A stretch of DNA of 64,000 nt, taken from an uncultured Bacteroidales bacterium (GTDB lineage: Bacteria; Bacteroidota; Bacteroidia; Bacteroidales; UBA932). The stretch lies in contig CALUPB010000009.1 of assembly GCA_944322585.1 (NCBI GenBank), positions 26,916 through 90,915 on the forward strand, written 5' to 3'. Positions 1 to 64,000 of this stretch are shown in pieces (position 1 is the stretch's first letter; every line of letters begins with the position of its first letter). The notes beneath the pieces are model-generated. The model had not been told where the DNA came from. It worked only from the letters and a program-made list of their open reading frames with translations, and ran no database searches. Made by a program: the position numbers and the translations under genes.

Positions 1-1
1 T

Positions 2-718
2 TACGGCAATCCGATGGGGACGTCGGCCACTTCCACCGTCTTTATATACGGGGATGATTTCCTGGCGGAAAACATTACTTTCGAAAATTCGGCGGGTGAG
101 GGCAAGGACATTGCCCAGGCCTGTGCCGTTACTGTGGATGCGGACAGGGTCGCATTCATAGGATGCCGTTTCGTTGCCAACCAGGATACGGTCTATACCT
201 ACGGGAAAGGACAGCACCAGTATTTCAGGGGATGCTGGATAGAAGGTACGACGGATTTCATATTCGGGGCTTCCACGGCGTATTTCGAGGACTGCACGAT
301 ATTCAGCAAAAAGGACAGTTACATTACGGCCGCTTCCACTCCCGAGGGAGAGCCGTTCGGTTATGTGTTCAGGAATTGCCGTCTCGAAGCGGCGGACGGG
401 GTGACAAAGGTATATCTCGGCCGTCCGTGGAGACCGTATGCCCGGACCGTATTCATCGATTGTGTTATGGGAGGCCATATCAGGCCGGAGGGATGGCACA
501 ACTGGGACAAGGAGTATGCCGAGAAGACTGTTTTCTATGCTGAATACGGTTCTGTCGGGGAGGGTGCCGGGACGTCCGGCAGGGTGGAATGGAGCTGTCG
601 GCTCGAAAGGGGCGAAGTCTCTGACTATCTGCCGGACAATGTCCTTGATGCCGGGGCGGAAATAGACAAGAACGGAAACATTGTCCCGACAGAATGGTTT
701 TTCAAGGAAATTTTCTAA
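2..718 (+). CDS. Pectinesterase (CE8), 5' end cut by the window
   Basis: Pectin methylesterase that removes methyl esters from homogalacturonan, making it open to pectate lyases. The reading frame is already open at base 2, so the N-terminus, including any signal peptide, lies outside the window. The visible part is the second half of the CE8 right-handed beta-helix. It shows the family blocks QDTVYT (first catalytic Asp), GTTDFIFG (second catalytic Asp) and LGRPWRPYA (active-site Arg), and ends normally at ...EWFFKEIF. It lies 73 bases before the hybrid sensor gene and in the same direction as the GH105 and PL1 genes, which fits a pectin utilisation locus. The family assignment is clear; exact substrate preference is inferred. 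Confidence 0.93.
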   Translation, partial: YGNPMGTSATSTVFIYGDDFLAENITFENSAGEGKDIAQACAVTVDADRVAFIGCRFVANQDTVYTYGKGQHQYFRGCWIEGTTDFIFGASTAYFEDCTIFSKKDSYITAASTPEGEPFGYVFRNCRLEAADGVTKVYLGRPWRPYARTVFIDCVMGGHIRPEGWHNWDKEYAEKTVFYAEYGSVGEGAGTSGRVEWSCRLERGEVSDYLPDNVLDAGAEIDKNGNIVPTEWFFKEIF

Positions 719-791
719 CTTTAAACCGGACGGGTAGTGGACTGCCATGCGGGAAACGGACGGTTCCGTATCCCCGAAGATGCGATAGAAT

Positions 792-3700
792 ATGGATTTG
801 CTGAAGTACGTCATAGCCGTTGCCGCTCTTGCCGGTTCCCTGACTGTCTCCATGGCGGAGACGGCCAGGTTCGACTATGTATTCGAGCATTATTCCACGG
901 ATGACGGACTTCCCCACAATTCGATAGCGGCCATCCATCAGGATTCGAGAGGGTATATCTGGGTGTGTACGTGGTACGGGCTGAGCCGTTTCGACGGCAA
1001 TACATTCGTGAACTACATCATGCTGCCAGGTGACTTTACCAATCTTACCCACAACAGGATGCTGTCAATAGACGAGGATGTCAACGGATATCTCTGGCTC
1101 AGGACATACGACTACCGGATGTACAGGTTCGATCCTGTAGCGGAGAAATTCGTGGCTGTTCCGGACGAACTGGAAGGTTTCTCCGGGGCGAATCTCAAGG
1201 TTACGGTCTTCCATTGCGACAGCAGGGGCAATGCCTGGATAGCTGTGCCGGGTGTCGGATTTTACCGTATAGCTCCTGATCTGTCGGTCAAGCGTATCGT
1301 TTCGGAGTCTCCCAATGCAGTCGGGACTGATATAAGGAGAATATACGAGTCTTCCGACGGTATGATTTATGTCGTTTCGGATGCCGGAATAGCTGTCATG
1401 GGACCGTCCGGACCGGTGCTCGTTTCGCGCTTGTCCGATGTCTCCGGATTCTGCGAGTTCGGTGGCAGGCTTTATTTTGCGGGCAGACGGGAGATGACGG
1501 TTATAGACATGGAGAAGGGACTGCTTCCGCGGGTGGAGCTTGACACCCGCAGTACAGGTGAACTGACCTCTCTGACGGTCACCGGCTCAGGCGATTCCCG
1601 GCAGCTGTATGCCGGTTTCAGGAACGGCGCCATTGCATCGGTGGATACCTCTGCTATGCGGTTCGATGTCAGGAAATACGATATGGGAAGGGTACGGAAT
1701 CTTTTTCCCGACAGCGGAGGGCTGCTCTGGATAGTCACGGACCGTACCGGCATTTATTCATATGACCGTGTGAAGGACAGGTTCCGGAGGTATGAGCATC
1801 CCCGCAATGTCACATCTTATTATTCGGATTCCCTGGCCCGTGTGGTGGAATACAAAGGGACGACATGGATAAAGATGAACAGTTACGGATTCGGCTGGTA
1901 TGACAGGGAGAATGACAGGATAGTCCCTCTGAACAATGTCAAGACTCAGCCTGACTGCCGGTTCATGAACGGTGTGCCTTGCTTTGAGGTGGACCGTTCC
2001 GGAGTGCTGTGGATGTCCACGGCACAGAGGGGACTGGAGAGGGTGACGGTCATCACTCCGAGGGTCGAAGTCATAGCTCCACCGACCCTTTCCGGAGACT
2101 ATATGGCGGCATCGGAGATAAGGGCGATATTGAGAGACAGCGATGACTATGTGTGGGTGGCCAACAAGAGCAGGGAACTTTTCCGTTATTCTCCCGACAT
2201 GAAGACCTGCCGGAGGATACCTGGCGATTTCGGGGTGATTTATACGATCCATGAAGACCGGGACGGCAATATCTGGCTCGGTACCAAGGGCGACGGTCTG
2301 GTCAGGATGACCCCGCAGGGAGAACGGTATTCATTGACAAGGTACAGACACAATCCCGCAAGGCCTGCTTCCCTGAGTTCCAATGACGTATATTCCATAG
2401 AACAGGACAGAGACGGCAAACTGTGGATAGGGACGTTCGGCGGAGGCATTTCCATGCTGCCGGATCCGGACAGGGACGAATTCATCAATGTGTACAATGA
2501 TTTCCCCGACTATCCTGTCGAATACGGAGACCGTGTCCGGTATCTTCACTGCATGTCCGACGGAAGGATGCTGGTGGCGACGGTCGGCGGGCTGCTCTGG
2601 TTCGACCCTTCCGGAAGTCCGGAATCCACGGTGTTCCATGCCACGAGGAAAATCCCCGGGGACATCCATTCGATAGGTAACAATGATATCATATATATTT
2701 TCTCCGACAGAGAAGACAATACCTATCTCTGTACTTTCGGGGGAGGCATCAACAGGATATATTTCGACGACGGCGACAATGCAAGGTTCGATATCATCAG
2801 CACGGCCCAGGGCCTTTCGAGCAATATAGTCCTGTCCGGGATAACGGACTCCGATTCCGACATCTGGGTGGCCACGGAAAGGGGAATTTCCAGGATAGAC
2901 CATAAGACGGGAGCCATCATCAATTACACCAGATATGACGGGATGACTCCTACGACGTTCAGCGAGGCCACCTGTACGTCCCTCGGTGACGGCACCCTGC
3001 TTTTCGGTACGCTCAACAATGTCTACAGGATAGATCCGGAGACATTCCGGTTTGCCCCGGAGGACAGCAGGTTAGTGGTGTCCGGTGTCAGCGTGGACGG
3101 GCGGAGGATCCCGATGGACAGCGAAAGAATCGATATCCCCCATGACTATTCTTCCTTCAGGATAGATTTCGCTTCCCTCAATTTCCGTCTCCGGGGCCAG
3201 ATGAATTTCTCCTACATGCTGAAAGGCTATGACAAGACATGGATATCCGGAACCGACAGCCGCAGTGTCACCTATTCCAGGATTCCTCCCGGCAGGTATA
3301 CTTTCGTGGTTTCCGCCGTTCCGGCAGAGGGGACTTCTTCGATGGAGACGGCCGGGATAGATCTGAGGGTAATGCACTCCGTATGGAATTCCGTCCCGGC
3401 GAAGATATTCTATGTCCTTGCGGCCCTATTGCTTGCCGCCGTTCTGCTGAGGATGTTCGCCACATCGGTCAGGCTCCGCAACAGCATAAGGATGGAGAAG
3501 GATCTCAATGATGTGAAAGTCAGGTTCTTCACCAATATATCCCATGAGCTCCGCACTCCGCTGACTCTCATTCTCGGAGGCATAGATGAAGTGAGCAGGA
3601 ATACGCCGGCAGGAGACAGGAACGAGTACAGTGTCAACATGGTGTACCGGAATGCCAAGAGGATGATGACCCTGGTCAACCAGCTTTTAGATATCAGACG

Positions 3701-5114
3701 GATAGTCAGCGGGAAGATACGCTTGAAGGTCAGTCAGATAGATATTGTCGACCTTTTGAAGCGGGTATACGATGATTTCAAGGACATGTCGGTCGAGAGG
3801 CAGATAGAACTGCGTCTGACGCATTCGGTGGACAGCCTCATGATATGGGGAGATGAGATGCGCCTGGAGGCTCTCATCTACAATCTCTTGTCAAACGCAT
3901 TCAAGTATACTTCCGACGGAGGCCGTATCGAGGCTGCCATATACTACCGGGACGGCAGCGGGGAATTCACGATAATGGTGAAGGACAACGGTATAGGAGT
4001 GCCGAAAGAAAAGCAGAAAGCCATCTTCGAACCATTTGTCCAGGCTTCGCATGAAGCATTCAAAGGCATGGGAAGCAGCGGGATCGGGCTGTCATTCTGC
4101 AAGGAAATAGTCGCCATGCACGGCGGACGTATATGGGTGGAGAGCGGGAAGGAGCCCGGCTCCGAATTCTATGTATGCCTGCCGGTCGACAGGGATCATT
4201 TCTCCAACGAGACAGCGGAATTTATAGAAGTCAATTCCGGACGGCAGGAGCCGGAATCATACGGACTCAGCAAATTCAGGGTGGCGCCGACCTATCCTGC
4301 CGGAGCCGTCAAGGTGCTGGTGGTCGAGGACAACGCGGAGCTGCGGGTCTATATGTACAACAATCTTGTCAACCGTTTCGAGGTGAAGGATGCCGCCAAC
4401 GGACGTGAGGCCATGCAGCTGATGACGGACTCATGGATGCCTGACATCATCGTGACTGACCTCATGATGCCGGAGATGGACGGAATCGAGCTGGTCAACC
4501 GTATCAGGAATGATTTTTCCACCAGCCATATCCCTGTCATAATGTTTACGGCCAAGCATGAGTCCGACACCCATCTCAAGGCCATGAAATACGGTGCGGA
4601 CGGTTATATGACGAAGCCGTTCACGATGGAACTGCTTGTGGCGAGGATCGACAATCTGCTTGACCGCCGCCGTCAGATAATATCCATGATGGCATCCAGG
4701 TCGGCTTCTGTCAGGGACGGCGGTACCGCAAAATTGTCGCTTGCCCCGGAGGAAGTGGTCATAACCGACAGGGATGAGGCCCTTATTGCCAAGGTACGTA
4801 CCTGGCTCGAGGAGAATGTGGCCGATTCCGAGATAACGGTGGACCAGCTTGCTGCATATGTCGGGATGGGGCGTACATCCATGTACAACAAGATCAAGGG
4901 ACTTACAGGAAAATCTCCTGTGGAACTGATCCAGGAATTCAGGCTTGAGAAGGCTACCTACTACCTCAGGAGCGGTCAGTTTTCCGTGTCCGAGACCTCC
5001 TATAAGGTGGGATTTTCCGATCCGGGATATTTCTCGCGTTCGTTCAAGAAACATTTCGGAATGTCGCCGGCCGACTATATCAAGGAGCACAAACACGACA
5101 ACCGGTCATCCTGA
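792..5114 (+). CDS. Hybrid two-component system sensor/regulator (HTCS)
   Basis: One-protein signalling system of 1440 residues, typical of Bacteroidota glycan loci. A signal peptide (about 1-22) is followed by two seven-bladed Reg_prop beta-propellers (about 30-750, with repeated YSIEQDRDGKLWIGT-like blades) and a Y_Y_Y domain (about 755-860), which form the periplasmic sensor. One membrane helix lies at about 872-892. The cytoplasmic part has a HisKA domain with phospho-acceptor His918 (FFTNISHELRTPLT), an HATPase with NLLSNAFKYT, DNGIGVP and GIGLSFC boxes, a receiver with phospho-acceptor Asp1223 (DIIVTDLMMPEMDG), and a C-terminal AraC-type HTH (about 1335-1435). The family normally binds an oligosaccharide from the locus substrate directly in the propeller domain and activates the neighbouring PUL. 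The pectin-type neighbours suggest an oligogalacturonide or rhamnogalacturonan ligand; this is inference. Confidence 0.95.
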   Translation: MDLLKYVIAVAALAGSLTVSMAETARFDYVFEHYSTDDGLPHNSIAAIHQDSRGYIWVCTWYGLSRFDGNTFVNYIMLPGDFTNLTHNRMLSIDEDVNGYLWLRTYDYRMYRFDPVAEKFVAVPDELEGFSGANLKVTVFHCDSRGNAWIAVPGVGFYRIAPDLSVKRIVSESPNAVGTDIRRIYESSDGMIYVVSDAGIAVMGPSGPVLVSRLSDVSGFCEFGGRLYFAGRREMTVIDMEKGLLPRVELDTRSTGELTSLTVTGSGDSRQLYAGFRNGAIASVDTSAMRFDVRKYDMGRVRNLFPDSGGLLWIVTDRTGIYSYDRVKDRFRRYEHPRNVTSYYSDSLARVVEYKGTTWIKMNSYGFGWYDRENDRIVPLNNVKTQPDCRFMNGVPCFEVDRSGVLWMSTAQRGLERVTVITPRVEVIAPPTLSGDYMAASEIRAILRDSDDYVWVANKSRELFRYSPDMKTCRRIPGDFGVIYTIHEDRDGNIWLGTKGDGLVRMTPQGERYSLTRYRHNPARPASLSSNDVYSIEQDRDGKLWIGTFGGGISMLPDPDRDEFINVYNDFPDYPVEYGDRVRYLHCMSDGRMLVATVGGLLWFDPSGSPESTVFHATRKIPGDIHSIGNNDIIYIFSDREDNTYLCTFGGGINRIYFDDGDNARFDIISTAQGLSSNIVLSGITDSDSDIWVATERGISRIDHKTGAIINYTRYDGMTPTTFSEATCTSLGDGTLLFGTLNNVYRIDPETFRFAPEDSRLVVSGVSVDGRRIPMDSERIDIPHDYSSFRIDFASLNFRLRGQMNFSYMLKGYDKTWISGTDSRSVTYSRIPPGRYTFVVSAVPAEGTSSMETAGIDLRVMHSVWNSVPAKIFYVLAALLLAAVLLRMFATSVRLRNSIRMEKDLNDVKVRFFTNISHELRTPLTLILGGIDEVSRNTPAGDRNEYSVNMVYRNAKRMMTLVNQLLDIRRIVSGKIRLKVSQIDIVDLLKRVYDDFKDMSVERQIELRLTHSVDSLMIWGDEMRLEALIYNLLSNAFKYTSDGGRIEAAIYYRDGSGEFTIMVKDNGIGVPKEKQKAIFEPFVQASHEAFKGMGSSGIGLSFCKEIVAMHGGRIWVESGKEPGSEFYVCLPVDRDHFSNETAEFIEVNSGRQEPESYGLSKFRVAPTYPAGAVKVLVVEDNAELRVYMYNNLVNRFEVKDAANGREAMQLMTDSWMPDIIVTDLMMPEMDGIELVNRIRNDFSTSHIPVIMFTAKHESDTHLKAMKYGADGYMTKPFTMELLVARIDNLLDRRRQIISMMASRSASVRDGGTAKLSLAPEEVVITDRDEALIAKVRTWLEENVADSEITVDQLAAYVGMGRTSMYNKIKGLTGKSPVELIQEFRLEKATYYLRSGQFSVSETSYKVGFSDPGYFSRSFKKHFGMSPADYIKEHKHDNRSS

Positions 5115-5182
5115 GCAGGACATTCCTGCGGTGCGGTATTGTCATGACGGGAACAATGAAGATTATTAAAGGAAGACATATA

Positions 5183-7612
5183 ATGAGAACCAGACTATTG
5201 CAGACCTTATTCCTTACGGCTGTCCTTCTCGTTCCGGGGGCGGCGTCCGGACAGGAATATTCCTTTATGGAGGATATAAGACCGTATTCGGTGAGGATGA
5301 TGATGAGCGAGATGCTCCGCAATCCCGATGCGACCTGGCTCGACGGCCGTCAGGGACAGAGGAAATGGAATTATACCACCGGTCTTGAACTGAAATCGTT
5401 CCTGGATGTGGCACACCGTTACGACCTCGGATATGCAGTGGATTATGTACGGGACTGGGCCGATACCATGGCTACCGACAAGGGGGAGATCTACGGGTAC
5501 AGGAAAGAGAACTACAATCTTGACCACATCTGTCCCGCACGGATCTATTTCGACCTGTATTCCATGACTGGAGACCAGAAGTATCGCCGTGTGCTCAGGA
5601 CTGTCAGGGAACAGCTCGACAGCCAGCCGCGTACAAAGAGCGGTGAATTCTGGCACAAGCAGATTTATCCGAACCAGGTGTGGCTGGACGGCCTGTATAT
5701 GGCTCTGCCTTTCTATGCCCGGTATGCACGCAGGTTCGGTCCCGGGGAGGACAGGGATTCTCTCTACAGGGACATAGTCCATCAGTTCACGGAGGCGGCA
5801 CGCAATACCCGCGACCCGGAGACGGGCCTGTTCCGCCACGCCTGGGACGAGTCAAGGGAGATGTTCTGGGCCGATCCGGCTACAGGCCAGTCGCAACATG
5901 CCTGGGGACGGGCGAACGGATGGTATGCCGCCGCCCTTGTGGATGTGCTCGACTATATTCCGGAGAAGAATCCGGGACATGCCGCTTTGGTGTCGCAGCT
6001 GGAATATCTTCTCACATCGGTCAGGAAGTATGCCGATCCCGAGACCGGCATGTGGTATCAGGTGCTTGACTGTCCGGGCAGGGAAGGGAACTATCTGGAG
6101 TCGACGTGCTCGGCCATGTTCGTGTATGCAGCCCTCAAAGGCGTACGCATGAGGTATCTCTCCCCTGAATGGCGGGACTATGCCATGGAGGCATATGGAA
6201 AGCTTGTGGACACATTCATAACGGAAAATCCCGACGGTACCCTCTCATTGACTTCGTGCTGCTCTGTGGGCGGTCTCGGAGGGAAGGACAACAGGGCTGG
6301 GGACTATGCCTATTATCTCAGCGAACCTGTCATCGACAATGACTGCAAGGGCGTGGGCCCGTTCATCTGGGCTTCGCTCGAATACGAGGCGGCAAACAAT
6401 ATCGACTGGCTGTATGACGGCATGTGCATCAGGGACGGACGTCCGGTGCGGGAAAAGGTGAAGCGGGAGCCTGCATTCAAGGGGGCTCTCGGCGGGGGAA
6501 TGTACTCCCGCGGCGGTCGCGGCGGTGATGTCTATACCGTGACGACACTTGAGGATACCGGTGAGGAAGGCTCCCTGCGCTGGGCAGTGGAGCAGCCCGG
6601 ACCGAGAATTGTCGAATTTGCCGTAGAGGGGGACATCCACCTGAAGAAGACATTGAAAATAGAGGAGCCGTACATATCCATCCTCGGTCAGACTGCTCCG
6701 GGAGAAGGGATTACCATAAGGGATCACGGGGTATATATCAATACTGACCATGTCATTGTACGGTATCTCCGGTTCCGGATGGGGTCGGCTGCAAAGGATG
6801 AGGACGACGCTCTCGGGGCAAGACATTCCGACAATGTGATCATCGACCATTGCTCCATCAGCTGGGCTACCGACGAGAATGCGTCTTTCTATGCCAACAG
6901 CAATTCCACAATCCAGTGGTGCATCATATCCGAAGCCCTCAACAGTTCCGTCCATCACAAGGGGCAGCACGGGTACGGCGGGATATGGGGAGGCCGCAAC
7001 GTGACTTTCCACCACAACCTCATTGCCCACAACAACAGCCGCAATCCCCGGTTCGACCATCCTGCCGTGTACACCGGTGATGACCTCCTGTTCAGACGCG
7101 GTACCGTGGAGTTCGTCAACAATATAGTCTATAACTGGGGAATGAAGGCCATCTACGGCGGCGAGGAGGGCTGGTTCAATGTCATCGGAAACCTTTTCAG
7201 AGTCGGCAAGGGGACGAAAAACCTTGATGGAAGGTATATCGAGATATCCACATCCGAAGAGACGTCGATGATACCGGGCTCATATTTCATAGCCGGCAAT
7301 ATCTACGATGTCATGCCGGTTGCAGACGATGGGAATTATCTCGGCAGGAAACCCGATCTGAAGAAGATAGAGTTCAACTATACTCTCTATAATACCGTGA
7401 CGACGAAAAGTCCGTTCCGTTGCCGTGTGCCGGTGGAACCGGAACCGATGGACCACGAATACAAGAAGATACTGAAGTCTGTGGGGGCTTCGAAACACAG
7501 GGACGGCATTGACAGCAGGATCGTGAAGGAATGCAGGACCGGTACCGTGACTTTCAGCGGTTCCGTGACCGGAATTCCGGGAATTATAGATTCGGAAAAC
7601 GATGTCCTGTAG
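5183..7612 (+). CDS. Secreted GH105 unsaturated uronyl hydrolase fused to PL1-type pectate lyase
   Basis: A two-enzyme protein of 809 residues. I chose the ATG at 5183, which gives a clean signal peptide (MRTRLLQTLFLTAVLLVPGAASG), over an in-frame ATG 39 bases upstream that lacks one. Residues about 25-415 are an (alpha/alpha)6 barrel of GH105, which removes the unsaturated uronic acid left by lyases. The family motif WGRANGW is at 241-247. Residues about 430-809 are a right-handed beta-helix of the pectate lyase PL1 kind, with GGRGGDVYTVTTLEDTG, DHCSISWATDEN, HGYGGIWGGRNVTFHHN and NNSRNPRFDH. The lyase half ends at IIDSENDVL and lacks the roughly 75-residue tail found in the next gene's lyase. 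The fusion would couple endo-cleavage with removal of the 4,5-unsaturated end. The halves are clear; the fused arrangement is uncommon in my knowledge. Confidence 0.9.
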   Translation: MRTRLLQTLFLTAVLLVPGAASGQEYSFMEDIRPYSVRMMMSEMLRNPDATWLDGRQGQRKWNYTTGLELKSFLDVAHRYDLGYAVDYVRDWADTMATDKGEIYGYRKENYNLDHICPARIYFDLYSMTGDQKYRRVLRTVREQLDSQPRTKSGEFWHKQIYPNQVWLDGLYMALPFYARYARRFGPGEDRDSLYRDIVHQFTEAARNTRDPETGLFRHAWDESREMFWADPATGQSQHAWGRANGWYAAALVDVLDYIPEKNPGHAALVSQLEYLLTSVRKYADPETGMWYQVLDCPGREGNYLESTCSAMFVYAALKGVRMRYLSPEWRDYAMEAYGKLVDTFITENPDGTLSLTSCCSVGGLGGKDNRAGDYAYYLSEPVIDNDCKGVGPFIWASLEYEAANNIDWLYDGMCIRDGRPVREKVKREPAFKGALGGGMYSRGGRGGDVYTVTTLEDTGEEGSLRWAVEQPGPRIVEFAVEGDIHLKKTLKIEEPYISILGQTAPGEGITIRDHGVYINTDHVIVRYLRFRMGSAAKDEDDALGARHSDNVIIDHCSISWATDENASFYANSNSTIQWCIISEALNSSVHHKGQHGYGGIWGGRNVTFHHNLIAHNNSRNPRFDHPAVYTGDDLLFRRGTVEFVNNIVYNWGMKAIYGGEEGWFNVIGNLFRVGKGTKNLDGRYIEISTSEETSMIPGSYFIAGNIYDVMPVADDGNYLGRKPDLKKIEFNYTLYNTVTTKSPFRCRVPVEPEPMDHEYKKILKSVGASKHRDGIDSRIVKECRTGTVTFSGSVTGIPGIIDSENDVL

Positions 7613-7718
7613 AGGGCGGCCCCAAAGGATAATTCCTGTGTTACTTTCGGTTCGAAAATCCTCATGTACGACAGTACACTTCTCAATTCAGTCGGACTGA
7701 CATTAAAATATTTGCTCA

Positions 7719-9605
7719 ATGAATATAAAGGAAACATTTTTTATCTTGTCATCAATAGCGGTGCTGGCAACGGCCTGCCAGGAGCATGAGCCGGAGAACG
7801 GAATGGTGATGCCTGCACCTCAGAATATCGTATGTACCAATTCATCGGGGACTCTGACCTTTTCGTGGGATGAGGTCGAAGGCGCGGAACAGTATGCGGC
7901 AAGGCTTGTCACGGCTGATGATGACGGGCTTGTGGAACTGCAGTATGTGACCTCCGCCACGGTGACATTTTCGGAAGATCTGGAGTCCGGGGTGTCGTAT
8001 GTCTGCAAGGTGAGGGCGATGGCCGGGATGGAATATTCCGAGTTCGTGTCTTCGGAGCCTGTGGTTTTCCAGGGAGGGGAGACTCCTGACCCGGGGACCG
8101 ATCCTGAGCCTGTGGAAGGGGCATACGAGGCGATGATGATACCCGCACATGAGGACGAATATCTTGCGGATACGCCTCTTGCATTCCCGGGGGCCGAGGG
8201 CGGCGGAATGTATGTCACCGGAGGCCGCGGCGGAGAGGTGCTTCATGTCACGTCGCTCGCCGATGACGGCTCATCCGGAACTTTCCGCTGGGCAGTGGAG
8301 CAGTCCGGGCCGAGGATTATCGTTTTCGATGTTGCAGGACGGATTGACCTGCGGGAGGAACTCGTAATCCGCAACGGCGACCTTACCATAGCCGGACAGA
8401 CCGCTCCCGGCGACGGCATCTGTATAGCGAAAAATACAGTACGGGTCAATGCGGACAATATTATAATAAGGTTTATGCGCTTCCGTCTCGGGTATGACGG
8501 CTCGGAGTCCGACAGCGACGGTGAAGATACGATATGGGGACGATATCATGAAGACATTATCCTCGACCACTGTTCGATGTCATGGTCCGTTGACGAGGTG
8601 GCTTCTTTCTATGCCAACAGGAATTTCACCATGCAGTGGTGTCTGCTTGCTGAGGCCCTGCGCAATTCCGGGCATTCCAAGGGAGGGCACGGTTACGGAG
8701 GCATCTGGGGCGGACGTAATGCGTCGTTCCACCACAACTTTCTGGCCCACAATGACAGCCGCAATGCCCGTATCGACCATCCGGGCATCTATATCCAGGA
8801 GGACAGGGATTACCGTACCGACTATCGCGGAAATGTCGACTACCGCAACAATGTCATCTACAACTACGGCAGCAATTCCACCTATGGAGGAGAGGACGGA
8901 CATTTCAATATGGTAGGAAACTATTACAAGTCCGGACCCGCGACAACGACCAACGGCAACAAGATAAGGAAGTATTTCGTGGATGCGTACTGGTATAATG
9001 CGGACAGCGAGGTGGGTTCGGCATATCCGGAACTGTATATGGAGGACAACTACAATACCGACGGTATAGATGACAAGTATCCGAAAGGTATCTATTACCA
9101 TGACCAGAGTAAGTACGGGACCAATCCGGAAGGGGTTGTGCTTGAAGCGCCGCTCCCGATACGTGCCGATGATGCCACGCTGTGCCATGTCACTACCCAT
9201 CCGTCTTCGGTTGTCTTCGATCCTGTGGTCGGATATGCCGGTGCTTCCCTCGTGCGCGATGATGTGGATGTCAGGGTGGCAGACAATGCGGTCAAGGGCA
9301 ACTATTCCCATGAAGGCAGCAATGGCAGCACCGGAGGGCTTATCGACTCCCAGAATGATGTCGGAGGCTGGCCGGAATATTCTCAGGATACCGTCAACGA
9401 GGCCAATGACAAGACCGATGAAGACGGTGACAATATCCCGGACTGGTTCGAGGCTCTGTACGGACAGGACGGCAACCTGGAGCCTGACGCCAAGACCATC
9501 GACATCCACGGGCGCTATACCGACTTCGAGATGTATCTCCACTACCTCGTGCGCAACGTGGTCGCCGCCCAGTCCGCATCCGGGACCTATACCCCTCTCG
9601 ACTGA
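7719..9605 (+). CDS. Pectate lyase PL1-type lipoprotein with N-terminal Fn3 domain
   Basis: Lipoprotein of 628 residues with a type II signal ending LATAC (Cys20), so it is probably anchored in the outer membrane. A fibronectin type III domain (about 30-110) is joined by a Pro/Asp-rich linker to a PL1-type beta-helix starting near residue 148 (AFPGAEGGGMYVTGGRGGEV). The lyase blocks DHCSMSWSVDEVASFY, HGYGGIWGGRNASFHHN and NDSRNARIDHPG match those in the preceding fused lyase, so the two look like paralogues. The C-terminus carries an extra segment with EDGDNIPDWFEALYG, a common tail in this lyase group. The role would be endo-cleavage of de-esterified pectin at the cell surface. It lies 106 bases after the GH105-PL1 gene. 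Confidence 0.9.
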   Translation: MNIKETFFILSSIAVLATACQEHEPENGMVMPAPQNIVCTNSSGTLTFSWDEVEGAEQYAARLVTADDDGLVELQYVTSATVTFSEDLESGVSYVCKVRAMAGMEYSEFVSSEPVVFQGGETPDPGTDPEPVEGAYEAMMIPAHEDEYLADTPLAFPGAEGGGMYVTGGRGGEVLHVTSLADDGSSGTFRWAVEQSGPRIIVFDVAGRIDLREELVIRNGDLTIAGQTAPGDGICIAKNTVRVNADNIIIRFMRFRLGYDGSESDSDGEDTIWGRYHEDIILDHCSMSWSVDEVASFYANRNFTMQWCLLAEALRNSGHSKGGHGYGGIWGGRNASFHHNFLAHNDSRNARIDHPGIYIQEDRDYRTDYRGNVDYRNNVIYNYGSNSTYGGEDGHFNMVGNYYKSGPATTTNGNKIRKYFVDAYWYNADSEVGSAYPELYMEDNYNTDGIDDKYPKGIYYHDQSKYGTNPEGVVLEAPLPIRADDATLCHVTTHPSSVVFDPVVGYAGASLVRDDVDVRVADNAVKGNYSHEGSNGSTGGLIDSQNDVGGWPEYSQDTVNEANDKTDEDGDNIPDWFEALYGQDGNLEPDAKTIDIHGRYTDFEMYLHYLVRNVVAAQSASGTYTPLD

Positions 9606-9694
9606 TACGGCAGCACGTCAGAACATGCCTCGTTTTCTGTAAAAGTGGTACAAGTACCGGTGATGTGTATATGGCGCCATATTTCGTTCCGATG

Positions 9695-9702
9695 TATATT
9701 TG
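9695..9702 (+). promoter_or_regulatory. Bacteroidota -7 box (TATATTTG) before the CMD/cupin gene
   Basis: TATATTTG matches the -7 consensus TAnnTTTG of the Bacteroidota housekeeping sigma factor. It lies 17 bases before the ATG at 9720. I see no clear TTTG element about 20 bases upstream, so this is a partial match. Confidence 0.4.
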
Positions 9703-9719
9703 CAGAAAAATCATAGCGT

Positions 9720-10541
9720 ATGAAAAAGATTCTGTTTTTATTATCGATTGCAACAATGATTAATATCCAAGGAATTATGGCACAGGAAAAGATTACGCAG
9801 ACTGCCGGGCACGTGCAGTTGGGAGAATTTGCCCCGAAATTTGCCGAACTTAACGACGACGTGCTTTTCGGGGAGGTATGGAACAGTCCGGGACTCAGTC
9901 CTCATGACCGGAGCATGATAACCATAGCGACACTTGTCGGCAAGGGAATCATCGATTCGTCGCTGACACATCATCTCCAGTTCGCCAGACAGAACGGAGT
10001 AACCCGTACCGAAATATCGGAAATGTTGACGCACATCGCCTTTTACGCAGGTTGGCCGAATGCATGGGGCGCATTCCGGCTGGCGAAGGACGTGTGGGCC
10101 GACGACACGGCTGAAGCAGACGACAGGGCCGCTTTCCAGCGGGAGATGATATTCCCTGTCGGAGAGCCGAATACCGCATATGCCAGGTATTTTATCGGCA
10201 ACAGTTACCTGGCTCCGATATCCACGGAACAGATACCTTTCAATAATGTCACTTTCGAACCGGGGTGCCGCAACAACTGGCATATCCACCATGCCACTAA
10301 AGGTGGCGGACAGATGCTGGTCTGCGTGGCCGGCAAGGGCTGGTATCAGGAAGAAGGCAAGCCTGCCGTACAGATGCTTCCGGGCGATGTCATCCACATT
10401 CCCGCCAATGTGAAACACTGGCACGGTGCGGCAGCGGACAGCTGGTTTGCACATCTTGCCTTTGAAATACCGGGAGAAAACGCGTCCAACGAATGGCTGG
10501 AGCCTGTGACTGACGAAGAATACGGCAGACTCGGGAAATAG
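9720..10541 (+). CDS. Exported carboxymuconolactone decarboxylase-family / cupin protein
   Basis: Protein of 273 residues with a signal peptide (MKKILFLLSIATMINIQGIMAQ), so it is likely periplasmic. Residues about 30-125 form a carboxymuconolactone decarboxylase (AhpD-like) helical domain (SPHDRSMITIATLV, HHLQFARQNGVTRTEISEML). It lacks the CxxC pair of AhpD, so it is closer to the decarboxylase branch. Residues about 165-260 form a cupin barrel with metal-ligand histidines in NWHIHHATKGGGQML and HWHGAAADSW. Fused proteins of this kind are common in Bacteroidota but their reaction is mostly unknown. Its place at the end of the pectin gene run may be coincidental, or it may act on an oxidised sugar or aromatic released with pectin. 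A hairpin terminator follows. Confidence 0.85.
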   Translation: MKKILFLLSIATMINIQGIMAQEKITQTAGHVQLGEFAPKFAELNDDVLFGEVWNSPGLSPHDRSMITIATLVGKGIIDSSLTHHLQFARQNGVTRTEISEMLTHIAFYAGWPNAWGAFRLAKDVWADDTAEADDRAAFQREMIFPVGEPNTAYARYFIGNSYLAPISTEQIPFNNVTFEPGCRNNWHIHHATKGGGQMLVCVAGKGWYQEEGKPAVQMLPGDVIHIPANVKHWHGAAADSWFAHLAFEIPGENASNEWLEPVTDEEYGRLGK

Positions 10542-10595
10542 GGCAGAGTAAATCCCGCCTGGCGTGAAACAGACGGGCAAGGAGCATGTCAATAT

Positions 10596-10630
10596 GGGGG
10601 TGACTCAAAAGTGAAAGTCATCCCCTTTTT
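10596..10630 (+). terminator. Intrinsic terminator after the CMD/cupin gene
   Basis: A 10-bp stem (GGGGGTGACT with AGTCATCCCC, one G-T pair), a 10-base loop and a run of five T. It lies 55 bases after the stop codon and closes the upstream half of the pectin locus. Confidence 0.75.
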
Positions 10631-10715
10631 CCGTGTTTTTCCGTGAGATAAACTTCAGTTCCTCTTTCGAATATTCGATTCCCAGAGAGTTATCAAACCT
10701 TTTGGGGCGGCCTCT
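10605..10715 (-). pseudogene. Possible gene remnant, C-terminal fragment
   Basis: On the minus strand, between an in-frame TAA (10716-10718) and a TGA, about 36 codons read as a plausible basic protein tail with GRPKRFDNSLGIEYSKEEL. There is no start codon, and the fragment overlaps the terminator hairpin. I do not recognise the family. It may be the end of a gene lost when the downstream module was inserted, or chance. Confidence 0.22.
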
Positions 10716-10884
10716 TTAGGTGTGCAAGAATGTTCATTCCTGTTTCATCAGCCTGACCACATTCCATAATATCAAGCTCGGGTGATTGTTAATGCTGATT
10801 AAAATTAATCGTGTATGGTTTCATGGACGCGCTCGGATATCTTTCCCGCCTTCGGGTATTGAATCATTCGGGATTTATCCGTAA

Positions 10885-11038
10885 GTTTGTCTTTTAGGCA
10901 AGACAAAACTGAAAGACTATGGCAGAGGAGACATTTTCGGAGCCGCCCTTGTTACCCAAGAAGGAGTCGAACTTACCATCATCGCCCAAGGCTGGAAACA
11001 ACTATACCGCAGATTGAAAACAAACCATACGCTAACTC
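10885..11038 (+). pseudogene. Possible gene remnant before the STAND operon
   Basis: After a TAA at 10882-10884 the plus strand reads about 50 codons with protein-like composition (KLKDYGRGDIFGAALV, ELTIIAQGWKQLYRRLK), without an ATG and out of frame with the gene at 11039. The family is not recognised. The rest of the 10542-11038 gap shows the terminator at 10596 and AT-rich sequence near 10790-10830, and nothing else that I can name. It could be a relic of a gene displaced at the edge of the inserted module. Confidence 0.22.
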
Positions 11039-14000
11039 ATGACCGCCAACAATATAGACAACCGCCACATCAGGGTATTCATATCCTCCACATTCAATGA
11101 CATGCAGTCCGAGCGGGACGAACTCGTCTCCAAGATATTCCCGATACTGCGGAAAAAGGCTGCTGAAAGAAATGTCACAGTCACCGACATCGACCTCAGG
11201 TGGGGCATCACGGAGGAAGAATCCCGCAACGGAAAAGTGATAGACATCTGTCTGGACGAAATCGAAAAATCGCACCCGTTCTTCATCGGACTGCTTGGCA
11301 GCCGGTACGGCTGGACCCCTGCGGAAGACAAGGATGCGGACTATGGAACCGTCATAGAACCTCGGCACGGGTGGGCCACCGATGACATCAGGAACGGGCT
11401 CAGCATCACCGAGATGGAAATACGGTACGGTGCCCTGCGCAGCGACAGCCCGGTTTACGGCAGCTTTTTCCTGAAAGACTGCGATGAAAGCGGCATCGAC
11501 CCGAGACAGGCCAGGCTGAGACAGGAAATCCGGGAACAGGACCGGTATGAAGTGCACGTCTACGGCTCTATGGCTGAGTTCACGGAACAGGTCATCGGGA
11601 GCTTCGACAGACTGCTCGACACACTGTACCCTGAAGGAAGCGGCGACAGTCTCGAAAGCCGGCGCGCCCAACAGAGATACTATCTGCAGCAGAAGACCAT
11701 GTATTACATACCGGACAAGGCTGCGGACAAAAGGATAGAGGACTTCCTGCATGGCTCGCGGAGCAATCTTCTCGTCACCGGGACAAGCGGTATGGGCAAA
11801 TCCACCCTGCTGGCCTGGCACGCACTCAGACTCATGGAAGACGTGAATCAGGACGTAATAGCATTCTTTGCAGGGAACAGCGCTCACAATGCCACTTTCG
11901 CGGATGCCGCCCGGTGGGTCTGCCTGAATCTTTCAGACTTCCGCGGGATAGAATACGACGCTTCGGAAAATCCCTTGATACAGCTCGGGAGAATGGCCGG
12001 ACAGACAGCATCCGGCAAAAGGCTCGTCATAATAATCGACGGGATAAACCAGCTGTCAGACAGCGGAGGCAACGACAGGAATCTGGTATGGTGGCCGGAA
12101 TGGCCGGAAAATGTCAAGGTGATATTCTCGTCTCCGCAGAATGCGGAAATCATAAAGGAACTCGACCTTCGCGAATGGGAGCTTGCCAGCATCGGGAAAA
12201 TGACGATAGACGGCCGAATAGAGCTGGCCGGGAAATACTTCAGCCAGTACAGGAAAGAACTGTCCCGGGAACAGAAAGACCTGATAGGGAACGACTGGCC
12301 GCTGCTCGGTAATACTCTGATTTACGTCAGTTTCCTTGACGAACTCCGGCGTTTCGGCTCGTTCGGCGATCTGGACAGGTTCATTTTCTCTCTTGCCGGA
12401 TGCAGGGATTCAGATGAATTTTTCTCGAAACTGCTGGACCGGCAGGAAATCCTGTTCAAGGACAGCAAGGCAGACGGGCTTGTCCGGGATGTGATGACAT
12501 TGATCCATCTTTCAGAGTCCGGACTGACGGAAACACAGTTGCTTTCCATCACCGGGGCGTCCAGACTTTCGCTTTCACAGCTTCTCGGCATGAACGACAT
12601 GCACCTTGCAGTCAGAGGAGGCAGGGTGACGGAAGCGCATTCTATGTTCAGAAATGCCGTCTCGGCAAAATATCTCACCGACAAGGACTATGAGACGGCC
12701 CAAAGGAAAAGGCTCATAAGATACTTCGAAAACAACGGAGATGACCGGCAGGGACTGACAGAGCTCCCGTACCAATACGGCATGACGGAAGACTACGATT
12801 CACTTTACTGCTGCATCTGCAGGAAAGAGGTCCTTTCACACTTCACGGGAAGCGGCAGGAAGGACATTTTCGCTCGGTACTGGAGAAAGCTCACGGACAT
12901 CAATCCCCGACGGTACGACATCCTGGGCTGCGTGTATGACCTCATAAAAGACAGCAAGACGGAACTGACTGCCGGTCTGCGGTACATCTGGCTACCTATG
13001 TTCTCAAACGATGTCCTGCAACTGTCGAACATAGCCTCCGCCTACATGAAATCGCCGGAAACATCCCGGAGACTCGCGGAAGCGATGCTGAAAGTCCTTG
13101 AAAACGAGCAGGACGATGAATACGACATATTCAGACGTTCCGCTGCTGCCACTCTGGCTTCCGCCGAAAGTCTCAGCCACAACTGGAAGAATGCGCTCCT
13201 GCATTTCCGGCAGATACTCGAAGAAGGCGGGGAGGATATGGGCTCTGCGAAGGTCAGCAACATAGGGGAAATGTTTCTTTCGATGTACGAGGATATGAAG
13301 GACGAAAAATATCTGGAGTACGCTGAAAGCATCCTCAAAGCCGTCATGCAGACAAGGGAAAAACTTTATAAGGACAATCCTTGCACCGAACTTGCAACGG
13401 CTTATGCCAACTACGCTGCCGCACTTCACTACGGGTCTGTAGACAAAAGCACGGAATACAGCTTGAAAAGCATCGAGGTGTACAAGGCCATCGAAGGGGC
13501 GGACAGTCTCGATGCAGCCATAGAATACAGCAACCTGGCGATCGTATATGCCGGCATTCAGCCGCAGAAGGCCCGGGACTACGGAGAAGAGGCCTTGCGC
13601 ATATTCAGGGTGGTCGGAGGAGAGGAATCCGTACATACCGTGGAGACTCACCTGCTTTTAGGCAAGATCTGCATGAATCTCGGAGACTGGGAAAGTGCCT
13701 GCAGTCATTATGAGGCGGCATCCATAAGACCGGAGACGGCAGAGAATGCAGGGTTGGGGACTTACGGCGTATACGACCTCCTGTTCAAGGCCCAGTACTT
13801 CAGCGGAAGATACGAGGAAGCCGTCCGCACCATGGAAAAGACCATCGGCCTCGCCAGCAAAGACAGCCGGGAGAATATCCGCAGATGGGCCGATGCCGGG
13901 AAAGCGTACCTGAAACTCAAGGACTCCGCTTCCTGCCGCCGCTGCTATGAAAAGGCGATAAGTCTTTCGATGGAGTCGGGAGACCACGGTGCGGAACTGG

Positions 14001-15619
14001 AGAACCGTTACTATTATTCGATGGCACTCAACGACATGGGTGGTGCCGGAGAGTCGAACGAAATGCTTTCCCTCATCATCTCGAAAGCCGGAGAGTACGG
14101 TCTCGAAGAAAGCAAGGTCGTGGCATACGCGCTCTACAACAGGGCCATGTCCGGCATCCTTACCGGAGAAAAGCCTCAGGACGGTATCGCCGACATCGAG
14201 AGGGCGATAGCCATCCTTGAAAACCGGTACAGCGACGATGTCCGGCTGATCGAAGAGTACCGGAACGGGCTGGAGATGGCCTGTGCGAAGCTCAGCGGGG
14301 AGAGTCAGGAGAAAGCAGAGATTCCGGAGGCGGAAGAGATGAAGACTTACCTCGGAGAGGGTCTGGAGGAAATTTCTGAGATTTTCGCCTCGGGAATGCT
14401 CGATTTCAGGCAGCATCTGTACCCGTCTGCCGTATACAAGTTCGAAACCGTGCTGGAACGCATCGGGGACAGCGGAAACCTTTCTGCACAGGGTCTTGCA
14501 AAAAGGTATCTTGCCTTTGCCGAAGAACTGATTTTCCGCTCCGGTGAAGGACAGTACACTGCAGACGGCATCAGGGATACATACCTCGCCGCCGTAAATG
14601 ACGCTATGGCGGACAACAATATGGTTCTGGCCCGCGGGACAAGCCACGATTATGCCGAATTCTGCTGGCATCTCGGGGATTTCCATGCGGCGGAGAACGG
14701 CTACTGGGACGAGATTCTGTTCGGGTATTACGGTCAGGACTTCTATTCGTTCGAATCGGCCAGGGCATTCTACAATCTCGGCCCTGCCATCGAAAAACAG
14801 TATGATTCCGATTCTTCGGCCCCGCTGATGCTCGCGCTGTATTCTCTCAGCTATGCCGTCAACCTCAATTCCGGGACCGTATCCGAAGAGCTGAATGAGG
14901 GGCTGGAGCAAAGTATCGGATACTACGCCGAAGAAGCGGGAACAGAAGGGACGTATACCATAAAGCCTGGAGAGTCCGTAAAGGCAGTCCTCGCATATCT
15001 CGGCACATCGGACTACAGCCGCAAATACCTGATGACAATGGTATTGGCCTTCTGGATGGTCCGATATTACTCCGTTTCGGAGGCAAAAGACAAGGCGACG
15101 GAACTTGAATTCAGGTGCGAGTACGTGCGGGCTGCGATTTCCGAAGGACAGCTCCTCGCAGCCAAAGATACGATAGACAAAAGCCTCCCTCTGTTCGAAG
15201 AATACGGAGACCCCGGTCTGCTCGAAAGGATACGGTTACTTGCGTGCTGTTTCCACGTCCATGTACACGACACCGATGCTGCATACGAAGTCTGCCGGAA
15301 ATACGGTATCAGTGATGGTATAGTCATGCTTCTGGAGGAGTCGTGCTGTCCTTGCACCGGCGCATACAGGAAAGGCAGTACTGAAGATGCCGGGAAAGCT
15401 GCGGCGGAACTTATGGAAAAAGACGCGCAGGAGCTGACGGAAAGCGAATGCTACGATATGATCCTGTACAACGACCTCGTCGGCAACAGGTACGAAGCCC
15501 GGAAATATGCTGAAATCTGGAAAGGGAAATCACTCGAAAGCAGGCCGGACTACGCTGATCTTTTCCGTCCGGCATATGAAAGGATAGCCGGTATCATAAA
15601 TCTTCCGGAACAGGACTAA
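11039..15619 (+). CDS. STAND ATPase: DUF4062 - NACHT-type NTPase - TPR array
   Basis: A 1526-residue cytoplasmic protein. Residues 10-150 are a DUF4062 domain (IRVFISSTFNDMQSERDEL at 11-29, DLRWGITEE at 52-60, GLLGSRYGW at 84-92), the N-terminal domain also seen in NPHP3- and TEP1-like proteins. A NACHT-type P-loop NTPase follows, with Walker A GTSGMGKST (248-256, Lys254) and Walker B LVIIIDGINQL with Asp334. From about residue 700 to the end the chain is helical repeats of TPR type (for example YSNLAIVYAGIQPQKARDYGEEAL). This layout is that of STAND signal ATPases: the repeats sense, the NTPase oligomerises and the N-terminal domain signals. Bacterial relatives include antiphage Avs-type sensors, but DUF4062 has no settled activity. 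A second gene follows after 13 bases. No membrane segment. The start is the first ATG with the full domain; no Shine-Dalgarno is visible. Confidence 0.9.
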   Translation: MTANNIDNRHIRVFISSTFNDMQSERDELVSKIFPILRKKAAERNVTVTDIDLRWGITEEESRNGKVIDICLDEIEKSHPFFIGLLGSRYGWTPAEDKDADYGTVIEPRHGWATDDIRNGLSITEMEIRYGALRSDSPVYGSFFLKDCDESGIDPRQARLRQEIREQDRYEVHVYGSMAEFTEQVIGSFDRLLDTLYPEGSGDSLESRRAQQRYYLQQKTMYYIPDKAADKRIEDFLHGSRSNLLVTGTSGMGKSTLLAWHALRLMEDVNQDVIAFFAGNSAHNATFADAARWVCLNLSDFRGIEYDASENPLIQLGRMAGQTASGKRLVIIIDGINQLSDSGGNDRNLVWWPEWPENVKVIFSSPQNAEIIKELDLREWELASIGKMTIDGRIELAGKYFSQYRKELSREQKDLIGNDWPLLGNTLIYVSFLDELRRFGSFGDLDRFIFSLAGCRDSDEFFSKLLDRQEILFKDSKADGLVRDVMTLIHLSESGLTETQLLSITGASRLSLSQLLGMNDMHLAVRGGRVTEAHSMFRNAVSAKYLTDKDYETAQRKRLIRYFENNGDDRQGLTELPYQYGMTEDYDSLYCCICRKEVLSHFTGSGRKDIFARYWRKLTDINPRRYDILGCVYDLIKDSKTELTAGLRYIWLPMFSNDVLQLSNIASAYMKSPETSRRLAEAMLKVLENEQDDEYDIFRRSAAATLASAESLSHNWKNALLHFRQILEEGGEDMGSAKVSNIGEMFLSMYEDMKDEKYLEYAESILKAVMQTREKLYKDNPCTELATAYANYAAALHYGSVDKSTEYSLKSIEVYKAIEGADSLDAAIEYSNLAIVYAGIQPQKARDYGEEALRIFRVVGGEESVHTVETHLLLGKICMNLGDWESACSHYEAASIRPETAENAGLGTYGVYDLLFKAQYFSGRYEEAVRTMEKTIGLASKDSRENIRRWADAGKAYLKLKDSASCRRCYEKAISLSMESGDHGAELENRYYYSMALNDMGGAGESNEMLSLIISKAGEYGLEESKVVAYALYNRAMSGILTGEKPQDGIADIERAIAILENRYSDDVRLIEEYRNGLEMACAKLSGESQEKAEIPEAEEMKTYLGEGLEEISEIFASGMLDFRQHLYPSAVYKFETVLERIGDSGNLSAQGLAKRYLAFAEELIFRSGEGQYTADGIRDTYLAAVNDAMADNNMVLARGTSHDYAEFCWHLGDFHAAENGYWDEILFGYYGQDFYSFESARAFYNLGPAIEKQYDSDSSAPLMLALYSLSYAVNLNSGTVSEELNEGLEQSIGYYAEEAGTEGTYTIKPGESVKAVLAYLGTSDYSRKYLMTMVLAFWMVRYYSVSEAKDKATELEFRCEYVRAAISEGQLLAAKDTIDKSLPLFEEYGDPGLLERIRLLACCFHVHVHDTDAAYEVCRKYGISDGIVMLLEESCCPCTGAYRKGSTEDAGKAAAELMEKDAQELTESECYDMILYNDLVGNRYEARKYAEIWKGKSLESRPDYADLFRPAYERIAGIINLPEQD

Positions 15620-15632
15620 AATTGCAGGAACC

Positions 15633-16298
15633 ATGAAAACAGCAGATGTAAAAGATATGATCAACGAAACGCTCGCCTCGGCGGCACTGCCGGAAGATGC
15701 GGAGATAAAGGAACTTCTTGCCCGGATGGACGCGGCAAACGGAGACGAGCGGGAAAGCGCGAAGGTTGCAGAGGAAATCGCCGGGCTGCTCAAACGTATC
15801 GGCACGGTTCCATTGAACCTCGACAGCAACCAGGATCTGCTTCTTGCCCACACGATTCTGGTGAAGTCGCTGAACGACAACGATACGGCACTCCTGAAAT
15901 ACGCCCTGATAGCCATGCACAACCGTTTCATGCTCGGGGACATGCTGGAACAGGGTTTTGCCGCCGAGGCGCTGATGAAGATCTTCATTCACGGCAAGGA
16001 ACATGTCATGAAACTTCTGGCGGAGTTTGCGGGGACAGCTGCGGAAGATTCTTTCTACGGTCGTTTTTTAGACAGGGAAGACATGGAGTCTGCCGACGGA
16101 AGCCGGCTATATGCGGAGCTCATGAGGGCTGTGCTTCCCTCCCTGCACTGGCTCGTGCAGACATACCCGGACTATCCCTGCTTCATGACGCCGGAAGAGA
16201 TTGATAATTTTCAGGATACGGTCTGCAGCGGTAAAGGCGGCAAGGATGCTCTGCCGAAATTTTCAGCCTTCTGCAGGATGCTGTACGCAGTCATATAG
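15633..16298 (+). CDS. Small helical protein, partner of the STAND ATPase, unknown family
   Basis: A 221-residue soluble protein starting 13 bases after the STAND gene, so almost certainly co-transcribed. It is predicted from composition to be all-helical and acidic (EDAEIKELLARMDAANGDERE), without signal peptide, membrane segment or visible catalytic motif. I do not recognise a family. The tight pairing suggests an accessory or regulator of the STAND protein. Its C-terminus (SAFCRMLYAVI) runs into the palindromic repeat between the two convergent operons. Confidence 0.75.
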   Translation: MKTADVKDMINETLASAALPEDAEIKELLARMDAANGDERESAKVAEEIAGLLKRIGTVPLNLDSNQDLLLAHTILVKSLNDNDTALLKYALIAMHNRFMLGDMLEQGFAAEALMKIFIHGKEHVMKLLAEFAGTAAEDSFYGRFLDREDMESADGSRLYAELMRAVLPSLHWLVQTYPDYPCFMTPEEIDNFQDTVCSGKGGKDALPKFSAFCRMLYAVI

Positions 16299-16312
16299 GC
16301 TTTTTCGCCCCC

Positions 16313-16424
16313 TGTCATTTCGCGCTTAGTCGAGAGATCTGCCCATATTATCATCCACGGACTTCCCCGACTACGCTCGGGATGACAAAGTGAGAATCAG
16401 TCCTCGACCACACTCTGGATGACA
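16313..16424. repeat. REP-like palindromic repeat between convergent operons
   Basis: Three copies of one repeat unit. Two lie on the minus strand at 16364-16387 and 16401-16424; they match each other at 20 of 24 positions and read TGTCATCCcGAGcGTaGTCG and onward. A third, inverted and more diverged, lies on the plus strand at 16313-16337. The outer pair can form a large hairpin that could end transcription from both sides. Such TCATCCxGAGCG-type repeats are common between genes in many bacteria. The copy at 16401-16424 lies inside the 3' end of the channel gene and encodes its last nine residues. Confidence 0.7.
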
Positions 16425-18397
16425 TTGGTCGGGATGACAATAGTGAAGCCGGCAATGGCCATCAGGTAGGGCAGGTTGACTATCACCTGCCTGTCCTTGA
16501 ATTTCTCGCTCTCCGCCAACTCATGGTAAGGGACTATCAGAGGATGGATACGGTGCACATCGTCTCTTGTCTTCCCGTATTTCCAGCCTTCGATGGAACG
16601 CTCGGCATTCCACCGGTATTTCTCCATCCGCATCAGGACCGACAGCCGGGCATTGTCCAGAGCCTTGCGGAAGTCCTCCGGTGAGACAGCCTTCCCCGCC
16701 GCGTGCGATGAGCGCATTACCCTGTATCCCAGCGTGTTCAGATATGTCATGTAAGCGTCTACCTGATATCTGTTGGCCCAACGCATGTTCTCCTCCATCT
16801 CCATCCAGCTGCCTGCGGCTTCCGCCTTCCCTTTTGCGAACGCGGAGACATCGCCCGCCTTCATGTAGCCGTACATTTCACGGATAAATCCTTCCCGGAC
16901 ATACTCCTGATTCACATATGACGGGAGTTCGTCCAGGAGCATGGACTTCGAAATGCCCTGCTCCAGCATGCCGAACACCTTGACATTCCTGTAACGCCCC
17001 TTGTCATTGTGTATTATCCTTCCCATATCTGTCTGCATCTCCTGCCTGATGAGTACCCTCGCTTCGCTCCGGTATATCTCGCCCGGAAGATTCAGACCGA
17101 GGATGATGCTCTCGTCCGGGTCACTTATGCAGACTGCCACCGTAAGCATCTGCCGGGAATCGGCGGCCCATTGCACCAGACTTTCCCGGACCGGTGAACT
17201 GCACAGATCTTCGTTACGGTAATCCACCCGTATGTCATCTATTGCATCAATATACGGGAACTGTGCCATGAAATGCTGTTTCAGCGGCTCCACATCCCTG
17301 TCTATCACGGTTATCTCCGTCCTTATGCGTGACCCGCTTTCCGCAGCATCGTCATAATTGGCATAATGGCACACTCTCATGGCTTCCAAAAGCAGGGCCT
17401 GTCCCATGGCACCGAAGCCGGCGATGACCAGATGCACATGCCTGTCATTGCCTTGCAATCCACCGTCAGGAGAAAGCCGTATCGGGTCATAGTCCACAGA
17501 ATCATACAGCCTGTCTTCATCTTCTTCCACGGTGTAGTGAGTCCACAGACGGCGTGCCCAGTTCTCATACAGGTTGAAAGGCCTGAAATAGATTCCCTTC
17601 AACTCCGCCCGTTCCTTGTCGGACAGCGCCAGTTTCTGGATCACGCTGTAGGACCCTATCCGCTCCGACAGGGTGTAGACGGGGAGTTTGTGACCTGCAG
17701 CCGCCGGGCCTTTCAGTCTGCCGACACTGCGTACGCACTGTATGTTTTTCGAATCCCTTCCATAATCCCCCTCCTCACCGAGGATATACACTTCCTTCGC
17801 CTTGTCTATGTTCAGGCGCCGGAGTTCCTCCATGGACTCTATGTTGCCGAAATAAATGTACACCTGCCGCTCCTCTTCCCTGTCCAGACTTGCCTGCAGA
17901 CCGTGGCGCACCTTCTCGCTCTCACGGCTGCTCATGACGACTACAGGCGCTTCCGGGTCGATCCTGTGCAACTCCCTTATGAGACTGACGATGATATCCC
18001 CGCAGCCGATTATCACATAATGGCCGCTTATCGACTTATAGTACGCCTTGCCCGTACGCACGGTCTCGACGCGGCGTTCGATGATGTTCGATATGGTGGA
18101 TATGAGGACTCCTCCAAGCAGGACGGAACCCAGCAGACTGACAATGCTTACAACCAGCCTGTTGCCCCAGCTTTCCTGGGCAAGCTGGTTCCCGGGGTCC
18201 ACGAAATTGTTGTACAGCACCCACATCTGTTCGGCCCATCCGCCGTTCTCGCTCAAGGCGATACCCGAGAATGTCACGACTATAAAGGCAAAGAGAAGTA
18301 CCCCGGAAATCACCGCCACGAGCAGTGTAAGTTGCCCCTTGAGTCCGCCGGAAATGGTCCGGTCTATGAATTCCTGAGAAAGGATCTTCCGTTTCAT
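16397..18397 (-). CDS. CASTOR/POLLUX-like ion channel with two RCK domains and C-terminal RyR domain
   Basis: A 666-residue inner-membrane protein. There are two strong membrane helices (about 20-42 and 84-107) with a pore-type segment between them (WVLYNNFVDPGNQL; the DPG motif is typical of the CASTOR/POLLUX channel family). A first RCK/TrkA-N Rossmann domain (about 125-290, YVIIGCGDIIVSLIREL) and a second (about 320-480, HLVIAGFGAMGQALLLEAM) follow. The C-terminal 590-650 region is a RyR domain (EGWKYGKTRDDVHRIHPLIV), a fold found in ryanodine receptors and in predicted prokaryotic immune systems, where it is proposed to bind nucleotide-type ligands. The likely role is a ligand-gated ion channel that depolarises the cell. 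The start ATG overlaps the stop of the upstream RyR gene (ATGA). The last nine residues (NVIQSVVED) come from a REP-like repeat. Confidence 0.87.
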   Translation of the reverse strand: MKRKILSQEFIDRTISGGLKGQLTLLVAVISGVLLFAFIVVTFSGIALSENGGWAEQMWVLYNNFVDPGNQLAQESWGNRLVVSIVSLLGSVLLGGVLISTISNIIERRVETVRTGKAYYKSISGHYVIIGCGDIIVSLIRELHRIDPEAPVVVMSSRESEKVRHGLQASLDREEERQVYIYFGNIESMEELRRLNIDKAKEVYILGEEGDYGRDSKNIQCVRSVGRLKGPAAAGHKLPVYTLSERIGSYSVIQKLALSDKERAELKGIYFRPFNLYENWARRLWTHYTVEEDEDRLYDSVDYDPIRLSPDGGLQGNDRHVHLVIAGFGAMGQALLLEAMRVCHYANYDDAAESGSRIRTEITVIDRDVEPLKQHFMAQFPYIDAIDDIRVDYRNEDLCSSPVRESLVQWAADSRQMLTVAVCISDPDESIILGLNLPGEIYRSEARVLIRQEMQTDMGRIIHNDKGRYRNVKVFGMLEQGISKSMLLDELPSYVNQEYVREGFIREMYGYMKAGDVSAFAKGKAEAAGSWMEMEENMRWANRYQVDAYMTYLNTLGYRVMRSSHAAGKAVSPEDFRKALDNARLSVLMRMEKYRWNAERSIEGWKYGKTRDDVHRIHPLIVPYHELAESEKFKDRQVIVNLPYLMAIAGFTIVIPTNVIQSVVED

Positions 18398-18693
18398 CGG
18401 TCAGACTTTTTTATTGAGTATCCTGATTTGAGGATGAATCTGAGGGTCTGGATGGCCGTTTTTCTGTCATACTCCTTCTCCGATTCAGGCAATTGGTCAT
18501 ACGGCACGAGACAAGGATGGTGTTTCAGCTTATCGTCACGTTTTTCTCCCCACACCCAGCCTTCCGCCATGCGGGCAGCTGCCCATACTTCATGTACATT
18601 TTCCGCCATACGCTCCGAAAGCGCCATGATATCCTCCGGCAACTCCACGTCATCGGCAAAAACCGGGGATGGTTTGTAGGCATTGTTCTTCAT
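18394..18693 (-). CDS. Stand-alone RyR-domain protein
   Basis: A 99-residue soluble protein that is almost only a RyR domain: Trp37, GWVWG at 45-49, DD at 53-54, HHPCLVPYDQL at 58-68, EKEYDR at 72-77. I place the start at the ATG at 18693; upstream in-frame ATGs would add 65 residues of unrelated, low-likelihood sequence. The stop overlaps the channel start by four bases, giving translational coupling, so the two RyR proteins are made together. It could act as a soluble ligand sensor or as a regulatory subunit for the channel's own RyR domain. Function is inferred from the domain and context only. Confidence 0.82.
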   Translation of the reverse strand: MKNNAYKPSPVFADDVELPEDIMALSERMAENVHEVWAAARMAEGWVWGEKRDDKLKHHPCLVPYDQLPESEKEYDRKTAIQTLRFILKSGYSIKKSDR

Positions 18694-19157
18694 ATCTGGA
18701 ATTTTCCACAAGATACGCTTTTTCCCGCTTATGATCAACACCCGGAGCCGGAATCCGACTCTCCGATTGCCATACTCACTTTGCCGGGGGCTTACGATAT
18801 TTTCCGCATGAAAAGAATAGGATTGAATGTCATAAACAGTAATTGCTGACAGAAACCGATACTGTCGGGGAACGGCACAGGCGGGCATACTGGGGATATT
18901 GCGGGCGTGCGGCTAAAAGTACAAGCATTGCGATAATTTTTGACATCGATATAGCAGTCAATGTTCTAATTTCGCATATCCGAAATAGGGGACAGTCCGG
19001 AGGAAACCGGCTCTCCACTTCCGGGTAAGGCGACAATTGATAACACTAAGAAGTTGTTTTGAATTTTTGCGATATAAATTATCGCCGAAAAGGCAAATAA
19101 AAGAATCTTTGGAAAAATTCAAGACAGTTTCTGATATTTTAACCAAAAAGTTCTTAT
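18694..19157. other. Divergent intergenic region between the RyR operon and susC
   Basis: A 464-base stretch without a gene I can support. It must hold the promoters for the minus-strand RyR/channel operon and the plus-strand susC operon. The part next to susC (19050-19157) is AT-rich. AATTTTTG at 19062-19069 is a weak match to a -7 box. It also marks the right border of the module that divides the pectin locus. No repeat or integrase site was seen. Confidence 0.5.
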
Positions 19158-22100
19158 ATGAAGAATCTGATGTACAGGATTTCTCTCTTGTCCGCTGGAT
19201 TGTTTGCGTCCATGGCTATCGCCGGCGCCCAGCAGATCAAGGGTGTTGTCTCTGATGCGAACGGTGATCCCCTTGTGGGCGTATCCGTTTTCGTGGACGG
19301 CACCACAATAGGAGTATCGACGGATGTTGACGGGAAGTATTCCATCGACATTCCTGATGCCAAGGGCAAGACCCTTGTATTCTCATGTATAGGTATGGCC
19401 ACCAAGGAAATTCTTATCGGCCAGAACACTACCGTCAATATCACCCTCGAAGAGGACACCAATTTCCTCGACGAGACGGTCGTCATCGGTTACGCTACTG
19501 TCAAGCGCCGGGATTTGCTGGGCTCCGTGACTTCCGTGGGAGCGGATGCCATTGCGGCCGTGCCGGTGACTACGGTCGGGGAGGCCCTAACGGGCAAGAT
19601 GGCCGGTGTCCAGGTGACCACTACCGAGGGAGACCCCGATGCGGAGATAAAGATCCGTGTCAGGGGGACAGGTTCCATCACCCAGGACAGCTCTCCTCTG
19701 TTTATAGTGGACGGTTTCCCTGTGGACAACATTTCCGACATTGCGGCTTCCGATATACAGTCCATAGATGTCCTCAAGGATGCCTTCTCTACGGCTATCT
19801 ACGGTTCCCGCGGAGCCAACGGAGTCGTGCTCGTGACCACGAAGTCAGGGGGGGCAGGCAAGATTTCCGTCAGCTACGATGCCTACTACGGACTCAAGAA
19901 AATGGCCAACAAGGACGCCATCCAGGCGATGTCTCCGTACGAATTCGTCCGTTCACAGTATGAACTGGCCATGTTGAGGGATACCCCGGACGAGAACTAT
20001 ACGGCAGTATTCGGACCTTTCGAGGATATGGATCTGTACAGGAATGTCCAGGGTAATGACTGGATAAACCAGGTCTTCGGACGTACCGGGGAGACATTCA
20101 ACCATAATCTTACTGTCTCCGGCCGTTCGGACAAGGTGACCTGGACCGCCAGCTACAACCATATCAACGACAAGGCCATCATGCTCGGATCCGACTACCA
20201 CAGGGACAACCTCCGGTTCAAGACCCGCTACAAGCCTATAAAGCAGCTGACCTTCGACCTGAATGTCCGCTATTCCTACACCAAGATCATGGGGGCAGGA
20301 GCCAATTCGATGAACGACAGCGGTTCCACATCCGGTAACGGACGTCTCAAACATGCCGTTCAGTATACTCCGATACCTCTCAATGTATCGGCTGCCGGAG
20401 ATGATGTGGACGAGAGCTACGGCGACAACGCCCCTCCTGTACAGTCGGTATGGGACAATGACAACAAGCGTGTGCGCCAGAGCTGGAACGCCAATGCTGC
20501 AGTTACATGGCATATCATCGACAACCTCGACCTCAAGGTGGAAGGCGGACTCGAGACCTACAGCCAGGTCAACAACCGTTTCTACGGAATCACTACCTAT
20601 TATGTAGGCCAGACGGCCGAGTCCGACTACAGGGACATGCCGGCTGCAATGTACACCGACCTCGACCGCAAGCGCATACGCAACACCAACACCCTCACAT
20701 ACAATTTCGGGGAAGTCATAAAGGATGACCGCCACAAGGTTGACCTGCTCGTCGGTGAGGAGATGATCATAACCAAGGAAAACCAGTTCTCCACCACGGT
20801 GGAAGGATTTCCGGTGCAGTTCAACTCGGAGCAGGCATGGAGCATGATGACTATAGGACATACCAGGACTTCGAACAACCTCTACTACCCGGACGACCGT
20901 CTGCTCTCTTTCTTCGGACGTGTCAACTACGACTATGACGGCAGGTATTCGATAGCCGCCACATTCCGCGCCGACGGTTCGTCAAGGTTCGCGCAGGGAC
21001 ATCAGTGGGGTTTCTTCCCGTCGGCCGCCGCTTCCTGGACCATTTCCAACGAGAAATGGATGCAGGGTGCCTCCCGCTGGCTTGACAACCTCAAACTGCG
21101 CTACAGTTTCGGTACCGCGGGCAACAACAATATCCCGCAGAATGTCACCGACCTCATGTACGAGGCATACAGTACGGGAGACCGCCTTTCCAACGGTACG
21201 GTCATCTTCCGTCCTGTCACTGACGGTGGCGACACCATCCTTGCCAACAACGACCTTTCATGGGAGACCACCTGGTCACATAATATAGGTATAGACTTCT
21301 CGTTCTGGAAAAGCCGGTTCAACGGTTCCATCGAACTTTACCACAACACCACCAGGGATCTGCTTATCCAGTATCCGACGGCAGGTTCCGGATATGAGGG
21401 TCAGTACAGGAACCTCGGTTCCGTGATGAACCGGGGAGCGGAGTTCTCGTTCAATGTAGTTCTTGTGGAGAAGAAGAATTTCGGTCTCATGTTCAGCGGC
21501 AATATCAGTATCAACGAGAACCGTGTCCTCAGTCTCGGAGGCATGGACAGCATCGTCCAGTCTTCCGGATGGACTTCCACAGGTGTCGGTTCCGACTATA
21601 AGGTAGAAGTGGGACAGCCTCTCGGAAACATGTACGGCTATCAGGTGGAGGGGATATATACCACCGGTGATTTTACCTATGACAACGGCTGGCAGCGCAA
21701 TGAAGGCGTAGCCAATGCCTACTCGCTTCTCGGTACCGAAGGCTTCCGTCCGGGAGGAATGAAGATAAGGAACAGCAACGGTGACGATGTCATCGATGAC
21801 AAGGACAAGACTGTCATAGGCAATGCCCTGCCGCTCGGGACGGGTGGTTTCAGCCTTTCCGGCAACCTGTACGGCTTCGATTTCGCCGCCAATTTCAACT
21901 ATGTATTCGGCAACGATGTCTATAACGCCAACAAGGTCGAGTTCTCTTCCACAGCCGGGTATTACAGACGTAACCTGCTCAATACCATGGAGACGGGCAA
22001 GAGGTGGACCAATATCGACTGGAGCACCGGCGAACTCATTACCGATGCCGCCACTCTCGATGCCATGAACGAGGGCGTCACCCAGTGGGCTCCGTTCACA

Positions 22101-22382
22101 TCCAGCAGGGTATTCACCGACTGGGCTGTAGAGGACGGCTCTTTCCTCAGGCTGCAGTCAGCCACCATCGGCTACACCCTGCCACAGAAACTGACCCTGA
22201 AGGCCAAGATACAGAGGCTCCGTTTCTATGTGACCGGGACGAATCTCTTCTGTCTTACGGCCTATTCCGGCTATGACCCTGAAGTGGATACCCGCCGTGC
22301 AACACCTCTTACCCCTGGTGTGGACTATTCCGCCTACCCTAAGAGCATCGGCTTCGTGGCCGGAGTCAACATCACATTCTGA
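19158..22382 (+). CDS. SusC-family TonB-dependent outer-membrane transporter
   Basis: A 1074-residue outer-membrane barrel. A signal peptide (about 1-25, ending AGAQQ) is followed by a carboxypeptidase-D-like domain (about 27-105, IKGVVSDANGDPLVGVSVFV), the family signature near DETVVIGYATVKRRDLLGSV, a plug domain (about 120-235, IRVRGTGSI, SPLFIVDGFPV, YGSRGANGVVLVTTKSG) and a long barrel ending in a C-terminal Phe (VAGVNITF), as needed for barrel insertion. It imports oligosaccharides held by the SusD partner encoded 5 bases downstream, with energy from TonB. The cargo is expected to be a pectin oligomer because of the flanking lyases. Length and domain order are normal for the family. Confidence 0.97.
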   Translation: MKNLMYRISLLSAGLFASMAIAGAQQIKGVVSDANGDPLVGVSVFVDGTTIGVSTDVDGKYSIDIPDAKGKTLVFSCIGMATKEILIGQNTTVNITLEEDTNFLDETVVIGYATVKRRDLLGSVTSVGADAIAAVPVTTVGEALTGKMAGVQVTTTEGDPDAEIKIRVRGTGSITQDSSPLFIVDGFPVDNISDIAASDIQSIDVLKDAFSTAIYGSRGANGVVLVTTKSGGAGKISVSYDAYYGLKKMANKDAIQAMSPYEFVRSQYELAMLRDTPDENYTAVFGPFEDMDLYRNVQGNDWINQVFGRTGETFNHNLTVSGRSDKVTWTASYNHINDKAIMLGSDYHRDNLRFKTRYKPIKQLTFDLNVRYSYTKIMGAGANSMNDSGSTSGNGRLKHAVQYTPIPLNVSAAGDDVDESYGDNAPPVQSVWDNDNKRVRQSWNANAAVTWHIIDNLDLKVEGGLETYSQVNNRFYGITTYYVGQTAESDYRDMPAAMYTDLDRKRIRNTNTLTYNFGEVIKDDRHKVDLLVGEEMIITKENQFSTTVEGFPVQFNSEQAWSMMTIGHTRTSNNLYYPDDRLLSFFGRVNYDYDGRYSIAATFRADGSSRFAQGHQWGFFPSAAASWTISNEKWMQGASRWLDNLKLRYSFGTAGNNNIPQNVTDLMYEAYSTGDRLSNGTVIFRPVTDGGDTILANNDLSWETTWSHNIGIDFSFWKSRFNGSIELYHNTTRDLLIQYPTAGSGYEGQYRNLGSVMNRGAEFSFNVVLVEKKNFGLMFSGNISINENRVLSLGGMDSIVQSSGWTSTGVGSDYKVEVGQPLGNMYGYQVEGIYTTGDFTYDNGWQRNEGVANAYSLLGTEGFRPGGMKIRNSNGDDVIDDKDKTVIGNALPLGTGGFSLSGNLYGFDFAANFNYVFGNDVYNANKVEFSSTAGYYRRNLLNTMETGKRWTNIDWSTGELITDAATLDAMNEGVTQWAPFTSSRVFTDWAVEDGSFLRLQSATIGYTLPQKLTLKAKIQRLRFYVTGTNLFCLTAYSGYDPEVDTRRATPLTPGVDYSAYPKSIGFVAGVNITF

Positions 22383-22387
22383 CCGGC

Positions 22388-24325
22388 ATGAACAAGAACA
22401 ATCAAATGGTTTCAGACAATATGAAATTCATACGCAATATATTTATAGGTGCAGGGATGCTGTCCATGCTGGCAGCTGTTTCCTGCGAGAACGGCCTGTC
22501 ATCCACTTCTCCTTCCATCCTTACAGAGGAACAGGTATATTCCGACTACAATCTTGCAGAGATGGGTGTCCTGTCCATCTATGAGATGCTGACAGTCCAG
22601 TACAGCCACAGGGACCGCTATCTTCCGTGGTATGGCTTCAACACGGACATAGAGTGCTATTCAAGTACGAGCGACAGCGACAAGACACGCATAGCTCAGT
22701 ATTATACCAATGCCGGCTCCAAGGAAATGGACAATGCCAACGGCAATTCATACAATAACCTCGTATCCGGAATAGAAAGGGCCAATCTCGCCATCCGGGG
22801 GCTTGAAGCCTATGCGGACCTCACGAACCCTGACATGAGATATCTCAGGGCTGAGGCCATCACGGCCAGGGCATTCCTCTATGTGGAACTTCTCAAGGCA
22901 TACGGTGAGGTGCCGGCGCGTTTCGAGCCTATCAATAATGACAACATGTATATCAACAAGTCCGACAAGGATGTGATATACAAGAGACTCATCTCAGACC
23001 TCGAAGGGGTTTTCGATGACCTCCCGTGGCCTGGACAGTCCACGGTTACGATGAAGACCGACAGGGTAAGCAAGGCTTTCGCCAAAGGTCTCTATGCCCG
23101 TATCTGTCTGATGGCATCCGGCTATTCCAACCGTCCTGACGCCGGTCAGGTGGGGACTGGAGCCCTCGGGAAGAGCAGGCTTTCGGACGATCCGGAGCTT
23201 CAGAAATCGGTCCTTTACCCCAAGGCTCTTGCCCAGCTGGAGGACATCATAGACAATTCAGGTCTTGATCTCTATCCGAGCTACGAGCAGCTCTGGAGGG
23301 ATTTCAACAACTTCGACCTGCAGGCCGGGAAGGAAGTCATCTTCGTGATACCGTTCGGTGACGGCCGCGGACGCTGGAACTATACATTCGCCATCCCGAC
23401 CACGGCAGGCACGGCCGGCAACCAGTCCACAAAAGACCTTGGCGGCAGTGTGGGAGTCGTTCCTTCATTCTATTACAAATATGCCGAGGGCGACACACGC
23501 AGGGACATCAGCTGTGTCAACTACGAGTGGGAGAAGGATGCCTCCGGCAACGATGTACAGGTCCCTGCGGGATTGATGAACTGGTATTTCGGGAAATTCA
23601 GGTTCGAATGGATGGAGACCCGTCCTATGGTCAGCGACATGGATGACGGTGCCAAGCCGGTCTATATGAGATATTCCGACATCCTCCTGATGGCGGCGGA
23701 GATTGCCGCAAGTCCGGAGTCCGGTACGTCCCAGAACCTTGCGGATGCCCGCAGCTGGTTCCTCGAAGTGCGCGGCAGGGCATTCGGTGGGGATAAGGCT
23801 GCTGCTGAGGCAGGACTTGACCTCGGAAACGCTGACGGCATCTTCAATGCCATCGTGGACGAGAGGGCTTTCGAGTTCGTGGGAGAATTCCTCCGCAAGG
23901 CCGACCTTATCCGTTGGAACATGCTTGCGGAAAAGCTCACAGAGGCGCAGAATGACATAAAGGCAATGGAAACCTACAATATGGGGCCGGGCCTGTGGTA
24001 CAGATATCCTGACGGTGACGGGGTCATCGAGATGTACGGCAACCATCCGGGAGAGACAGTATCGAGCGACCAGATGCCGGCAGGCTGGACTTCCGGCTAT
24101 ACCCACACGGACAGCGACGGTGATCCGTCCGACTATCTGGACGATGAGAGCATATCCGACCGTGCCAATACCCTGTGGCATAAGGATCTTGGATCGACGA
24201 TATATGTTGCCGGGAACCATGAAAGCCAGGGTGAGGTCAATTTCAACCAGCACCAGTACTGGCCAATTCCGCAGACGACCATCAATGACCAGAGGGGTGC
24301 CCTCAAGAATGACTACGGCTATTGA
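22388..24325 (+). CDS. SusD/RagB-family glycan-binding lipoprotein
   Basis: A 645-residue surface lipoprotein that caps the SusC barrel. The lipobox is LAAVSC with Cys33 if translation starts at 22388; the ATG at 22421 (MKFIRNIFIGAG) gives a more usual signal peptide, so the true start is uncertain by 11 codons. The SusD N-terminal helical region has YNNLVSGIERANLAIRGLE and TPR-like helices (YLRAEAITARAFLYVELL), and the C-terminal RagB part has MRYSDILLMAAEIA and VDERAFEFVGEFLRKADLIR. The protein is longer than classical SusD (about 550). The gene starts 5 bases after susC, giving tight coupling. Confidence 0.95.
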   Translation: MNKNNQMVSDNMKFIRNIFIGAGMLSMLAAVSCENGLSSTSPSILTEEQVYSDYNLAEMGVLSIYEMLTVQYSHRDRYLPWYGFNTDIECYSSTSDSDKTRIAQYYTNAGSKEMDNANGNSYNNLVSGIERANLAIRGLEAYADLTNPDMRYLRAEAITARAFLYVELLKAYGEVPARFEPINNDNMYINKSDKDVIYKRLISDLEGVFDDLPWPGQSTVTMKTDRVSKAFAKGLYARICLMASGYSNRPDAGQVGTGALGKSRLSDDPELQKSVLYPKALAQLEDIIDNSGLDLYPSYEQLWRDFNNFDLQAGKEVIFVIPFGDGRGRWNYTFAIPTTAGTAGNQSTKDLGGSVGVVPSFYYKYAEGDTRRDISCVNYEWEKDASGNDVQVPAGLMNWYFGKFRFEWMETRPMVSDMDDGAKPVYMRYSDILLMAAEIAASPESGTSQNLADARSWFLEVRGRAFGGDKAAAEAGLDLGNADGIFNAIVDERAFEFVGEFLRKADLIRWNMLAEKLTEAQNDIKAMETYNMGPGLWYRYPDGDGVIEMYGNHPGETVSSDQMPAGWTSGYTHTDSDGDPSDYLDDESISDRANTLWHKDLGSTIYVAGNHESQGEVNFNQHQYWPIPQTTINDQRGALKNDYGY

Positions 24326-24410
24326 TGACCGGTCCCTGCCCGGGGCGCTGTCTGCGTACATCCGTCCCGGACAACAAGACAATCCGATTATTGAATAAAA
24401 CAAGACTACG

Positions 24411-27400
24411 ATGAAAAACATATCCGCAAAAATACTTGTTCTCGCCTCCCTCTGCGGCGCTTTCTGGATGTCCTCGGGATGCGCCCGGATACCGGAGATA
24501 GAGACGGCGCTGGTGCTGGACCGCTGTCTGACCCCGACCAACCTGTCGAGGACACCGCACGGGGAATCCGTGACATTCACATGGTCCACTTCCAAGGGCT
24601 CCACTTCCTATGTCATCGAGATATATTCCGATGAGAACGACCCTGACGGTTCCATAGAGTACGATGCCACCAATGTCACTGAAGGAACCTACACTTTTGA
24701 AGGCCTTGAAATAGACAGGACTTTCCATGCACGTGTGAAGGGTGTGAGCGAGGAAATAGGAGATTCCCGCTGGGCGGTTTTCGCCTCTTTCGATACCTAT
24801 TCCGCAAGGGAGCCGGTGGCAGATCTTGCAGTGGGGGAGAGACAGCAGACATCCATACAGCTGACCTGGACTCCGGATACTTCGGAAGACCCTGAAGCAT
24901 CGGCTGATGCAGGTGTCAATGCCATATGGTACGTCCCGGCATCCGACCCTGAGGCAGAGCCGGAAGTCTTTGACGTGGATGAAGCCGCAGCCGAGGCCGG
25001 GGATGTCACCGTCACCGGACTTGCGGCAGGAGTGAAATATATCCTGACTGTCCATTACGGCAACGCACCGCGCGGTTCCGTGTCGGCCTATACCCTTCCT
25101 GATACGAAGAATGCACAGGAAGTGTCATCTTCAGAGGCACTTGTACAGGCTCTCAATGACGGCGCCGAAGAGATTCTCCTGAAATATTCAGGTTCGCCTT
25201 ACGACCTTGGCTATTCCACTGAAGAAGGCGTCGAACCGGCGGTCTCCCTCGAAGATCTCGACCATCCTGTCACCATCTACGGTGAAGAAGGAAACGGCGA
25301 GTCAGGCAATTTCCCTGTAGTCTACGGCAATTTCACCATAGCTGACGGATGTACATCCATCATATTGGAGAACATGGCTTTCGACGGAGAGAATTATGAC
25401 ACCGCCCACCTTTTGAGTTTCAATGAACTGACGACCGATATACAGACAATTTCCATAAGGAATTGTACATTGACAGGTTTTAAGAGAGGAATAGCATACC
25501 CTGGAGATAAAAAGGTACCTGCCATACAGAATTTTATAATCGATGATATCGTGATGTCCGATACTTCCGGAGACGGTGGGGAATCTATCGGTTTCAGGAA
25601 ATCCGGATGTGCTTTCGGGACGATTTCCATTACGAATTCCACGTTCGATGGCGGGATGAGAGACTTTCTGAGAATCGATGGTGACGAAGAAGCTCCAAAT
25701 ACGATTGGTACATTGGTAATTTCCAACAATACCTTCAACAACCTTACGACAGCATCAGGCTCCAATGGCCTTTTCTATGTGCGTGCCGCCATATCTTCTG
25801 CAACCTTGACCGGAAATATTTTCATGAACATGGAAAACAGTACCGCATCCTATGTGTGGTGCAAGGATAATGCAGGGACATTCAAGCCATCAGTTGTCGA
25901 GAATAATTTCTTCTACAATATCGGAGGCAATTTTTGGAATGAGAAGGTATTTACCGAGGCAGCTGCTGTTGCCGGAGGAGGAGCTGTCCTGACTGAAGAT
26001 CCGTGCGCGGAAAGTGTGGCAGGCGATTTCCATGTGATGAACGCCGATGTGATGGCAGCAGGAGCCGGTGACCCGCGCTGGCTTGTGGAAGGCTATGTCA
26101 AGCCAGAGGAAGACCTGACTCTGAATGTCATCGCCCCGACCTATGTATGGGACTTCACCGACGGCAGCGCGTTCTACAGTACTGCCGACAAGGACATGGT
26201 GCGCGGAGGCCTGCGCTTCTATGTGACTTCCAATCCGGTAGAGTTCGACACCGACAACGGACGTCTCTATTTTACGGCAGCCGGGCAGATGGGGGCTACC
26301 GAGCCGACAGACTGTGCGATAGGCTTCAAGGTCAACAGGCCGGGCTCAGTGGTCATATCCACTTCTCCGTCCATAATCTATCCTGAGGCCCATGCCACAG
26401 TTTCCCTTGACGGAAAGCATGTGGGGGCAGTCCCTGCGGATGCGGAGGAGTTCCAGGTGTCCATTGACATTACAGAGGGAGAGGAGCACATGGTCTACAT
26501 CTATGGCTGCGATCCGTTCTATATCACTTCCCTTACATGGTCGGACTATATCGGCGGAGGCGACACCCAGCTTGCAACGCCGGAGAATGTACAGCTGACG
26601 GCAGCCTCGGCCACTGTTGATTCATCCGACCCTGTCATCCTTTCCTGGGACGAAGTGCCTGATGCGGGTTCATACGACATCATGAACGGTGAGGAAGTCT
26701 TCGCTACAGTTACGGAACCTTCATATGAAATCATCCCTTCCGCTGTCGGTGCAGGTATATATAATTTTACAATTGTTGCCAAACCGGCTGTTGACGATGC
26801 AATCAGGGAGGCATCCGAGCCGTCTGAAGTGAAACGTTTCGAAGTAGTCGAGATCCTGTCGCCTGTTTCGGCCTATAGTCCGACGACCTGGGGAGAAGAC
26901 TATTTCGCCGGATTGGCTGCCATGTTCCCTGACGGAATAACAAGTGATGGAGTGTACGGCAATCTGGGATTCGTCTGTGGAGGGAGCACCTTTAAGTTTG
27001 GTACTACGGGAGAAGCGAGCAGAGTGCAGTCCGGAAGCGGCGATCCCGGAACCAAGGCTTGCTACCAGATAATGGTTCCGGGGCCTGGAACGCTCAATAT
27101 ACAGGCTATTTCTTCTGGAGACGCCCGTAATATCGATGTGTATGCAGGGACGGCATTGAAGGGAACTTACAATGCTCCCGGTAAAGAAGAGACGGCTGCT
27201 TCTCATGATATCGTATTCAGCGATACGGAAGTTTCATCAGGCAGTATAATCAATATATGCAGTAATGGCGGGTCTGTCAATTATCTGTCATTTACCTGGA
27301 CTCCGGAAGACGGCGGACAGAGCGGCTCCATCGGCTATGACGAGACTGCCATCAATGAACCGTTCGTGGCGAATTTCTCTGATCAGACGGTGTATGTTCC

Positions 27401-27857
27401 AGGGGAAGTTACGACGATACGTACCACAACCGATAACCTTACATGGGGCGGCACTGAAGGCAAAAAAATGACATTTGATTCGGCCCGGGAAGCTGGCGGA
27501 AGAATCAAATTCGAAGGCTCTGCAGATTCGGACGGGTCGGAAATACCGACGTTCAGGTACATGTCTTTCCGTGTGACGACTCCGGGAACAGTGTCATATA
27601 AGTTCATATCCTCGAATTCGACCGCTAATCGTCCGTTTGTACTGATCCTCGCAAAACAGGTTGAAGGACAGACGCAAATCGTGAAACTCCATTCCGGGCA
27701 GACACCTTTGGATAACCAGAAGGATACTGTTGAAGCTACGGAAACCGAAATTACTGCGGAGCACCTTGCCGGTACCACAGAAACGGCTGTCGTATATCTG
27801 TTCAGTACTGACGGTGGAGCCAATCTGTATGAATTCGGCTGGACTCCTGCACAGTAG
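24411..27857 (+). CDS. Large surface lipoprotein: Fn3, beta-helix (DUF4957/DUF5123-like) and binding domains
   Basis: A 1148-residue lipoprotein (lipobox MSSGC, Cys24), third gene of the susCD operon. Domains as seen: two Fn3-like domains (about 38-225), a right-handed beta-helix (about 230-545) with repeated turn motifs (FTIADGCTSIILENMAF, ISIRNCTLTGF, LVISNNTFNNL) resembling the DUF4957/DUF5123 proteins common in pectin loci, a jelly-roll-type domain (about 570-715), another Fn3 (about 720-815), and two more jelly-roll-type domains (about 830-965 and 990-1148). The three jelly-roll domains end alike (FYITSLTW, NYLSFTWTP, LYEFGWTP), so they are probably internal repeats. Two (near 590 and 990) open with WDF or FVANF stretches. 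No lyase catalytic residues were recognised in the helix. It is probably a surface glycan-binding protein that feeds the SusCD pair; enzyme activity cannot be ruled out. Confidence 0.8.
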   Translation: MKNISAKILVLASLCGAFWMSSGCARIPEIETALVLDRCLTPTNLSRTPHGESVTFTWSTSKGSTSYVIEIYSDENDPDGSIEYDATNVTEGTYTFEGLEIDRTFHARVKGVSEEIGDSRWAVFASFDTYSAREPVADLAVGERQQTSIQLTWTPDTSEDPEASADAGVNAIWYVPASDPEAEPEVFDVDEAAAEAGDVTVTGLAAGVKYILTVHYGNAPRGSVSAYTLPDTKNAQEVSSSEALVQALNDGAEEILLKYSGSPYDLGYSTEEGVEPAVSLEDLDHPVTIYGEEGNGESGNFPVVYGNFTIADGCTSIILENMAFDGENYDTAHLLSFNELTTDIQTISIRNCTLTGFKRGIAYPGDKKVPAIQNFIIDDIVMSDTSGDGGESIGFRKSGCAFGTISITNSTFDGGMRDFLRIDGDEEAPNTIGTLVISNNTFNNLTTASGSNGLFYVRAAISSATLTGNIFMNMENSTASYVWCKDNAGTFKPSVVENNFFYNIGGNFWNEKVFTEAAAVAGGGAVLTEDPCAESVAGDFHVMNADVMAAGAGDPRWLVEGYVKPEEDLTLNVIAPTYVWDFTDGSAFYSTADKDMVRGGLRFYVTSNPVEFDTDNGRLYFTAAGQMGATEPTDCAIGFKVNRPGSVVISTSPSIIYPEAHATVSLDGKHVGAVPADAEEFQVSIDITEGEEHMVYIYGCDPFYITSLTWSDYIGGGDTQLATPENVQLTAASATVDSSDPVILSWDEVPDAGSYDIMNGEEVFATVTEPSYEIIPSAVGAGIYNFTIVAKPAVDDAIREASEPSEVKRFEVVEILSPVSAYSPTTWGEDYFAGLAAMFPDGITSDGVYGNLGFVCGGSTFKFGTTGEASRVQSGSGDPGTKACYQIMVPGPGTLNIQAISSGDARNIDVYAGTALKGTYNAPGKEETAASHDIVFSDTEVSSGSIINICSNGGSVNYLSFTWTPEDGGQSGSIGYDETAINEPFVANFSDQTVYVPGEVTTIRTTTDNLTWGGTEGKKMTFDSAREAGGRIKFEGSADSDGSEIPTFRYMSFRVTTPGTVSYKFISSNSTANRPFVLILAKQVEGQTQIVKLHSGQTPLDNQKDTVEATETEITAEHLAGTTETAVVYLFSTDGGANLYEFGWTPAQ

Positions 27858-27891
27858 CTGCTATAACCTAAAATACATATAAAACTTCATC

Positions 27892-27928
27892 AGAGGCCGG
27901 CCTTGAAATTTCGGGGCGGCCTCTCTTT
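27892..27928 (+). terminator. Intrinsic terminator after the susCD operon
   Basis: An 8-bp perfect stem (AGAGGCCG with CGGCCTCT), a 17-base loop, then CTTTAG. It lies 35 bases after the stop codon. Confidence 0.65.
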
Positions 27929-28023
27929 AGTTCGCTTATCCCGCAAAAATGCCCGATGTGCCATAATCAGGGGTATTGTCGCGGACAGCCATCATTAAAA
28001 ATTCATATAAAAATTGCAGAAGA

Positions 28024-28056
28024 TTGAAGAACGTATTGAAATTTATCTTATCTTTA
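28024..28056 (+). promoter_or_regulatory. Putative promoter of the ilv leader and operon
   Basis: TTG at 28024-28026 and TATCTTTA at 28049-28056 fit the Bacteroidota pattern, with one mismatch in the -7 box (consensus TAnnTTTG) and a 22-base spacer. A transcript starting just after it would place the leader-peptide ATG about 15 bases from the RNA 5' end. Upstream, 27929-28020 is AT-rich without a recognised element. Confidence 0.5.
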
Positions 28057-28078
28057 CATCCGATTTGTGAAAATAAGC

Positions 28079-28165
28079 ATGAACCTCAATTCACTTTCGA
28101 TAATTAACGGTATAGCTGCGATAATTATTGTCGTGGTCATTATTTCCGTCATTATTATCCGATAG
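28079..28165 (+). CDS. ilv leader peptide (attenuation)
   Basis: A 28-codon open frame, ATG at 28079 and TAG at 28163-28165. It encodes 11 Ile, 4 Val and 2 Leu residues, with runs of three Ile, three Val, two Ile and three Ile (AIIIVVVIIS and SVIIIR). It is followed after 27 bases by a perfect intrinsic terminator and then by ilvD. In enteric ilv and leu operons, ribosome stalling at such codons when charged tRNA is scarce prevents terminator formation. The composition and position argue for the same logic here. The competing antiterminator pairing was not resolved by eye. Confidence 0.85.
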   Translation: MNLNSLSIINGIAAIIIVVVIISVIIIR

Positions 28166-28192
28166 TGACAAGGGGTTTCATTGGTGCATAAT

Positions 28193-28243
28193 AAAAGTCG
28201 CTTGCGGTGCTGATGAACCTTGACGCCCGCAAGCGACTTTTTT
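28193..28243 (+). terminator. Attenuator terminator of the ilv operon
   Basis: A 15-bp perfect stem (AAAAGTCGCTTGCGG, 28193-28207, with 28227-28241), a 19-base loop and six T at 28238-28243. It ends only 7 bases before the ilvD ATG, so besides stopping transcription the folded form could also hide the ribosome entry site. It is paired with the Ile/Val-rich leader peptide upstream. Confidence 0.88.
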
Positions 28244-28250
28244 ATGTAAT

Positions 28251-30077
28251 ATGACTGAATTGAGAAGCAGCAGGAGTCTTTCGGGACGCAAGATGGCCGG
28301 GGCGAGAGCCCTGTGGAGAGCGAACGGGATGAAGGAAGAACATTTCGGGAAACCCGTGATAGCGATAGTGAATTCGTTTACCCAGTTCGTTCCGGGGCAT
28401 ATGCACCTGCATGGAATAGGTCAGCGGATAAAGGCAAGGATAGAGGCTGCCGGATGTTTTGCAGCAGAATTCAATACCGTGGCAATCGATGACGGTATTG
28501 CCATGGGGCACGGCGGAATGCTCTATTCTCTCCCGTCAAGGGATCTCATAGCTGACAGTATCGAATACATGTGCAATGCGCATTGCGCTGATGCCATGAT
28601 CTGCATCTCCAACTGCGACAAGGTGACGCCCGGTATGCTGATGGCCGCCATGCGTCTCAATATTCCGGCTGTATTCGTCTCGGGCGGGCCTATGGAAGCA
28701 GGCCGGACAGGAGGGAAGGACTACGACTTAGTGGACGTAATGGTCAAAGGGGCGGATCCGTCCGTCCCGGAGGCTGAGCTTGCGGAACTGGAAAGAAAAG
28801 GTTGTCCTACCTGCGGCTGCTGTTCCGGCATGTTTACCGCCAATTCCATGAACTGCCTTTCCGAGGCTCTCGGCCTGGCCCCGGCCGGCAACGGCACTGT
28901 CCTTTCGACACACAGACAGCGTTATGACTTGTTCATGAAGGGTGCGGATTTGATTGTCAGGAATGCCATGGCATATTATAGGGATGGCGATGAATCCGTA
29001 TTGCCGCGTTCCGTTGCCACAAAGGCGGCTTTCCTCAATGCGATGTCGCTTGATATAGCCATGGGCGGTTCCACCAATACGGTGCTTCATCTGCTTGCCA
29101 TAGCGCGGGAAGCGGGTGTGGATTTCACCATGGATGATATTGATTCCCTTTCACGACGTGTTCCGGTGCTGTGCAAGGTGGCCCCGAGCAGCCGTTATCA
29201 TGTGCAGGATGTCAACCGTGCCGGCGGAGTGATGGGAATACTTGCGGAGCTCGACAGGGGCGGTTTCCTCGATACTTCCGTGCGCAGGGTGGATTATCCG
29301 TCGCTTGCCGCAGCTCTTGCAGCCAACGATGTGATGAGTCCGGACACCCTTTCCGAAGATGCCCGCAAAAGATATCTGGCCGCTCCGGGAGGCAGGCCGT
29401 GTTCCGAATTGGGACTTATTGACACTTGTTATGACAGCCTTGACACCGACAGGGAGCACGGATGTGTCAGGGATACGGCCCATCCTTATTTCAGGGACGG
29501 GGGACTGGCCGTACTGAAGGGAAATCTGGCGGAGGACGGCTGTATAGTCAAGACTGCCGGGGTGGACAGCAGGATATGGAAGTTCAGGGGACCGGCAGTG
29601 GTGTTCGAGTCTCAGGAGGAGGCTTCGGAAGGCATCCTTGCAGGAAGGGTCAAGGCCGGAGATGTAGTGGTCATACGGTATGAAGGCCCTAAGGGCGGAC
29701 CCGGTATGCAGGAGATGCTGTATCCTACCTCGTATCTCAAGAGCATGAAGATAGACAGGGAATGCGCCCTTGTGACGGACGGGCGTTTTTCAGGCGGGAC
29801 TTCCGGTTTGTCAATAGGCCATGTCTCACCCGAAGCAGCTTCGGGAGGGGTGATAGCCCTTGTCAGGGACGGGGACATGGTGTCGATAGACATTCCGTTC
29901 AGGACCATTGTCCTGGAAGTGCCCCGGGAGGAACTGGAAAGACGCAGGACGGAACAGGAGGCCAGGGGCAAGGATGCCTGGACCCCGCTTCACCGCGACA
30001 GACAGGTGAGCCGTGCCCTGAGGTTCTATGCTTCCGCCGTTTCCTCTGCCGACAAAGGTGCGGTGCGGCTGATATGA
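28251..30077 (+). CDS. ilvD: Dihydroxy-acid dehydratase
   Basis: The 608-residue Fe-S dehydratase of isoleucine/valine synthesis, which converts dihydroxy acids to 2-keto acids. Cluster cysteines are in [11 protein letters not shown] (Cys122) and [19 protein letters not shown] (Cys188 region), as in E. coli IlvD. The C-terminal swivel domain has [22 protein letters not shown]. Length is normal. It is the first structural gene after the attenuator, and its stop overlaps the ilvB start by four bases (ATGA). Confidence 0.97.
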
Positions 30078-31984
30078 ATCCGATACATGAATTTCAGGAA
30101 CTGGAAATGACAGAGAAGAAAAACATACGAGGTACCGAGGCTCTGCTGCTTGCTCTCATCGAGGAAGGAGTGGACACCGTTTTCGGGTATCCGGGAGGGG
30201 CGATAATGCCTCTCTATGATGAACTGTATGATTACGGAGACAGGATAAGACACATTCTTGTGCGCCATGAACAGGGAGCGGTACATGCCGCCCAGGGCTA
30301 TGCCCGTAGTTCGGGACGGACAGGAGTCTGCATGGCTACGGCCGGGCCGGGTGCTACCAATTTCGTGACGGGGATTGCTGATGCGATGCTTGATTCGACA
30401 CCTCTCGTATGCATTACCGCACAGGTGGGCAAGGAAAATCTCGGGACAGGCTTTTTCCAGGAGGCGGACATGATAAACATCACCCTTCCCATCACCAAAT
30501 GGAGCTATCAGATTACGACTGCGGAAGAGATACCTGAAACAGTAGCCAAGGCTTTCCATATCGCTTCTTCGGGACGTCCCGGACCTGTCGTGATAAGTTT
30601 CACGAAGAATGCGCAGGTGGAACGGCTCGATTTCCGGTATGACAGGAATTCTTTCCTGTCGGGATTCAGAGAGGCCGGAAGGTCTTGCAGACAGGACATG
30701 TATGGGATGCAGAAAGCTCCGGAGACCGGCAGTCCGGTAGCCGGGCAGTGCAGTGATGGAATGCCGGATATTCCGGTATCATGCAGCCCTGGAATTCTGC
30801 GGCAGGGAAATGCGACGGGATACGGGCTGTCGGGCGAGGCCGCTTCCATAGCCCGGGTGCTCAATGCTGCAGAAAGGCCTGTGATAATAGCGGGGCATGG
30901 CGTGATACTGTCGGGGGCTGAAAACGTCTTGCTGGAACTGGCCGAAGCCGGGAATATTCCTGTCGCGACTACATTGCTCGGGCTTTCGTCATTCCCTACA
31001 GGACATCCCCTCTGGCTCGGAAATGTCGGGATGCACGGACATCTTGCCGCCAACCGCATGGTCCAGAAGTCGGATCTTGTCATGGCTGTCGGAATGCGTT
31101 TCAGCGACAGGACTACCGGAGCCCCTTCCGGATTCGCTCCTGAGGCAAGGATTGTCCATATAGACATAGATTCATCGGAAATAGGAAAGAACGTCAGGAC
31201 CGATGTCGCTCTCATCGCTGATGCAAAGGCGGCTCTTGAAGCGGTAATGGCTTCGGGAGTACGGTACTCCGGCCGTCAGGAATGGCTTTCCCTTGCAGTT
31301 GAGTACAGACACGAGGAGGATATGACAATACGGAAGAGGGATATGGAAGGAGAGGAGTCCGGGTCCGGTTCCGGCAGACAGGGCGGGTATATCAGAATGG
31401 GCCAGACTGTTGAGGCAGTGTCGCGACTTGCCGGTGAGGATGCCGTCATAGTGTCGGATGTAGGGCAGAACCAGATGTTCGCGGCGAGATATTCCCGGTT
31501 CGGTAAGTCGGGGAAATGGGTGACTTCGGGAGGCCTCGGGACAATGGGGTTCGGACTTCCGGCTGCAATAGGGGCGAAGATTGCCAATCCTGACAGGCAG
31601 GTCGTGGCATTTCTCGGCGACGGAGGTTTCCAGATGACCATCCAGGAGCTCGGGACCCTGATGCAGACGGGCGCAGCCGTGAAGATAGTCCTTCTCGACA
31701 ATACCTGGCTCGGCATGGTACGTCAGTGGCAGGAACTTTTCTATGACAGGAGATATGCCTGTACGCATCTTGAAAATCCTGATTTCGTACAGCTTGTCTC
31801 TTCTTATGGGATACATGCCTCCAGGGTTACGGAAAGGGCCGGGCTCGACAGTGCGGTAAGGGAACTTCTGGAATATGAAGGTCCGGCTTTTCTGGATGTG
31901 GCAGTAGACCCCGGAGAGAATGTATTCCCGATGGTGCCGGCCGGGGCTGGCCTTGACGGGATAATGACCGGGACCGGATTGTAA
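30074..31984 (+). CDS. ilvB: Acetolactate synthase large subunit, with an extra linker
   Basis: A thiamine-diphosphate enzyme that condenses pyruvate to acetolactate or acetohydroxybutyrate. I start it at the ATG at 30074, which overlaps the ilvD stop; an ATG at 30107 is the alternative. The 636 residues exceed the usual 560-590. The N-terminal domain has [18 protein letters not shown] and the catalytic Glu in [16 protein letters not shown], the central domain starts near [18 protein letters not shown], and the C-terminal ThDP motif is [15 protein letters not shown] to [14 protein letters not shown]. The extra length lies at about residues 190-254, between the first two domains, and is Gly/Ser/Cys/Pro-rich. 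It works with the small subunit encoded 19 bases downstream. Confidence 0.95.
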
Positions 31985-32003
31985 CAAACATATACGAAAT
32001 ATT

Positions 32004-32252
32004 ATGGCAAACGAAAAGAAATTCAATGTTATGGCGGAAGGCCGGGGAAGACTGGACATCCTGAACAGGATATCGGTGCTTTACAGCCAGAGGCACATAT
32101 TGGTGGAAAGCCTTTCGTTTTCACCGATAGGGAACGGGGAGAGCCTTTACAGCCTGTGCGCGGTGACTGACGAGAATACGATCAGGCAAGTGGTCAGCCA
32201 GATGGGCAGGATAATAGATTTGCACAGGGTAGATTACCGTGAGGTGCGCTGA
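32004..32252 (+). CDS. ilvN: Acetolactate synthase small subunit, minimal ACT protein
   Basis: An 82-residue ACT-domain protein (RLDILNRISVLYSQRHILVESLSFSP) lying 19 bases after ilvB. It is at the short end of the family, similar in size to IlvM/IlvN of enterics rather than the 160-residue IlvH type, so it has one ACT domain and no C-terminal extension. It is expected to bind the large subunit and give activation and feedback control by branched-chain amino acids. Confidence 0.88.
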   Translation: MANEKKFNVMAEGRGRLDILNRISVLYSQRHILVESLSFSPIGNGESLYSLCAVTDENTIRQVVSQMGRIIDLHRVDYREVR

Positions 32253-32521
32253 TATCCCGGGCCGCTTCTCCGGCATATGTAGCGAGGATGGTATTGCTAT
32301 CCGGCTGAAAGAATTCAGACAATGATACCGAAGGACCTTATATTAGAGACCGACAGGTCGACAGCAGGTCCCTTCTCCGATGGGGGTGGGGAGAGGTAAT
32401 GCGGACAGAGACTGTGCGGCGGGAAAAAGTTTCGCAAGCCGCACAAATCCACGGATATCAGTACAATTACGGACATGCGAAACTTGAGTTATAGTATAGA
32501 CATAACGAAAAAACAGGAATT
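32253..32521 (+). promoter_or_regulatory. ilvN-ilvC gap with a conserved-looking hairpin
   Basis: The 269-base leader of ilvC. It holds an 8-bp perfect stem (TGTGCGGC at 32413-32420 with GCCGCACA at 32438-32445, 17-base loop) without a following T run, and a weaker C/G-rich inverted repeat near 32370-32395. No leader peptide or riboswitch consensus was recognised. It may simply be an RNA-stabilising element, or ilvC may have its own control separate from the upstream attenuator. Confidence 0.4.
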
Positions 32522-33568
32522 ATGGCAAAAATGAAAATCGGAGGAGTCGAGGAGACAGTTGTCACCCGCTCCGAGTTCCCTCTTGAAAAGGCGAGGGAAG
32601 TGTTGGAAAATGAAACTATAGCCGTTCTCGGCTACGGAGTCCAGGGACCGGGCCAGTCCTTGAATCTCAGGGACAACGGCTTCAATGTCATTGTAGGGCA
32701 GAGACAGGGTTCCTCCAGCTGGGACAGGGCCGTATCCGACGGGTGGGTGCCCGGCAAGACCCTTTTCGACATCGAAGAGGCCTGTGAAAGGGGGACAGTC
32801 CTCGAATATCTGCTGTCGGATGCCGGGCAGATTGCCGTATGGCCGACGGTAAAGAAGCATCTTACGTCCGGCAAGGCTCTGTATTTTTCACACGGCTTCG
32901 GCATCACCTATAATGACCGTACGGGTATAGTCCCTCCGGAAGATGTGGATGTCATCATGGTGGCTCCAAAAGGCTCCGGTACTTCGCTGCGCAGACTGTT
33001 CCTTGAGGGAAAAGGCGTAAATTCATCGTATGCCGTGTATCAGGATGCTACAGGCCGTGCCCTCGAAAGATGTCTTGCCCTCGGTATCGGGGTGGGGTCA
33101 GGATATCTGTTCGAGACTGATTTCAGACGTGAAGTGTATTCCGACCTGACAGGGGAGAGAGGCACACTTATGGGGGCGATCCAGGGTATATTCGCAGCCC
33201 AGTATCAGGTGCTCAGGGACAACGGCCATACTCCTTCCGAGGCTTTCAATGAGACTGTGGAGGAACTGAGCCAGAGCCTTATGCCTCTGATATCCGAGAA
33301 GGGGATGGACTGGATGTATGCCAACTGTTCCACCACTGCGCAGCGAGGCGCCCTCGACTGGTGGACCCGTTTCCGCGACGTGACCCTTCCTGTGTTCAGG
33401 GAACTGTATGAAAGCGTGAAATCGGGCAATGAAGCCGCCATAGCCATCGGTTCAAACAGCAGACCCGACTACCGGCAGAAACTCAATGCCGAGCTGAAGG
33501 CAATGCATGACAGCGAACTGTGGCGTGCCGGCGAGGATGTGCGCAAGCTCCGTCCTGAGGGTAACTGA
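32522..33568 (+). CDS. ilvC: Ketol-acid reductoisomerase
   Basis: A 348-residue class I (short) reductoisomerase that isomerises and reduces acetolactate to dihydroxyisovalerate. The Rossmann motif is GYGVQGPGQSLNLRDNGF, and the cofactor-loop region reads GQRQGSSSWDRA. The knotted C-terminal domain has YSDLTGERGTLMGAIQGIF and the metal-binding EELSQSLMPLISEKGMDWMY region. It is downstream of ilvN in the same direction and convergent with the MATE gene 13 bases beyond its end. NADH versus NADPH preference cannot be told from the loop by eye. Confidence 0.95.
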   Translation: MAKMKIGGVEETVVTRSEFPLEKAREVLENETIAVLGYGVQGPGQSLNLRDNGFNVIVGQRQGSSSWDRAVSDGWVPGKTLFDIEEACERGTVLEYLLSDAGQIAVWPTVKKHLTSGKALYFSHGFGITYNDRTGIVPPEDVDVIMVAPKGSGTSLRRLFLEGKGVNSSYAVYQDATGRALERCLALGIGVGSGYLFETDFRREVYSDLTGERGTLMGAIQGIFAAQYQVLRDNGHTPSEAFNETVEELSQSLMPLISEKGMDWMYANCSTTAQRGALDWWTRFRDVTLPVFRELYESVKSGNEAAIAIGSNSRPDYRQKLNAELKAMHDSELWRAGEDVRKLRPEGN

Positions 33569-33581
33569 CGGGCCTGCTCTG

Positions 33582-34925
33582 TCAGATCTGTTTGCCTTTC
33601 CAGCGGCCCGAGCGGAGATACATTCCGCAGAGGATGAGCATTGCCAGCGCATATATGTGTTCGGCAGTCCAGCAGATTGCAATGTCGGCTTTCAGGACAG
33701 TGCATACCAGGGTGCAGTATCCCAGATAGACAGCCAGTGCAATGGCTTCCAGTACGAATACGGTCCTGGTGTTGCCTGTCCCGATGCTGGCATTGAAACA
33801 TATGTTGGCTGCTACGTTTATCAGGTATGAAGATGCCATCACTATCATGGCAGGGACGGTGGCATCTATTATGTCAGGCATGTCCGTAAATATCCTGATG
33901 ACAGTTTTCGGGAAAATCGCGAACAGGATGATGACAGACGTTATTATTGCATAGCCCATTTTCATTACCCTGACTATGAGTCCGGGGACCCTGTCCTGGT
34001 CGCCTGAGCCTATCATGTTGCTTACCAATGTGCTGCATGTGGATGAGAAAGCCATCAGGATTACCCAGATCAGTCCGGAGACGTTTCTGACTATGTTGGA
34101 TACGGCAAGGGAACGCTCGCCGAGATGTTCCACGAAAAGGAAGAAGATGAACCAGGTGGACACGGAGAGGAAATTCTCGATCATTGTCCAGACCGATACT
34201 GTCAGCATTCCCTTCAGTTCCTTCCATTCGAATCCGGCAGGTCTGTTCAGCCCGAATTTCCCCGTGTCGGTCTTTGTCGCTGTGTAGACAAGGAAAAATA
34301 CCAGAGAAACCAGTTCTGCGAGTGTCGAACCTATGGCTGCTCCCGCTATTCCGAGAGCAGGGATGCCGAAGTGGCCGAAGATCAGTATCCAGTTGAATAC
34401 CACGTTGGACAGTACCATCACGATGGAATTGAGTGTCAGTGTCCTTGTCTGCATCGTACCGATGTAGAACGCTCTGAACATCGCAGTGGTGTAGGCGAAG
34501 AACAGTCCCAGTATCCTCCATCTGACATAAGTCAGGGCGGCATCCAGTATGTTTCCAGACGAGACCATCCGTGACATGAGCCACGGGGATAGCGCTTCAG
34601 ACAGTGCAATCATCACTGCCGCAAAGCCGAGCAGGAAATAGAGCCCGTGCCAGAATATCTTGCCCGCATCACGGTATTTCCCTTCTCCGTTGCGCCGTCC
34701 TATGATTATCTGCGAGCCGAGACTGAAGCCGAAACCGACCACGAAAATGACCATATAATATACCCCGGCTATGGCAGATGCCCCGAGTTCCACTTCTCCT
34801 ACCCTTCCGAGGAATGCAGTGTCGGTCATCCCGATCATCTGTTCCATGAAAAGGCTGATGAGAATAGGATAGGCCACCTGCCATATCCCCCGGTAAGTGT
34901 ATTTCCCCTCTATCTGTTGTATCAT
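33582..34925 (-). CDS. MATE-family multidrug/solute exporter
   Basis: A 447-residue inner-membrane protein with about 12 membrane helices, of the DinF/NorM type. Family features include QVAYPILISLFMEQMIGMTDTAFLGRVGEV at the start (two pieces of the first MATE repeat) and FNWILIFGHFGIPALGIAGAAIGS in the middle. It exports cationic compounds using Na+ or H+. It is last in the minus-strand run recG-WYL-S9-MATE, 56 bases after the peptidase. Substrate unknown. Confidence 0.92.
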   Translation of the reverse strand: MIQQIEGKYTYRGIWQVAYPILISLFMEQMIGMTDTAFLGRVGEVELGASAIAGVYYMVIFVVGFGFSLGSQIIIGRRNGEGKYRDAGKIFWHGLYFLLGFAAVMIALSEALSPWLMSRMVSSGNILDAALTYVRWRILGLFFAYTTAMFRAFYIGTMQTRTLTLNSIVMVLSNVVFNWILIFGHFGIPALGIAGAAIGSTLAELVSLVFFLVYTATKTDTGKFGLNRPAGFEWKELKGMLTVSVWTMIENFLSVSTWFIFFLFVEHLGERSLAVSNIVRNVSGLIWVILMAFSSTCSTLVSNMIGSGDQDRVPGLIVRVMKMGYAIITSVIILFAIFPKTVIRIFTDMPDIIDATVPAMIVMASSYLINVAANICFNASIGTGNTRTVFVLEAIALAVYLGYCTLVCTVLKADIAICWTAEHIYALAMLILCGMYLRSGRWKGKQI

Positions 34926-34981
34926 CGGAATTTCAAGATGTGCCCTCTGTACCTTCTGAAATGTATGTCCCGTCTATGGCT

Positions 34982-37636
34982 TTATTTGCACCAGCGGTCG
35001 AGCCAGCCGAAATATTCGCGGTGCCAGAACAGGGCGTTCTGAGGTTTGAGTATCCAATGGTTCTCGTCAGGGAAGATGATGAGTCCGGAAGGGACTCCCA
35101 TCATCTGTGCCGCATTGTAGGCTGCCATTCCCTGGTCTGCCGGGACGCGGAAATCCATGCCTCCATGTGTCACGAGCAGGGGAGTGTGCCATGCGGTGAC
35201 CTTTTTGTGAGGAGAATTGGCATAATGCCGTACGGCAGCCGCTCTGCTGCTCCACGGTGAGCCTCCCTGACGGATACCTCCGAATGTCTCCCCGTCCCCC
35301 GCAGGTCCGAGCGGCCACCGGTTGTTCCCGGATGGTTTCATGCTGCATTCTTCCGGAGTCCCTCCGTTGTCCCAGTTCGGGAACCACATCTCTTCAGTGG
35401 TCATATACATGTGCTCCTGGTTGAAGATGCCAGCATGGGCCACGAACGCATCGAAGGTATTGCCGTGGATTCCGCAGAGATTGTATACTGAATATCCTCC
35501 GTAGCTCGCTCCGCAGGCCGCTATTTTCCCGATATACGGTTCCGACTTCATGACTCGGGCCGCACTCAGGTAGTCCTGCATGTTCAGACCGCAGTAGTCG
35601 CCGGATATCTGTTCCGTCCACTCCTGTCCGAAGGCTGTCGTGCCGCGACGGTTAGGCAGGATGACTACATATCCCTGTTCTGCCATCAGCCGGTAGTTCC
35701 ACCGGTATGACCATCCCTGGCTCAGTGTTCCCTGAGGACCGCCGAGACATATCTCTATGGCAGGATATATTTTACCGGTGTCATTCCCGCTGTCCGGCAT
35801 CTTACCCTTGTCACCGTCGGCGGCATCCGGAAAATCATTCCTGTCAAAATCCGGAGGAAAGACTATCCATGTGAGCATGTCTTTCCCGTCCACTGTCTTT
35901 ATGTATCTCGCTTCCATTGACGGCGCTGTCAGTCTTGACAGGATGTCCGTGTTTTCCTGTGTGAGCTGCCGGTACGTCATGTGTCCCGATGCTACGGGGC
36001 ATTCTGCCGGGAGAGGACGGCTATGCACGGCATCGTCTTCATTGTCCGTGTTTCCGGCCATGAACCCGTTGCCGTCCTGTGTGCCGACGGACTCCTGCCT
36101 GATGGTCACGGCTACCAGTTCGGTCGGGAAGTTCATGCTGCACCACGAAGTGAGCAGAGTGACGGATTGACTCCCTGACGCATCCCCGTTGTTTTCAGCT
36201 CGGTCATTTCCCGTATTACCGGATACATTGTGAATAATTCCGAAAGGGGAGCCGAAGTCGTACCACAGGTCTTCCCCCGTAATCCTTTCTATCTTCCATC
36301 CGCATGTCCGGTGTCCGGCTGTTTCCGGATCCGTGCGGATGGCGCGGAAGATCCCCTGGATGCCTTCGGCAAGGGCATTGAAATAGATCGTGCCGTTCCC
36401 GTCCCATACAGGACCGGATACATTGTACTTGAATCCGGCTGAAATTTCCGTAATATCCTTGATCCAGACAGGTAGCCCGGCCGTGGCTTTTGCGTTCCCG
36501 GCAGGGGATGGTACGGGCAGGTCTGTTTCTCCTGGCCCGGATGACGCGGACACGCCTGGCTTCCTGCCGGCATTATCTGATGCTGTCGCTTCCGCCAATG
36601 CCGCTGTGTCTATCCTTGCAAGCATCAGCCTCTGTCTGTCGGCTTCGTATCCGTCCCTTTCCATGCTGATCCAGCATATCGAAGTCCCGTCCGGAGACCA
36701 TACAGGCGACATGTCGTATCCCCCTCCCGTCGGAATGACGGCGGACTGTCCTGTTCCCGTATCGAAAATGTATATTTCGGAATCCGTGGAAAATGCGTAT
36801 GCCTTGCCGGAGAGTTTCTTGCAGGAATATGCGATGAAGCGTCCGTCAGGGCTCCAGGACAGTTGCTCTATCCCGCTGAAAGGTTCTGCCGGGAGTTCGT
36901 AGAGCGCTTCATCCTTTCCGAGAATATCCGTCGAAGACGCTTCGGTAATGCATTTTCCTTCATATGATCCGACAGCCGAGACGAATGTGTGGGGAATTTC
37001 CCTTGCCCAGTGATCCCAATGCCTGTACATAAGGTCATCTGCGCATATGGCATCGGCCTTGTCGAGGTCCCGGTAAATGTCGGCCGGGGACTTTACGCTG
37101 CCTTTGACGGACTTCACATAGATGATCCGTTTCCCGTCGGGGGACAGGGAAAACTCCCGGATACCTTCTTTAATATCGCTCAGCTGCGTCTTTTTCCCGA
37201 GTTTCCATCCCGAATGCCTTTTCCTGACGGATGCGCTGAAAATCTGTCCGTTCTGGATGAACGCGATTCTGTCCCCGTGGCCGCACCATACCGCATTGTC
37301 TATGCTTTCCGTATCACGGGTCAGCTGACGGCTGTCCGAACCGTCCGCATTGCAGATGAAAAGGTTGCTGCAGGACCTGTTCTGTTCTATCGATGTATAA
37401 GTCACGCTGTACAGGATATGTTTCCCGTCAGGCGAGAGCCGGGGACTGGAAATCCTCCCGAGAGTAAGCATCATTTCCGGGGTCATCCTTTCTTCCGTCC
37501 GGACAGGACTCCTGCCTATATAGTCCTTGTCGGCATTTTCCTTGATTTTCATTGTTATGGATATTCCTGCGGCAATCATTATGAGGATGCCGGCATTGAT
37601 CATGAAACCTCTTGGCGATAATTTCTTCTTTGCCAT
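34982..37636 (-). CDS. S9-family prolyl-oligopeptidase-type peptidase with several inserted linkers
   Basis: An 884-residue serine peptidase. An N-terminal membrane anchor (about 11-30) is followed by a WD40-like propeller (LSPDGKHILYS, LSPDGKRIIYV, WSPDGRFIAYS, WSPDGTSICWI) and an alpha/beta-hydrolase domain. The catalytic triad is Ser711 in GASYGGYS, Asp828 in GGMDFRVP and His860 in DENHW. It would cut short peptides in the periplasm. Relatives are about 650-700 residues; the surplus sits in Gly/Asp/Ser/Pro-rich stretches at about 353-388, 472-490, 517-553, 604-622 and 767-790, all outside the catalytic blocks. It lies 32 bases after the WYL gene. Confidence 0.92.
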   Translation of the reverse strand: MAKKKLSPRGFMINAGILIMIAAGISITMKIKENADKDYIGRSPVRTEERMTPEMMLTLGRISSPRLSPDGKHILYSVTYTSIEQNRSCSNLFICNADGSDSRQLTRDTESIDNAVWCGHGDRIAFIQNGQIFSASVRKRHSGWKLGKKTQLSDIKEGIREFSLSPDGKRIIYVKSVKGSVKSPADIYRDLDKADAICADDLMYRHWDHWAREIPHTFVSAVGSYEGKCITEASSTDILGKDEALYELPAEPFSGIEQLSWSPDGRFIAYSCKKLSGKAYAFSTDSEIYIFDTGTGQSAVIPTGGGYDMSPVWSPDGTSICWISMERDGYEADRQRLMLARIDTAALAEATASDNAGRKPGVSASSGPGETDLPVPSPAGNAKATAGLPVWIKDITEISAGFKYNVSGPVWDGNGTIYFNALAEGIQGIFRAIRTDPETAGHRTCGWKIERITGEDLWYDFGSPFGIIHNVSGNTGNDRAENNGDASGSQSVTLLTSWCSMNFPTELVAVTIRQESVGTQDGNGFMAGNTDNEDDAVHSRPLPAECPVASGHMTYRQLTQENTDILSRLTAPSMEARYIKTVDGKDMLTWIVFPPDFDRNDFPDAADGDKGKMPDSGNDTGKIYPAIEICLGGPQGTLSQGWSYRWNYRLMAEQGYVVILPNRRGTTAFGQEWTEQISGDYCGLNMQDYLSAARVMKSEPYIGKIAACGASYGGYSVYNLCGIHGNTFDAFVAHAGIFNQEHMYMTTEEMWFPNWDNGGTPEECSMKPSGNNRWPLGPAGDGETFGGIRQGGSPWSSRAAAVRHYANSPHKKVTAWHTPLLVTHGGMDFRVPADQGMAAYNAAQMMGVPSGLIIFPDENHWILKPQNALFWHREYFGWLDRWCK

Positions 37637-37668
37637 ATCTTTTGCTCAAGTTCATAATTGTCTCCGTG

Positions 37669-38583
37669 TCAGTCAGGCATCCGGCTGCCGTACAGTTCTG
37701 ACAGAGCTGATGCTTCCGACATCAGTTTTTCCCTTATCGGGTCAGGTGAAACCACTTCTATCCTGCTCCCGAGCCGGAAAAGTTCCATCAGGAGACTTTC
37801 GTTCGGGCGCACAAAGATAGAAAAAGTTATTCTTTCCCCGTCATTCCCGGTTTCTTTCTGTGACGGATGGATAGGCAGGTCTCGCAGATATCCCGCCTCT
37901 TTCACGGATGCCTTGAATACTATCTCTACAGGCCTTTCTGAAGACAGATATACCCCGAAGTTGGTGGCGAAGAGAGCATCGACATCGAAGTCCTGCGGCA
38001 TCCGGAACTGTCTGCCCGTATGTTCCAGATTTACGATCCTGTCGAGACCGTAGACCCTGACGGCTTCCCGTTCATGGCACCAGGCTACAAGATACCAGCG
38101 TCTTGCAGACTCCTTGACGGCGTAGGGCTGAAGTGTATATTCTGACACTTCATCGGAAGTGTATTTCCTGTAGGCGATCTTCAGTTCGCTGTTCTCGGTC
38201 ATGGCTCCGATGATTGCAGTAAGGTAACGCTGGCCTGAAGGAATGTCTTCGACAGAGACCCTGCCCGACAGCCTTTCCCTGCTTAGAGAAAGCATCTCGT
38301 TGACGGTAAATGTGTTGATGAGCCATGCCGCTGACGCATCGCTGTCTTCCATACCGGCCGCGCCGGAGATGAAATATCTGCTGGTGCTTCTGTTGCAGCG
38401 GATCCTGATGTCAAACAGTTCCTCTACCGCTTCCCTGTGATTGTTGAAAGTGCGTCTTGCATAGCCTGTCCCGAACCGTGATTCCCAGCGTCTGTCAAGC
38501 TCCTCTAATGTGAGCCCTCTGTCTCCGGCCCGTATAAGAGTCTGTACAAGCCAGATATATTTTTTCAGAAGTTCCTGTACCAT
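37669..38583 (-). CDS. WYL-domain transcriptional regulator
   Basis: A 304-residue one-component regulator. An N-terminal helix-turn-helix (about 1-70, GLTLEELDRRWESRFGTGYARRTF) precedes a WYL domain (about 115-200, with RRWYLVAWCHEREAVRVYGL) and a WCX-type C-terminal region. WYL proteins bind nucleic-acid-type ligands and often control DNA-damage or phage-defence genes, but many regulate local metabolism. It is 14 bases downstream of recG in the same operon, which favours a link to DNA repair or stress. Confidence 0.9.
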   Translation of the reverse strand: MVQELLKKYIWLVQTLIRAGDRGLTLEELDRRWESRFGTGYARRTFNNHREAVEELFDIRIRCNRSTSRYFISGAAGMEDSDASAAWLINTFTVNEMLSLSRERLSGRVSVEDIPSGQRYLTAIIGAMTENSELKIAYRKYTSDEVSEYTLQPYAVKESARRWYLVAWCHEREAVRVYGLDRIVNLEHTGRQFRMPQDFDVDALFATNFGVYLSSERPVEIVFKASVKEAGYLRDLPIHPSQKETGNDGERITFSIFVRPNESLLMELFRLGSRIEVVSPDPIREKLMSEASALSELYGSRMPD

Positions 38584-38597
38584 AGTCGTTCCCCAAG

Positions 38598-40832
38598 TCA
38601 GCTGATCTTGCTGTAGTCCCTGATACGGTATTTTTCCTTTCTCAGTTCTTCCTTCAGGACTGCGTTCTCGGGCGAGGCAAGGGACGGATCCCGATCGAGG
38701 ACTGTAGTGGCGTATCTTCTGGCATCATTCAGTATTTCTCCGTCCCTGGCGAGGGAGGCTATGTTGAGGGATATGGGAAGTCCGCTCTGCTGTGTCCCCT
38801 CCAGATCTCCCGGACCGCGCATTTTCATGTCTTCCTCCGCAAGTTCGAACCCGTTTTCGGTCGCGCACATCATTTCTATCCTGCGCCCGGATTCCTTGCT
38901 GACCTTGTTGCCTGTCATCAGTATGCAGTACGATTTTTCCGAACCGCGGCCGACCCTCCCCCGCAGCTGGTGCAGCTGGCTGAGACCGAAACGTTCGGCA
39001 CTTTCTATCACCATTACCGATGCGTTCGGAACGTCCACTCCTACTTCTATTACCGATGTGGCCACGAGAATGTCCGCCCTCCCGGCCACGAATGCGTCCA
39101 TGTTGAATTTCTTCTCGTCATTGCTCTGTTTGCCGTGGACGATTGCCACCTTGTACTTCGGCAGAGGGAATGCCGTTGCGATCTGGTCGAAGCCCTGTTC
39201 CAGGTTCTTGTAGTCAAGGGTCTCGCTTTCGAAAATGAGGGGATAGACCACAAACACCTGTCGTCCCAGGGCAATCTGGTCTTTCATGAATCTGAACAGG
39301 GCATTGCGCTTGCTTTCTTTCGCGTGCATGGTCAGCACCGGTTTCCTGCCCGGAGGCAGTTCGTCTATGACCGATACGTCAAGGTCTCCGTACAGTGTCA
39401 TGGCCAATGTCCGGGGAATAGGCGTTGCCGTCATTACGAGTATGTGCGGAGGAATGCCTCCGGCAGATTTTTTCCACAGTTTCGACCTCTGTTCCACTCC
39501 GAAACGGTGTTGCTCATCAATTATTGCCAGACCGAGATTGCGGAAGAGGACATCATCCTCTATCAGGGCATGGGTCCCGACAATCAGCCCGATCGAGCCG
39601 TCTTCCAGTCCAGTGTGGATTTCCCTCCGTTCGGCGGCCTTGCTGCTCCCGGTAAGAAGCGCCGCCCGTACGCCCGCCGGTTCCAGATATTTCGATATGT
39701 TCCTGAAATGCTGTTGTGCAAGGACTTCCGTAGGGGCCATTATACAGGCCTGATATCCGTTCCCGATGGCTATGAGGGCCGTAAGAACGGCAACCATCGT
39801 CTTTCCGCTGCCGACATCCCCCTGCAGAAGCCTGTTCATCTGGTGTCCGCTTCTCAAGTCTTCCCGTATTTCCCTGATGACCCGTTTCTGGGCGTCTGTC
39901 AGGTCGAACGGAAGAGCCTTGTAGCACAGGTTGAAAGCCTCTCCTACCTTGGGCATGGGAATGCCGTTCTCATTCCGGCTTCTGACATATTTCTGTTTCA
40001 GCAGGGAAAGCTGGAGATAGAACAGTTCTTCGAATTTCAGCCTGTATTTCGCTTTCTCCAGGGCTGTCATGTTTTCCGGGAAATGTATGTTCCTCAAGGC
40101 ATATCTGATCGGGACAAGACCTTTCTCCTTTATGATGTAAGCAGGCAGGCTTTCGTAGATTTCCGGCAGGACGGCATTGAGGGCCGCTTCCTCCAGCCTG
40201 TTCATGACCTTGCCTGTGATGCCTCCGTTGCGGAGCCTTTCGGTACTGCTGTAGACCCCTGTCATCGTTCCGGTCGCGATTCCTGTGCCGGGTCCCGTTC
40301 CGGCGGCTGCCGTTGCTCCAGCTCCTGTTACTGTTCCAGCTCCTGCCCCTGCCACGCCCGTCCCTGACATGGCAGATGCCGGATTTCCCTGTATTTCCAC
40401 AGTCTTTGCATTGCCTTCAGCTATATGTATCGGGTCTATTTCCGGATGGACGATGTTTATCCTGCCGTTGAAACCGGTCGGTTTCCCGAAAAAAATGAAT
40501 TCCTTGCCTGGAGCCAGCTTTTCCGATGTCCATTTGAGACCTTTGAAAAAGACGAGTTCCATCTCTCCGCTACTGTCAGCCACTATGACGCTCAGACGTT
40601 TGCCTGCTATGGATTCGGAGCGTATGACTTTGGCCCTTATCTGCACATATGCCATATCCGGACGGATGGATGCTATCGGGACAATGGTGCTGCGGTCGGT
40701 ATATCGGAACGGGTACAGCCGTATCAGGTCGCCGAATGTTCCGACTCCCAGTTCGCTGCGAAGAAGGGCCGCCCTTTTCGGCCCTACCCCCGGCAGATAC
40801 TGTATGTCGCTGTCCAGTGTGCTTCTTGACAT
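38598..40832 (-). CDS. recG: ATP-dependent DNA helicase RecG, with a glycine/alanine-rich insert
   Basis: A branch-migration helicase that remodels stalled forks and Holliday junctions. I start it at the ATG at 40832 (MSRSTLDSDIQYLPGVGPKR); an in-frame ATG at 40907 would add 25 residues with no family match. The 744 residues contain the HhH/wedge OB-fold region (about 10-140), Walker A GDVGSGKTMVAV, the DEQH box (IIDEQHRFGVEQR), motif III VMTATPIPRT and motif VI QLRGRVGRG. Residues about 141-191, inside the wedge domain, form a Gly/Ala/Thr repeat (GAGAGTVTGAGATAAAGTG) with no counterpart in usual RecG. First gene of a four-gene minus-strand run, divergent from pdxA. Confidence 0.96.
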   Translation of the reverse strand: MSRSTLDSDIQYLPGVGPKRAALLRSELGVGTFGDLIRLYPFRYTDRSTIVPIASIRPDMAYVQIRAKVIRSESIAGKRLSVIVADSSGEMELVFFKGLKWTSEKLAPGKEFIFFGKPTGFNGRINIVHPEIDPIHIAEGNAKTVEIQGNPASAMSGTGVAGAGAGTVTGAGATAAAGTGPGTGIATGTMTGVYSSTERLRNGGITGKVMNRLEEAALNAVLPEIYESLPAYIIKEKGLVPIRYALRNIHFPENMTALEKAKYRLKFEELFYLQLSLLKQKYVRSRNENGIPMPKVGEAFNLCYKALPFDLTDAQKRVIREIREDLRSGHQMNRLLQGDVGSGKTMVAVLTALIAIGNGYQACIMAPTEVLAQQHFRNISKYLEPAGVRAALLTGSSKAAERREIHTGLEDGSIGLIVGTHALIEDDVLFRNLGLAIIDEQHRFGVEQRSKLWKKSAGGIPPHILVMTATPIPRTLAMTLYGDLDVSVIDELPPGRKPVLTMHAKESKRNALFRFMKDQIALGRQVFVVYPLIFESETLDYKNLEQGFDQIATAFPLPKYKVAIVHGKQSNDEKKFNMDAFVAGRADILVATSVIEVGVDVPNASVMVIESAERFGLSQLHQLRGRVGRGSEKSYCILMTGNKVSKESGRRIEMMCATENGFELAEEDMKMRGPGDLEGTQQSGLPISLNIASLARDGEILNDARRYATTVLDRDPSLASPENAVLKEELRKEKYRIRDYSKIS

Positions 40833-40935
40833 TTTCAGACATTTTGGGAAACTGTCCGGATATGCACGGCGCGGGAATTCAGACAGCTTCAGAACGTGCC
40901 GGAACAAATTTAGAAAAAATCCTTGAAAAAATTGT

Positions 40936-40943
40936 TACATTTG
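40936..40943 (+). promoter_or_regulatory. -7 box TACATTTG before pdxA
   Basis: An exact match to TAnnTTTG, 46 bases before the pdxA ATG and in the divergent recG-pdxA gap. A TTTAG stretch about 20 bases upstream could serve as the -33 element. Confidence 0.5.
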
Positions 40944-40989
40944 CAGTCTGTAATGCTCCTGCCGTCACGGCAGGGAAAATATAGGGAAT

Positions 40990-42075
40990 ATGGGAAAGAA
41001 ATTGGTTGTAGGAATAACTCAGGGAGACGGCAACGGAATAGGTTATGAGGTCATAATCAAGGCTCTTGCCGATGAGAGGATGCTGGAGCTCTGCACTCCG
41101 GTAATCTACGGTTCATCCAAGATATTCGGCTTCTACCGCAAGCAGATACACAATCTTGACCAGCCGGTCAACACCAATGTGATAACTTCTGCACAGGATG
41201 TACACCAGAAACGGATAAATATTGTCAACTGCCTGCCCGAGAATGTGTTCGTGGAGCCGGGACAGGCTACTCCGGAGTCTGCCAAGTGCGCGATGACATC
41301 CCTTCAGAGAGCTGTCGAGGATATCCGCAACGGGTATATAGACGTGCTTGTGACGGCACCTATCAACAAGAGGGCGATGGTCAGTGAAGGGTTCGGCTAT
41401 ACCGGGCATACGGAATATCTTCAGAAGGAATTCGGGGTGGACGAAGTGGCGATGATCATGGTGAGCGACCAGCTGAAGGTAGGTGTGGTGACAGGGCATA
41501 TACCGCTCAAGGATGTTCCGTCTGTCCTTACCAAGGAACTTATCCTCAAGAAACTGAGGCTTATGAAGAATTCTCTGGAAAGGGATTTCGGCATCGCTTC
41601 TCCGAAGATTGCCGTCCTCGGACTCAACCCCCACTGCGGCGACGGAGGACTGCTCGGGGATGAGGAGCAGCAGATGATCCTTCCTGCGGTACAGGAAGCT
41701 ACGGCGGAGGGGATAATGGCGTTCGGGCCGTATTCTCCGGACGGATTTTTCGGACTCGGCAACTACAGCAGGTATGACGCGATACTCGCAATGTACCATG
41801 ACCAGGGGCTTACTCCGTTCAAGGCGCTTGCATTCGAACTCGGAGTCAATTATACGGCGGGGCTTCCTATTGTCAGGACCTCTCCGGATCACGGTACGGC
41901 CTATGAAATGGCCGGGCGCGACCTTGCGGATCCGAGATCCATGATGTCATCCATCTATACGGCTATAGACATATACAACCACAGGGTGGCTTATGACGAA
42001 CTTCTGGCCGGGAAGATGGAAGTGAAGATGCCGGATACGGAAATCCGTCCGAAGGGAGGTAAAATCATAGAATGA
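40990..42075 (+). CDS. pdxA: 4-hydroxythreonine-4-phosphate dehydrogenase
   Basis: A 361-residue NAD-dependent enzyme of pyridoxal-phosphate synthesis (DXP-dependent route). Signature stretches: VGITQGDGNGIGYEVIIKAL at the start, TAPINKRAM, metal-ligand His in FGYTGHTEYLQKEF and in AMYHDQGLTPFKALAF, and VRTSPDHGTAYEMAG. Bacteroidota PdxA is longer than the E. coli enzyme, so the length is normal. First gene of a likely operon: rnhA follows after 9 bases. Confidence 0.95.
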   Translation: MGKKLVVGITQGDGNGIGYEVIIKALADERMLELCTPVIYGSSKIFGFYRKQIHNLDQPVNTNVITSAQDVHQKRINIVNCLPENVFVEPGQATPESAKCAMTSLQRAVEDIRNGYIDVLVTAPINKRAMVSEGFGYTGHTEYLQKEFGVDEVAMIMVSDQLKVGVVTGHIPLKDVPSVLTKELILKKLRLMKNSLERDFGIASPKIAVLGLNPHCGDGGLLGDEEQQMILPAVQEATAEGIMAFGPYSPDGFFGLGNYSRYDAILAMYHDQGLTPFKALAFELGVNYTAGLPIVRTSPDHGTAYEMAGRDLADPRSMMSSIYTAIDIYNHRVAYDELLAGKMEVKMPDTEIRPKGGKIIE

Positions 42076-42084
42076 CGCAGGACA

Positions 42085-42603
42085 ATGGACCGGTCCAGAC
42101 CTCCGATATACCTTTATACGGACGGGGCTTCCAGCGGAAACCCCGGGCCTGGAGGCTATGGGGTCATACTCAGGTGTGCAGGCCGTGAAAAGGAAATCTC
42201 CGGCGGGTTTGCAATGACGACCAACAACAGGATGGAGCTGCTTGCCGTAATAATAGGCCTTGAAGCTGTACGGTGGCATAATGCGGAAGTGCATGTGTTC
42301 AGCGATTCGAGTTATGTCGTCAATGCCGTGAACAAGGGATGGCTTTTCAGTTGGGAGAAGAAAGGTTTTGCCAAGACTAAGAATCCGGATCTGTGGATGA
42401 GGTTCCTCCCTCTTTACAGAAGGCACAGGGTATATTTCCATTGGATCCGTGGGCATGCGGGACATCCGGAGAATGAAAGATGTGATGCAATGGCAGTTGC
42501 AGCAGGTGCAGGCGCTGCCGGAGCGGGGAAGGTCCTGCCCGAGGACAGCGGATTTACAGCCGTGGATTTGCGAAATACGGAGAATCCGATTATTTTTACA
42601 TGA
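42085..42603 (+). CDS. rnhA: Ribonuclease HI
   Basis: A 172-residue RNase H that cuts the RNA of RNA-DNA hybrids. The complete catalytic quartet is visible: Asp13 (LYTDGASSGNPGPGG), Glu51 (NNRMEL), Asp74 (VFSDSSYV) and Asp134 (ENERCDAMA), with the basic protrusion region between. The C-terminus runs about 30 residues past the usual end with a Gly/Ala stretch (VAAGAGAAGAGK). It lies 9 bases after pdxA and 12 before the next gene. Confidence 0.94.
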   Translation: MDRSRPPIYLYTDGASSGNPGPGGYGVILRCAGREKEISGGFAMTTNNRMELLAVIIGLEAVRWHNAEVHVFSDSSYVVNAVNKGWLFSWEKKGFAKTKNPDLWMRFLPLYRRHRVYFHWIRGHAGHPENERCDAMAVAAGAGAAGAGKVLPEDSGFTAVDLRNTENPIIFT

Positions 42604-42615
42604 CAGACTTTTGAC

Positions 42616-43323
42616 ATGTTCCATATCTTCAACAGAAAATGCTCGTTTGAGGAAAGCGGTCTTCCCGGCATTATGAAGGACAGACATTCACATATCCTTT
42701 ATGGTGTGGATGACGGAGTGAAGACGGCGGAGGAGTCAGTGCAGCTGCTGGACTGGCTTGAGGGCCTCGGTCTCGGCGAACTGTGGCTTACTCCACATGT
42801 CATGGAGGACATTCCCAATTCCTCAGGCTCCCTCCGTGCCAGATTTTCCGAACTGGATGCCATGTGGCACGGAAAGACCAGGCTTCACCTTGCTGCGGAG
42901 TATATGATGGACAATCTGTTCGGGGCCAGACTGGAAGCGGAGGATCTGCTGTTGATGGAAGATGACATGGTACTCGTGGAGACATCCACATGGGAGCCTC
43001 CGTACAATATGGATGAAACCCTTGACAGGATTTTGAAGGCAGGGCTGAGGCCTGTGCTTGCACATCCGGAGCGTTACAGATATATGGACATGAAGGATTA
43101 CGGGAAAATGACGGACAGAGGAGTGCTGCTTCAGCTCAACATCCCTTCCGTTCTCGGAGCGTATGGAGACCATGTGCAGAGGAAGGCTGAGCGGTTGCTG
43201 TCCGACGGGATGTATACGTTCTCCGGTTCGGACTGCCACAGTTTCCGGATGCTTGCTTCCCTGTATTCCGCGAAGGTTCTGGACAGGAAATGCATTGACA
43301 GGATTGCCGCCCTGTCATCCTGA
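42616..43323 (+). CDS. PHP-family tyrosine-protein phosphatase (CpsB/CapC type)
   Basis: A 235-residue phosphatase of the polymerase-and-histidinol-phosphatase superfamily that dephosphorylates the tyrosine kinase controlling capsule or exopolysaccharide length. Metal ligands are visible in DRHSHILYGVDDGVKT, TPHVMEDI, LAAEYMM, LAHPERYRYM and GSDCHSF. It stands at the head of the rhamnose/UDP-glucuronate glycan genes, which fits. No matching Wzc kinase lies in the window. The hairpin-rich gap 43324-43430 to rfbA contains an inverted repeat (CCTGCCG at 43349 with CGGCAGG at 43393). Confidence 0.9.
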   Translation: MFHIFNRKCSFEESGLPGIMKDRHSHILYGVDDGVKTAEESVQLLDWLEGLGLGELWLTPHVMEDIPNSSGSLRARFSELDAMWHGKTRLHLAAEYMMDNLFGARLEAEDLLLMEDDMVLVETSTWEPPYNMDETLDRILKAGLRPVLAHPERYRYMDMKDYGKMTDRGVLLQLNIPSVLGAYGDHVQRKAERLLSDGMYTFSGSDCHSFRMLASLYSAKVLDRKCIDRIAALSS

Positions 43324-43430
43324 CGGCTGTATTTGATGAAGATGTAATCCTGCCGCACCGGCCGTCTGCCGGCATGCCATGCGGCTGTCGGACGGCAGGA
43401 CATTTATAGTATGATACAATTGACATCCAT

Positions 43431-44336
43431 ATGAAAGGCATTGTATTGGCAGGCGGGAGCGGGACTCGTCTCTATCCCATCACGAAAGGTATCAGCAAGC
43501 AGCTGATACCGATCTTTGACAAGCCGATGGTTTACTATCCGATATCCGTTCTGATGCAGGCGGGTATCAGGGACATACTCATCATCTCCACCCCGCAGGA
43601 TCTGCCTGGTTTCAGGCGTCTGCTCGGTGACGGGAGCGACTACGGTGTGCGTTTCAGCTACGCGGAGCAGCCGTCTCCGGACGGTCTTGCCCAGGCGTTC
43701 ATCATCGGGGAGGAGTTCATCGGGGAAGACAGCGCCTGTCTGGTACTCGGGGACAACATCTTCCACGGCAACGGTTTCGGGCCCATGCTGCACGAGGCGG
43801 TGCGGTCGGCTGAGGAAGACGGCAAGGCCACGGTGTTCGGCTACTGGGTCAGCGATCCGGAACGGTACGGTGTCGCGGAGTTCGATGACGACGGCAACTG
43901 CCTCAGCATAGAGGAGAAGCCGGCACGTCCGAAGTCCAACTATGCCGTGACCGGGCTTTATTTCTACCCGAACGAAGTCGTGGACATAGCGAAGCACATC
44001 CGTCCGTCGGCACGAGGGGAGCTGGAGATAACCACGGTCAACCAGAAGTTCCTCGAGAAGGGGTGTCTGAAAGTGCAGACCCTGGGCAGGGGTTTTGCGT
44101 GGCTTGACACGGGGACGCATGATTCCCTTGCCGAGGCTTCGGTGTATATAGAGACCATAGAAAAGAGGCAGGGGCTGAAGATAGCATGTCTTGAGGGGAT
44201 AGCCTACAGGAAGGGCTGGATCACGGAGGAGAAGATGCGGGCTCTGGCGGAGCCGATGCTGAAGAACCAGTACGGTCAGTATCTTCTGAAGGTGATAGAA
44301 GAACTGGACCGTACGGGGAAGGAGAACCTTGACTGA
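43431..44336 (+). CDS. rfbA: Glucose-1-phosphate thymidylyltransferase
   Basis: A 301-residue nucleotidyltransferase that makes dTDP-glucose, step one of dTDP-L-rhamnose synthesis. The nucleotide-binding start [48 protein letters not shown] and [11 protein letters not shown] are all typical. Length is normal. First of four rml genes in the order A-D-C-B. The 138-base gap to rfbD holds an inverted repeat (CCGTCCC at 44351 with GGGACGG at 44376) and no gene. Confidence 0.97.
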
Positions 44337-44474
44337 CATTGCATGGGATACCGTCCCCGGCAGTCTCACCGCTTCGGGACGGCCCCAGCCGGGTACGGGA
44401 TGCGCCTGACGGAGGACAGCAGGCAGACTGACATGAAACAAAGGGCGGTTACAGGAATCGCCGGATAATCGGAA

Positions 44475-45404
44475 ATGGGAAAGAATATATTGGTTACAGG
44501 AGCGAACGGACAGCTCGGGATGGAGCTGCGCGGTCTGGCGGAGAACTCCGCGCACCGGTTCGTCTTTACGGACATCAATGAGTCGGAAGGCCATGAGACA
44601 GAGCGTCTGGACATCACCGATGCCGAGGCGGTCATGCGTGCCGTGTCGTCACACGGAACGGATGTGATAGTCAACTGTGCGGCCTATACCGATGTCGACA
44701 GGGCGGAGGACGACCGGGAGAAGGCCGATCTGCTTAACCGGGCCGCCACGGCGAATCTGGCCGCCGCAGCCTGTGCGGCCGGGGCCGTGCTTATCCATGT
44801 CTCGACCGACTATGTGTTCAACGGACGGGCATGTGTCCCGTACACCGAGGACTGTGTCCCTGATCCTGTGAGCGTTTACGGTTCCACCAAGCTCGCAGGG
44901 GAGGAGGCTGTCAGGGCTTCCGGATGCAGATACCTGATTTTCAGGACTGCGTGGCTGTATTCCCCGTACGGGAAGAACTTCGTGAAGACCATGCTCCGCC
45001 TCACTTCGGAGAAGGACCGCATAAATGTAGTGTTCGACCAGGCGGGTTCCCCTACAAGCGCAGCTGATCTCGCTGCCCTCATATACGGTGTGATAGACAG
45101 GGACATGCTGGACAGGCAGGGTGTCTATCATTACAGCGACGAAGGTGTATGCTCATGGTATGACTTCGCCCTTGCCATACGTGACCTGTCTGGAAACGGT
45201 CCGGGCGGAGGTACGGGACATGTATGTACGGTAAGCCCGTGTCATAGCGGGGAGTTCCCGAGCAGGGTGGAACGTCCGCATTATTCGGTACTTGACAAAA
45301 GCCTTGTGAAAAGGACTTTCGGGGTTGAGGTCCCGCACTGGCTCGACTCCCTGAAGGTATGTCTTGCCAGAATACAGGGCTGTACTGACATGCGGCAGGA
45401 TTGA
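44475..45404 (+). CDS. rfbD: dTDP-4-dehydrorhamnose reductase
   Basis: A 309-residue short-chain reductase, last step of dTDP-L-rhamnose synthesis. Rossmann motif ILVTGANGQLGMELRGLA, active-site YGSTKLAGEE (Tyr and Lys), STDYVFNG and the C-terminal RPHYSVLDKS region are present. It is slightly longer than most RmlD (about 285-295) because of a Gly-rich stretch at NGPGGGTGHV. rfbC follows after 14 bases. Confidence 0.95.
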   Translation: MGKNILVTGANGQLGMELRGLAENSAHRFVFTDINESEGHETERLDITDAEAVMRAVSSHGTDVIVNCAAYTDVDRAEDDREKADLLNRAATANLAAAACAAGAVLIHVSTDYVFNGRACVPYTEDCVPDPVSVYGSTKLAGEEAVRASGCRYLIFRTAWLYSPYGKNFVKTMLRLTSEKDRINVVFDQAGSPTSAADLAALIYGVIDRDMLDRQGVYHYSDEGVCSWYDFALAIRDLSGNGPGGGTGHVCTVSPCHSGEFPSRVERPHYSVLDKSLVKRTFGVEVPHWLDSLKVCLARIQGCTDMRQD

Positions 45405-45418
45405 TAAAAGGATATGCA

Positions 45419-45994
45419 ATGGATATAATAAAGACAGACATAGATGGTGTGGTCATCATCGAACCGAGGATTTTCCGTGACGGACGGGGGTATTTCTTCG
45501 AATCCTTTTCCGAGAGGGATTTCTTCACCGGTGTCGGCAGGATACACTTCGTCCAGGACAACGAGAGCAGGTCATCCTACGGGGTCCTGCGCGGGCTGCA
45601 TTTCCAGAAGCCCCCTCATGCACAGGGCAAACTGGTCAGGGTGATACACGGTGCAGTACTTGATGTGGCCGTGGACATCCGGAAGGGCTCACCGACTTTC
45701 GGGAAGCATGTGGCGGTGGAACTGACAGGAGAGAACCACCGTCAGCTCTTCATCCCGAGGGGGTTCGCGCACGGGTTCAGCGTCCTCTCCGACGATGTGA
45801 TCTTCCAGTACAAGTGCGACAATCCGTATGCACCTGGAAGCGAGGGCGCAATAGCCTGGAACGACCCGTGTCTCGGCATCGACTGGCGCATCCCTTCGGA
45901 CAGGGTCATCCTTTCGGAGAAGGACAGCCGCCATCCGGGACTTGCTGACATTGATTCCCCGTTCGTCTACGGGGAGGATCCATATGACATGTGA
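45419..45994 (+). CDS. rfbC: dTDP-4-dehydrorhamnose 3,5-epimerase
   Basis: A 191-residue cupin epimerase, third step of dTDP-L-rhamnose synthesis. I use the ATG at 45419 rather than a TTG at 45401. Conserved blocks: FRDGRGYFFESF, NESRSSYGVLRGLHFQKP (active-site His), KLVRVIHGAVLDVAVDIR, IPRGFAHGFSVLSD and FQYKCDNPYAPGSEG. Length is normal. Confidence 0.96.
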   Translation: MDIIKTDIDGVVIIEPRIFRDGRGYFFESFSERDFFTGVGRIHFVQDNESRSSYGVLRGLHFQKPPHAQGKLVRVIHGAVLDVAVDIRKGSPTFGKHVAVELTGENHRQLFIPRGFAHGFSVLSDDVIFQYKCDNPYAPGSEGAIAWNDPCLGIDWRIPSDRVILSEKDSRHPGLADIDSPFVYGEDPYDM

Positions 45995-46106
45995 AACCAT
46001 GGCGTCCGGAATGGCGCATTAAGCCCGCTCCTGTATGGAGGATATGATTCCCGGACATCCTTGATTATTGGAACAATTTACCTTGAACAGTAGAACCGAT
46101 GCAGTT

Positions 46107-47273
46107 ATGACAAGAAGAAACATACTGATAACCGGAGGGGCCGGCTTCATCGGAAGCCATGTGGTCCGCCTGTTTGTCAGGAAATATCCGGATTACCGGA
46201 TCGTCAACCTCGACAAGCTTACATATGCCGGAAATCTGGCAAACCTGAAGGACATAGAGGACTGTCCCAACTATACGTTCGTGAAGGCGGACATCTGCGA
46301 TTTCGAAGCCGTCCGCAGGATATTCACTGACTACAGCATCGGCGGAGTGATCCATCTGGCCGCGGAAAGCCATGTGGACAGGAGCATTATCGACCCGTTC
46401 TGTTTCGCCCGTACCAACGTGCTTGGAACCCTGTCGCTCCTCCAGGCGGCCAGAGAGGCCTGGGAGGGCAGAGGATGGAAGTCGGAACCGGGACCGGACG
46501 GAGCCCGGGAGGACTGCCGTTTCTACCACATAAGTACCGATGAAGTCTACGGCGCCCTCGGACTGACCTGTCCGGAAGGCATACGGCCTCCGTTTACGAC
46601 CAAGGCGTCTTCCGGCAGGCTCCATCTGGCATACGGGGACACTTTCTTCACAGAGGATACGGGATACAGGCCGCACAGTCCGTACAGTGCGAGCAAGGCT
46701 TCATCAGACCATTTCGTAAGGGCTTTCCATGACACGTACGGGATGCCGACGGTAGTCACGAACTGCTCCAACAACTACGGTCCTTACCAGTTCCCGGAAA
46801 AACTCATACCGCTCTTCATCAACAATATACGCCACCGCAGACCGCTCCCTGTCTACGGAAAAGGGGAGAACGTGCGCGACTGGCTCTATGTCGAGGACCA
46901 TGCCAGGGCGATAGACCTGATATTCCATAAGGGGACTACTGCAGAGACATACAACATAGGCGGATTCAACGAGTGGAAGAACATCGACATCGTCCGGTTG
47001 CTCGTCAGGACCGTTGACAGGCTGCTCGGACGCGCGGAGGACGAGGATATGGGACTCATAACATACGTCACTGACCGCAAGGGCCATGACCTCAGGTATG
47101 CCATAGACTCAAGGAAGCTGCAGCGGGAGCTGGGATGGGAGCCGAGTCTCCAGTTCGAGGAGGGGATAGAGAAGACTGTCAGATGGTATCTCGACAATCA
47201 GGAATGGCTTGATAATGTCACTTCCGGTGACTATCAGAACTATTATGACACAATGTATGTCCATCGGCATTGA
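46107..47273 (+). CDS. rfbB: dTDP-glucose 4,6-dehydratase
   Basis: A 388-residue NAD-dependent dehydratase of the extended SDR family, second step of dTDP-L-rhamnose synthesis. I use the ATG at 46107 (MTRRNILITGGAGFIGSH), 112 bases after rfbC; a TTG at 46068 is less likely. AAESHVDRSI, HISTDEVYGALG, YSASKASSDHFVRAF (Tyr and Lys) and NCSNNYGPYQFPEKLIP are typical. Its stop codon TGA overlaps the first bases of an 89-bp repeat. Confidence 0.97.
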   Translation: MTRRNILITGGAGFIGSHVVRLFVRKYPDYRIVNLDKLTYAGNLANLKDIEDCPNYTFVKADICDFEAVRRIFTDYSIGGVIHLAAESHVDRSIIDPFCFARTNVLGTLSLLQAAREAWEGRGWKSEPGPDGAREDCRFYHISTDEVYGALGLTCPEGIRPPFTTKASSGRLHLAYGDTFFTEDTGYRPHSPYSASKASSDHFVRAFHDTYGMPTVVTNCSNNYGPYQFPEKLIPLFINNIRHRRPLPVYGKGENVRDWLYVEDHARAIDLIFHKGTTAETYNIGGFNEWKNIDIVRLLVRTVDRLLGRAEDEDMGLITYVTDRKGHDLRYAIDSRKLQRELGWEPSLQFEEGIEKTVRWYLDNQEWLDNVTSGDYQNYYDTMYVHRH

Positions 47274-47360
47274 CATCAGTCTGGCCTGATGGCTGTGGCC
47301 GGTACATAGAGGACGAATTCCGATAAGATGAATAAAAGGTAAAACAGTCAAACTGATGTC
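47272..47360 (+). repeat. 89-bp repeat with terminal inverted ends, copy 1
   Basis: Bounded by GACATCAGT and its reverse complement ACTGATGTC. It differs from copy 2 (47479-47567) at four of 89 positions. It overlaps the rfbB stop codon. Inverted ends plus small size suggest a MITE-like element or a structured RNA element. No coding capacity. Confidence 0.8.
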
Positions 47361-47478
47361 GGATTAGAGAAAAACGCAGTTTTTCGGAAAGGTCCTCCCG
47401 GAGAGGGAGGATTTGAGGAGGGTGACGCCCCCTGTAGGGGGCTCCGCACAGCGGTGGGGGTTTGGACCGTGTCATATT
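47361..47478. other. Hairpin-rich spacer between the two 89-bp repeats
   Basis: 118 bases with several strong inverted repeats, including CCTCCC with GGGAGG near 47395-47412 and CCCCCTGTAGGGGG near 47430-47443, and a G-run (GGTGGGGG) near 47455. No gene. It resembles the G/C-rich intergenic repeats often seen in Bacteroidota. Confidence 0.5.
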
Positions 47479-47567
47479 GACATCAGTCTGGCCTGATGGC
47501 TGTGACCGGTACATAGAGCGCGAATTCCGATAAGATGAATAAAGGGTAAAACAGTCAAACTGATGTC
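47479..47567 (+). repeat. 89-bp repeat with terminal inverted ends, copy 2
   Basis: Near-identical direct copy of 47272-47360. It ends three bases before the ugd ATG, so it forms the whole 5' leader next to that start and may influence its expression. Confidence 0.8.
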
Positions 47568-47570
47568 AAT

Positions 47571-48881
47571 ATGAACATAGCAGTAGTAGGGACAGGATAT
47601 GTTGGCCTTGTAAGCGGGGCCTGCTTTGCCGAGATGGGAGTCAATGTCACATGTGTGGATACGGACAGCTCCAAGATAGAGAGGCTGCTCTCCGGAGACA
47701 TTCCTATCTATGAACCGGGTCTGGACGGCATAGTGGACAGGAACCGCCGTGACGGACGTCTCCATTTCACTACGGATCTGGCTTCCTGCCTCCATGATGT
47801 GGAGATCGTATTCAGCGCGGTCGGTACTCCTCCCGACGAGGACGGCAGTGCGGACCTGTCCTATGTTCTGGATGTAGCGAGGACGGTCGGCCGCAATATG
47901 GACGGTTATGTGCTGCTTGTCACCAAGTCGACTGTTCCGGTAGGCACTTCCCTGAAAGTGAAGTCTGTCATACGTGAAGAACTCGGCCGCAGGGGACTTG
48001 ACATACCGTTCGATGTCGCCTCCAATCCCGAATTCCTGAAGGAAGGTACTGCCATCAAGGATTTCATGTCACCGGACAGGGTAGTGGTGGGAGTCGAATC
48101 CGAGAGGGCCAGGGATCTTATGACAAGGCTGTACCGTCCGTTTCTGCTGAATAATTTCAGGGTGATATTCATGGATATAGCATCGGCGGAGATGACCAAA
48201 TATGCCGCCAATGCAATGCTTGCGACCCGTATATCTTTCATGAATGATATAGCCAACCTGTGCGATCTTGTCGGTGCCGACGTGGATATGGTACGCAAGG
48301 GCATAGGCGCGGATGCGAGGATCGGCACGAAATTCCTGTATCCTGGCTGCGGTTATGGCGGGAGCTGTTTCCCTAAGGATGTGAAGGCTCTTGCAAAGAC
48401 TGCCGGAGAACACGGTTATACGATGGATGTCATAGAAGCCGTGGACCGGGTCAATGAACGGCAGAAACATGTGCTTGCCGACAAGGTCAGGTCAGTCTAT
48501 CCCGATCTGACCGGGCGGAGGATAGCGGTGTGGGGACTTTCCTTCAAGCCTGATACGGATGACATGAGGGAAGCCGCTTCCCTTGTGACGATAAATGATC
48601 TGCTGGCGGCCGGGGCGACGGTGAAGGTGTTCGATCCCGTAGCCATGGATGAATGCCGCAGAAGGTTGGGTGACAGGGTGGAATATGCGGATGACATGTA
48701 TGACGCCGCTGACGGGGCCGATGCCCTTCTGCTTGTCACGGAATGGAAGCAGTTCCGTCTGCCGTTCTGGAGTGTCCTTAAAAGGATAATGCGTTCCCCT
48801 GTGGTCGTGGACGGACGCAATATCTATGTCAGGAAGGAGGTCGAGGCGGAAGGGTTCCGTTATTTTTCCATAGGACGCTGA
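47571..48881 (+). CDS. ugd: UDP-glucose 6-dehydrogenase
   Basis: A 436-residue enzyme that oxidises UDP-glucose twice to UDP-glucuronate for surface glycans. N-terminal Rossmann VGTGYVGLVSGACFAEMG, central dimerisation helix SAEMTKYAANAMLATRISF, catalytic Cys266 in YGGSCFPKDVKAL, and the C-terminal UDP-binding WGLSFKPDTDDMREA. Length is normal. It is preceded directly by the second 89-bp repeat and followed after 17 bases by a glycosyltransferase. Confidence 0.96.
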   Translation: MNIAVVGTGYVGLVSGACFAEMGVNVTCVDTDSSKIERLLSGDIPIYEPGLDGIVDRNRRDGRLHFTTDLASCLHDVEIVFSAVGTPPDEDGSADLSYVLDVARTVGRNMDGYVLLVTKSTVPVGTSLKVKSVIREELGRRGLDIPFDVASNPEFLKEGTAIKDFMSPDRVVVGVESERARDLMTRLYRPFLLNNFRVIFMDIASAEMTKYAANAMLATRISFMNDIANLCDLVGADVDMVRKGIGADARIGTKFLYPGCGYGGSCFPKDVKALAKTAGEHGYTMDVIEAVDRVNERQKHVLADKVRSVYPDLTGRRIAVWGLSFKPDTDDMREAASLVTINDLLAAGATVKVFDPVAMDECRRRLGDRVEYADDMYDAADGADALLLVTEWKQFRLPFWSVLKRIMRSPVVVDGRNIYVRKEVEAEGFRYFSIGR

Positions 48882-48898
48882 CATTGCCCGGATAGCAT

Positions 48899-50002
48899 AT
48901 GGAATCGACACTGTGTTGCATATTCAATTACGCGCCTCTCTACAGAAGGTCCGTCTATCTTGCGATAGACAGGGAGTATGATGCCAGATTCTTCTTCGGA
49001 GACGAGCCTGTGGAGGGTGAGGGCACACAGGGAATAGCACAGATGGACTATGGCTGGTTCCGGCATCCTCCGGGGCGGATTGTCAACAGGATCCTGTTCG
49101 GCCGTATCCCGTGGCGTTCGGGTATGATGTCTCTGCCTTTCAGGTTCAGGATATTTTTGGTTTCGGGAGATTTCAACTGGGCTTATTTCCCGTTTCTGGC
49201 ATTGTGCCGTCTTCTCGGGAGGAAAGTGTATGCCTGGGGGCACGGTCTGAAAGATCTGAAAAGGTATCCGGGGCTTAAAAGACTTTATTACAGATGGCTT
49301 GACGGCTATTTCGTATATGGAGAGCGGACACGGCAGAGGATGACGGAACTGGGCTTCGATCCGGACAGTCTGCATGTCATCGGCAATTCCCTCAATGAAG
49401 GGGCTGACCCGCAGGCCAACCGGCAACTTTCAGACAGCATCTATCATGTTCATTTCGGGAACCGTTTCCCGGCAGTGATCTTCTGCGGCCGGCTCACTGC
49501 GTCCAAACGTATCGACATGCTGATAGACGCGTATGCGGAGCATTCCATCGAGGGACTGAGATACAATCTTGTGATAGTCGGGGACGGCCCCGAGATGAGT
49601 AACCTGAAGGAGAGGGCGGAAAATACTCCATTCCCTTCAGGGATATGGTTCTATGGGGAATGCTATGACGAGGGCAGGCTTGCGGAACTGTTTTACAATT
49701 CCGCGCTGTGTGTCTCTCCAGGCAATGTCGGCCTGACTGCCATACATGCAATGACTTATGGGGTTCCCGTCATCACGCATGATGATTTCTATACCCAGAT
49801 GCCGGAATACGAGGCGGTGGAAGAAGGCAGGACAGGTCTGCTGTACCGGGCGGGAGACTTTTCCGATCTCAAGCGTGCTGTCCGGCAATGGCTCATGTCA
49901 GGCAGGCCCAGGGAAGAGGTGCGCCAGGACTGCTATTCTGTCATCAACGGCCGCTGGAATTCCGGCAGCCAGATACGTATTATAAAATCTGTAATAGGAT
50001 GA
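48899..50002 (+). CDS. Glycosyltransferase family 4 (GT-B)
   Basis: A 367-residue GT-B glycosyltransferase. The C-terminal donor-binding half is clear: IFCGRLTASKRIDMLIDAY, YNLVIVGDGPEMSNLKERA and the EX7E-like region SPGNVGLTAIHAMTYGVPVI, here with GNVGL where many members have PSxxE. The N-terminal half is less conserved. It probably adds one sugar to the lipid-linked repeat unit of the glycan; donor and acceptor cannot be told. Its stop overlaps the next start (ATGA). Confidence 0.9.
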   Translation: MESTLCCIFNYAPLYRRSVYLAIDREYDARFFFGDEPVEGEGTQGIAQMDYGWFRHPPGRIVNRILFGRIPWRSGMMSLPFRFRIFLVSGDFNWAYFPFLALCRLLGRKVYAWGHGLKDLKRYPGLKRLYYRWLDGYFVYGERTRQRMTELGFDPDSLHVIGNSLNEGADPQANRQLSDSIYHVHFGNRFPAVIFCGRLTASKRIDMLIDAYAEHSIEGLRYNLVIVGDGPEMSNLKERAENTPFPSGIWFYGECYDEGRLAELFYNSALCVSPGNVGLTAIHAMTYGVPVITHDDFYTQMPEYEAVEEGRTGLLYRAGDFSDLKRAVRQWLMSGRPREEVRQDCYSVINGRWNSGSQIRIIKSVIG

Positions 50003-51255
50003 AATCCGGGCAGCTGCTTTCATACGGAAAGTCTGTAGGGACATATTTTGCGGCATCCTTGCTCCCGATGCTGCTGATGGCGGCCGTCAATCCTCTCATA
50101 GCCCTGAACATGTCCCCGGAAGACTATGCGGTCTACGGCTATTACAATTCCTTTACGGCTCTGATCTCTCCGCTGATAGTTTTCTACATGCTGCACTATT
50201 ATACGAAGAGATATTACGAAGTTACGGAGGAGGAGAGACTGAGGCTGAAGGCGATGCTTTTCAAGGCTCTGATTTTCTTCTCATTTGCGGTTTCCGTCCT
50301 ATGCCTTGCCGCCCTTGCCGGATATATTGTCCTGTTCAGGAAGGATATCCGCTTCCCTCTGTTCCCGTATCTTGCATTTATGGTATTTGCGATCCCGCTG
50401 ACAGGAATATTCAAGTTAGAGCAGACGGAATTCAGGATGGCCCGCAATGCGAAAGGTTTTTTCAGAATTACAGTGGCAGCCGGAATAATAACGGCAGCCG
50501 CCAACCTGCTTTTTGTCGTGGCGGTAAAGTGGGGTGCTGCAGGCAAACTGCTCGCGCCGCTGGCAGCCAATCTTATAGTCTTCATATACCTGATCATCAG
50601 GCACAGGTCTCTGTTCAGGGTCAGGACGGGGATGGCCGAATTCCGCCGGGCGCTGGCTTTCTGTCTGCCTTTGACAGCCGGGGCAATGCTCGGCTATTTC
50701 TCCAACGGCTTCGACAGGACATATCTTGAAAGTCTCGGAAATGTGGCGGAATACGGGCATTATATAGTAGGAGCCCAGATAGCCGGATATCTGACAGTGC
50801 TTTCCACTGCCGTGACTTCCACGTTCCAGCCCGACATATATGAAGCGATAGCGCACCGGGACAGGAAGATGTTCTGGCGCTCATGCTGTATGCAGGTTGG
50901 GCTCATTGCGCTCGTCGTGGCGGTGTTCATCATTTTCTGTCCGTTGATTATCAGGATTCTGACAGCCGGACGGTATGTCGATTCGACAATATATGCGAGG
51001 ATTATATCGGTTTCCGTCGTTACAAGTGCAATTTATTATATAATAAATAATTATACTATAGCCAAAGGTTATCCGAGGCTTTATCTCCATACGACAGTGC
51101 TCGGCAGCGCGTTGATTGTGGCGGCATATCCTCCTGTAGTCACACGTTTCGGCTATATCGGGGGCGCTTGCATGACGGGTGTGTCTTTTGTCATGCTGGC
51201 GGCGGTCAATCTTGTCCTGCTGGTTTTAGTGCATTTACGCAGGCGGCGGCTCTGA
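49999..51255 (+). CDS. Polysaccharide flippase (Wzx/MATE-like)
   Basis: A 418-residue membrane protein with about 12 helices, of the polysaccharide biosynthesis/Wzx type, which moves lipid-linked glycan units across the inner membrane. I start at the ATG at 49999, overlapping the glycosyltransferase stop by four bases; an in-frame ATG 111 bases upstream gives a soluble, unrelated extension. Features: ASLLPMLLMAAVNPLIALNM, LPLTAGAMLGYFSNGFDRTYL. Last gene of the glycan locus; no Wzy polymerase or Wzz is visible. Confidence 0.88.
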   Translation: MKSGQLLSYGKSVGTYFAASLLPMLLMAAVNPLIALNMSPEDYAVYGYYNSFTALISPLIVFYMLHYYTKRYYEVTEEERLRLKAMLFKALIFFSFAVSVLCLAALAGYIVLFRKDIRFPLFPYLAFMVFAIPLTGIFKLEQTEFRMARNAKGFFRITVAAGIITAAANLLFVVAVKWGAAGKLLAPLAANLIVFIYLIIRHRSLFRVRTGMAEFRRALAFCLPLTAGAMLGYFSNGFDRTYLESLGNVAEYGHYIVGAQIAGYLTVLSTAVTSTFQPDIYEAIAHRDRKMFWRSCCMQVGLIALVVAVFIIFCPLIIRILTAGRYVDSTIYARIISVSVVTSAIYYIINNYTIAKGYPRLYLHTTVLGSALIVAAYPPVVTRFGYIGGACMTGVSFVMLAAVNLVLLVLVHLRRRRL

Positions 51256-51374
51256 TACCTGTCGCCCTGTCTTCGGGTCGGCGGACGGATATCCGGGAAT
51301 TGCATGAGAAAACGGCAGCTGAATATGTCCCGGGTACCGTCGGGCGTTATTTGGATATCATTTGGCATAGGCTC

Positions 51375-51405
51375 TTTGTATAAACAACAATTATCATTAT
51401 ATTTG
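51375..51405 (+). promoter_or_regulatory. secA promoter, full Bacteroidota consensus
   Basis: TTTG at 51375-51378, a 19-base spacer and TATATTTG at 51398-51405: a perfect match to the -33/-7 pattern of the Bacteroidota housekeeping sigma factor. It lies 25 bases before the secA ATG. Confidence 0.75.
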
Positions 51406-51430
51406 CAGTTTGTTAAAATCAGGAACAGAT

Positions 51431-54400
51431 ATGTCGTTTACAGATATTTTCAAGAAGATTTTCGGCACGAAAGCCGAGCGGGATCTCAAACAGCTCAGAC
51501 CTGTACTGGATAAGGTACTTGCCTCATATGCAGACATAGACAAGCTGTCGGATGACGAATTACGGGCAAAGTCCCGGGAACTGAAGGCCCGTATCCAGGA
51601 GCGGATAGCGGACGATGAGGCGAGGATAGCACAGATAAGGGAGGAACTGGAAAAGGATATCCCTTTGGACGAGAAAGAGTCGCTGGCCACGGAGTCCGAC
51701 AAGCTGGTCAAGAAGATCGATGATGAGATCGAGAAGGTGCTGAATGAAATCCTGCCGGAGGCTTTTGCTGTAATGAAGTCCACTGCGAGGCGGTTCAAGG
51801 AAAATCCGGTGATAAGGGTCAGGGCCACGGATTTCGACCGCGACCTGAGCACTACGAAGGATTTCGTGGAGATAGACGGGGACTATGCCGTGTGGCATAA
51901 TCACTGGATGGCCGGCGGGAATGAGATTACGTGGGATATGGTCCACTATGACGTGCAGCTCATAGGAGGTATAGTCCTGCATCAGGGCAAGATTGCCGAG
52001 ATGGCTACAGGAGAGGGAAAGACACTTGTCGCTACCCTTCCTGTTTTCCTCAATGCCCTTGCAGGTAAAGGCGTCCATGTGGTGACTGTCAACGACTACC
52101 TCTCGAAACGAGATTCCGAGTGGATGGGGCCTCTGTATATGTTCCACGGACTGTCTGTGGACTGTATAGACAAGCATCAGCCGAACAGCGAGGCAAGGAA
52201 GAAGGCCTACCGCTGCGACATCACTTTCGGTACCAACAATGAATTCGGTTTCGATTACCTGCGCGACAACATGGCCGTCTCGCAGAATGACCTGGTGCAG
52301 CGCAAACATCATTATGCCATCGTCGATGAGGTCGATTCTGTGCTCATAGACGATGCCCGTACTCCTCTTATCATTTCCGGTCCCGTACCTAAGGGCGACG
52401 ACCAGCAGTTCATGGACTTCAAGCCGTATGTGGAAAAACTGGTCGCAAACCAGAGGACCCTGGTCACGAGTACTCTGAATGAAGCCAAGAAACTCATAGC
52501 TTCAGGAGACGAAAGGGAAGGCGGCAAGCTGCTTTTGAGGGCATACAAGGGACTTCCGAAATACAAGCCTCTTATCAAGTACCTCAGCGAACCGGGTATC
52601 AAGCAGCTGCTGCAGAGAGTGGAGAATTTCTATATGCAGGACAACGAGCGGGAGATGCATGTCGTTACCGATCCGTTGTATTTCGTCATCAATGAGAAGC
52701 AGCATTCAGTGGAGATGACGGACAATGGTCACGACCTGCTCAGCGGTTCGCTCTCAGATCCGAATTTCTTCATCCTTCCCGATGTCGGTTCGGCCATAGC
52801 CGATGTAGAGAAGAGCGACCTGTCGGCTGCCGACAAGAGCGTGAAGAAAGATGAGATAATGGCGGATTTCGCCCTCAAGTCGGAGAGGGTGCACACGGTC
52901 AACCAGCTGCTCAAGGCGTATGCGATGTTCGAAAAGGACGTCGACTATGTCATCATGGACAACAAGGTGAAGATCGTAGATGAGCAGACAGGCCGTATAA
53001 TGGAGGGGCGCCGTTGGAGCGACGGTTTGCACCAGGCAGTGGAGGCCAAGGAAAACGTTAAGGTGGAGGCTGCGACACAGACATTTGCCACTATCACTCT
53101 CCAGAATTATTTCCGTATGTATCACAAGCTTGCGGGAATGACGGGAACTGCCGAGACAGAGGCGGGAGAGTTCTGGTCCATCTACAAGCTGGATGTTGTG
53201 GTCATCCCTACCAACAGGCCTATAGCCCGTATAGACAATGATGACCTTATTTACAAGACCAAGAAGGCAAAGTACGAGGCTGTCATCAACAAGATAGAGG
53301 AACTCATCAAAGAAGGCCGTCCGGTTCTGGTCGGTACTACCGACGTCGATACGTCTGAACTCCTCAGCAGGATGTTGAAGCTCAGGGGTATACCGCATCA
53401 GGTGCTGAATGCCAAGCAGCATGCCCGTGAAGCTGAGATCGTGGCGCATGCAGGACAGAAAAGTACCGTTACCATCGCCACCAACATGGCGGGACGAGGT
53501 ACGGATATCAAGCTGTCGGATGAAGTGCGGAAGGCGGGAGGTCTGGCCATTATCGGAACCGAGCGTCATGACAGCCGCCGAGTGGACCGCCAGCTCAGAG
53601 GCCGTGCCGGACGTCAGGGAGACCCGGGATCGTCCACATTCTATGTGTCCCTTGAGGACAAGCTGATGCGTCTTTTCGGTTCCGAGAGGATAGCTTCGGT
53701 GGTGGACAAGCTCGGAATGCAGGATAACGAAGCTTTGGAGTCGTCCATGCTGTCGAGCTCCATCGAACGGGCACAGAAGAAAGTGGAGGAGAACAACTTC
53801 GGTATCCGAAAGAGACTGCTGGAGTATGATGACGTCATGAATTCACAGAGGGAGGTTATCTATACGAGACGCCGCAATGCGCTGTCAGGAGAGAGAGTGG
53901 AGATAGATGTGATGAACATGATGCAGGATATGGCGGAAATCATTGCCGAGAATGCTGAAAGCTATGATTACGAGTCATTCGCGGATTATGTGATGAGATC
54001 CCTGTCTATAGATCTCGGTTTCGATGAGGAATTCTTCAGCAAGGCAAAGCGTGAGGAGATAGCCGACAGATTGTTCCAGAATATGCTGGATGTGTACCGC
54101 CGTCGCATGGACACGATGACACAGAGGGCCTATCCTATCATAAAGGAGGTTTATGAGAAGCAGGGGGCTATATATAAGAATATTGCCATACCTATCTCCG
54201 ACGGACGCAAGCAGCTCGTACTTTCCGTCAATCTCCAGAAGGCATATGAGACGGAGGGCAAGGAAATAGCCAGGGCCTTGAGCAAGGCCATAACCCTCTA
54301 CCAGATCGATGATCACTGGAAGGAGCATCTGCGCGACATGGATGACCTGAAGCAGTCCGTACAGAATGCGACATACGAGCAGAAGGATCCTCTTCTTATT

Positions 54401-54709
54401 TATAAATTGGAGAGTTTCAATCTGTTCAAGAACATGCTCGAGGCCTTGAGCAAGGACATACTTTCATTCCTGTTCAGGGCTCATATCCCGCTCAGGGATG
54501 CATCGGAGGCTCGTCAGGCTCCGGCTCCTGCCCAGCAGCGCAAACCGGACATGAGCAGGCTTCAGACAAGCCGTACGGATCTCGTGACCAATTCCGGGGA
54601 GCAGAAAAGCAGGATGCCGGTACATGTGGAGAAGACTGTGGGAAGGAATGATCCGTGTCCGTGCGGTTCAGGCAAGAAATACAAGAACTGTCACGGCAAG
54701 GGACTGTAA
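51431..54709 (+). CDS. secA: Preprotein translocase ATPase SecA
   Basis: A 1092-residue motor that pushes unfolded proteins through SecYEG. I use the ATG at 51431 ([17 protein letters not shown]), not a TTG at 51410. Walker [19 protein letters not shown]-like [21 protein letters not shown], preprotein-binding region, second motor domain [11 protein letters not shown] and [18 protein letters not shown], then a helical wing and a C-terminal zinc motif ([19 protein letters not shown]). The extra length compared with the E. coli protein (901) is usual in Bacteroidota. Confidence 0.98.
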
Positions 54710-54778
54710 CGGTAATATGGACCGTTCAAATTTATGATGATAGAAATCAAAACAGCTTCTTAACAGAGGAATGAATAT

Positions 54779-55210
54779 ATGGCAAAGGTAGAACAGACGG
54801 TAAATGTGAATTCTGTCAGCCGCATATCTGCGGGGACATATTTCAAGGGGGAAGTGAGTTCCCCGTATGACCTGAGGATCGACGGTACTTTTGAAGGCAA
54901 GCTCTATTCCAAGGGCAGGGTTGTGCTCGGAGAATCGGCAAATGTCAACGGAGAGGTGATGTGCGACAACATTGATCTCTGGGGCAAGGCTGCCGGTGAA
55001 CTGCATGTCAAGGATACGCTGTCGCTGAAGAGCGGTTGTACGGTTGACGGTAGCATCAATGTCCGGAAACTGATAGTCGAACTCGGTGCGTCGTTCAACG
55101 GAACATGCAAGATGATAACCGAGGAGGAATATGACAAGACGGCAGGGAGTCAGGAGCTGGCAAAGATTTTGGAGAAGCCTGCCAAGCCTGCCGATTCGGC
55201 AAAGAAATAG
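54779..55210 (+). CDS. Bactofilin (polymer-forming cytoskeletal protein)
   Basis: A 143-residue protein with the bactofilin beta-helix (about 15-110): SRISAGTYFKGEVSSPYDLR, IDGTFEGKLYSKGRVVLGE, LHVKDTLSLKSGCTVDGSIN. It polymerises without nucleotide on the inner face of the membrane and helps cell shape or envelope assembly. The flanking tail is Lys/Ala-rich. It is 69 bases after secA. Confidence 0.93.
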   Translation: MAKVEQTVNVNSVSRISAGTYFKGEVSSPYDLRIDGTFEGKLYSKGRVVLGESANVNGEVMCDNIDLWGKAAGELHVKDTLSLKSGCTVDGSINVRKLIVELGASFNGTCKMITEEEYDKTAGSQELAKILEKPAKPADSAKK

Positions 55211-55221
55211 GAGACCGAATT

Positions 55222-55256
55222 CTGAGGCAGACGGGTCGGGGATTTGTCTGCCTCAG
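55222..55256 (+). terminator. Strong hairpin after the bactofilin gene
   Basis: An 11-bp perfect stem (CTGAGGCAGAC with GTCTGCCTCAG), 13-base loop, starting 11 bases after the stop codon. There is no clear T run, so it may be a weak terminator or an RNA 3' end stabiliser. Confidence 0.45.
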
Positions 55257-55320
55257 AGGGTATGCCATCCTGTCGGCAGTCAGGTCTGTGGCCTGTCTGT
55301 CCAGGGCAGGAAAATACAAT

Positions 55321-55720
55321 GGGGATGTTCTGGTTTTGACAGCATCTGACATTGGACAGTAAGCACGTCGGGCGTCGGTGGCTTGCCCGTTAATCTCAGC
55401 TGCCGGACAATTAGTTGGCAACAACAATTATGCACTCGCTGCGTAGTCTGCAAAGCAGTCTCGCTTAATCGCCGGCCGCCAAGGCTGCGGTCGCGACGGG
55501 TATCCCTCCGGGCTTTAGGCCGGTTATGTCCGGAATATGGGGTATCATCCAAACCGGATGCACAGGGGGACTCCTTTAAACCCTGCCAAGATTTAAAGGA
55601 TAAGCCTGCATTGGCCTGTCTTCCGGCAGATGCAGGCCGACAACCAAAGAAAGAATAAGCGTGTAGAAAGCTGCCTGGTGCGGTGTTTGGACGGCGGTTC
55701 GAGTCCGCCCATCTCCACTA
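55321..55720 (+). ncRNA. ssrA: tmRNA
   Basis: Transfer-messenger RNA that rescues stalled ribosomes. The 5' end GGGGATG pairs with CATCTCC at the 3' end (one G-U), followed by the D-loop-like TTCTGGTTTTGACAGCA. The T-arm reads GGCGG-TTCGAGT-CCGCC. The tag frame is visible at 55402-55443 and encodes AGQLVGNNNYALAA before TAG at 55444; the resume codon may be the Ala or the following Gly. The tail NNNYALAA is of the Bacteroidota type, but the tag is longer than the usual GENNYALAA. After the discriminator A the genome reads CTA, so the 3' CCA would have to be added or repaired by enzyme. The last three bases are the stop of the convergent aldehyde dehydrogenase. Confidence 0.95.
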
Positions 55721-57277
55721 TTTCAGAAATTTGCGGATAAGGCCGGATTTGGATGGAGTGTAGGGCTGGTAGCGCATGGGAAGGTCAAGCCAGGTGGGCT
55801 TGTCAACGATGCTTTTGAGGTGGCTGAATGTCTCGAAGCCGTAGCGTCCGTGATAATGTCCCATACCGCTTTCTCCCACACCGCCGAACGGCATTTCTTC
55901 CGTAGCGATATGGATGATGGTGTCGTTTACGCACCCTCCGCCGAAATGCAGCCGTTGCAGGAGCCTTTCCTTCAGGCGTCTGTCCTGGGTGAATATATAA
56001 GTGGCGAGCGGCCGGGGATGCGTTTCGATATAGTCTACAGCAGTTTCAATGTCATTATATGGTATTACCGGGAGCAACGGCCCGAAAATCTCGTCCGCCA
56101 TTATCGCTCTCTGTCCTTCCATACCGGGGTAGAACTCCTGACTGTCAGCCGACAGCCCTTTCCCGTCAGAAACGGCCTGCCTGTCCGAATCACACGATCC
56201 GACACAGGAAACATCCGTCCTGTCCGAACGATCCGTCCCGGCATAGAAAACCGCTGAACTATCAGAAATGACTTTCGGAGAAAGCCGGATGATTGTAGGC
56301 TCGATTCTGAGCTGCTCCGCATCGCTCCGGCCTCCGAAAAATATCCCTTCATGTCCGTTCCTCCCGTTTCCTGCAAGCCTGCATCCGTCAAGCAGAGCCT
56401 TGAGCCTGTCGAAATGTTTCCTGTTGATGATATGTCCGTAGTCATCATTGGCAAGGGCATCGAATCCGTACATCAGCAGGGTCTCTTCCTTGCACATTTC
56501 CATGAAAGGTTCCGCCACGTCTTCATGTACCAGTACATAGTCCGGTGCGACACAGGTTTGCCCGCAGTTGAGGAATTTCCCGAATACCGTCCTTCTTGCG
56601 CTGATGCGGAGGTCTGCGGTCCTGTCCACGATGACCGGACTTTTGCCACCGAGTTCCAATGTTACAGGCGTGAGGTGTACTGCGGCCTTTGTCATTACGA
56701 GTCTGCCTACCGTCTTGCTCCCGGTGAAGAAGATGTAGTCGAATTTCTGTTCCAGAAGTCCGGAGTTGACGTCGCGTCCTCCTTCAATCACGGCTGCGTG
56801 TCCCGGTTCGAAAGTCCCTGATACGAGCTGCGAGATGACACGGCTTGTGGCGGGGGCGTATGCGCTCGGCTTGACTATGGCGGTATTCCCGGCAGCTATT
56901 GCACTGACAAGAGGGGATATGCACAGCAGGAACGGATAGTTCCACGGACTCATTATCAGGACATTGCCATACGGTTCCGGGATAATGCGGCTTCTGGCGG
57001 GGAACTGGGCGAGAGGGGTGTGTACCTTGCGCGTCCTGCTCCATTTCCCGATGTTTTTCAATGTACAAGAAAGCTCCGACAGGACCATCCCCGTTTCGCA
57101 CATATAGCTTTCGGCCGCTCCTTTCCCGAGATCCTCCTTCAGGGCAGCTTCTATATCCCGTTCCATGCGGATGATGTTGGCCCGCAACCGTTTGAGTGCC
57201 ATTTTCCTGTATCCGGTATCGAGAGTCTTTCCGCTCCTGAAGAAATCCCTCTGTATTCCGATAAGTTCCTGAACCAT
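55718..57277 (-). CDS. Aldehyde dehydrogenase (class 3-like) with an inserted segment
   Basis: NAD(P)-dependent oxidation of aldehydes to acids. I use the ATG at 57277 (MVQELIGIQRDFFRSGKTLD), which matches the family start; an ATG at 57331 adds 18 residues. 519 residues: cofactor fold IMSPWNYPFLLCISPL, FFTGSKTVGR, catalytic Glu208 in LELGGKSP and Cys242 in NCGQTCVAPDY, and the C-terminal EEMPFGGVGESGMGHYHG. Typical members are about 455 residues. The excess is at about 339-390 (bases 56108-56263), a Ser/Asp/Cys-rich segment just before the conserved EIFGPLLPV. It ends flush against the tmRNA gene and lies downstream of recA. Confidence 0.93.
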   Translation of the reverse strand: MVQELIGIQRDFFRSGKTLDTGYRKMALKRLRANIIRMERDIEAALKEDLGKGAAESYMCETGMVLSELSCTLKNIGKWSRTRKVHTPLAQFPARSRIIPEPYGNVLIMSPWNYPFLLCISPLVSAIAAGNTAIVKPSAYAPATSRVISQLVSGTFEPGHAAVIEGGRDVNSGLLEQKFDYIFFTGSKTVGRLVMTKAAVHLTPVTLELGGKSPVIVDRTADLRISARRTVFGKFLNCGQTCVAPDYVLVHEDVAEPFMEMCKEETLLMYGFDALANDDYGHIINRKHFDRLKALLDGCRLAGNGRNGHEGIFFGGRSDAEQLRIEPTIIRLSPKVISDSSAVFYAGTDRSDRTDVSCVGSCDSDRQAVSDGKGLSADSQEFYPGMEGQRAIMADEIFGPLLPVIPYNDIETAVDYIETHPRPLATYIFTQDRRLKERLLQRLHFGGGCVNDTIIHIATEEMPFGGVGESGMGHYHGRYGFETFSHLKSIVDKPTWLDLPMRYQPYTPSKSGLIRKFLK

Positions 57278-57364
57278 GACTTGTGACAGACTCGAGTTAA
57301 TGCGTAATCCAGTGCCCTGACATTTCGCCAAAAATAGCGGAATATCAGGAATTATGACAGAAAT

Positions 57365-57396
57365 CAGGCACCTCCGTCCCTTGACTTAGGTGCCTG
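57365..57396 (-). terminator. Hairpin after recA
   Basis: A 9-bp perfect stem (CAGGCACCT with AGGTGCCTG), 14-base loop, 38 bases after the recA stop on the minus strand. The following T-rich stretch is weak. Confidence 0.45.
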
Positions 57397-57434
57397 TCAG
57401 TATAATGCAGCGCCCGGCCCTGATTCCGGCAGTG

Positions 57435-58466
57435 TCAGTCCTTGACTGTGGCGAGGGCTTCCCGGATCTTTGCCTCTATCTCGTCGCAGAGTTCAGGATT
57501 GTCTTCCAGCAGCTGCTTGACCGCTTCCCGCCCTTGTGCGAGTCGGGTGTCACCGTAGCTGAACCATGAACCGCTCTTCTTTATTATATCGAATTCCACT
57601 CCGAGGTCTATGATTTCCCCTATGTGGGAAATGCCTTCCCCGAAGACTATGTCGAATTCCGCTTTCTTGAATGGCGGCGCGAGCTTGTTCTTTACAATCT
57701 TGACCCTTGTCCTGTTCCCGAGGGCCTCTTCGCCGTCCTTTATCTGGGTGGTCTTGCGCACATCTACACGTACGGACGCATAGAATTTAAGTGCGTTGCC
57801 TCCCGTAGTGGTCTCGGGGTTGCCGAACATCACGCCTATCTTGTCCCTTAGCTGGTTGATGAAGATGCAGCAAGTGTTGGTCTTGCTGATGTTTGCGGTG
57901 AGCTTCCTGAGAGCCTGGCTCATCAGCCTTGCCTGCAGACCCATCTTGGAGTCTCCCATTTCCCCTTCTATTTCCGCTTTCGGTGTCAGGGCGGCAACAG
58001 AGTCGATTACAATGATATCGATGGCTCCGGAACGGATAAGGTTGTCTGCAATCTCCAGAGCCTGTTCTCCGTTGTCAGGCTGGGATATGAGCAGTGTGTC
58101 CAGATTGACCCCGAGATTCTTTGCATATGTCCTGTCGAAGGCATGTTCAGCATCGATGATGGCGGCAATGCCTCCCTGCTTCTGTGCCTGGGCTATCGCA
58201 TGGATTGCCAGAGTCGTCTTTCCGCTCGATTCCGGCCCATAGATTTCAATTACCCTTCCACGTGGGTATCCTCCGATACCAAGGGCATGGTCCAAGGCAA
58301 TTGATCCGCTCGGAATTACCGAGACTTCCAGATTAGGCTGTTTCCCGAGAGGCATGATCGCCCCTTTCCCGAAATCCTTCTCAATCTTGTCAAGAGTGGC
58401 CTGCAGCGCCTTGAGCTTGGCTGCATTCACGTCTGTCCCTGCTTTTTCTTCTGCTTCTTTAGCCAT
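57435..58466 (-). CDS. recA: Recombinase RecA
   Basis: A 343-residue strand-exchange ATPase and SOS co-protease. I use the ATG at 58466 ([10 protein letters not shown]) rather than one at 58511. Walker [35 protein letters not shown], Walker [22 protein letters not shown], loop regions [15 protein letters not shown] and [21 protein letters not shown] perfect -7 box (TAACTTTG on the minus strand) lies 50 bases upstream; no LexA-type box was recognised. Confidence 0.98.
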
Positions 58467-58515
58467 ATGTACAATAATTAAAGTTAATGACCGGCGTCCG
58501 GACGGACGCACCGTA

Positions 58516-58523
58516 CAAAGTTA
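58516..58523 (-). promoter_or_regulatory. -7 box TAACTTTG before recA
   Basis: An exact TAnnTTTG match on the minus strand, 49 bases upstream of the recA ATG. A good -33 TTTG is not evident at the expected distance. Confidence 0.45.
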
Positions 58524-58590
58524 ATGAAAAAATGGAATAGTCATGCACTGTCGTACAATTGCGGATAGGCATTTTATAGTAATTTTTCAT

Positions 58591-58598
58591 TATTTTTG
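58591..58598 (+). promoter_or_regulatory. -7 box TATTTTTG before rlmN
   Basis: An exact TAnnTTTG match, 17 bases before the rlmN ATG, divergent from the recA promoter in the same gap. No clear -33 element was seen. Confidence 0.45.
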
Positions 58599-58615
58599 TA
58601 CGATAAGCGGTTTAA

Positions 58616-59758
58616 ATGCATATGGAGATGAAAGAACGGCTGATAGGAAAGGATATCGGAGAATTGAAGGAGGTGGCCTCTTGTGCAGGACTGCCGGGTT
58701 ATGCAGCGTCTCAGATTGCACAATGGCTTTATGGGAAAAGGGTGAAGTCGGTGGAGGACATGACTAATATCTCGAAGGCCGGCCGCGCTGTACTGGCGGA
58801 CAGATATGAAGTGGGGATTGCCGGATACAGTACGGTACAGAAATCTTCCGACGGGACGAAGAAATATCTTTTTCCTGTCGGAAGTGTACATGGGGAGGAC
58901 ATGCTTCCGGGGTGTCATGCCTCCGGCCATCCTGCAGGGAGTGCGACACAGGGGAATGTGGCGGATAAAGACACAGGTACATTGGAACGGAGCGCAGTGG
59001 AGGCTGTAATGATTCCGGACAGGGACAGAGCAACTCTTTGTGTATCTTCCCAGTCCGGATGCAGGATGGGATGCCGTTTCTGTATGACCGGCAGGCAGGG
59101 GTTCCACGGAAACCTTTCCTCGGCCGACATCATTTCGCAGTTTCTGGCCGTAGATGAGGGGCCGCTGCTTACCAATGCCGTGTTCATGGGCATGGGAGAA
59201 CCTCTCGACAATTATGACAGCGTGATGAAAGCCATTGCTGTCCTTACGTCCGACTGGGGCTTCGGATGGAGTCCCAAAAGGATTACCGTGTCGACAATCG
59301 GAGTACTTCCGAACCTTAAAAGATTTCTCGATGAGAGCAGATGCCATCTTGCCGTCAGCCTGCATTCTCCGTTCCATGAAGAGAGACTGTCCATAATGCC
59401 TGTGGAAAAGGCCTGGCCGATAGAGGATACCGTGTCGCTGATAAGGCAGTATGACTTTACAGGACAGCGCAGAGTGAGTTTCGAATACACCATGTTTGCA
59501 GGGTTCAACGATGACAAACGGCACGCTGATGCCATTGCGCGGCTGCTTAAAGGAATAGAATGCAGGGTCAATCTCATCAGATTCCATAAAATCCCGGATT
59601 TTCCGTATGAAACTTCATCAGATGCGGTGATGGAGGCTTTCAGAGGGCGTCTGGAGCATGCCGGCATCGTATCTACGGTGAGGGCGTCCAGAGGCGAGGA
59701 TATCATGGCCGCTTGCGGCATGCTTGCCGGAAAACACAATAAAAGAATAGCAGAATGA
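58616..59758 (+). CDS. rlmN: 23S rRNA (adenine-2503-C2)/tRNA methyltransferase RlmN, with an insert
   Basis: A radical-SAM methyltransferase that methylates A2503 of 23S rRNA and A37 of some tRNAs. The [4Fe-4S] cysteines form the CxxxCxxC motif at 149, 153 and 156 (GCRMGCRFCMTG). MGMGEPLDNYDSVMKA and GRLEHAGIVSTVRASRGEDI are family blocks; the latter, with CGMLAGK, holds the second catalytic Cys. Residues about 90-124, between the N-terminal domain and the radical-SAM core, are a Gly/His/Ala/Thr-rich insert (HASGHPAGSATQGN), making 380 residues where about 345 is usual. Its stop overlaps the start of the next gene (ATGA). Confidence 0.95.
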   Translation: MHMEMKERLIGKDIGELKEVASCAGLPGYAASQIAQWLYGKRVKSVEDMTNISKAGRAVLADRYEVGIAGYSTVQKSSDGTKKYLFPVGSVHGEDMLPGCHASGHPAGSATQGNVADKDTGTLERSAVEAVMIPDRDRATLCVSSQSGCRMGCRFCMTGRQGFHGNLSSADIISQFLAVDEGPLLTNAVFMGMGEPLDNYDSVMKAIAVLTSDWGFGWSPKRITVSTIGVLPNLKRFLDESRCHLAVSLHSPFHEERLSIMPVEKAWPIEDTVSLIRQYDFTGQRRVSFEYTMFAGFNDDKRHADAIARLLKGIECRVNLIRFHKIPDFPYETSSDAVMEAFRGRLEHAGIVSTVRASRGEDIMAACGMLAGKHNKRIAE

Positions 59759-62394
59759 GATGTCCCGTCCATATGTTTTCCGTTCGGTCTGTGGCGATTT
59801 TATCTGTAGTTGCCGGTCTCTATGCCGTCTGTAGTCCGGATATATGCGCAGCATCTGCAGTGTCTCCCGGTTCTGTCCTACATGCCGCAGGCAAAGTGGA
59901 TATCCGTGCCGTGTCTACGGAGTCTTCCGTTTCAGACCTGCAGTCTGTAACCGGTCCGTCTGCTTTTCCCGTAGCTGCCCGGGTGGAAGACCGTCCGGAG
60001 GATGCAAGGGGCGCACAACAGCCTTATCCTACCCCGAGAAGAAATTACAGTGCAGCCGATTCGTCGGCTATCTCGGAAGTCCGGCACAGGATGGACAGCA
60101 TCCGGCAGTACAGGCCTACCGTTGCCGTAGTGCTGAGCGGAGGAGGAGCGAAGGGTGCGGCCCATATCGGTGTGTTGAAATATCTGGAAGCCATAGACTT
60201 GCCGATAGACATGGTGCTCGGTACGAGTATGGGCGGCCTGATAGGGGGGCTCTATGCTCTCGGCTATGATGCCGGACAGCTCGATTCCATAATACGGAAG
60301 GTGGACTGGAATCTTGCATTGAGCGACAGGGTGTCACGCCGGTATATCCCGTATTCGGAGATGAAATACAGGGAGAAATATATACTTACGATACCTTTCT
60401 ACTACAGAAGGCAGGATGAGGGGGTCGATGCGGCTGATGTGGATTTCAGCGGCGGACAGGAGAAGAACCGTCCTCTGCAGCTCGGGGCGGATGATCCGAA
60501 GTCGGCAGACATATTGAAGAACAATCTTATGGGAAGTCTTCCGTCCGGATATATACGCGGACAGAATGTCTATAATATGATAGCCGCCCTTTCGGTAGGG
60601 TATCAGGATTCATTGCTGTTCAGCCGCCTGCCGATACCGTTCGCTTGCGTAGCCACCGACCTTGTCAGGGGCGAGGGCGTGTTCTGGCATTCCGGGAAGA
60701 TGACTTCAGCGTTGAGGGCTACCATGTCCATCCCGGGGGTGTTCGCTCCGGTGAAGATGGACGGGATGGTATTGGTCGATGGTGGAATGAGGGACAATTT
60801 CCCTGTCTCCGAAGCCCGTATGCTCGGTGCGGATATAGTGATAGGAGTCGATCTGGGCAGTGATGACAGGACTTATGAGGAGATCAACAATATAGGGGAT
60901 GTGTTCGGTCAGGGTGTTGACATGCTCGGGCGTGCCGCGACATTGTACAACCGTCATCTGCTTGACCTGAACATCAAGCCGGAACTCGACGGGTACAATA
61001 TGATGAGCTTTGACAGCAGGAGCATAGACATCATTATCGACAGGGGATGGGAAGCTGCCGAAAATTGTGCTGTCGCCCTGGAATATATCAGGTCGAGGAC
61101 GGGAACGGCTTCGGGCAGTATACTGCATAATTCAAGGGCTGTGGATATCAATGAGAGTCCGGTCACGGTGGACGGCTTCGAGATAAGGGGAGTGTCGGAC
61201 AAGGACATGGCCATTCTTATGAGGGATATCCATATAGAACCGGGGGACACTCTGTCGAAGGAAGATGTGGAGAGCATCGTGTCCCGTATATACGGGACAC
61301 GGGTGTTTGAGTTCGTTACTTATGAAATGGAAGGCTACGGTGAACCGTATCACCTTATAATCAACTGCAAGAAGGGGCCTGTACACAGATTCGGGGTCGG
61401 GTTGAGGCTCGATACTGAAGAAGTCGTGGCGGTGGCCCTCAATTTCGGACTCAATTCCTATGCTCTTTCCGGTTCAAAATTCGATCTGACTGCAAAGATC
61501 GGCACGAACCCTTATGTGGGGATCCGGTATTCCTATGATGACGTCGGCATTCCCACAGTGAACATATCAGCTTCGGCCAACTGGACCAATATCGACATGC
61601 TCGATGCCATAGGTATGACCGCCACTACTATGCGTCTGAAATATTTCGACACGGTACAGGAAGCGTATCTTTCCAAGGTAGCATGGTCGCTTTTCGATCT
61701 TAAGGGCGGTTTCCGGAACAGGTATTTCATGGTGCGGTCGCTTTCCAACGAGGTCACTTCTCCAGGATACATCCCCGGTCTGGATTACAGACTGCTCAGC
61801 AATGACTACATGTCGCTTTTCCTTAACGGAAGGGCGGATACTTTCGATGACGGATATTTCCCTCATTCCGGTTTTACCGCTGGGCTGGACTATGAGTGGG
61901 TGTTCGGAGGAACCCCGAACAGCATCAGTGCCTTCCATGTAATAAGTGCGGATGCGAAAGGGGTCATCCCTGCCGGGAGGATATTTTCCTTTATACCTTC
62001 CGCTTCTGTAAGATTCCTTCTCGGACAGGCTCCGCTTGCCTATATGAATTTTGCCGGAGGTTCTGTCCCGGGACGGTATTTCGGACAGCAGATGGCTTTC
62101 GTGGGGAGGAACAATGTCGTTCCGATGAGGAATATCCTTACCCTCTTCCGTACGGATTTCCGTTTCGAGGTGGCACGACATCATTATCTGACCGGGATTG
62201 TCAACTATGCCAGGGACTGCAATACTTTCGGGGATTACCTGTCTCCGGATGCGGGAAACTGGTTCGGGGCAGGAATCGAATATGCCTATGACGCCTTTTT
62301 CGGTCCTGTGAAGGCCGACCTGCACTGGTCCAACATAGACATGTCTGCGAACGGGGGGCTCGGGTTCTATATCGGCATAGGGTATAATTTTTAA
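59755..62394 (+). CDS. Patatin-like phospholipase with POTRA and Omp85 barrel
   Basis: An 879-residue outer-membrane protein. Signal peptide (about 1-33), a disordered stretch to about 105, then a patatin domain with oxyanion loop LSGGGAKGAAHIGVLKYLEA, nucleophile Ser158 in GTSMGG and catalytic Asp342 in LVDGGMRDNFPV. A POTRA domain (about 465-535, VDGFEIRGVSDKDM) leads into a 16-strand BamA-type barrel (about 545-879), ending YIGIGYNF. This is the type V-D autotransporter-like layout (PlpD/FplA relatives). The family releases or displays a lipase. Its start overlaps the rlmN stop by four bases. Confidence 0.9.
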   Translation: MRCPVHMFSVRSVAILSVVAGLYAVCSPDICAASAVSPGSVLHAAGKVDIRAVSTESSVSDLQSVTGPSAFPVAARVEDRPEDARGAQQPYPTPRRNYSAADSSAISEVRHRMDSIRQYRPTVAVVLSGGGAKGAAHIGVLKYLEAIDLPIDMVLGTSMGGLIGGLYALGYDAGQLDSIIRKVDWNLALSDRVSRRYIPYSEMKYREKYILTIPFYYRRQDEGVDAADVDFSGGQEKNRPLQLGADDPKSADILKNNLMGSLPSGYIRGQNVYNMIAALSVGYQDSLLFSRLPIPFACVATDLVRGEGVFWHSGKMTSALRATMSIPGVFAPVKMDGMVLVDGGMRDNFPVSEARMLGADIVIGVDLGSDDRTYEEINNIGDVFGQGVDMLGRAATLYNRHLLDLNIKPELDGYNMMSFDSRSIDIIIDRGWEAAENCAVALEYIRSRTGTASGSILHNSRAVDINESPVTVDGFEIRGVSDKDMAILMRDIHIEPGDTLSKEDVESIVSRIYGTRVFEFVTYEMEGYGEPYHLIINCKKGPVHRFGVGLRLDTEEVVAVALNFGLNSYALSGSKFDLTAKIGTNPYVGIRYSYDDVGIPTVNISASANWTNIDMLDAIGMTATTMRLKYFDTVQEAYLSKVAWSLFDLKGGFRNRYFMVRSLSNEVTSPGYIPGLDYRLLSNDYMSLFLNGRADTFDDGYFPHSGFTAGLDYEWVFGGTPNSISAFHVISADAKGVIPAGRIFSFIPSASVRFLLGQAPLAYMNFAGGSVPGRYFGQQMAFVGRNNVVPMRNILTLFRTDFRFEVARHHYLTGIVNYARDCNTFGDYLSPDAGNWFGAGIEYAYDAFFGPVKADLHWSNIDMSANGGLGFYIGIGYNF

Positions 62395-62408
62395 CGTCAA
62401 GTACAAAA

Positions 62409-63125
62409 ATGAACAGACGTGATGATTTATCGGGGCTGGCTACCGATGCCGTACGTATCCTCGAAAGGATGAGGCATCTGTGTTCCGTCAGGGAATACTG
62501 TACTTCGGACATCAGGCAGAAGGTCATGAAGGCGCTGGATACATCTGACAGCAGGGTTGGTACAGGCGGAGACGGGGTTTCCGGCAGTGCGGGGCTGTTT
62601 CCCGGCCATGATGAAAGGAGCAGTTGCGGAGAAAGTGACCGTTCCGGGATTGCCGGCAGGATTATAGAATCATTGAAGGCAGACGGCTATCTGTCCGACC
62701 TGCGCTATGCTACGGCCTTCGCACGTGACAAGTCCTCGCTTTCCGGCTGGGGCGCGGGCAAGATACGCTACGCCCTTTCCATCAAGGGCATTGACAGCGA
62801 GACAGTCGGGGCTGCCCTCAATGAGATAGATGCTTCCCGCGCTTCCGACAGGTTAGACCGGCTGCTGTCCGCGAAATACAAAAGCCTGACGGCTTCGGCA
62901 AGGTCCTCACGCATGATGTCAGGTGCGGCAGAGGGCATGGTCCCGGATGCCGCATGCCATACGGAGCCGGATACGGACAGCAGCCTGGACGACGGCCATC
63001 CGTCTGCCGGTACTGATTATGTTATCCGCCGGAAACTCATCGCTTTCGCCCTCGGCCGCGGCTATTCATATGAAGAAGCCGTGCGTGCCATCAACGGCAT
63101 AATGAACGTGAATTCGATGAAATGA
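62409..63125 (+). CDS. recX: RecA regulator RecX with two inserted linkers
   Basis: A helical regulator that blocks or shortens RecA filaments. The 238 residues exceed the usual 150-165. Conserved helices: VRILERMRHLCSVREYCTSD (first repeat), IIESLKADGYLSDLRYATAF and WGAGKIRYALSIKGIDSETV (second), and IRRKLIAFALGRGYSYEEAV (third). The extra residues are two Gly/Ser/Asp-rich segments at about 44-79 and 163-203, exactly between the three helical repeats. It lies 14 bases after the patatin gene, near but not adjacent to recA. A perfect GTCGGGG/CCCCGAC hairpin (63155-63175) follows. Confidence 0.85.
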   Translation: MNRRDDLSGLATDAVRILERMRHLCSVREYCTSDIRQKVMKALDTSDSRVGTGGDGVSGSAGLFPGHDERSSCGESDRSGIAGRIIESLKADGYLSDLRYATAFARDKSSLSGWGAGKIRYALSIKGIDSETVGAALNEIDASRASDRLDRLLSAKYKSLTASARSSRMMSGAAEGMVPDAACHTEPDTDSSLDDGHPSAGTDYVIRRKLIAFALGRGYSYEEAVRAINGIMNVNSMK

Positions 63126-63129
63126 ATGG

Positions 63130-63510
63130 AATGAATTTCCTCGAATTACCTCTGTCGGGGGCGAAGTCCCCGACATGTCCTCCCCTCCGCTCATTTCGTT
63201 CCGCTGCCATTTCTCGTTTATCTCCTCGAAAGTGATTTTCCCTGCGCGAATCTGCGGCGAACGGCTTTGTATAGCCTTTCTCCTCTATCTGTGCCAAAGC
63301 CTCATCAGCGGAGCCGTCCACTTTCAGCTCCATTACATAGATGTAGTCCTTTGTCTGGAGAAAGATGTCGATGCGTCCGTTGCTGGTCTGCTTCTCCGTC
63401 TGCACAGGAGTTCCCATAAGTTCGAAGATGATGTACATTGCATACAGGAAATCTTTCTCCGATAGGGTACAGCATATTCCAAATCTTTTATCAGGCAGAA
63501 CTTCTGCCCG
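63130..63510 (-). pseudogene. Broken PD-(D/E)XK nuclease-type gene, C-terminal fragment
   Basis: On the minus strand, an open stretch from just after a TAA (63511) reads the C-terminal nuclease part of the AAA-ATPase-like/PD-(D/E)XK proteins common in Bacteroidota: EKDFLYAMYIIFELMGTPVQ, GRIDIFLQTKDYIYVMELKV (Asp and ExK of the nuclease core), ALAQIEEKGYTKPFAAD. The frame changes near 63245 and unrelated residues follow. The N-terminal ATPase half is absent. So it is a decayed remnant. Confidence 0.75.
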
Positions 63511-63657
63511 TTACACATATACGCAGAAACCGAGAGCAGAACAAATTTATCTGTTATGCCGAGGTGCAACCGTATATGTGGGAACGCAGTGACCAAAGAT
63601 AGCGAAATTTAACATTCAATACCCCATGGGTGTTGTCCATTTGTCGGAAATGTTTTC

Positions 63658-63665
63658 TATCTTTG
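63658..63665 (+). promoter_or_regulatory. -7 box TATCTTTG near the right end
   Basis: An exact TAnnTTTG match with a TTG 22 bases upstream (63633-63635), 28 bases before an ATG at 63694. It could drive a gene that starts near or beyond the window end. Confidence 0.35.
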
Positions 63666-63693
63666 TAAGGTTGAGCAATCAACATACATATTG

Positions 63694-63885
63694 ATGAAAG
63701 TGTTTTCGCACTGTCCTTTCAAGAAAATGTGGCAATTTTCAAAACACGAGGACAACCGGACAGCACTCATTCACTCATTTAGACTATGCGATAGCGGGAT
63801 TCTGTGCCCGCCGATACCTCATATCTATCCGAGTGTGGGGTATTGGAACGTTTATCCGTGTTTAGGTTTGCCACAACCTTCTTGA
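63694..63885 (+). CDS. Doubtful small open frame, unknown
   Basis: 63 codons starting MKVFSHCPFKKMWQF, after a promoter-like box. No family was recognised, and the second half is Pro/Tyr/Cys-rich without clear structure. It may be a gene fragment or chance. The remaining 63886-64000 is AT-rich, and I see nothing in it. Confidence 0.18.
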   Translation: MKVFSHCPFKKMWQFSKHEDNRTALIHSFRLCDSGILCPPIPHIYPSVGYWNVYPCLGLPQPS

Positions 63886-64000
63886 AGATAGACGAAATCG
63901 GCTCCACACTTGAACCGAATAACATTCTATATCTTTCTGATTATCAAATTATACATTCAATATTCATTGTAATTTGATACCGCAAAGTTCCCGGAATTTA

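What the first reader, a model, noticed from the sequence alone, without database searches (positions are those of the whole stretch)
11039..18693. Candidate conflict system: DUF4062-NACHT-TPR STAND operon facing an RCK-RyR channel plus RyR operon
Seen: four genes in two convergent, tightly packed operons. One encodes a 1526-residue DUF4062-NACHT-TPR protein and a small helical partner; the other encodes a RyR-domain protein translationally coupled to a CASTOR/POLLUX-like channel that also carries a RyR domain. Known: NACHT/STAND ATPases with repeat arrays are common antiphage sensors; RyR domains have been predicted to act in prokaryotic immunity as ligand readers; membrane channels are frequent abortive-infection effectors. 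Inference: the STAND protein senses infection and leads to a small-molecule or ion signal that RyR domains read, opening the channel and depolarising the cell. I do not know of a described system with this exact four-gene content.
Basis: partly seen in the sequence, partly recalled or inferred. Interest (0 to 1): 0.88.

Follow-up and report, generated by a model that had tools for sequence, protein, structure and literature searches.

The report
Mobile NADase and RyR-channel defence cassette
A gut-type bacterium carries a four-gene block that looks like an infection alarm: one large protein probably turns NAD into a small signal, and an ion channel with a ryanodine-receptor-like domain probably reads that signal and opens, which would kill or stall the infected cell.

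Summary
The four genes are real and as described. They form one unit: a second Bacteroidales genome carries the same four genes in the same arrangement, 74-84% identical and under purifying selection, with unrelated flanks. RyR domains were recently shown to bind or cleave cyclic ADP-ribose immune signals (PMC13232231). The small RyR protein keeps all four ligand residues; the channel keeps three, with K for H. RyR-type RCK channels lie within 10 kb of a TIR or DUF4062 gene in 19 of 46 loci (0.77 expected), against 0 of 18 RyR-less relatives; 16 of the 19 are co-directional runs. Best reading: a STAND sensor makes an ADP-ribose-type signal, RyR domains read it, the channel opens. Thoeris-like logic, different parts. 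Cassette unity is strongly supported; ligand, gating and phage defence are inferred. The key TIR survey preprint could not be read, so priority is uncertain.

The parts
11039..15619 (+). STAND sensor/enzyme: DUF4062 (TIR-like NADase family; predicted catalytic E127) - NACHT-type P-loop (K254, D334) - TPR array, 1526 aa
   Evidence: ORF; Pfam; PDB chain 11gz_A (Telomerase protein component 1, TEP1) matched at E 3.4e-25; TE.E motif in 17 of 18 aligned DUF4062-STAND proteins, the 18th row being cut short; Walker residues; ortholog 79.6% identical in L131, dN/dS 0.18
15633..16298 (+). Small all-helical accessory protein, 221 aa, 13 nt downstream of the STAND gene; function unknown
   Evidence: ORF; no Pfam or PADLOC hit; low-confidence helical model, no fold match at E 0.001; ortholog 73.8% identical in L131; in 299 family genomes found only in its own
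16397..18397 (-). RCK ion channel with C-terminal RyR domain, 666 aa: TM1 about 19-43, pore helix 54-66, filter region FVDPGNQ, TM2 about 77-95, tandem RCK-like folds, RyR match 595-653
   Evidence: Pfam; AlphaFold2 pLDDT 89, pTM 0.86; Foldseek best matches GsuK, CASTOR, Slo1; ligand-residue columns K593/W596/H618/D635; ortholog 79.9% identical in L131
18394..18693 (-). Stand-alone RyR-domain protein, 99 aa, ATGA overlap with the channel gene; all four RyDEP-type ligand residues kept with the same spacing
   Evidence: Pfam (116.4 bits); alignment A2; residue counts; overlap; ortholog 83.5% identical in L131
10886..10941 (+). About 56 bp matching the end of a weakly AIRS-like gene that sits next to the STAND gene in L131; probably a scar carried along with the block
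   Evidence: blastn (85.7% over 56 bp, E 2.5e-10); Pfam of the L131 gene (AIRS, E 0.0012, 19.7 bits, below cut-off 24)
10937..18695 (.). Extent of the block homologous to L131 (79.3% over 7866 alignment columns); flanks on both sides are not homologous
   Evidence: for the L131 gene map

Best explanation
A mobile two-arm signalling cassette of the antiviral type. (1) Inferred: the TPR array of the STAND protein senses infection or another insult, and its NACHT ATPase oligomerises. (2) Inferred from family and residues: this clusters the N-terminal DUF4062 domains, which are TIR-like NADases, and they convert NAD+ to ADP-ribose or a close (possibly cyclic) derivative. (3) Inferred from RyR biochemistry and residue conservation: the two RyR domains bind this nucleotide. 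The channel's own RyR domain (K in place of the histidine that is catalytic in the phage enzyme) acts as the receptor; the stand-alone RyR protein is a co-receptor or a signal buffer/hydrolase. (4) Inferred from the fold: the RCK gating ring opens the 2-TM pore and ions run down, stopping growth of the cell. Shown here: the genes, their residues, conservation of the block as a unit, and genomic linkage of RyR channels to TIR-type genes.
For: Same four genes, same arrangement, unrelated flanks in a second genome. DUF4062 matches TEP1 chain 11gz_A at E 3.4e-25. Counting that chain by eye with an offset of 893, which also puts arginines at the published R908, R954 and R976, TEP1 catalytic E1008 aligns with window E127; that Glu is kept in 17 of 18 aligned proteins, the 18th row being cut short. 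Small RyR: H/W/H/D in 14 of 14, spacing +3/+25/+42 as in RyDEP H75/W78/H100/D117. Channel: W/H/D in 38 of 38 aligned, first position H in 32 and K in 6 (residues from PMC13232231). TIR or DUF4062 within 10 kb of 19 of 46 RyR-type channels against 0.77 expected, and 0 of 18 RyR-less CASTOR-like channels. The RyR end motif is visible in 43 of the 46 (the other three ORFs are truncated; one of them, G227, is among the 19) and in 0 of the 18. 16 of the 19 are co-directional runs with gaps of at most 300 nt. Island control: adenine methylases (PF02384) lie within 10 kb of 0 of 46 channels and C5 methylases (PF00145) of 2 of 46, read by eye. Named RyR loci: TIR or DUF4062 within 10 kb in 35 of the 80 kept, about 0.74 expected for TIR. 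Channel fold: GsuK/CASTOR/Slo1 class.
Against: Published DUF4062 enzymes were reported to hydrolyse NAD+ to ADP-ribose, TEP1 made no further derivative, and Swarozyc acts by NAD+ depletion (PMC13174449), so signalling by DUF4062 is unproven. 27 of 46 channel loci have no TIR or DUF4062 within 10 kb in these data (some contigs are short). In the window K593 replaces the residue that contacts ribose in RyDEP. TEP1 R908 and R954 are not Arg here (N20, K66). Two of 46 channels are near C5 methylases, one of them with a restriction gene (G022), so some general defence clustering exists. The window is not in a defence island. No PADLOC model fits the four proteins well. No phenotype data.
Confidence: 0.6

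Rival explanations
1. The STAND protein kills by NAD+ depletion alone (Swarozyc-like), and the RCK channel responds to the fall in NAD+ or the rise in ADP/ADPR through its RCK domains, as GsuK binds NAD and ADP. The RyR domains tune or reset it.
For: DUF4062 is shown to deplete NAD+ (PMC13174449). The closest channel structures are GsuK, solved with ADP and with NAD. The small RyR keeps the H/D pair that makes RyDEP a glycosidase, so it could destroy signal or product.
Against: It does not by itself explain why channels that carry RyR, and not RyR-less CASTOR-like channels, sit beside TIR/DUF4062 (19 of 46 against 0 of 18).
Confidence: 0.2
2. Two independent defence modules that sit side by side: a self-sufficient DUF4062 STAND and a RyR channel system that answers to other, unlinked TIR enzymes.
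For: 27 of 46 channels have no TIR/DUF4062 within 10 kb. The window gene pairs are convergent, not one operon. G029, G061, G223 and G245 carry both gene types on different contigs of draft assemblies.
Against: Block conservation with different flanks in L131; overlap of DUF4062-STAND and channel genes in L055 and L056, and a STAND-RyR-channel run in L048. The window's own genome has no TIR_2 match.
Confidence: 0.12
3. An ordinary cation or osmolarity channel with no immune role; the STAND gene next to it is incidental.
For: CASTOR/GsuK-class channels are generally thought of as ion-handling channels (general knowledge). The window lies among carbohydrate-use genes.
Against: Patchy distribution (29 of 299 family genomes matched, 3 of these only through RyR), conservation as a block, and strong linkage to TIR-type genes.
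Confidence: 0.06

Closest known systems
Thoeris (TIR enzyme makes a cyclic ADP-ribose-type signal that activates a separate effector)
   Same: Logic: a TIR-type enzyme plus a separate effector with a nucleotide-reading domain. Channel relatives in other genomes sit beside TIR proteins; L113 has a ThsB_TIR hit over the cut-off and L037 one below it, and 8 of 10 channel-linked TIR proteins scanned match a ThsB model in PADLOC at E 0.001.
   Different: Here the enzyme is DUF4062 fused to NACHT-TPR, and the effector is an RCK ion channel with a RyR domain. No ThsB, SLOG or SIR2 match among the four proteins.
Swarozyc (DUF4062 NADase, PMC13174449)
   Same: DUF4062 domain with the catalytic glutamate.
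   Different: Swarozyc is one gene with a portal-binding winged-helix domain and depletes NAD+. Here there is a NACHT-TPR sensor and a separate RyR channel arm. RyR, ryanodine and channel do not occur in that paper's main text.
RyDEP phage RyR-domain proteins (PMC13232231)
   Same: Same R12 RyR domain family, and the same four residues with the same spacing in the small RyR protein.
   Different: RyDEPs are phage counter-defence enzymes or sponges. Here RyR is on the bacterial side, coupled to and fused with a channel. The paper notes a B. thetaiotaomicron RyR-like structure but describes no bacterial RyR function in the parts read (1-2 of 6, and passages).
GsuK, CASTOR/POLLUX and Slo (RCK-gated cation channels)
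   Same: 2-TM pore plus tandem RCK-like folds in the predicted model.
   Different: C-terminal RyR domain added; filter region reads DPGN; relatives linked to TIR-type genes.
Animal ryanodine receptors and TEP1/NPHP3-type DUF4062-NACHT proteins
   Same: RyR R12 domain on a cation channel; DUF4062-NACHT-repeat architecture.
   Different: Different pore family and bacterial two-arm arrangement; an evolutionary link is only suggested.

Membership tests
Thoeris | Separate ThsB-type TIR protein that makes a cADPR-type signal | tested here: not met
   No TIR_2 match in the window's genome (G000, 93.5% complete: 0 matches at E 0.001); the enzyme domain is DUF4062
Thoeris | ThsA-type effector with a SLOG or macro sensor (definition recalled) | tested here: not met
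   Channel and small protein hit RyR and RCK-type families; no ThsA model in PADLOC at E 0.1
Thoeris | Effector activated by a NAD-derived nucleotide | not testable with these tools
   Needs biochemistry; residue pattern is consistent
Swarozyc / DUF4062 NADase | DUF4062 fold with catalytic Glu | tested here: met
   54.5 bits; E127 aligned with TEP1 E1008 through chain 11gz_A, kept in 17 of 18 rows, the 18th cut short
Swarozyc / DUF4062 NADase | Portal-binding winged-helix auxiliary domain, single gene | tested here: not met
   The rest of the protein matches NACHT/AAA and TPR families
Swarozyc / DUF4062 NADase | NAD+ hydrolysis | not testable with these tools
   No enzyme assay possible
STAND/NACHT NTPase | Walker A and B in a NACHT-type domain followed by repeats | tested here: met
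   K254 and D334; NACHT 23.5 bits, below cut-off 26.7; TPR_12 50.3 bits
RyR R12 domain (PF02026) | Profile match and ligand residues H/W/H/D | tested here: met
   Small protein 116.4 bits, H/W/H/D in 14 of 14 aligned
RyR R12 domain (PF02026) | Same four residues in the channel's C-terminal domain | tested here: inconclusive
   40.4 bits over profile positions 31-89; W/H/D kept, first position is K in the window and 5 relatives, H in 32 of 38
RCK-gated cation channel | Two TM helices with pore loop and RCK domains | tested here: met
   Model pLDDT 89; best structural matches GsuK and CASTOR; hydropathy peaks 23-41 and 81-99
RCK-gated cation channel | Ion conductance and selectivity | not testable with these tools
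   Needs electrophysiology
Known anti-phage system (PADLOC, 2023 version) | Match to a described system's models | tested here: not met
   Only weak partial hits, the best at E 7.5e-5 to a TPR model

The most novel reading that the evidence does not exclude
Bacteria possess RyR-gated ion channels that are opened directly by ADP-ribose-type immune nucleotides made by TIR or TIR-like (DUF4062) enzymes. In this cassette the enzyme is built into a NACHT-TPR sensor like animal TEP1/NPHP3, so both halves of the disputed animal link between cyclic ADP-ribose and ryanodine receptors would have a bacterial antiviral counterpart.
Probability: 0.45. Interest if true: 0.92.

Novelty: new variant of a known kind. 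Interest (0 to 1): 0.8.

Why it matters
If true, it gives TIR-type immunity an ion-channel effector and assigns bacterial RyR domains a function as receptors of NAD-derived immune signals. It would explain why phages carry RyR-domain sponges and hydrolases. It would also give a small, tractable system for asking whether RyR domains gate channels in response to ADP-ribose nucleotides, a question long open for animal ryanodine receptors (general knowledge). The generality is testable: RyR genes near TIR or DUF4062 genes were seen in records titled Bacteroidales, Clostridia-type and planctomycete.

Tried and rejected
Rejected: a fixed four-gene system. The helical partner was found in 1 of 299 family genomes, its own, and not in the nine further stretches around DUF4062-STAND genes or the other neighbourhoods searched; it is a local accessory.

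Rejected: passive defence-island clustering as the whole explanation. PF02384 and PF00145 methylases are near 0 and 2 of 46 channels (read by eye from the listed coordinates).

Rejected: a plasmid home for the channel (no hit in the plasmid collection at E 1e-10).

Led nowhere: structural identity of the helical partner; promoter/terminator scan near chance level.

Rows dropped before counts. Of the channel matches, G052, G271 and G113 (RyR part only) and G498 and G536 (uncertain class; no TIR_2 or DUF4062 match in either genome) are in neither the 46 nor the 18. In three of the 46 (G273, G227, G659) the channel ORF is truncated and its RyR end is not seen; without them the count is 18 of 43. 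In one search I left out TIR rows below the family cut-off (one of these, in G607 about 6 kb from its channel, would have added a positive), one TIR row with internal stops (G006), repeat domains of the same gene, DUF4062 rows of G318 and G505 (below cut-off) and a 29-residue row of G540. Coordinates were copied by hand. Expected values assume uniform placement and use rounded genome sizes. Relatedness between genomes is not corrected for, so the P values are indicative only. I take the 299 genomes to be the same draw (same group, number and handles). The TIR profile is home-made; two of its hits were checked with Pfam and both matched TIR_2. The gene maps come from a simple longest-ORF caller. 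The 80 named RyR loci are the ones most like the window's RyR protein out of a capped scan, not a random sample.

Papers: PMC13174449 and PMC13232231, parts 1-2 of 6 of each main text plus found passages; PMC8195603 and PMC13142454, found passages only; all others, search listings only. The Burroughs/Aravind 2015 survey (DOI recalled) and Yirmiya 2025 are not held and were not read.
Full report
What is there. The window is Bacteroidales-type DNA: it has SusC/SusD genes. The contigs G075:C73 and G029:C29 of two same-family genomes have the same lengths as named Bacteroidales contigs, one of them from Candidatus Coprenecus, so the family is probably that of Coprenecus (inference). The four genes are confirmed. 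A 1526-residue DUF4062-NACHT-TPR protein is followed after 13 nt by a 221-residue helical protein. Convergent to them, a 99-residue RyR protein overlaps by ATGA a 666-residue channel with RCK and RyR domains. The NACHT match is just below Pfam's cut-off, but the Walker residues are in place.

One unit. One of the 80, L131 from an uncultured Bacteroidales bacterium, carries all four genes in the same order and orientation. DNA similarity is continuous over window 10937-18695 (79.3% over 7866 columns), plus about 56 bp at 10886-10941. No other window protein of at least 100 residues matches L131 at E 1e-6. The L131 flanks are different genes, for example a sulfate permease. Amino-acid identity is 79.6% (STAND), 73.8% (helical), 79.9% (channel) and 83.5% (RyR); dN/dS is 0.18, 0.19, 0.13 and 0.09. 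The block is thus kept as a unit in two different surroundings, which I read as mobility. The 56-bp piece matches the end of a weakly AIRS-like gene next to the STAND gene in L131 and looks like a scar of that move (inference).

The enzyme arm. DUF4062 was recently shown to be a TIR-like NADase family; the bacterial single-gene system is called Swarozyc, and human TEP1 is an active member (PMC13174449, parts 1-2 of 6 read). The window protein matches PDB chain 11gz_A, named Telomerase protein component 1 (TEP1), at E 3.4e-25. Numbering that chain by eye with an offset of 893 puts arginines at R908, R954 and R976 and a glutamate at E1008, as the paper names them. E1008 then aligns with window E127. 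The TE.E motif is present in 17 of 18 aligned DUF4062-STAND proteins; the 18th row was cut short by my coordinates. R976 is conserved (R89); R954 is K66 and R908 is N20 here.

[quoted passage not shown] The small RyR protein here has H, W, H, D at the same spacing, as do 14 of 14 aligned sequences, itself included. In the channel's RyR domain W, H and D are invariant in 38 of 38; the first position is H in 32 and K in 6, including the window. K at the catalytic position suggests a binder rather than an enzyme (inference). The channel model has pLDDT 89 and pTM 0.86. Its best structural matches are GsuK (solved with ADP and with NAD), CASTOR and Slo1. The helical partner could not be assigned.

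Linkage elsewhere. In the family, 29 of 299 genomes matched the channel query; 26 are channels and 3 matched only through RyR. In the order, 41 of 393 genomes matched the channel profile: 22 with high scores, 17 with weaker matches to the front part only, and 2 (G498, G536) that I left unclassified. The 17 hold 18 loci, and none of their 18 channel ORFs shows a RyR match or the EH.RW end motif; of the 46 high-scoring channel loci 43 show the motif, and the other three are truncated ORFs. Over the 46, a TIR_2 gene lies within 10 kb in 13 and a DUF4062 gene in 6, together 19, against 0.77 expected. None of the 18 RyR-less channel loci has one. Sixteen of the 19 are co-directional runs with gaps of at most 300 nt: STAND-RyR-channel in L048, STAND overlapping channel in L055 and L056, channel-RyR-TIR in L037 and L113, channel overlapping a TIR gene in L041 (with a SIR2-like domain) and L046. 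The exceptions are the window itself, L034 and L109. As a test of general defence-island clustering, adenine methylases (PF02384) are within 10 kb of 0 of 46 channels and C5 methylases (PF00145) of 2 of 46, G022 and G217, read by eye; G022 also has an EcoRII-type gene there.

Genome-level association. Of 299 family genomes, 10 have a DUF4062 open frame of at least 1000 residues, and 9 of these carry the channel, against 17 of the other 289. Shorter DUF4062 proteins show no such link: 2 of 33 genomes. Relatedness was not corrected for; the nine span three genera.

Beyond the order. Among the 80 named RyR loci, many on short contigs, the channel is found in 21, TIR in 30 and DUF4062 in 5; TIR or DUF4062 lies within 10 kb in 35, about 0.74 expected for TIR from the rate in the channel-carrying genomes. 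The DUF4062 cases include two records titled planctomycete or Thermoguttaceae (L150, L153). A second membrane-protein family, with an EH.RW-like motif towards its C-terminal part, occurs in 23 of the 80; of five members scanned with Pfam, one passed the RyR cut-off, one fell below it and three had no RyR match. Twenty-two of 80 have none of these neighbours.

How it most likely works. On infection the STAND protein oligomerises, its DUF4062 domains turn NAD+ into ADPR or a derivative, RyR domains bind this, and the RCK channel opens. The trigger, the ligand and the gating are inferred; the parts, residues and linkage are shown. A serious alternative is NAD+ depletion by the STAND arm with the channel sensing NAD/ADP through its RCK domains, and with the small RyR protein as an off-switch. 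Evidence against signalling is that published DUF4062 enzymes were reported to make ADPR and to act by depletion. Evidence for it is that RyR-less channels lack the linkage.

Novelty. Ten searches of the library for RyR with DUF4062, Thoeris, TrkA, channel, NADase and related terms (two of them, 11 and 42, returned no paper) showed, at the level of listings and the passages I opened, no description of a DUF4062 or TIR system with a RyR ion channel. The DUF4062 paper's main text contains neither RyR nor channel. [quoted passage not shown] The part least likely to be covered there is the DUF4062-STAND branch (my guess). I file this as a new variant of a known kind: Thoeris-like logic, but failing the Thoeris and Swarozyc membership features that could be tested.

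Noticed in passing
L132-L204 set (for example L165:1170-3371, L149:7836-9935, L199:8037-9974): A second family of membrane proteins (mostly 600-930 aa; the member examined has three N-terminal hydrophobic peaks) with an EH.RW-like motif occurs in 23 of 80 RyR loci, 14 of them Clostridia-type by record title.
   Followed up: partly
L112:2422-4893: An 824-aa protein with three TIR repeats lies 168 nt downstream of a RyR channel gene.
   Followed up: no
L148:4045-7557: A double-AAA plus M41 peptidase protein of 1171 aa; its blast cluster (median 1171 aa) occurs in 6 of the 80 RyR loci, only this member scanned with Pfam.
   Followed up: no
L163:5494-9969 and L186:5922-9998: Large proteins with a protein-kinase domain, one with a weak Card1-like nuclease match, lie directly upstream of RyR genes.
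   Followed up: no
phage records MT836850.1 and MT837259.1: Two unannotated faecal phage-labelled records encode RyR proteins 51-54% identical to the small RyR protein; 247 of 50,697 phage records have a RyR match at E 0.001.
   Followed up: no
L103:7049-8881 and L105:7045-8859: MutS-like proteins of about 600 aa lie directly beside RyR-channel pairs in two genomes of one genus.
   Followed up: no
window 16299-16396: The 98-nt gap between the two operons holds a sequence resembling Bacteroidetes intergenic repeats (recalled resemblance, not tested; sequence seen).
   Followed up: no
window 792-10541 and 19158-24325: Flanking genes are a hybrid two-component regulator, GH88 with a beta-helix, an fn3 protein, a CMD-cupin protein and SusC/SusD genes, i.e. 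a carbohydrate-use region in which the cassette sits.
   Followed up: partly
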